Origin: a virus
Virus record (IMG/VR): IMGVR_UViG_3300049255_000554
Coordinates: 1-21,809 of that record
Length of the DNA stretch: 21,809 bases
Strand: one strand, 5' to 3'
Shown here: one piece after another, positions 1 to 21,809 of the stretch
Position numbering within the stretch: position 1 is the first letter of the stretch
How the letters are laid out: the number at the start of each line of letters is the position of its first letter
Program-made: the position numbers and the translations under genes
Notes under the pieces: model-generated
Database searches by the model: none
What the model was told of the DNA's origin: nothing
Seen by the model: the letters and a program-made list of their open reading frames with translations, nothing else

Positions 1-222
1 CTGAAAGTCGATTTCAACATTCGTCGGATTATAGATGGCGAAGCCGCAGTAAAAAGTGCCCAGCCGCGTCGGCAGGATGATTTGGCCGAGTCTAGCCGCC
101 CCGCCACCGGCGCGCCCTTGCCCCTGCAGTACGGTACAGCCGGTGAATCCGAGGCTGGCCAGCACGGAAGCCGGGGCCAGCGGTGTCAGGTAATCGAATC
201 CGGCGCATTTGATGAGAGCCAT
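1..222 (-). CDS. Tail-module protein, N-terminal fragment (runs off window)
   Basis: An open frame of 74 codons begins at the ATG at 222 and stays open to the window edge, so only the N-terminus is present. It starts 11 bases after the tape measure stop codon, on the same strand and with the same close spacing as its neighbours. The visible part starts MALIKCAGFDYLTP, is rich in Gly, Ala and Leu, and has no membrane segment or motif I recognise. Its place directly after the tape measure gene suggests a distal tail or tail-tip protein, but that rests on position alone. No clear ribosome binding site precedes the ATG, so it may depend on coupling with the upstream gene. Confidence 0.6.
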   Translation of the reverse strand, partial: MALIKCAGFDYLTPLAPASVLASLGFTGCTVLQGQGRAGGGAARLGQIILPTRLGTFYCGFAIYNPTNVEIDFQ

Positions 223-233
223 GCGAGAAACCG

Positions 234-3200
234 TTAATGTTGCGTTTTGAGTGAGCCATTGCGCATCTGATTTGCAAGCCAGCGGTGCATGGCGGAACCC
301 TGCTGCTGCAGAACGCTTGCAAGATCGACATTGCTGTGGGCGTTGATCGAAGGCGAATAGTGAAGATTAACGTCGCCCGACGAACGGGAATTATAGGTAT
401 TGCCGCCCACAGAGGCAGGCGGATCATCCGATCCCGCTGCACGCATATTCTCCGAGGCGCCGTCGGGTAGTTTCATGCTCTGGCTGCCGCCGCTGCCAAG
501 CATGGACTGGCCGGAGCGGATGCCGTGGGCCTGCGCGGCAGGAACGATCATCTCGCCCTGGTGGATTTGCGCCACCATGTCTCGCGGCACATTGGTGCTG
601 CCTATATCGAAGGCAGGCAGAAAGCTAAGTGCTGTACTGAATAACCCGCCACCGCCGGATGTAGCAGATTCAGAAGATACAGCGGCAGTGTTTGCAGACA
701 CTGCTGCCGTGTTGGCATCAGTCTGTACCGTATTGCCGACCACATTGGTGGTTTGCGATGCGGTATTGCCCGTCGTTGCCGCCGTGCCTGCCGTCGTCGC
801 AGTGGTATTAGCGGTAACGACAGCGCCATGGCCGGTAAGCGCCGTAGTGAGCGATGTCAGCGCCGTTGTGTTAGCGGTGAGCGCCGCGCTTTGCGTTGCC
901 TGGCCGCCAGCTCCTGTCGCGCCTGAACCTAATCCCAATGCCGAGCCAATGCCCGGAAACGCGCCGCGCTGTCCGAAAACCGGCGCGGAAAGGCTGGATA
1001 GTTCCTTGGACAGGCTCGTAAATGACTGTTTGATACCGGATTGAATAAAGCTCAGCACCATCGATTGGGCGAGTTTCTTCATTCCCGCCTGCAGGGTCTG
1101 CGTTCCCTGCAGCATGCCTTCGATTGAGGAACTGAATGCATGTTCGATGGGCGCGAACGCATTTTCCCACGCCTGCGTGACCTGGCTCGCCGCCTGTTTA
1201 TTAAGATTCGTGGCGTCGATGGCATACTGCTCGGTGGCCTGCGCCAGTTTTGATTGCGCTTCGGCAATCTGTACCGGCGTGCTGTTGCTATCATTGATGG
1301 CATCGTTGAATTCGGCCTGCTTGGCCACAAACTCCGCTTTCAGCGCATCCATGCGCCGATCGAGATCGGCCTTGGCGCCGCTGCCATCGACATCGCCAAA
1401 CAGAGAGTCGATTATGCCTTCGCCGCCTTTACCTTTCGGGGCAGGCGTTCCGGCAAGATCGATCTTTTTGATCTCCGCCGTGCTTTGCAGCGCGATCTCG
1501 CGGATTTTGCGATCATCCTGAGTTTGCTGCTGCAGCAGGCGCGTTTTTTCATCGAGCGCCGCCTTGTAATTCTTGATGTCGTCGCCGTAAAGGGACTGGC
1601 CTTTTTGCACCCATTGCTCTGCCAGCGCGATCTGCTGCGCGACGTTGGTTTTCGAGGCCTCGATCTTGAGGCGCATGTTTTCGGAATAATTTTGCCACTC
1701 GTCCGATAGCGCCTTGGTAGAGAGTTCATGCTGTTCATTAGCGATCTCTTTACGGATTTGGATTTCCGCTTTCGATCCGGCCTGTACCTGGTCGAGATGC
1801 TCCTGCCAGAATTGCAGCTCGTATTGTTTTTCCTGATCGCCGACCAGTTTCCGCTGCACGAGTTCCTGTTCGAGCTGATCGCGTAGACCCTGCATCTGCC
1901 CGGCGCCGACGCGGTTATTCAGTTCACGCTGCTGGCGTTGCAGCAAGGCGATATTATCCTGAATGATCGGCGCTTCAGCACTGCTTGCCGTCTTTAACGC
2001 CTCTTCGTCGCGCGCCAGCTCCTGCTTGATGCGGCCACGTTCCTCATCTTCAGCCTTCAGCTTTAAATTCTCATCCTGAATTTCACGCAGGATACGCAGC
2101 TGCTCGGATTCTGCTGCTGCCGTTGCGGGCGTTCCGCTTGCTGGTACGGAAAGCGGCTGACTGGAGGCCGGAACCGCGGGCTGCTGACCTGCGACGGGAA
2201 TGTTGACCGGCTGTGCTGATAAGTCCGCTGCTGCCTTTTTGGCTCCGTGCAGGCCGTTTATAAGTGAAGCAATGCCGCCAAGTACACGGCCAACCGCAGC
2301 CATGAATGTATTAGCCCAGCTGCTGTCGCTGATGGCGCGGGTTAATCCCTGCCAGGCGTCCTTGAGATCGTTTGATCCTTTCTGGAATGGCGTAAGGCCG
2401 TCATTGACCAGCGGCCCGAACTTTGCCTGCAGGGCGCTGATAGCAACGCCGAATGCCTGCGCTTTCTGTCCACTCGCATCAAAATCATGGATCGCCTGCG
2501 CCTGTGCGACCGAAAGAAAAGAAAACTGCTGATCCAGCTTTGAGATGCTGTCATAGCCGCCCTTGAGCGCTGAAATCAACTCTTCGGTGGCTTTGGGCAC
2601 ATCGCTGCCGGTTACGCGCGCGTAACCTGCCGCAGCCTGGCCGAGTGCGACATAGGAACCGGTGCCGATATCGCGCTGCCGCGCGAACATTTCGACCATC
2701 TGGGTCGCGGTATCGGTGTTTACGCCCTGAAGCTGGCGTAGATTATCGATATAGGATGCAATCTGGTCTTTGCTGACGCCGAAGCTGGCACCGGTCGCAT
2801 CCATCGCCGCCTTGATTTCGCCGAAGGATTCACCCCATCGCTCGGCTATGCTCACCGCGCTGATAAAAGCCCCTGCAAGTGCGACGACAGCGCCAACGAC
2901 AAGCGTTGTCGGCGTGACGAGTGTCGCCAAAGCTCCGCCGAGGCCGCCTGTGCGCTCAGAAAGCACGATGATGGAACCGGCAGCGCGCTTATAGGAACCG
3001 ATTAAGGTTTCATGGGCGAGAACCGGTTTTTCACGGAAGATTTGTGCGTTATGCTCACCTGCGGCTGAAAGGTTGTCGAGCGGTGGCTTCGCCGCCTGAA
3101 TTTCCGACCGCAGCCGGGCAACGCTTGACTGTGCTGCGACTGCAGCCTCCGCTGATTTCGCCAGCCCCGCCTTGAGGCTATCGGAGGCGGAAGACCCGGC

Positions 3201-3329
3201 CTCGCGCATCTGCGTTGCCATGTTCCGCAATTCAGCGGTAGTGGCGGACAAATTAGCTTTGGCGACGGCGAGCTGGGAAGTGAGGCCAGTGACGTCGGCG
3301 CTAATGCTTACGGCAATATTTGAGGACAT
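234..3329 (-). CDS. Tail tape measure protein (lambda gpH-like)
   Basis: A 1031-residue protein that would set tail length and be threaded through the tail tube. The first 110 residues are a coiled-coil-like Ala/Ser/Glu-rich helix. A hydrophobic Gly/Ala/Val segment follows near residues 127-160, as is common in tape measure proteins. Residues around 400-650 are highly charged and helical. The stretch before the C-terminal third (AFAPIEHAFSSSIEGML onward) resembles the lambda-type tape measure C-terminal region. A Thr/Ala/Asn-rich repetitive tract (TANTTALTSLTTAL and similar) follows, then the motif VPRDMVAQIHQGEMIVPA, which recurs in many tape measure proteins. It lies directly downstream of the tail assembly chaperone genes, the usual order. 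At about 1031 residues it would predict a tail of roughly 150 nm by the usual 1.5 angstrom per residue rule. Confidence 0.93.
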   Translation of the reverse strand: MSSNIAVSISADVTGLTSQLAVAKANLSATTAELRNMATQMREAGSSASDSLKAGLAKSAEAAVAAQSSVARLRSEIQAAKPPLDNLSAAGEHNAQIFREKPVLAHETLIGSYKRAAGSIIVLSERTGGLGGALATLVTPTTLVVGAVVALAGAFISAVSIAERWGESFGEIKAAMDATGASFGVSKDQIASYIDNLRQLQGVNTDTATQMVEMFARQRDIGTGSYVALGQAAAGYARVTGSDVPKATEELISALKGGYDSISKLDQQFSFLSVAQAQAIHDFDASGQKAQAFGVAISALQAKFGPLVNDGLTPFQKGSNDLKDAWQGLTRAISDSSWANTFMAAVGRVLGGIASLINGLHGAKKAAADLSAQPVNIPVAGQQPAVPASSQPLSVPASGTPATAAAESEQLRILREIQDENLKLKAEDEERGRIKQELARDEEALKTASSAEAPIIQDNIALLQRQQRELNNRVGAGQMQGLRDQLEQELVQRKLVGDQEKQYELQFWQEHLDQVQAGSKAEIQIRKEIANEQHELSTKALSDEWQNYSENMRLKIEASKTNVAQQIALAEQWVQKGQSLYGDDIKNYKAALDEKTRLLQQQTQDDRKIREIALQSTAEIKKIDLAGTPAPKGKGGEGIIDSLFGDVDGSGAKADLDRRMDALKAEFVAKQAEFNDAINDSNSTPVQIAEAQSKLAQATEQYAIDATNLNKQAASQVTQAWENAFAPIEHAFSSSIEGMLQGTQTLQAGMKKLAQSMVLSFIQSGIKQSFTSLSKELSSLSAPVFGQRGAFPGIGSALGLGSGATGAGGQATQSAALTANTTALTSLTTALTGHGAVVTANTTATTAGTAATTGNTASQTTNVVGNTVQTDANTAAVSANTAAVSSESATSGGGGLFSTALSFLPAFDIGSTNVPRDMVAQIHQGEMIVPAAQAHGIRSGQSMLGSGGSQSMKLPDGASENMRAAGSDDPPASVGGNTYNSRSSGDVNLHYSPSINAHSNVDLASVLQQQGSAMHRWLANQMRNGSLKTQH

Positions 3330-3332
3330 GGT

Positions 3333-3467
3333 TCAAGCCTTGTAGCCGACGAACCACTTCAGCAGCATATGAGCGGGTGGGTTCCGTCGCCAGTATGCGA
3401 GGAGATCAAGATAGGCAGGAAAAGGCAGCGCATCGATTTCGGGCAGTGTATAGCCGCATGCCGTCAT
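3333..3467 (-). CDS. Tail assembly chaperone, downstream (T-like) part
   Basis: A 44-codon reading frame whose ATG overlaps the stop of the upstream chaperone as TGATG and which ends just before the tape measure ATG. The peptide (MTACGYTLPEIDALPFPAYL and on to LLKWFVGYKA) has the W/Y, Pro and 'YWRRNPP' character of the C-terminal parts of frameshifted tail assembly chaperones. The same frame stays open upstream of this ATG, with no stop for 66 codons back to a GGGGGA run in the upstream gene. It could therefore be made as a -1 frameshift extension (97 + 66 = 163 residues) rather than as a separate peptide. Both readings are given because the sequence alone does not decide between coupled re-initiation and frameshifting. 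Confidence 0.65.
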   Translation of the reverse strand: MTACGYTLPEIDALPFPAYLDLLAYWRRNPPAHMLLKWFVGYKA

Positions 3468-3823
3468 CAGGCTGCCGTAGATTTCGTTCCAGTCGAGTTC
3501 GCTGAGGCTGCCGGCTGAGCCGGCGTCGCTTCCCCCGACTCGGCGGCCCGCATTTCGACGCCCATCAGCTTCGCCACTTTTTCCACGGCGGTTTTCAGCT
3601 CAGGAAATGACACGCCGATCATTGCGTCAATATCGGCGGGCGTAACTTTAGGATCGGCATTGTGCATGGCCAGATAAAGAAGCGTGGTCTGCGCACCAAC
3701 ACCTTCCGGCGTATCGATACCGATGCGAATGAAGGCTGGCCCCGCCTGGCGCATCTGCCCCAGGGTCAGCGGTGCAATCGGAAAATCCCGTCCGCCTAAA
3801 GTGATGGTTTTATCGTCGCTCAT
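3467..3823 (-). CDS. Tail assembly chaperone (gpG-like)
   Basis: A 118-residue protein starting MSDDKTITLGGRDFPIAPLT, a small basic-acidic cytosolic protein without membrane segments. The N-terminal beta-rich 'GGRDFPIAPLTLGQMRQ' pattern is typical of phage tail assembly chaperones that bind the tape measure protein. The last 25 residues are a Pro/Ala/Ser/Thr-rich linker. The start is supported by AGGAGACC seven bases ahead. The gene sits immediately before the tape measure gene, the conserved place for this function. It is unusual in being separated by about 7.2 kb from the major tail protein gene that normally precedes it, so it must have its own promoter, probably in the AT-rich 3824-3960 stretch. 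Exact family not verified. Confidence 0.8.
   Translation of the reverse strand: MSDDKTITLGGRDFPIAPLTLGQMRQAGPAFIRIGIDTPEGVGAQTTLLYLAMHNADPKVTPADIDAMIGVSFPELKTAVEKVAKLMGVEMRAAESGEATPAQPAASANSTGTKSTAA
3530..3536 (-). promoter_or_regulatory. Candidate -1 ribosomal frameshift site
   Basis: On the minus strand the zero-frame codons 96-98 of the tail assembly chaperone read TCG GGG GAA, giving the heptamer G GGG GAA. Slipping back by one gives GGG GGA, so the P-site codon re-pairs perfectly and the A-site codon partly. The -1 frame is then open for 66 codons to the stop at 3333. It resembles in logic the lambda G/GT site (G GGA AAG), but I did not identify a downstream pseudoknot. Confidence 0.5.
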
Positions 3824-4022
3824 AAATGGTCTCCTGTGGTGGTTGAAAGGTAAAATTCAGGCTCGAACCGGCCAAAATTTAGGCACACTTCGAGTCAAGT
3901 TTATAATCGCATAACCCATTGTATTATAATGCGATTTATCTACTTTTCTGGTTGATTAAATTGCCTTTTGGAGCGTTAATGGACTCATAAGCGAATGGCC
4001 AGAACGGAAGAAAGAAAACGCC
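3824..4022. promoter_or_regulatory. AT-rich divergent intergenic region with a dyad
   Basis: About 200 bases separate the minus-strand chaperone gene and the plus-strand small gene at 4023. The centre is AT-rich, with TATAAT readable on both strands around 3923-3930. An inverted repeat AATCGCAT (3905-3912) and ATGCGATT (3929-3936), 16 bases apart, spans that TATAAT. This has the look of a divergent promoter with an operator. No convincing -35 boxes at standard spacing could be matched, so the promoter call is tentative. No coding sequence is seen in the gap. Confidence 0.4.
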
Positions 4023-4238
4023 ATGAAGAGCCAGGAACACGCCACCAAGATTTACGCCGCGCATGTAGCCGGGCTGAACGCCATGTTCGAGCGGCTGCAT
4101 GCACCGGTGGGCGACGATCTTTTTTCCGATCCGGCCAAGGTCACATGGCCGCAGGTAGAAGCGATTACGCAGCTGACCAGAACTGTCAGGGACATCTGCG
4201 ACATGACTTTCCACGAAGGCAAATACTCAACACACTAA
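4023..4238 (+). CDS. Small hypothetical protein
   Basis: A 71-residue open frame on the plus strand, MKSQEHATKIYAAHVAGLNA at the N-terminus, without signal peptide or membrane segment. It is likely helical throughout and is mildly acidic. GGAAGAAAG lies upstream of the ATG as a weak ribosome binding site. The stop is 14 bases before the next plus-strand gene, which has a strong site, so the two probably form one transcript reading against the surrounding structural operon. I do not recognise a family. The reading frame at 3995 that overlaps it in another frame is taken as a shadow because its natural start lies inside the next gene. Confidence 0.6.
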   Translation: MKSQEHATKIYAAHVAGLNAMFERLHAPVGDDLFSDPAKVTWPQVEAITQLTRTVRDICDMTFHEGKYSTH

Positions 4239-4252
4239 CTGAGGAGCATTTT

Positions 4253-4759
4253 ATGAACAGCTTTGCACCGATGCCCACCGAGAATAAAGAATGGGGATTC
4301 TGGGGAACCAGCGTCGGCAATGGGTACGATGCCGAACTGACATGGGATACCGCCAGCCGTTTCCTCGCCAAACACTTCGACCTCACCGCCGAGCAAGCCC
4401 GCAGTGTTTTAGACAACCGCTTCGGACGGCACCTTGCCGACGATTTGAGCTTCATTGAAGGCGGCCCGGCCACGGCGGAGGCGATAACGAATCATCTTGC
4501 AAGGCGCATCCATCACGATGGATGGCGCAAATCCTTTGAAGATGTCATCCGCGCAGAGACCGGCAAAACCTACCCACGCCGCAAGCCTGTCAGCAGGGAG
4601 GATTTGTTCGCAAACATCGCCCGCGAACATCTCAATATCGAAACGCTAGAGGAGCGAAAATCCGACACCCTTGATTTTCACGATGTCGGCGTTATCGGTG
4701 TCCGCCGCGCTTTGAGAGCCGCCTATGAAGCCGGGCGCAACGCGAAAACAAAAAAATAA
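4253..4759 (+). CDS. Hypothetical protein with DUF6900-like C-terminus
   Basis: A 168-residue soluble protein. The start at 4253 is chosen because GAGGAG lies eight bases ahead; an upstream extension in the same frame overlaps the preceding gene and lacks support. Residues 13-63 (EWGFWGTSVGNG, then LDNRFGRHLADD) match a pattern I recall from hypothetical proteins on proteobacterial plasmids and integrative elements. Residues 117-163 (EDLFANIAREHLNIETLEER, then SDTLDFHDV and ALRAAYEAG) match my memory of the DUF6900 consensus. The two parts look like a fusion of two accessory-element protein families. No catalytic residues can be named. It is convergent with crcB, whose stop is 30 bases away. 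Function unknown; family calls are from memory. Confidence 0.7.
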   Translation: MNSFAPMPTENKEWGFWGTSVGNGYDAELTWDTASRFLAKHFDLTAEQARSVLDNRFGRHLADDLSFIEGGPATAEAITNHLARRIHHDGWRKSFEDVIRAETGKTYPRRKPVSREDLFANIAREHLNIETLEERKSDTLDFHDVGVIGVRRALRAAYEAGRNAKTKK

Positions 4760-4789
4760 AGGAGTGAAGCCGTGGCGCTTTAAGCGCAA

Positions 4790-5221
4790 TTAAGCCTCTT
4801 CCTCAATTTCTAACTGAGCAACTTGCGTGGCTCCGCCATTAAAATACGAAGCAACAATATGGCCGAGAGCAACCGCACAAACACATAATATCACGGAAAG
4901 AAGAATATTGGCCATCGGCCTGACTATGGAGCCGCTTCTGAAAAGGTCAAATGTCTGCAAACCGAAAGACGAAAATGTCGTGAAGCCGCCGCATAATCCT
5001 ACCATCACAAATAATCGGATATTTTCCGATACGGGAAACTTTCCGCTGGCAAGCGTCAAGGTGCCAAAAAATCCGATTATAAAACAGCCCAGGACATTGA
5101 TGATTAGCGTACCTAACGGCAACTCTTTACTAATAGGCATTGCCCATAAGGAAATGCCATAACGCGCAAGCGTCCCTATAGCGCCGCCAATCGACAAAAG
5201 TATACATGTGTAGAAATTCAT
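4790..5221 (-). CDS. crcB: Fluoride ion exporter CrcB/Fluc
   Basis: A 143-residue membrane protein of the Fluc fluoride channel family, which works as a dual-topology dimer to let fluoride leave the cytoplasm. Four hydrophobic helices are visible: about residues 5-25, 36-57, 68-92 and 102-127. Family signatures are present: GGAIGTLARY (12-21), NVLGCFIIG (42-50) and the GGFTTFSSF loop (78-86), which carries the pore Phe and Thr/Ser residues. The start at 5221 is fixed by AAGGAGAA seven bases ahead; a longer frame to 5284 merely translates the riboswitch. The C-terminal tail is acidic (LEIEEEA) and the protein is slightly longer than the usual 125-130 residues. The gene is monocistronic inside phage structural genes, which is unusual. 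Regulation is by the fluoride riboswitch upstream. Confidence 0.95.
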   Translation of the reverse strand: MNFYTCILLSIGGAIGTLARYGISLWAMPISKELPLGTLIINVLGCFIIGFFGTLTLASGKFPVSENIRLFVMVGLCGGFTTFSSFGLQTFDLFRSGSIVRPMANILLSVILCVCAVALGHIVASYFNGGATQVAQLEIEEEA

Positions 5222-5249
5222 ACATTCTCCTTCCATAAGGCGACCACCG

Positions 5250-5330
5250 CCGAAACGGTGCAGCCGGTTAATGGTAGGAGTCATCAGCTTGAAATAAGCG
5301 GTTATCGGGGGAACCCCATCCCCATCGGCA
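5250..5330 (-). promoter_or_regulatory. Fluoride riboswitch (crcB RNA motif)
   Basis: Read on the minus strand, the leader of crcB holds the hallmarks of the fluoride aptamer. GGGGATGG begins near 5323, followed by TTCCCCC closing the first helix and AACCGC. A short GCTT/AAGC hairpin follows, and then the highly conserved CTGATGACTCCTAC ends at 5274. Downstream is a CACCG/CGGTG hairpin without a U-tract, then the ribosome binding site AGGAG. The conserved CTCCT of the aptamer is complementary to that AGGAG, so translational control is a reasonable inference. The start of transcription is not identified. Confidence 0.9.
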
Positions 5331-5379
5331 TTAAATTAGCATAAATAGTTTTGCTGGCAACGATAGTGTGAAACAAACT

Positions 5380-7128
5380 CTATTCATCCATCATCCTCTC
5401 AATCTTTTGAATCCTTTCGCCCAGCCAGCGCATCACCGGCACGGCCATGCTGTTGCCAAGTGCTTTGTAGCGGTTGCCATCAGCGGCTGGCTTGCCCCGG
5501 AAAGCCACCAGAGTGTAATCATCCGCAAATCCCTGCAACCGTTCGCACTCCCGCGGCGTCAGGCGGCGCACGGCCATTCCTTGCGCCAGCGCAGGCTTGT
5601 TGTTGCCTCCACCGCCGCCTTCGAGGGAGGGCGCTATATCTTCCTCATAGCCGATGCCGCGTGAAGCCGCTGACTGGCCGGGCTTGAAGCAACCGGCCAC
5701 GAAGGTCTGCTGCTTCATGCCGGGCTCGGCAGATAGCGCACCGGCTAAATCACCGTCGCCATTCAGGAGGCGCACCTCGTCGCGGCAGTTCTGCGCAAAG
5801 GCAACATAAGTGGAAAGATCGCCGCCAGAGGTAACGGTTTTAGCTTGATCGGCTTCGTTGACATAAAGGCCGCCGTTAGGGCGGTCCTTGCGTCTGCCAT
5901 TGGCATCACAGAATGTCACGTTGAATGCCACCGCATGTTGCACGGCGGCCTGCAACGTGAACATGGCGTCACCATCTTCGCCGATGCCGGAGCCTATGCT
6001 GGCATCGTCAGTGGAAACGCCGGTGCGCTTGCCTACCTCCTGCAGCGGGATCGCCACCGCCAGCTGACCACCGCCATTCTGGTGACTGCCATCATGCGGC
6101 ATAGCGCGCAGCGTGGGGGCGATGTCCTGCACCGCGTCGTTACCATAATCTTTGGCGGAGAAAGCAATCAGCGTCTCCGTATCGAAATCCTGGCGCTGCG
6201 TCGACTTAGCATTTAAGCCCGCCGCCACGTCAATGCTGCCGGAGGTATTACCGCCTCCGAACGCCAGCAACGGGACGCCACGGCCGGTAACATCTTCGCT
6301 GGCATCGAAGCCGTCGCCGCGCAGCGTGTGCGCCACCAGCGTATCGGCATCCTCCCTGTGGCTGCAATTGGGCTGCCCGCGCAGGGAATGGGCGACCAGC
6401 CCGCCGCTGGTGGCGAAGGAATGCTCGCCGCTGCGACCGGAACGCGCATCAAGAGTGGGAGCGACTAATCCGCCACCGTCGCCGTCGCTTGGGTCGGGAT
6501 AGCCACGGCTTCCAGTGCCGCCCTTAAGTGTTCCGGCAACGCTTTCCCGCGCTTGGCGGCGCGGCGTAATATCCCGGCGCAGGCTTTCGCGCTCAAACAA
6601 TACCGCCGCGGCAGGTCGCCAGTCTCCAAGATATCCGACAACGAACACACGCCTGCGGCGCTGTGGCACTCCGAAATACTGAGCGTCAAGAATCCGGTAG
6701 GCGAACCCATACCCGCATTCTGCCAACCCTCCGAGGAAGGTGCCAAACGCCCGTCCGTCATCAATTGACAGCACGCCAGGCACATTTTCCCAAACCACCC
6801 ATCGGGCGCGAGATTTTTCAGCCAGGCGTATAAATTCAAGGGCAAGGTTCCCGCGATCGTCAGCAAGTCCTTTTCGCAGCCCTGCGACGCTGAAGGATTG
6901 GCAGGGCGTTCCTCCGACAAGAAGGTCAATTGCTGCATAATCGGTTTCTTTCAGCGCCGTGAAATCACCATGCAGCGGTACATCCGGATAGTGGTGTTTC
7001 AAAACGGCACAGGCAAATGGATCGATTTCCGAGAACCCGGCTGGCTGCCAGCCCAGCGGATGCCAAGCAGCTGTTGCCGCTTCGATGCCGGAACAAATCG
7101 ACAAGTATTTCAACGCATGCTGCGGCAT
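5380..7128 (-). CDS. DNA (cytosine-5-)-methyltransferase with long repetitive insert
   Basis: A 582-residue C5-cytosine methyltransferase that would transfer a methyl group from S-adenosylmethionine to cytosine in DNA. Conserved motifs in order: I at LSICSGIEAA (9-18), IV with the catalytic Cys76 in GGTPCQSFS, VI ENVPG (114-118), VIII QRRRR (156-160), then RRLTPRECERLQGF and KALGNSMAVPVM near the C-terminus (motifs IX and X). Between motifs VIII and IX lies an insert of about 330 residues, far longer than a usual target-recognition region and built of recurring 'hAxTLxG'-like units. The ATG at 7128 is preceded by GGAAG at eight bases; an in-frame TTG at 7179 is less likely. No restriction endonuclease is adjacent, so it is an orphan enzyme, probably protecting phage DNA against host restriction. 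Confidence 0.93.
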   Translation of the reverse strand: MPQHALKYLSICSGIEAATAAWHPLGWQPAGFSEIDPFACAVLKHHYPDVPLHGDFTALKETDYAAIDLLVGGTPCQSFSVAGLRKGLADDRGNLALEFIRLAEKSRARWVVWENVPGVLSIDDGRAFGTFLGGLAECGYGFAYRILDAQYFGVPQRRRRVFVVGYLGDWRPAAAVLFERESLRRDITPRRQARESVAGTLKGGTGSRGYPDPSDGDGGGLVAPTLDARSGRSGEHSFATSGGLVAHSLRGQPNCSHREDADTLVAHTLRGDGFDASEDVTGRGVPLLAFGGGNTSGSIDVAAGLNAKSTQRQDFDTETLIAFSAKDYGNDAVQDIAPTLRAMPHDGSHQNGGGQLAVAIPLQEVGKRTGVSTDDASIGSGIGEDGDAMFTLQAAVQHAVAFNVTFCDANGRRKDRPNGGLYVNEADQAKTVTSGGDLSTYVAFAQNCRDEVRLLNGDGDLAGALSAEPGMKQQTFVAGCFKPGQSAASRGIGYEEDIAPSLEGGGGGNNKPALAQGMAVRRLTPRECERLQGFADDYTLVAFRGKPAADGNRYKALGNSMAVPVMRWLGERIQKIERMMDE

Positions 7129-7184
7129 CCATAGCGCTTCCGTGAAGTCAAGGCGTTTACTTAAGCAAGATACTGACAATCATT

Positions 7185-7212
7185 ATTTTATAAGCCTCAT
7201 TCGACTTGATAA
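7185..7212 (-). promoter_or_regulatory. Possible promoter of the cytosine methyltransferase
   Basis: On the minus strand TTATCA (7212-7207) and TAAAAT (7190-7185) are separated by 16 bases, matching 4/6 and 5/6 of the bacterial consensus, about 55 bases ahead of the methyltransferase start. It lies in the 152-base gap between this gene and the divergent DUF3489 gene. Weak call from sequence match only. Confidence 0.3.
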
Positions 7213-7237
7213 GCGCGCGGATTGAAGCGTTCATGGA

Positions 7238-7255
7238 ATTGTCCGCAGGGACAAT
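7238..7255. promoter_or_regulatory. Perfect dyad, candidate operator or leader hairpin
   Basis: ATTGTCC and GGACAAT form a perfect seven-base inverted repeat around GCAG. It lies 25 bases upstream of the DUF3489 start codon and within the divergent intergenic region. It could be a repressor binding site shared by both genes, or a hairpin in the DUF3489 leader that ends ahead of the ribosome binding site. Nothing in the sequence decides between these. Confidence 0.4.
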
Positions 7256-7280
7256 CATGCAATCAAACCAAGGAGTTATT

Positions 7281-7787
7281 ATGAAGCTTTCCGATAGCCA
7301 GCGCGCCGTTTTGAAGGCGGCGGCAAAAAAACCCAAAACCGATGTGCGCGAATTCATGGCGCATATTAAAAGCCCCCACATCCGTGATAAGGTCGTAAAC
7401 TCAATGCTGGGTAACGGGCTGGTTACCGAAGACCCCGATGCTGAAGGTGTCGTTTACATCATCTCGGAGGCGGGCTTCGCCGCCATTGGCAAGAAGGCTC
7501 CCGCACATGCAGCGGAAGCAGAAGCGCCCGCCAAAAAGCGGGAGCCGAAGCCCAGGCGCGAAGGCGCATCCAAAAAGCAGACCATGATTGATATGCTCTC
7601 ACGCAAGGAAGGTGCGACTATTCAGCAGCTAATGGATACCATCGGCTGGCAGAAGCATTCGGTGCATGGCGCGATGGCAAATTTGAAAAAGGAAATCCAC
7701 GAGAAGAATGGCCAGACCATCGTCGCCAATAAAGAGGAAGGCGAAGAACGCGTTTATAAAATCGCTAAAACAACTCTAGCTGCTTAA
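7281..7787 (+). CDS. DUF3489-domain protein, putative winged-helix regulator
   Basis: A 168-residue soluble basic protein. The start at 7281 is set by AAGGAG seven bases ahead; an in-frame upstream ATG at 7206 lacks such a site. Residues 1-70 look like a winged-helix module (KLSDSQRAVLKAAAKK, then VVNSMLGNGLVTE and a GFAAIG end). Residues 74-98 form a charged Ala/Lys/Glu/Arg linker. Residues 99-163 (KKQTMIDMLSRKEGATIQQL, then IGWQKHSVHGAMANLKK) match the DUF3489 family, which also looks like a winged helix. DNA binding is therefore likely but inferred. It is the only plus-strand gene in this part and faces away from the cytosine methyltransferase with a dyad between them. Its last 23 bases overlap the convergent DUF488-partner gene. 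Such proteins are frequent in alphaproteobacteria and their phages. Confidence 0.85.
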   Translation: MKLSDSQRAVLKAAAKKPKTDVREFMAHIKSPHIRDKVVNSMLGNGLVTEDPDAEGVVYIISEAGFAAIGKKAPAHAAEAEAPAKKREPKPRREGASKKQTMIDMLSRKEGATIQQLMDTIGWQKHSVHGAMANLKKEIHEKNGQTIVANKEEGEERVYKIAKTTLAA

Positions 7788-8529
7788 TTTCATCCAAACG
7801 GATAATGCCATTAATCAGCCATGTATCAGGATAAAGAGAATGGGTACCCATTGCGAAGGCCATGCCTTTCTTTGGGTACTCTTCTCCGAACACTTTTTGC
7901 ATCGATTCCAAGGCCTGCTGCTCACCGTAATTTCTGCGCCAGTTGAAAAATGTAGTGTTAGTTTCCCAATCCTGGCAAGTGCCATCGCGCGAACCGTCTT
8001 CCGTAGTGTATTTATATTTGAACTTGTAGGGGCATGGCTCCAAGGGAAGCAATGATTTATTGTCGAAAAGGTCTTTTTGCTTAAGCACGTCTTGATACGC
8101 CTGACGTTCGCGCACGATATCGTCATCCGACTTTCTTTCGAATGAAAACTTAGGCTGCTGAGGACGCAGCAGCGCAAGGCTTTTTCCTGCTGCAGCAACT
8201 TGTTTCAGGCCTTTTACTTCCAGTTTGGCCAGCAGGCGCTCGCGTTCGCCTTTAGGATATTCACCGATAATTTCGATGGATTGCTGATCGACGCGCACGC
8301 TTTCAGGCCGCGTATCGGTTTTTGGCTTGCGCCATTTGAACCTCACGCGATCCCAGCGCCCAAATTTACTGACATCCTCCAGCTTGCGAAAGCTGACCGG
8401 ATATAACCTTACCCATTCACCTTCGGGAGTAATACCGGCGCAACATACCGTCTCGCCGTACTGCTGACTAATTTGGGGCGACGCCTTAACGATAATGACC
8501 GCTTCGGATTCGCCTTCGGTTTTAAGCAT
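7765..8529 (-). CDS. Conserved partner of DUF488, unknown function
   Basis: A 254-residue soluble protein. The start at 8529 overlaps the DUF488 stop by eight bases, so the two are translationally coupled; a longer frame to 8589 only runs into DUF488. Distinctive conserved-looking blocks are ETVCCAGITPEGEWVRLYPV (26-45), RPESVRVD (74-81), CPYKFKYKYTTEDG (166-179) and CQDWETN (185-191). I recall the 'ETVC.AGI...G.W.RLYP' and 'P..F.Y.....DWE' patterns in other bacterial proteins encoded next to DUF488 genes, but I cannot assign a fold or reaction. No membrane segment or signal peptide. The two Cys-Trp blocks could bind a nucleotide or metal, which is speculation. The gene ends inside the 3' end of the convergent DUF3489 gene. 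Confidence 0.8.
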   Translation of the reverse strand: MLKTEGESEAVIIVKASPQISQQYGETVCCAGITPEGEWVRLYPVSFRKLEDVSKFGRWDRVRFKWRKPKTDTRPESVRVDQQSIEIIGEYPKGERERLLAKLEVKGLKQVAAAGKSLALLRPQQPKFSFERKSDDDIVRERQAYQDVLKQKDLFDNKSLLPLEPCPYKFKYKYTTEDGSRDGTCQDWETNTTFFNWRRNYGEQQALESMQKVFGEEYPKKGMAFAMGTHSLYPDTWLINGIIRLDEIKQLELF

Positions 8530-9025
8530 AAGCCGCTTCGGGATATACGGTAGTAAAGGAATTCTGCCGGGCAATGCCCACACGTACACCGATAGGATTC
8601 ACGCGTTGCCCGGTATCGGCGGCAATGGCGTCGGCTACAATAGTACGATGACACTCATCCGGGCTGCGTTCATAACACAGCAGACAGGATACGCTGGATT
8701 GAGCAAGCTCGATCGCTACTTGTAGATCGGCCTGCGCCTGTTCGGTTTTCATGTGCGCGGAAAATATCTGCAGGAATTTTTTATAATCACCCGCGCGCGC
8801 AGCTTCTCTGCCATTTTTGGGATCGCCTAATCCCTTGAGATGCACATACTCTATGTCATTGGCTTTCAGCAAGGCATGCAGGACGTTTTTAGAGAAGCCT
8901 TTACGGCGTGAAAGTGGATATTCACGTACATCAATAACCCGTTCTATGCCCGCAGTTTTCAATGTGGCAATAAAATCTTCTATCGCTGCACTTTCATATC
9001 CAAGAGTGTAAAGTTTATTTGCCAT
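8522..9025 (-). CDS. DUF488 family protein
   Basis: A 167-residue cytosolic protein. The ATG at 9025 is chosen because the family begins right there with LYTLGYES (5-12); the longer frame to 9103 adds residues unlike the family. Hallmarks are VIDVREYPLSRRKGFSK (30-46), HLKGLGDP (62-69) and CLLCYERSPDECHR (114-127), the Cys-Glu-Cys-His-Arg signature of DUF488. The family is compact and of unknown biochemical activity, with conserved Cys, His and Arg residues suggestive of an enzyme. It is the first gene of a two-gene unit with the 254-residue partner, preceded by an AT-rich leader with AAAGAAA as a weak ribosome binding site. A strong terminator separates it from the upstream lysis genes, so it should have its own promoter. 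Confidence 0.92.
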   Translation of the reverse strand: MANKLYTLGYESAAIEDFIATLKTAGIERVIDVREYPLSRRKGFSKNVLHALLKANDIEYVHLKGLGDPKNGREAARAGDYKKFLQIFSAHMKTEQAQADLQVAIELAQSSVSCLLCYERSPDECHRTIVADAIAADTGQRVNPIGVRVGIARQNSFTTVYPEAAYA

Positions 9026-9122
9026 ATGTATTTCTTTACTTTTTTTTAAGTCACAATGGTAGCAAAAGATTGTTGATAGTTCGTTAAAATCATCCTGCGT
9101 CACTTTAATGCAGCTAATAATA

Positions 9123-9154
9123 AACCCCGCGTAGCCAGTTGACTACGCGGGGTT
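9123..9154. terminator. Rho-independent terminator ending the structural/lysis transcript
   Basis: AACCCCGCGTAG (9123-9134) and CTACGCGGGGTT (9143-9154) are perfect 12-base inverted repeats around an eight-base loop. On the minus strand the hairpin is followed by a T-rich run (TTTATTATTA), so it should stop transcription arriving from the structural and lysis genes. It begins 15 bases after the stop codon of the small gene at 9170. On the plus strand it is followed by TTCTCTTC and would work less well. Confidence 0.9.
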
Positions 9155-9169
9155 CTCTTCGATAAGGGG

Positions 9170-9637
9170 TTACTGGCCGCTGCCGGTCGAGCCGCTGCCG
9201 CTGCTGTTGTTGCCGGTGCCGGTCGACGTGCCGCCAAGGCCATCCGTCAGCACTTTCAGGCCAGCCTGGATGTCGGCGATATTGGCCGCATCGGTGGATT
9301 CGCCTGCAGTGAGCGTCTGAATGGAAGCATCGATAGACGCGATGTGCGCCGGATCGACGGCAGTCTGGGAGGCTTTAATGGTTGCCACCACGGCAGCCAT
9401 GGCATCGGTGAATGCGGACATAGTTTTACTCCATAAGATATTGATGGTTTCTCCGGCTCCGAGATCGAAGCCGGGCGGAGAGAATTCTCCTATTCGCCGA
9501 CCGGCGCGGTCAGCGAATTCCTTCGTGCCCACCGCATCGGCGATGCGGCTAGCAAATAAATCAAGATGCTCGTCATCGACGGGCGAACCGTTTTCCCGGT
9601 TGCAGGATTGCAGAACGCTTTTGAAGAAATGGCGCAT
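9170..9637 (-). CDS. Hypothetical small protein with internal start
   Basis: A 155-codon frame directly after the tRNA and before the terminator. The N-terminal half (MRHFFKSVLQSCNRENGSPV, then a charged helix to about residue 50) looks like a cytosolic globular segment. From Met73 (ATG at 9421) the protein is an Ala/Thr-rich helix, and the last 20 residues are a Gly/Ser/Thr tail. The ATG at 9421 has GGAG eight bases ahead, a better site than the weak AGAGAG ahead of 9637. Either an 83-residue protein is made from 9421, or both forms are made. I recognise no family. Position at the end of the lysis group suggests a role in lysis or in the virion end, without further support. Confidence 0.6.
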   Translation of the reverse strand: MRHFFKSVLQSCNRENGSPVDDEHLDLFASRIADAVGTKEFADRAGRRIGEFSPPGFDLGAGETINILWSKTMSAFTDAMAAVVATIKASQTAVDPAHIASIDASIQTLTAGESTDAANIADIQAGLKVLTDGLGGTSTGTGNNSSGSGSTGSGQ

Positions 9638-9665
9638 GGGTATGCTCTCTTGGTAAAAATGATGA

Positions 9666-9742
9666 TGGAAGCGGGAGCCGGATTCGAACCGAGCGACCTC
9701 GTGGCTAATGAACCACGCGAGCTACCGCTGCTCTATCCCGCT
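9666..9742 (-). tRNA. tRNA-Met(CAT)-like, eight-base anticodon loop
   Basis: Read on the minus strand, a full cloverleaf is visible with an encoded CCA. The acceptor stem is AGCGGGA/TCCCGCT followed by T and CCA. The D arm is GAGC-AGCGGTA-GCTC. The anticodon stem is CGTGG/CCACG around TTCATTAG. The T loop is TTCGAAT in a stem CTCGG/CCGGC whose outer pair is mismatched (C opposite C). With U33 counted from the 5' side the anticodon is CAT. The loop has eight bases instead of seven, and base 37 would be T rather than the usual purine. The D arm and variable region resemble initiator tRNAs, but the end pair of the acceptor stem is A-T, unlike bacterial initiators. Function in decoding is uncertain. 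Confidence 0.8.
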
Positions 9743-9767
9743 GTGAGGCGCGGCGGGCAAAGGAACG

Positions 9768-10130
9768 CTACTTAAAACGATCCAGCTGCGAATCTTCGTC
9801 CGGGTAGTCGGGCTGCGGGATAACGTTTTTAAGTTTCTCGACGTCGATTTGCAGCTTCTGCGCCAGGCCATTAAGCTGCTGATTGACGCTGTCCGGCACT
9901 AATGCGGTGACTATATGCCCGATGGGAACGGCTCCGCTCATCACCATCGTCATGGTAAGCGGCGTCGCGGCCGTCAGGCCTAGAAAGCCTATGGGTGGTA
10001 TGGCGACACCGGCCGCTACCAGTACGGCGCCGATGCCGCATATGAGAATACTTGCAGCGCCCCCAGCCAGGACGCTTGTCGTGGGTTGAAAGTTTTTGAC
10101 CACTGCGGTCGCAAAGCTGAGGGCGCTCAT
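9768..10130 (-). CDS. Holin candidate
   Basis: A 120-residue protein with two hydrophobic segments, about residues 18-42 (LAGGAASILICGIGAVLVAA) and 46-73 (PIGFLGLTAATPLTMTMVM), separated by a short turn, and a charged C-terminal tail (VEKLKNVIPQ to DRFK). The start at 10130 is fixed by AAGGAG six bases ahead; the longer frame to 10208 is not supported. Two membrane helices with a hydrophilic C-terminus, small size and position just after the endolysin gene fit a class II-like holin that would open the inner membrane so that the endolysin, which has no signal peptide, can reach the cell wall. No specific holin family was recognised, so the call is by topology and context. Confidence 0.65.
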   Translation of the reverse strand: MSALSFATAVVKNFQPTTSVLAGGAASILICGIGAVLVAAGVAIPPIGFLGLTAATPLTMTMVMSGAVPIGHIVTALVPDSVNQQLNGLAQKLQIDVEKLKNVIPQPDYPDEDSQLDRFK

Positions 10131-10167
10131 GCAGATCTCCTTGAGTGATGGTTTGAGGAAAATGGGT

Positions 10168-10545
10168 TTAGGAAGCGGAGCCGATGCCGGTGATGGCGCT
10201 CGTGCCACCTTGCGCTTGCGCCGCGTTCATCTGCGCGACGGCGGCTTCGATAGCGACGTTGATCGTGTTCTGCGCCACATTGATGATGTTGGCGGTCGAC
10301 AGATTGGAGGCGATGGAGGCCTTCGCTGCTGCCAACTTCTGAAGCCCGGTGCCGCCAGCCTGTTCGGCGGCGGTTACGGCATCAGTGACGATTTTCAGTC
10401 CTTCGACGCCGAGCTCATCTTCGACAGCGGATTCCGCCGAGCCGAAAAATGTTGCGATGACCTGTCCGGCTTTCTGCACGTCCGGCTTCAGCACCGTCGT
10501 CCACAGATTCTCGAAAAACTGTCCTACGTTTTGAAAAATACCCAT
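10168..10545 (-). CDS. Nested 125-residue helical protein (internal start of endolysin frame)
   Basis: The ATG at 10545 lies in frame inside the endolysin reading frame, with the strong site GGAGAG ahead of it. Translation from here would give MGIFQNVGQFFENLWTTVLK and then an Ala/Val-rich, amphipathic helical chain ending TSAITGIGSAS. No family is recognised; there is no clear membrane segment. It could be a stand-alone gene whose preceding stop codon was lost, giving a fusion, or a true dual product. The linker before Met180 looks like translated leader sequence rather than a domain. Confidence 0.55.
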   Translation of the reverse strand: MGIFQNVGQFFENLWTTVLKPDVQKAGQVIATFFGSAESAVEDELGVEGLKIVTDAVTAAEQAGGTGLQKLAAAKASIASNLSTANIINVAQNTINVAIEAAVAQMNAAQAQGGTSAITGIGSAS

Positions 10546-11082
10546 GTTCTTCTCTCCATCGCGGCGTGTTAAAAGCAACCCACTGCCCGCGCCGCGTAAA
10601 CGGTCAGCCGGTTGTCCTTGAAAATTCGATGTCAGCCTTCCACCGGCCTTGAGATAAACATCCTGCAAATCGCTTAAGCTGTTCTGGCGCTGGCCATAGG
10701 GAGAGCCAGGCAGGCTTGCCCAGATCGTGGAGCATTTAAGAATGGCGCTTTGCAGTTTGCCCGTATCGATATCGGCCAGCGCGCGCCGCTCGGAAAGTTG
10801 CCGTATTGCAATAGCGTCCTGCGAAACAGGCGAGAAATCCGGCACGCCCAGCATTTCTTTATAGGCGTCGTAATATTTAGCGAGCAGCTGATAGCGGCCT
10901 GCCGCGGTAGAGTCTAATTTTGGATTAAAGATGCGCGGATGATCGGCATAGCTGTGAAAAAGCAACGGATGCTGCGGCGTCGATCCCACCAGAACATTGT
11001 ATCCGTTGTCGCTGCCGGGAATGGTGGAAGTGCCTTCCGACCATGCCAGCATGTCGAGGAATGCTTGACGATTGCCGGGCAT
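10168..11082 (-). CDS. Lambda R-like endolysin fused to a helical C-terminal protein
   Basis: A 304-residue frame. Residues 1-153 closely follow phage lambda R, the transglycosylase that cleaves peptidoglycan: QAFLDMLAWSEGT with the catalytic Glu16, then SYADHPRIFNPKLDSTAAGR, the AAGRYQLL block, DFSPVSQDAIA and IWASLPGSPYGQ. No signal peptide is present, so a holin is needed. A linker of about 26 residues follows, then residues 180-304 (MGIFQNVGQFFENLWTTVLK and an Ala-rich helical tail). Met180 (ATG at 10545) has GGAGAG about seven bases ahead, so a separate 125-residue protein may be made from there. The endolysin ATG overlaps the stop of the major tail protein gene as TGATG, so it is translationally coupled to an abundant virion protein, an unusual position for a lysis gene. 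Confidence 0.92.
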   Translation of the reverse strand: MPGNRQAFLDMLAWSEGTSTIPGSDNGYNVLVGSTPQHPLLFHSYADHPRIFNPKLDSTAAGRYQLLAKYYDAYKEMLGVPDFSPVSQDAIAIRQLSERRALADIDTGKLQSAILKCSTIWASLPGSPYGQRQNSLSDLQDVYLKAGGRLTSNFQGQPADRLRGAGSGLLLTRRDGEKNMGIFQNVGQFFENLWTTVLKPDVQKAGQVIATFFGSAESAVEDELGVEGLKIVTDAVTAAEQAGGTGLQKLAAAKASIASNLSTANIINVAQNTINVAIEAAVAQMNAAQAQGGTSAITGIGSAS

Positions 11083-11864
11083 CAGAGGCTGCTCGACCAG
11101 TCGAAGAAGCGGCCCAGACTGTCGGTGAAGGCCGAGAATTCAAAATCGGGAACGGTGAAATCTTCGTTCTTGAAATCCCAGCTCATCTTCGTGGGGATAG
11201 CGGCATAGAGGGTGAGGCACATATTGTTTCCGGCGTAATTATTGGCGAGGTTCATCCGGAAAGTGGGCGAGGAACCCATCAGCTGGTTGACGGCGGTGAT
11301 GCGGTTGCCGCCGCTCGACTGGAAGAAAGCGTAGGAGATGATGACATTGACGCCCGCGGTTTCATCGGCGGCGGAAAACGTATAGGTGCCGCTGGTCATG
11401 TCGCAGCTATATTGTCCTGCGGCCGGAGTCGACGCCGAAGGCACGCGCGTCATCTGAATGCCGGTGCCTGCGTTGAACACACCGCAATCGATACCGGGAT
11501 TGCCTGAAGACATCGATGCGCCGCAAGCGACAGTGAGCTGGTAGGGCGATGCCGGAATGGCCGTGCCGTTCGGGCCGCCTTCATCGACAATCTGGATTTG
11601 CTCGCCGCTGGTAAGGGTCTGGCCCAGGAAGGCATCGTTAAGCTGGCGGGCGTTCAGGTTGGCGATTTTGGCCTTGCCTGTGATCTTCTGCTGGCCGCGC
11701 GCGACTGCGACCGGCGCCTGATACTGGCCGTACAGTTCCTTGGTTTCAAACGACATATCGACGCTGACATCCTGAAGCGTCCCTATGCGTGTGGGCGTCG
11801 GCACGGCGATGTCGGTGCGCACCAGGAACAACGTCCCGGCGCCGAAATTATATTGTTGCAGCAT
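11082..11864 (-). CDS. Major tail protein (tail tube)
   Basis: A 260-residue beta-rich protein. The N-terminus MLQQYNFGAGTLFLVRTD followed by PTPTRIGTLQDVSVDMSFET is typical of major tail tube proteins, which form hexameric rings stacked along the tail. Ala/Gly/Ser/Thr-rich strands fill the middle, and a short Trp/Phe-rich end (DFKNEDFTVPDFEF and FFDWSSSL) closes the protein. The ATG at 11864 has AGAGGAG ahead of it. Position after the gp10-like and tail terminator-like genes fits. The 95-base gap before the gene holds the hairpin element shared with the major capsid gene. Its stop codon overlaps the endolysin start. Confidence 0.85.
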   Translation of the reverse strand: MLQQYNFGAGTLFLVRTDIAVPTPTRIGTLQDVSVDMSFETKELYGQYQAPVAVARGQQKITGKAKIANLNARQLNDAFLGQTLTSGEQIQIVDEGGPNGTAIPASPYQLTVACGASMSSGNPGIDCGVFNAGTGIQMTRVPSASTPAAGQYSCDMTSGTYTFSAADETAGVNVIISYAFFQSSGGNRITAVNQLMGSSPTFRMNLANNYAGNNMCLTLYAAIPTKMSWDFKNEDFTVPDFEFSAFTDSLGRFFDWSSSL

Positions 11865-11879
11865 GGGTAACTCCTCTTA

Positions 11880-11957
11880 AGGGATGTGCCGTCATCACGA
11901 CGGTATGGATGCCTTGCCGAAGGGCATGTCGGGGCTTTCCACCGGTTTGGCCGGAAG
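11880..11957 (-). repeat. Multi-hairpin intergenic element, copy B (before major tail gene)
   Basis: On the plus strand this reads AAGGGATGTGCCGTCATCAC and onward, matching the stretch at 15728-15810 over about 50 bases: the CCGTC...GACGG hairpin, then GCCTTGCCGAAGGGC, then a GGGG tract and a third hairpin (CTTTCCACCGG...CCGGAAG). It fills the gap between the tail terminator-like gene and the major tail start. No U-tract follows, so a plain terminator is unlikely. Confidence 0.75.
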
Positions 11958-11959
11958 AA

Positions 11960-12391
11960 TCAGGGAACCAGAATTTTGACGGGAATGATTGCCTTGGCGA
12001 TGCCGTCCAGCACGCCGGGGAATTGTTCAATCTCGCCTTCGATCCAGGCATGCGAAACAAGGCCGCCCAGCGTCTGCGCGTTGGAGTTGATGCCCGGCAG
12101 CAACGCCGCCTCGACGGCGTCGATGATATCGTTGAGCGCCTGCTCCGGGTTGGCATTGGGGTCTTTGCCCGCATCGGTGTAAACCCAAAGCTCAGCCGTA
12201 ATGGTACGTTTTGGCGGTATGCCGCGCGGTTCCCGCGGCGGATAGTGCGTTCCGGTCGACTGCACGAAGAGCGCCGGGAAGGAAGAAACCTTGCTCCAGA
12301 GTAAAAGGCGGCGGCCACTGGTATTGAATGTGGCCGCCGTAAGTGCAAGGGAGAACAATGCCTGTATGATAGTTTCGCGGCTAGGCGTCAT
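11960..12391 (-). CDS. Tail terminator/tail completion-like protein
   Basis: A 143-residue protein starting MTPSRETIIQALFSLALTAA and ending VKILVP. The start at 12391 overlaps the gp10-like stop by 11 bases; the longer frame to 12523 would overlap that gene for 140 bases and its added residues look like out-of-frame sequence. The pattern of an N-terminal helix, a beta segment with 'ITAELWVYTDAG', the central 'ALNDIIDAVEAAL' helix and 'VSHAWIEGEIE' is that of gpU/DUF3168-type tail completion proteins, which cap the tail tube and join it to the head. Position between gp10-like and major tail genes is canonical. Family assignment is by pattern and order. Confidence 0.7.
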   Translation of the reverse strand: MTPSRETIIQALFSLALTAATFNTSGRRLLLWSKVSSFPALFVQSTGTHYPPREPRGIPPKRTITAELWVYTDAGKDPNANPEQALNDIIDAVEAALLPGINSNAQTLGGLVSHAWIEGEIEQFPGVLDGIAKAIIPVKILVP

Positions 12392-12884
12392 CGTCGAAGG
12401 CCTTTGCTGATTGGTCGATAACCTGCTGCAGCTGCGCTGTCGCGTCACCCTCCACATCGGCAAGGCCACCGCGCAAGTAAAACCTTGCATCGATGTTGGT
12501 GAAACTGTCATAAGCGCGGACATTAATACGTGTCGGCGAAATATCGCGCCCGAAAGCTTCGGAAATCGTGCGCTGATAAGCGCGTGGCTTTACTCCGCGA
12601 TGCGAACCATATTCGAGCGCCGCCGCTTTAATGTATTCGGATTTGGTGAGGCCACCTTCAAGCGTCACCAGGCCTTTAATTTTTTGCGGATCGTCGAAAA
12701 CGCGGGATATAATCTCGTCTTTGAGCTTGCCACTGCGTTCGGGCGCCAGCGCTTGAACACGGCCTTCCAGCGCATCCGTCAGCGCACGGATTTTCGCCAG
12801 CAGGGAATCGTGAAGTTCCTTCGGCCATTCGCTGAAGCGGGCGACGACACGGCGGTCGCCGGTAATAACTGCATCAAAATCCAT
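12381..12884 (-). CDS. HK97 gp10-like tail-component protein
   Basis: A 167-residue protein. The N-terminal helix (RRVVARFSEWPKELHDSLLA), the AP-x-RSGKLKDEI block (LAPERSGKLKDE) and the later AALEYGSHRGVKPRAY segment are typical of the HK97 gp10 family, which acts in head-tail joining. It lies 17 bases after the gp6-like connector and overlaps the next gene by 11 bases. No membrane segment. The start ATG at 12884 is the natural N-terminus of the family. Confidence 0.85.
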   Translation of the reverse strand: MDFDAVITGDRRVVARFSEWPKELHDSLLAKIRALTDALEGRVQALAPERSGKLKDEIISRVFDDPQKIKGLVTLEGGLTKSEYIKAAALEYGSHRGVKPRAYQRTISEAFGRDISPTRINVRAYDSFTNIDARFYLRGGLADVEGDATAQLQQVIDQSAKAFDDDA

Positions 12885-12901
12885 GAGACAAAATCCATAA
12901 G

Positions 12902-13588
12902 CTACGTCGCCAGCGGCACGCGGTATTTTTCGAGCGTTGCCGCGATATCGGGCGGAAACGCTCCGGTCTGGCCGGGCATCGCGCCGACCCAGTACTGCTC
13001 GGTACCGATATTAGGCTCGCCCTGGCTTTTTAAGAACGGGTCGCGCCCACGCGCCTTGAAGCGTGCGGTGACAAGACGAAGCACGGCCATTTCAAGATCG
13101 GGCGGCGGGTTGCCGGAACCAGCTTCAAAATATCCCGCCGTGTACTGGATGGTATATTGATCAGGGTTCCAGCCGGTGGGGTATCCCGTATTCGGATCGA
13201 TCTTCGTCAGCCAGCCGCGCGCGGCATCAAGCACGAAATCCAGGCCTGCCGTGAGCGTATTGCCGGTATTAAGCGCGACGGTGTCGATGACCGAAGCCAC
13301 CGACACCACCGGCCAGCGCGAAAGCAGCAGCTCGGTGAGCATGCCGGTCACCTGATAGGGATACGGATCGCGGTCGGGATAGATGACGTCCTGCACCGTT
13401 TCTATGGGAAATACGCGGTTGCAGTATTGGGCGACCAACGCCGACTGCTCGGTGATGAAGCGGGCAAGGGTGGCGTCGCTGGAAGTATCGGTGCCGGGGA
13501 TGGCGAGATCTTCCTTGATGTTCTCCAGCGTCGTCAGGTCATAACTCGACGCCGCTGTTAAAACAGTTGAGACGATTCGGACGGGCAT
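12902..13588 (-). CDS. Head-tail connector (gp6-like)
   Basis: A 228-residue protein beginning MPVRIVSTVLTAASSYDLTT. The segment LENIKEDLAIPGTDTSSDATLARFI followed by SALVAQYCNRVFPIETV is the characteristic helix-turn-helix start of gp6-like connectors that form a ring below the portal. The middle (VVSVASVIDTVAL and DFVLDAARGWLTKI) and the later IQYTAGYFEAG and PPDLEMAVLRLVTARF follow the longer members of this family. Its first 31 bases overlap the end of the small gene upstream. GGAATGTGCC ahead of the ATG offers only a weak ribosome binding site, consistent with coupling. Confidence 0.85.
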   Translation of the reverse strand: MPVRIVSTVLTAASSYDLTTLENIKEDLAIPGTDTSSDATLARFITEQSALVAQYCNRVFPIETVQDVIYPDRDPYPYQVTGMLTELLLSRWPVVSVASVIDTVALNTGNTLTAGLDFVLDAARGWLTKIDPNTGYPTGWNPDQYTIQYTAGYFEAGSGNPPPDLEMAVLRLVTARFKARGRDPFLKSQGEPNIGTEQYWVGAMPGQTGAFPPDIAATLEKYRVPLAT

Positions 13589-13791
13589 GGCACATTCCGC
13601 TTTCGGGTTCGGTAAGGTTTGCTGGTGGATTGGCTGGTAGGTAGAGCTTGCTCTGCTTTGCCATCAAATGTGCTGATGACGTGCTTGGCAGCGCCCGTTT
13701 CAATCAGCCTTCGGGCTATAGCATCCGTCACCACTCGTTTTTCACCGGCACGCTGCGGGCGCATATCGCGCGTAAATTCGACCATCTTCAT
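13558..13791 (-). CDS. Small head-module protein
   Basis: A 77-residue basic protein. The first 45 residues (MKMVEFTRDMRPQRAGEKRV, then DAIARRLIETGAAKHV) follow the pattern of small proteins commonly found after major capsid genes, with the logic 'FTRD.RP..AGE...V....A..LI..GAA'. The C-terminal 30 residues are a Ser/Thr/Arg/Lys-rich tail. It begins three bases after the stop of the preceding gene and overlaps the gp6-like gene by 31 bases. Biochemical role is unknown; a head accessory role is inferred from position. Confidence 0.75.
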   Translation of the reverse strand: MKMVEFTRDMRPQRAGEKRVVTDAIARRLIETGAAKHVISTFDGKAEQALPTSQSTSKPYRTRKRNVPCPSESSQLF

Positions 13792-13794
13792 GGC

Positions 13795-14232
13795 TTATAC
13801 CGCTGCCAGTTCGCGTTCTCCGCCAAGGACAATGTCGGCGGCAACCAGTACCTCCGGCGAACTGCCACCGGCAAAGGCAACGATTGCTACCGCACGGATA
13901 AAGCGATTGGCGCTCGTCAGGTCAATCGCGGCGGTGTTTTCGCTGCTAACGGCGGTGAGAGCAGCCGTTTCCTGCGTAACCGTGTTGATCTGATAATCGC
14001 TCCAGTTCGTATTGTCCGGCGAATGCTGAAGCTTTGTCTGGACGCTGAGCGCTGTAGGAGCGCCGCTATCCGCGCCGACCACCTGGTGCAAAACGCAGGA
14101 GTTGGCCATGTTGTGCGAAACGCGGTCGATGCTGGCACCGTTGATGGTACCGGCAGCGGCATTTTGCGGAAACACGCTGGTCATGGGAACGACGAGCGAG
14201 CCGATATTATGTTGGGCGACAAGAGCAGACAT
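13795..14232 (-). CDS. Putative capsid accessory (decoration) protein
   Basis: A 145-residue protein starting MSALVAQHNIGSLVVPMTSV, with GGAGAA eight bases ahead of the ATG. It is Ala/Val/Thr/Ser-rich with alternating hydrophobic residues, so probably beta-rich. The block LQHSPDNTNWSDYQI is a pattern often seen in virion proteins downstream of capsid genes. No membrane segment or catalytic motif. It sits 57 bases after the major capsid gene, the usual place for decoration or head-stabilising proteins. That role is inferred from position, size and composition; I do not recognise the exact family. Confidence 0.65.
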   Translation of the reverse strand: MSALVAQHNIGSLVVPMTSVFPQNAAAGTINGASIDRVSHNMANSCVLHQVVGADSGAPTALSVQTKLQHSPDNTNWSDYQINTVTQETAALTAVSSENTAAIDLTSANRFIRAVAIVAFAGGSSPEVLVAADIVLGGERELAAV

Positions 14233-14289
14233 AGGATTTTCTCCAGATTAAAAGGGTTATGAGTGGGTGGCCGCTTATTGGGCGAGCGC

Positions 14290-15708
14290 TTACTGGACGA
14301 CGGGCGACCAGCGAACGAACTGCAGCACGACGCAGCCGGAGTCATGGCGAAGCTGGAAGTCATGCTCGGCGATGGCCCGGATAAGCGTCTGGTCGTACTG
14401 GAACGCCGACACCGTGTTGCCATTGGCATCGGTGTAGGTGCCTTCACGCGACACGGCGAGCTCCAGGCTCATCGAGTCAAGAATCATGGCTTCGTTCATT
14501 TCCGCGAGGATGATGAACGAGCAATCATGGTTCGTGCCGGTGGCATCCCAGATATTGGTGGGAATCTGGGTGGTCTTCTTGAAAGGATAGCCGTAGAGCG
14601 TTCCCTTCGACAATTCGTCGCGGAACACATAGAGGCCGAGGCTGTTCAGCAAACCGAACAGGTAGTTGTAGGTTCGCGTATGCATGAACCATACGCGGCG
14701 GCGATCCGGCACGTTGGCGGTATCGAGCCGGTTAATCATGCCGGTCAACTCGGCCACTACCGTTGCTTCGGTATAGGTCTCGTTCGAGGTGATGAAGTTA
14801 CCGCCGTTCTGGCCGAGCAGAGGATTGCCGGGGTTGCCGTTGACCGCCGCCGTTGAATTGGCGCTCACACTCCACACTCCCGCCGTGCCGCCTTGCGACA
14901 CTGCCCAGGCATTGGCAAAGCCGGTGAAGCCCATCGGCGCCGCCTGAGTACCATCGCCCAGGAGGAAGGCAAGGTCTTCACGCAGTGCGATTACTTCAAC
15001 CAGATCATCGCGCACCATGGCGTCGATGGCCGGATCGGCGTAGCGCATCAGGTCGTTCGAGATCGGCACCAGCGCCGTCAATTTCTTGAAGCTGGCGACG
15101 ATCTGCTTGAGCGTCTGCTGCGACGAGGCAATCTGCGAACCTTCAGCGCCATAAGTCGCGGTCGCCGGGCTTGCCTGACCGGGCAGCGTCATCGTGCCGC
15201 GCGGCATCGGAATGACGCGCGGATTGGCGCCGCGCACCACCGCTGCCGGACGCAGCAATTCGATGATTTCGTTCATGTAGTCAGGTGGAACGATGAAGCC
15301 GCCAGCCGGGCCGGTCGATGCGACCAGCGCGCGGGTGACGGGATGGTTTTCGCCGTAGACTTCGGCCGATGCCTGGCGGGCATTGAACAGATTACCGCCG
15401 CCATAAGCCATCATCTTGGCCGCGGCGCCGATGACGAGGCTGCGTTCCTTGACGTACTTATCCGTCTGCACCGTCGCCGGTACCTTGTTTTCGGGCGTTT
15501 CCTGCCCGGCAACCGGCTGCGCGCTGCCAGCGGAAAGCGCCTGCGCGTCTTTTGCACGGGCAATCTGCGCATCAAGGTCAGTGACGGCGCGTTTCTTCGT
15601 CTCGTACTCCGCCTGTTCGGCTTCGGTAAGAGAGGGTTTTTCGGCAAACACCTTGAATTCATCAAAGGCATGCGCACGTTGCTTGGTAAGCTCAGAGATT
15701 TTAGTCAT
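14290..15708 (-). CDS. Major capsid protein (HK97 fold)
   Basis: A 472-residue protein. The start at 15708 has GGAG ten bases ahead; an in-frame upstream codon is not supported. Residues 1-70 are a charged coiled-coil (MTKISELTKQRAHAFDEFKV onward), the delta domain that HK97-like phages use as built-in scaffold. Around residues 100-140 comes the join to the mature shell protein. The HK97 core follows: GGFIVPPDYMNEIIELL, the TLPGQASPATATYGAEG strand, FKKLTALVPISNDLMRYA, REDLAFLLGDGT and the late AVSREGTYTDANGN block ending in a beta strand (CVVLQFVRWSPVV). The delta domain should be removed by the protease encoded just upstream. The 105-base gap ahead holds the shared hairpin element. Confidence 0.95.
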   Translation of the reverse strand: MTKISELTKQRAHAFDEFKVFAEKPSLTEAEQAEYETKKRAVTDLDAQIARAKDAQALSAGSAQPVAGQETPENKVPATVQTDKYVKERSLVIGAAAKMMAYGGGNLFNARQASAEVYGENHPVTRALVASTGPAGGFIVPPDYMNEIIELLRPAAVVRGANPRVIPMPRGTMTLPGQASPATATYGAEGSQIASSQQTLKQIVASFKKLTALVPISNDLMRYADPAIDAMVRDDLVEVIALREDLAFLLGDGTQAAPMGFTGFANAWAVSQGGTAGVWSVSANSTAAVNGNPGNPLLGQNGGNFITSNETYTEATVVAELTGMINRLDTANVPDRRRVWFMHTRTYNYLFGLLNSLGLYVFRDELSKGTLYGYPFKKTTQIPTNIWDATGTNHDCSFIILAEMNEAMILDSMSLELAVSREGTYTDANGNTVSAFQYDQTLIRAIAEHDFQLRHDSGCVVLQFVRWSPVVQ

Positions 15709-15727
15709 AAAATAGGGCTCCATCTAA

Positions 15728-15810
15728 AAGGGACAGTCCGTCGTCACGACGGTCTAGCGCCTTGCCCAAGGGCGGTTGGGGCATCGACTGGCGCGGGCTG
15801 CGCCAGTCGA
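15728..15810 (-). repeat. Multi-hairpin intergenic element, copy A (before major capsid gene)
   Basis: On the plus strand CCGTCGTCACGACGG (15737-15751) forms a six-base-pair hairpin, GCCTTGCCCAAGGGC follows, and a third hairpin has a perfect ten-base stem: CGACTGGCGC (15785-15794) with GCGCCAGTCG (15800-15809) around GGGCT. The first two parts match copy B at 11880 closely, while the third keeps the hairpin but not the sequence. It fills the gap between the protease/scaffold stop and the major capsid ribosome binding site. There is no U-tract. Confidence 0.8.
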
Positions 15811-15813
15811 AAG

Positions 15814-16221
15814 TCAGGTTTTCTGTGATAAAGCTGAGAGTTCAGCCTGGCGGCGGCGAAGATCGGCGCTGCGCTGATCATCGCCGTTACCGTCACCGGC
15901 GGAGGTTTCGGTATCTTCTTCCTCATCCTCTTCGTCGTCTGCTTGTGGCTTGGTATTTTTCATGGCCGCACGCACGCAGCGTTGGCAGGCTTTCAGTGAA
16001 CGTCCAAGGGCGCGGTGCGCATCACTGGCATCGGCGTGAAGATCGTTAAGGTCGGCGCGGGTATCTTCATCGCCTTCGCTCATCTCCCGGACATTGTCCA
16101 TTTGATCGCCAAGCGCCTTATGGCGTTCGAACGCGCGCTGAAGATGTTCATTGGCATTATCAAGCTGCTTCTTCGTCGCCGGGGGCAGTTTTTTGCCCGC
16201 TGGTGTCTGGGTATCCGTCAT
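15814..16221 (-). CDS. Nested scaffold-like protein
   Basis: An in-frame internal start at 16221 (Met161 of the protease frame) lies nine bases after AGGAGA, a stronger site than most in the window. It would give a 135-residue protein beginning MTDTQTPAGKKLPPATKKQ. It has a long charged helix, a Cys pair (KACQRC) and an acidic stretch before a helical tail. The layout parallels lambda Nu3, the scaffold made from an internal start within the protease gene C. Expression as a separate product is inferred from the ribosome binding site and composition. Confidence 0.65.
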   Translation of the reverse strand: MTDTQTPAGKKLPPATKKQLDNANEHLQRAFERHKALGDQMDNVREMSEGDEDTRADLNDLHADASDAHRALGRSLKACQRCVRAAMKNTKPQADDEEDEEEDTETSAGDGNGDDQRSADLRRRQAELSALSQKT

Positions 16222-16701
16222 ATCGTTTTTCTCCTGTTGTTTAGACCTTGCCGTTACCGCTGCGCCGGGATCAGCCGGCACCGAGCAAAAGGAACATTCC
16301 AGCAGCTCCCACTTCGTGAAGCGTTGGCCGCCACGCGGTTGCTTTGGGTCGAGCGGTTCGCCGTCGATGACATCGAAGCCGACCGACACGCCCGATACGA
16401 TTCCGTTTTTGACAAGCCCGCGCACTTCGTCGGCCTTCGGTGAAATGCCGGTCGGCGCAAACGTGATGCGCGCGCGGATTTTATCACCGTTTACCTTCAG
16501 GTCGGAGGCGCGTCCGACCGGCACATCGGGGTTATGCTGCCAGAGAACGATGGGATTGGCCTGGTAGTTGGTGAGGATGCAGCCGGAGGGTTCAAGAATA
16601 TGGCCATCGCGCGCCAGCGCCGAAGTCGAGATGATGACTTCCACCTCATTTTCGCCCAGCGCATTGATCTGGGCGGATACAGCCGCGCGCATCATCGTCA
16701 T
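15814..16701 (-). CDS. Prohead protease (HK97 gp4-like) with C-terminal scaffold-like region
   Basis: A 295-residue protein; the start at 16701 follows GGGAGAA at eight bases, and an in-frame TTG at 16716 is rejected. Residues 1-150 are the HK97 family serine protease: EVEVIISTSALARDGHILEP, the catalytic His56 in LWQHNPDVPVGRA, the catalytic Ser106 in SGVSVGFDV and the closing WELLECSFCSVPADPGA. It would cleave the capsid delta domains during maturation. Residues 161-295 are a helical, strongly acidic region with DDEEDEEEDTETSAGDG near residues 252-268, like a scaffold. An internal ATG at 16221 with AGGAGA ahead of it suggests that this part is also made alone. Neighbours are portal (upstream) and major capsid (downstream), the canonical order. 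Confidence 0.93.
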   Translation of the reverse strand: MTMMRAAVSAQINALGENEVEVIISTSALARDGHILEPSGCILTNYQANPIVLWQHNPDVPVGRASDLKVNGDKIRARITFAPTGISPKADEVRGLVKNGIVSGVSVGFDVIDGEPLDPKQPRGGQRFTKWELLECSFCSVPADPGAAVTARSKQQEKNDMTDTQTPAGKKLPPATKKQLDNANEHLQRAFERHKALGDQMDNVREMSEGDEDTRADLNDLHADASDAHRALGRSLKACQRCVRAAMKNTKPQADDEEDEEEDTETSAGDGNGDDQRSADLRRRQAELSALSQKT

Positions 16702-16719
16702 AATGTTTTCTCCCAAGAG

Positions 16720-18063
16720 TTATAATTCGCCCTGCGGATCGAGCTGCGGATCGGGATCGCCGCTGGTTGCAACGCCGGGCTCCGGCAACGTGCCGCTTTC
16801 CGGCCTGCCAGCGCCGTCAGGCGCAGTACCTGTCATGTCGGAGCCGAGCGCCGCCGTATTGGCGGGCACCATCAGTTTGTCGCCTCCTTCCACAGGCGGT
16901 AGGCCTTCGGAGCGGCGCACCTCGTTCGGTGTCAGGATGCCGGTCAGCACGCCGAGGCGCGCGGCGTTGTAGCGCGTCATGATGTCGGCGCGCAGAAGCT
17001 GCCCTTCGTCGAAATCCACCTCAATGCCTTCCTTGTCGAGGCCGAACACCTGCGTAATCTTCTGCTCGGCAATCACCAGATCGGGCATTACCGTGTGATT
17101 GACGTAAGCCTGTTCTTCCTCGGCAGGCGTAATTTTGGTAGAGCCTCCAGCACCTATAACGCTGAGGCGGCTTAGGGGAACATCATAGTAACGGGCGATA
17201 TCGGCAATCTGCAGATTACGCTGCTGAATGAATTCAAGGTCGACGGAGGTCAGTTGCACCGCCTGCCAGTCGACACCTTCTTCCAGCACCGCCGTCTGAC
17301 CGACATTCTGTAAGCCGCCCGTGAACGCCTGCCATTGCTGCTTAAGACGCTGTGCGGCGGCTTCGGAAAGCCGTGTCTTGGCTTTCAACACGCCGGAGGG
17401 GCGTGCACCATTGCCGACCCAGCGTGCGGCCTGCTGTTCAAGCCCCATGGCAAGGCCGATGGCGTCACGCGCAAGGCCTATGGTTGATACGCCTACCAGC
17501 GTGTTGAAGCTGATGCCGCGAAGATGGAACATATCCTCTTCGGGCACGGCCACCGGCATGCTGCGCAGCATGGCGATTTGCCACAGCCCGATACGGTTCA
17601 CGTTATAAAAAATTGATCCGTCAGAAGCTTCCAGCACCATGACAGCATCGGGGTTGATCGGAATCAATTCCATCGGATTGCCGCGGCGATCACGCAGTAT
17701 CGCAGCATAGGCGTTGCCACGCAGCAGGTAGCCGATCATCATCTGCTGCCAGAATTCGAACCAGGTTTGCTGGCGGTTCGGTCTGGCGAACAGCCTGGCG
17801 ATAACATGATCTTTGACCAGCTCGCGCCCACCGTCCTTATTCGGGACAAACAGGCGGGGCGTGCAACGCGCGACGTCCTTTGCCCGGATCGCAACGCAGG
17901 CATAGACGGCGGACACCGCCATCGCAGTCGCCTGCGAGATCATCAATCCCGTCGCGCTTGGCACGGAGCCAAGCGGCGGGATCATGCCATACGACGGCAC
18001 GCCAGCGGAAGCGCGTTCCTGCTTCGGCGCGAAAGCGCGCTTAAAAAATCCTGGCATCTTCAT
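16720..18063 (-). CDS. Portal protein (HK97 family)
   Basis: A 447-residue protein that forms the dodecameric portal ring at the head vertex. Typical blocks are AVSAVYACVAIRAKDVARCT, HVIARLFARPNRQQTWFEFW, GNAYAAILRDRRGNPMELIP, DMFHLRGISFNTLVGVSTI and the later QLTSVDLEFIQQRNLQIADI with YYDVPLSRLSVIG. The C-terminal 60 residues are a Pro/Gly/Asp-rich tail with the block LGVLTGILTPNEVRRSEGLP, which is very common in this family. The ATG at 18063 overlaps the large terminase stop as TGATG. Length is normal for the family. Confidence 0.95.
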   Translation of the reverse strand: MKMPGFFKRAFAPKQERASAGVPSYGMIPPLGSVPSATGLMISQATAMAVSAVYACVAIRAKDVARCTPRLFVPNKDGGRELVKDHVIARLFARPNRQQTWFEFWQQMMIGYLLRGNAYAAILRDRRGNPMELIPINPDAVMVLEASDGSIFYNVNRIGLWQIAMLRSMPVAVPEEDMFHLRGISFNTLVGVSTIGLARDAIGLAMGLEQQAARWVGNGARPSGVLKAKTRLSEAAAQRLKQQWQAFTGGLQNVGQTAVLEEGVDWQAVQLTSVDLEFIQQRNLQIADIARYYDVPLSRLSVIGAGGSTKITPAEEEQAYVNHTVMPDLVIAEQKITQVFGLDKEGIEVDFDEGQLLRADIMTRYNAARLGVLTGILTPNEVRRSEGLPPVEGGDKLMVPANTAALGSDMTGTAPDGAGRPESGTLPEPGVATSGDPDPQLDPQGEL

Positions 18064-19748
18064 CAGAATACCAAAAGTCCGCGTTCCTCATAAACGGAAC
18101 CGCCTTGTGCAGTTTGCAACCGGCCTACCGCCATTATAGCGGCGACAATCGCATCGATGCGTTCAGTGGATTTTTCCTTGTCGGGCTTTTCGTTGCCTGC
18201 CGGGTCACGGCGCACCGAAACATTGGAGGCGCACCAGGCGGCGACGGGATTGCCGCCATGCTGTAAGGTGCGACTGATCAGCAGGCGCATGAATTCGGCT
18301 GCCGCTGGCCCCATGCTGATAAATCCCTGACCGAATTCAACCATGGTAATTCCCTCGTCCTGAAGATTGCGCACTAGTTCACCGGCGAAGGTACGGTCGT
18401 AGGCGATTTCCAGAATGTTGAAGCGGGTCGAGAGTTCGAGAATTTCGGCCTCAAGGAACTTGAAATCCGTCGTGTTGCCTTCGGTAGCGATCAGGTGGCC
18501 GTGATCGCGCCAGTTCGTGTAAGGTGCACGGTCGCGCCGCACGCGCCGCAGAATGTCCTCCTGCGGGCACCAGTGGCGCCAGATTATTTTTACTTTTTCA
18601 TCCGGCAATTCCGGAGGAAATACCAGGGCCAGAGACGACAAATCGTTGACGCGGGCTAAATCGAGGCCGCCATAGCAAGGCCTGCCGATGAGCTCGTCCT
18701 CATTGAACGTTTCGGCGCCATCATCCCATACGCCCATGTCGATCCAGCGCGTGGCCTGTTCCGTCCACTCATTGAGGCGCAGCCGCCTTATGGCATTCTG
18801 CTGTGCGGGCATTTCACGCGCTTCATCGACCTGGCGTTTTAAATCCTCTTCTTTGACGGTGACACCAAGGCTGGGATTCGCTTTCCGCCAGACTTTCGGG
18901 TTCGCCCAATCATCTCCCGCATCGATGGTGGCGATATAAGCGAACCAGCTGTCGGACGCTTCGACCGGGACGGAGCCTTCCAGCACCTTGATCGAAAATT
19001 CATGATGTTGGCGGCATATTGAAAGGCGATTATAGCCTGCCGTCGTGATTTCAAAGATAAGCGGCTGACGGCGCGAGCCGGTCGCAGTGTTGAGCTTCTG
19101 AATAATTTCAGCGTTGGGATGCTCATGCACTTCATCCACCGCCGCGAAATGCACGTTGAGGCCGTCCATCTTCGTGGCATCGGCAGATAAGGGCCGGAAC
19201 CATGATGATGTCGCCATCACCGCGAGGTTATTGACGGTACGCGTTATCCTTGCGCGCAACGCGGGGCTGGCATCGACCATCCGCTCGGCTTCGCCAAAAA
19301 CGATGCGCGCCTGGTCGCGTGTCGTCGCCGCGGCATAGACATGCGATCCAAGTTCGCCGTCCGCCACCAGCGCATAGAGCGCGGTACCGGCAAGCAGCAC
19401 TGATTTACCGTTTTTACGCGCTACCTCAACGTAAGAAGTGCGAAAGCGGCGCAATCCATCCGCACGCTTCCATCCGTAGAGTGAGCCTACAATAAAGCAT
19501 TGCCATGGCTGCAACTCAAACGGCTGATTTGCCCATTCGCCTGTCGAGTGGCGCAGGTGGCTGAAAAAAGCAATTGCATGAAGTGCGGCAGCCTCATCCC
19601 ATACCAAGCCACGGTCTTTGCCGCCTGTCAGATCGCTTAAATGTCGTTTACAGGCGAGCTTTACCAGTTTCCCGGCGACGATTTTTCCGCTGACGACGGC
19701 GCGCGCGTAAGCCTTGACCGGACAGGCAGGCTTACGTTTCTTTGCCAC
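18063..19748 (-). CDS. terL: Terminase large subunit
   Basis: A 561-residue packaging motor and nuclease. Walker A is at residues 110-116 (ARKNGKS) and Walker B at 199-206 (VHFAAVDE). The region after about residue 340 holds the nuclease domain: CYGGLDLARVNDLSSLALVF with the first conserved Asp, ILEIAYDRTFAGELV with the middle Asp, and a late Asp in EKSTERIDAIVAAIMAVGR. HPNAEIIQKLNTATGSRRQP after Walker B is the expected coupling region. The gene overlaps the small terminase stop by 17 bases and the portal start by three. It belongs to the HK97 gp2-like Terminase_1 type. Confidence 0.96.
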   Translation of the reverse strand: MAKKRKPACPVKAYARAVVSGKIVAGKLVKLACKRHLSDLTGGKDRGLVWDEAAALHAIAFFSHLRHSTGEWANQPFELQPWQCFIVGSLYGWKRADGLRRFRTSYVEVARKNGKSVLLAGTALYALVADGELGSHVYAAATTRDQARIVFGEAERMVDASPALRARITRTVNNLAVMATSSWFRPLSADATKMDGLNVHFAAVDEVHEHPNAEIIQKLNTATGSRRQPLIFEITTAGYNRLSICRQHHEFSIKVLEGSVPVEASDSWFAYIATIDAGDDWANPKVWRKANPSLGVTVKEEDLKRQVDEAREMPAQQNAIRRLRLNEWTEQATRWIDMGVWDDGAETFNEDELIGRPCYGGLDLARVNDLSSLALVFPPELPDEKVKIIWRHWCPQEDILRRVRRDRAPYTNWRDHGHLIATEGNTTDFKFLEAEILELSTRFNILEIAYDRTFAGELVRNLQDEGITMVEFGQGFISMGPAAAEFMRLLISRTLQHGGNPVAAWCASNVSVRRDPAGNEKPDKEKSTERIDAIVAAIMAVGRLQTAQGGSVYEERGLLVF

Positions 19749-20205
19749 GATTGAGATACTCCTCGAACGGGTCGACAGCGTCGGATGGCATCTCCATACG
19801 AATGCGGGAACGCGATGACGGTGTCAGGCCGAACTCGCTTTCGATCTGCGCCATCTGCAGCAGGCATTTGTTCGCCACCGCCAGAAACGGGTTCTGAATG
19901 ACGTTGTCGGCGGTGGTCTTGACCACGGGGCCGCGCTTTTTAATTTCGGCTTCGGCATCGACCCAGCGGCACCACACCACTGCGAAGCGGGCGATAGCGT
20001 TGGCGTCAAGCTCGGTCATTATGCCGTGGCGGGCCAGCATCTCGGCCACCTGCGTGAACTTGGCCTTGGCCCGTTCATCGAGATGATCCGGAGGCTCCGG
20101 CGCAACCAAAGGAGGCATCGGTTCATTTTCGTTTAGACGATGTGGCCGCGCGGTTCCTTTTACTATTTTTAGGTGCGTTGGAAGTGGCGGGCGTCCTGCT
20201 GTCAT
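19732..20205 (-). CDS. terS: Terminase small subunit (P27 family)
   Basis: A 157-residue DNA-recognition partner of the large terminase. The start GRPPLPTHLKIVKGTARPHR, then PPDHLDERAKAKFTQVAEML, LDANAIARFAVVWCRW and the end TPSSRSRIRM are the P27-type signature in the usual order. The C-terminus (FEEYLNRGKET) is charged. Its first 83 bases overlap the end of the methyltransferase gene. No good ribosome binding site precedes the ATG, so translation is probably coupled to that gene. The start is kept because the family N-terminus begins there. Confidence 0.92.
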   Translation of the reverse strand: MTAGRPPLPTHLKIVKGTARPHRLNENEPMPPLVAPEPPDHLDERAKAKFTQVAEMLARHGIMTELDANAIARFAVVWCRWVDAEAEIKKRGPVVKTTADNVIQNPFLAVANKCLLQMAQIESEFGLTPSSRSRIRMEMPSDAVDPFEEYLNRGKET

Positions 20206-21436
20206 GATGGATAACCGTTTTTGATGATGGTGGCGCTATGGAGGCGTCTTCGTTGCGCACGGCAATCTTGCCGGTAAACTCTTCCCAGCGCCTGACGATC
20301 ACGTCGCAGTATTTAGGATCGAGCTCAATCAGCCGTGCCTGCCGCCCAAGTTTCTCGCAGGCAATCAGCGTGGTGCCGGAGCCGCCGAAGCTATCGAGCA
20401 CGATGTCGCGGCTCTTGCTGTTGTTAATGATAGCGCGTTCCACCAGCTCGACCGGCTTCATGGTCGGATGCAATTCGTTCTTTTGCGGCTTTTTGACAAA
20501 CCACACGTCGCCCTGGTCACGCGCGCCGCACCAGAAGTGATCGGCGCCTTGCTTCCAGCCGTAGAGGATGGGTTCGTACTGGCGCTGGTAGTCGGCGCGG
20601 CCAAGCGTGAACGTATTCTTCGCCCATATGACAAAGGTCGACCATTTGCCGCCCGCCGCGATGAATGCTTTCTGCAGCGTGTGCAGCTCGCTGGACGACA
20701 TGCAGATATAGACCGCGCCCTTGCAGACGGTCAGAATGTTGACGCAGGCGTCGTAGAGAAACGTCTCGAAGCCTTCGCCCAGATTATCATTCAGGATCGC
20801 ACGGTTCTTGCCGCGCATCTTATCCTTGGCCGTGTTGGCATAATTTACATTGTAAGGCGGATCGGTGAACGCCATGTCGGCCAGCGCGCCGTCCAGTACC
20901 TTTTCTACGTTTGCAAGTACGGTGCTGTCACCGCAGAGCAGTCGGTGGTTATCGAGAATATACATATCGCCGGGCTTTGTGACTGGCTCGATTGGAGCCT
21001 CCGGCACCGCATCTTCGTCGGTGAGGCCTTCCGATTCGTCATCTTCCATCAGGCTTTTCAGTTCGTCACCGTCAAAGCCGGTCAGACCGAGATCATAGCC
21101 GAAATCCTGCAAATCTTTTAATTCAAGCGATAGCAGTTCATTATCCCATTCAGCCCATGCCACCGAACGGTTGGCAAGCAGGCGGAATGCCTTGACTTGC
21201 GCCTCCGTCAAATCGTCGGCCACCGTGACGGGAACTTCTGTTATGCCGAGTTGTTGCGCGGCTTTAAGGCGCAAATGGCCGTCGACGATTGTGCCATCGG
21301 AACGGGCGATAATCGGAATGCGGAAACCGAATTCCTTGATCGCCGCGACCATCTTGTCGATGACTTCATCATTTTTGCGGGGATTTCGCGCATAGGGAAT
21401 AAGCCGTGTAACCGGCCAGTTTTCAACGATCAGCAC
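20123..21436 (-). CDS. ParB-domain/DNA methyltransferase fusion
   Basis: A 437-residue protein from a GTG at 21436. The N-terminal 90 residues are a ParB/sulfiredoxin-like domain (LIPYARNPRKN, then IVDGHLRLKAA). After a linker rich in acidic residues (130-152) comes a beta-class N6-adenine or N4-cytosine methyltransferase. Its catalytic motif is DPPY at 192-195 and its cofactor site is FGGSGTT at 350-356. An eight-base G run (21440-21447) just before the GTG may act as ribosome binding site; an open frame extends upstream to 21592 but overlaps the HNH gene, so the shorter start is preferred. The C-terminal 40 residues are Lys/Arg/Ser/Thr-rich and overlap the small terminase gene. This fusion is common beside terminase genes and may alter phage DNA before packaging. 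Confidence 0.9.
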   Translation of the reverse strand: MLIVENWPVTRLIPYARNPRKNDEVIDKMVAAIKEFGFRIPIIARSDGTIVDGHLRLKAAQQLGITEVPVTVADDLTEAQVKAFRLLANRSVAWAEWDNELLSLELKDLQDFGYDLGLTGFDGDELKSLMEDDESEGLTDEDAVPEAPIEPVTKPGDMYILDNHRLLCGDSTVLANVEKVLDGALADMAFTDPPYNVNYANTAKDKMRGKNRAILNDNLGEGFETFLYDACVNILTVCKGAVYICMSSSELHTLQKAFIAAGGKWSTFVIWAKNTFTLGRADYQRQYEPILYGWKQGADHFWCGARDQGDVWFVKKPQKNELHPTMKPVELVERAIINNSKSRDIVLDSFGGSGTTLIACEKLGRQARLIELDPKYCDVIVRRWEEFTGKIAVRNEDASIAPPSSKTVIHHDSRTPATSNAPKNSKRNRAATSSKRK

Positions 21437-21512
21437 AGACCCCCCCCTATCGAATTTTGGCCACGGATGCGTAAAACCCCAAACCGGTCGCACCCTTGAA
21501 ATTGCTGTATTT

Positions 21513-21794
21513 TTAAACCCCCCGCCGGGTGTGAATCCGGTTATGACACCCGCGGTGAATTGCTCGGAGATTTGACGGATGATCCGAGCCACCGTGTCGC
21601 CTCTCGATCAGGTGGTGTGCCGTATCGGCACCACCCTTGCCGCAAATATGACACACGCCTTTATCGCGGGCGACGATCGCAGCCGCCAGCTTGCGCCAGG
21701 CCTGCGTGCCGTAAGACCGATCCAGTGGATCGCGGCGCTTCCGCTTCGCTGGGCTCCAGCCGCAAGGCCGGTGGACTGGCGGCTTCCATGGCAT
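21513..21794 (-). CDS. HNH endonuclease
   Basis: A 93-residue small nuclease. Two zinc-binding Cys (CHICGKG, near residues 48-54) precede the HNH core AHHLIERRHGGSDHPSNLRA and CHNRIH. The N-terminal 30 residues are basic (SPAKRKRRDPLDRSYGTQAW), matching the YGTxAWRKLR pattern of phage HNH proteins encoded next to terminase genes. In HK97-like phages such proteins assist terminase in DNA cutting and packaging, which is likely here too. The start at 21794 is the first ATG near the window edge; no clear ribosome binding site is visible within the 15 bases beyond it. Confidence 0.9.
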   Translation of the reverse strand: MPWKPPVHRPCGWSPAKRKRRDPLDRSYGTQAWRKLAAAIVARDKGVCHICGKGGADTAHHLIERRHGGSDHPSNLRAIHRGCHNRIHTRRGV

Positions 21795-21809
21795 GATGTG
21801 TCAAATTGA

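What the first reader, a model, noticed from the sequence alone, without database searches (positions are those of the whole stretch)
4790..5330. Fluoride exporter under a fluoride riboswitch carried inside a phage tail module
CrcB/Fluc with its fluoride aptamer lies between tail and accessory genes of a phage. A toxin-resistance gene with its own ligand-controlled switch would act as a host-benefit cargo, active in a lysogen whether or not lytic genes are on. I know of few descriptions of fluoride resistance as phage cargo. The CTCCT of the aptamer is complementary to the AGGAG of the crcB start, hinting at direct translational control.
Basis: partly seen in the sequence, partly recalled or inferred. 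Interest (0 to 1): 0.75.

Follow-up and report, generated by a model that had tools for sequence, protein, structure and literature searches.

The report
Fluoride-switched exporter carried by soil-type phages
A phage related to prophages of Acetobacteraceae carries, among its tail genes, a complete fluoride-resistance gene with its own fluoride-sensing RNA switch; other unrelated phage groups carry the same pairing, so it looks like a real, repeatedly acquired and apparently undescribed kind of phage cargo.

Summary
Confirmed, and broader than reported. The aptamer at 5332-5268 (-) is a full-length Rfam Fluoride match (63.2 bits, E 1e-15). Behind it lies an intact CrcB/Fluc gene, 5221-4790 (-), 143 aa. 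The unit sits in a 7.3-kb variable cargo region between the major tail protein and the tail chaperone/tape-measure genes; in relatives L093 and L107 those genes are about 40-50 nt apart. It is not an assembly artefact: one contig is 99.99% identical, and another, diverged to 85-90% elsewhere, holds the same leader and crcB at the same place. The anti-Shine-Dalgarno idea is strengthened: CUCCUACCAU pairs with AUGGAAGGAG at 9 of 10 positions. A conserved -35-like element upstream suggests crcB is its own transcription unit. Relatives are prophages of Acetobacteraceae, a family in which a third of sampled genomes hold fluoride riboswitches. Three other phage contig groups in IMG/VR carry riboswitch-crcB beside packaging genes. 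I found no paper describing this. The parts are known; the combination (a toxin exporter on a phage, gated by its own toxin-sensing riboswitch) appears new. Fluoride binding, expression in a lysogen and host benefit are inferred.

The parts
5333..5360 (-). Probable promoter: TTGCCA (5360-5355), 16 nt, TAATTT (5338-5333) with TG before it; lies between the methyltransferase stop and the aptamer
   Evidence: Read from the sequence. TTG[ACG][CG] lies 28-46 nt upstream of the aptamer in 34 of 45 leaders against 1-6 of 45 in control windows. The strict consensus scan did not list it.
5268..5332 (-). Fluoride riboswitch aptamer (RF01734)
   Evidence: 63.2 bits, E 1.2e-15, full length
5227..5280 (-). 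Predicted OFF hairpin (expression platform): 5280-5271 CUCCUACCAU pairs with 5236-5227 AUGGAAGGAG, hiding the ribosome-binding site; its 5' strand is part of the aptamer
   Evidence: -24.6 kcal/mol, z -2.8; same plan in L012, L161, L007, L004
5227..5232 (-). Shine-Dalgarno AAGGAG, 5 nt before the start codon
   Evidence: Sequence
4790..5221 (-). crcB, CrcB/Fluc fluoride exporter, 143 aa
   Evidence: Pfam CRCB 2.2e-29; PDB Fluc match about 1e-11; invariant residues kept
3824..11081 (.). Variable cargo region between major tail protein and tail chaperone that holds crcB with methyltransferase, DUF488, DUF6900, lysin-like and other genes
   Evidence: Gene content varies among about a dozen relatives; L093 and L107 have almost nothing here
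234..3329 (-). Tape measure protein
   Evidence: Pfam TMP_2 2.7e-15, phrog_24
3467..3823 (-). Likely tail chaperone (by position before the tape measure; no family match)
   Evidence: Conserved directly before the tape measure in relatives
11082..11864 (-). Major tail protein
   Evidence: phrog_8234 4e-56; phrog_807 weak; conserved in relatives
5380..7179 (-). C5 cytosine methyltransferase, upstream neighbour of the cassette
   Evidence: Pfam 6.7e-55
14290..19748 (-). Head and packaging module (MCP, protease, portal, TerL)
   Evidence: PHROGs

Best explanation
A self-contained, fluoride-gated resistance cassette carried as cargo by a temperate-type phage lineage of Acetobacteraceae. A promoter just upstream of the aptamer transcribes the leader independently of the late operon (inferred). 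Without fluoride, the aptamer's 3' strand CUCCUACCAU pairs with AUGGAAGGAG and buries the ribosome-binding site (predicted). Fluoride in the cell stabilises the aptamer, which holds CUCC in its own pseudoknot (known for the family), so the ribosome-binding site is freed and CrcB is made and exports fluoride. Needing only host RNA polymerase and fluoride, the unit could protect a lysogen while lytic genes are off (inferred). The phage gained it, in a variable region of the tail operon, from a bacterial riboswitch-crcB unit of the Acetobacteraceae/Rhizobiales type.
For: Riboswitch 63.2 bits; intact CrcB; same unit at the same site in a diverged phage; crcB 7 silent against 1 replacement change, p = 3e-4; crcB dS 0.11 against 0.34-0.93 in flanking genes; near-empty-site relatives; likely promoter; SD-hiding hairpin; nearest cellular crcBs share the riboswitch; relatives integrated in or found in Acetobacteraceae-family genomes; fluoride riboswitch in 103 of 299 genomes of that family; recurrence in other phages.
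Against: No integrase on the twin contig (incomplete). No terminator behind crcB. The arm-swap test over all leaders without a U-run was not significant (p = 0.40). A related host already has its own riboswitch-crcB, so added benefit is uncertain. No functional data.
Confidence: 0.72

Rival explanations
1. The contig is a chimera or a host flank: a bacterial riboswitch-crcB wrongly joined to phage sequence.
For: crcB has 44.7% GC against 56.7% for the window, and every window record is metagenomic.
Against: Phage genes on both sides; a 99.99% twin contig and an independent diverged contig share the junction with the methyltransferase; in the twin both flanks are phage.
Confidence: 0.02
2. The gene serves the phage in the lytic cycle: it keeps fluoride low so that infected cells stay productive, rather than benefiting a lysogen.
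For: It lies in the late tail operon on the same strand and could be transcribed with it; the riboswitch would still gate translation.
Against: A likely own promoter in front of the aptamer makes late transcription unnecessary; related phages are integrated or carry integrase.
Confidence: 0.15
3. A passing hitch-hiker: a recently captured host gene with no selected role in the phage.
For: Seen in only 3 contigs of this lineage; low divergence suggests recent spread.
Against: Promoter gap and leader differ at one base, 7 silent against 1 replacement change; in the L181-L183 group CrcB is 98-99% identical across diverged phages.
Confidence: 0.1
4. The riboswitch acts on transcription (termination) rather than on translation.
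For: Many related leaders have a terminator with a U-run.
Against: No U-run follows the hairpin in this leader; the hairpin covers the Shine-Dalgarno.
Confidence: 0.1

Closest known systems
Chromosomal and plasmid fluoride riboswitch-crcB units (RF01734 with CrcB/Fluc)
   Same: Same aptamer, exporter and gene order; the six nearest cellular relatives have it; plasmid crcB is common and one Listeria plasmid has riboswitch plus two crcB (PMC9484302).
   Different: Here the carrier is a phage, inside its tail operon.
Translational fluoride riboswitches (P. syringae and B. pseudomallei used as translational controls in PMC13273304)
   Same: No terminator; expression platform taken to act on translation.
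   Different: Their exact pairing was not compared here.
Phage morons / lysogenic-conversion genes
   Same: Extra gene with a likely promoter, odd composition, absent from close relatives, among structural genes.
   Different: No terminator found; a ligand-gated RNA controls it; the trait is resistance to an inorganic ion.
Phage-borne riboswitches (glutamine riboswitch in methylophage Melnitz, PMC9004378)
   Same: A riboswitch in a phage genome.
   Different: That one is tied to tmRNA and glutamine; no fluoride case is mentioned there.

Membership tests
Fluoride riboswitch (RF01734) | Covariance-model score over the curated cut-off, full length | tested here: met
   63.2 against 34 bits, positions 1-64
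Fluoride riboswitch (RF01734) | Located upstream of a fluoride-related gene | tested here: met
   46 nt before crcB
Fluoride riboswitch (RF01734) | Binds fluoride and changes expression | not testable with these tools
   Needs probing and reporter fusions
CrcB/Fluc exporter | Pfam CRCB over its cut-off | tested here: met
   102.3 against 32.9 bits
CrcB/Fluc exporter | Conserved residues kept (R20, N42, TTFS at 81-84) | tested here: met
   Invariant in ten CrcBs including this one
CrcB/Fluc exporter | Exports fluoride | not testable with these tools
   Needs complementation or flux assay
Phage moron | Extra gene absent from close relatives at the same site | tested here: met
   Absent in other relatives; L093 and L107 near-empty
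Phage moron | Own promoter | tested here: inconclusive
   Conserved -35-like element in 34 of 45 leaders; not shown by experiment, and not listed by the strict scan
Phage moron | Own terminator | tested here: not met
   None listed after crcB; fold z +0.57. So moron-like, not filed as a full member
Phage moron | Expressed in the lysogen | not testable with these tools
   Needs RNA-seq of a lysogen
Temperate phage of Acetobacteraceae | Integrase or integrated relatives | tested here: inconclusive
   None on the incomplete twin contig; integrase and HTH gene on relative L110's contig; relatives at 82-87% in two genomes of that family, one leading into chromosomal genes

The most novel reading that the evidence does not exclude
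Fluoride resistance is a recurrent class of phage cargo: at least three unrelated phage groups took up riboswitch-crcB units independently, each next to structural or packaging genes, and the cassette moves between phages faster than their backbones diverge. Phages would then spread ion-gated resistance, with the switch keeping the gene silent where fluoride is absent.
Probability: 0.55. Interest if true: 0.65.

Novelty: new variant of a known kind. Interest (0 to 1): 0.52.

Why it matters
It adds resistance to a toxic inorganic ion, gated by its own sensor RNA, to the things phages carry. It gives a simple test: lysogens should gain fluoride tolerance, and pay for it, only when fluoride is present. 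It is also a natural case of a riboswitch making phage cargo conditional, and it suggests that phages as well as plasmids spread fluoride resistance.

Tried and rejected
Assembly artefact: rejected. Planctomycete host, suggested by Zavarzinella having the closest crcB: no phage relative in 199 genomes of its class; no phage genes evident around its crcB by eye. Prophages in the genomes of nine nearby crcB hits: none found. Statistical support for the switch helix across all leaders without a U-run: not significant (p = 0.40). A first set chosen partly by its folding gave p about 0.02-0.05 and is not relied on; a spacing-matched set gave p = 0.05, with two rows re-read by hand. Riboswitch pattern scans suggested only two or three phage contigs in IMG/VR; a CrcB profile scan found more, so the patterns under-counted. 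INPHARED crcB hits as precedents: two checked sit among bacterial housekeeping genes, two have no annotation. L178-L180 (no riboswitch, or cellular-looking neighbours) were not counted as phage cases. L177 (crcB at the contig end, 63%) was left open.

Full report
WHAT IS THERE. On the minus strand, in order: a C5 cytosine methyltransferase (7179-5380), a 47-nt gap, a fluoride aptamer (5332-5268), a 46-nt spacer, and crcB (5221-4790). The aptamer is a full-length RF01734 match at 63.2 bits. The protein is a CrcB/Fluc by Pfam and by match to solved Fluc structures, and keeps residues invariant across ten CrcBs. Two plus-strand genes (orf71 and DUF6900, 4023-4759) follow, then a likely tail chaperone and the tape measure.

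IT IS A REAL PHAGE LOCUS. The window is a linear 21.8-kb IMG/VR record. A 31-kb contig matches it at 99.99% over 15.2 kb. A third contig, L003, is 85-90% identical elsewhere yet has the same leader and crcB at the same place. The head and tail module is found in about a dozen more contigs. Between the major tail protein and the chaperone these phages hold a variable region: 7.3 kb in the window, but about 40-50 nt in L093 and L107, and other genes elsewhere. In this lineage crcB is seen only in the window, its twin and L003.

CASSETTE HISTORY. Between the window and L003, the stretch from the methyltransferase end through the leader to the crcB start differs at one base, and crcB at 8 codons, 7 silent and 1 replacement. 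crcB dS is 0.11, while flanking phage genes have 0.34-0.93. Such a low replacement share is unlikely without constraint (p = 3e-4). I read this as exchange or gain more recent than the split of the backbones, followed by selection; constraint on silent sites is an alternative. L003 ends inside crcB, so this rests on 99 codons. The twin contig shares the L003 letters at crcB codons 9 and 10. crcB has 44.7% GC against 56.7% for the window. The closest cellular CrcBs are 60-71% identical, mainly Acetobacteraceae and Rhizobiales plus the planctomycete Zavarzinella, and the six nearest all have the riboswitch. The tree groups the phage proteins with Zavarzinella, inside a mostly alphaproteobacterial set, with modest support and few columns.

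HOW IT MOST LIKELY WORKS. The segment from CUCC to just past the start codon folds into a hairpin (-24.6 kcal/mol, z -2.8) whose outer arm pairs CUCCUACCAU with AUGGAAGGAG, burying the Shine-Dalgarno. CUCC also belongs to the aptamer core, so aptamer and hairpin should exclude each other (inference from the known pseudoknot of the family). Leaders L004, L007, L012 and L161 show the same plan with different letters, for example CUCCUAUCA/UGAUAGGAG in L012. A blind arm-swap test over all leaders without a U-run was not significant, and a spacing-matched set gave p = 0.05. Many relatives use terminators instead, so platforms differ within the family. A TTG[ACG][CG] element lies 28-46 nt upstream of the aptamer in 34 of 45 leaders against 1-6 of 45 in control windows, which points to a promoter directly in front of the aptamer; the window has TTGCCA-16-TAATTT preceded by TG. 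No terminator was found after crcB. Fluoride binding, expression and export are not shown here.

HOST AND LIFESTYLE. MCP, portal and TerL are 82-87% identical in two genomes from the family of Acidisphaera sp. S103, an Acetobacteraceae member. In one, the contig that bears the phage genes runs on through an HTH/M78 regulator, a recombinase-like reading frame and a Fic gene to a tRNA-Ser and then chromosomal genes. One related contig has an integrase and an HTH gene. None was seen on the window's twin contig, which is incomplete. In that bacterial family 103 of 299 genomes have a fluoride riboswitch, and one of the genomes with the phage relative has its own riboswitch-crcB.

RECURRENCE. Riboswitch and CrcB-profile scans of IMG/VR found three more groups: L120, a temperate phage contig with crcB beside the small terminase; L186, with crcB next to portal and capsid genes and a CrcB 70% identical to that of L120, so these two may share an origin; and L181-L185, five contigs with crcB shortly before terminase and portal genes, one of them on a record with an integrase. 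In the last group CrcB is 98-99% identical, with dS 0.07-0.24 against 0.30-0.89 in the next gene, the same pattern as here. No INPHARED record was verified to hold such a unit.

NOVELTY. Searches of open-access full text found fluoride exporters on plasmids, islands and integrative elements, and phage riboswitches for glutamine, but no phage-borne fluoride riboswitch or crcB. Most subscription papers and preprints were not searched, so absence is not proof. Every part is known; the combination is a new variant of phage cargo. Interest is moderate: surprising enough to test, not a new mechanism.

Noticed in passing
L181-L185, L186, L120/L126/L127: Other phage contigs with riboswitch-crcB beside terminase or portal genes, outside the window's lineage; one group of five shows the same low crcB divergence against a neighbouring gene.
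   Followed up: partly
G494, G582, G652, G620; L173: Some Acetobacteraceae-family genomes hold 9-14 fluoride riboswitches each; in L173 they lie around genes that look, by eye, like membrane hydrogenase or Complex I-type subunits.
   Followed up: partly
L182:7482-9806: The large terminase is 774 aa against 466 aa in L183, with an extra segment that looks intein-like by eye.
   Followed up: no
window 7765-9103; L110:345-1600; L111:3-1100: A DUF488 gene and its partner lie in the cargo region here but beside the small terminase in two relatives, so this pair seems to move as a unit.
   Followed up: no
window 9666-9742 (-): ARAGORN reports a tRNA-like gene of unclear identity with a four-base anticodon (catt).
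   Followed up: no
L004 (Zavarzinella formosa) 9894-10429: A planctomycete carries a riboswitch-crcB of the alphaproteobacterial type, 71% identical to the phage protein; probably horizontal transfer.
   Followed up: partly
CAKLQH020000005.1 (L121), MG543995.1 (L123): Public phage records whose crcB sits among bacterial housekeeping genes; probably bacterial or mixed sequence.
   Followed up: partly
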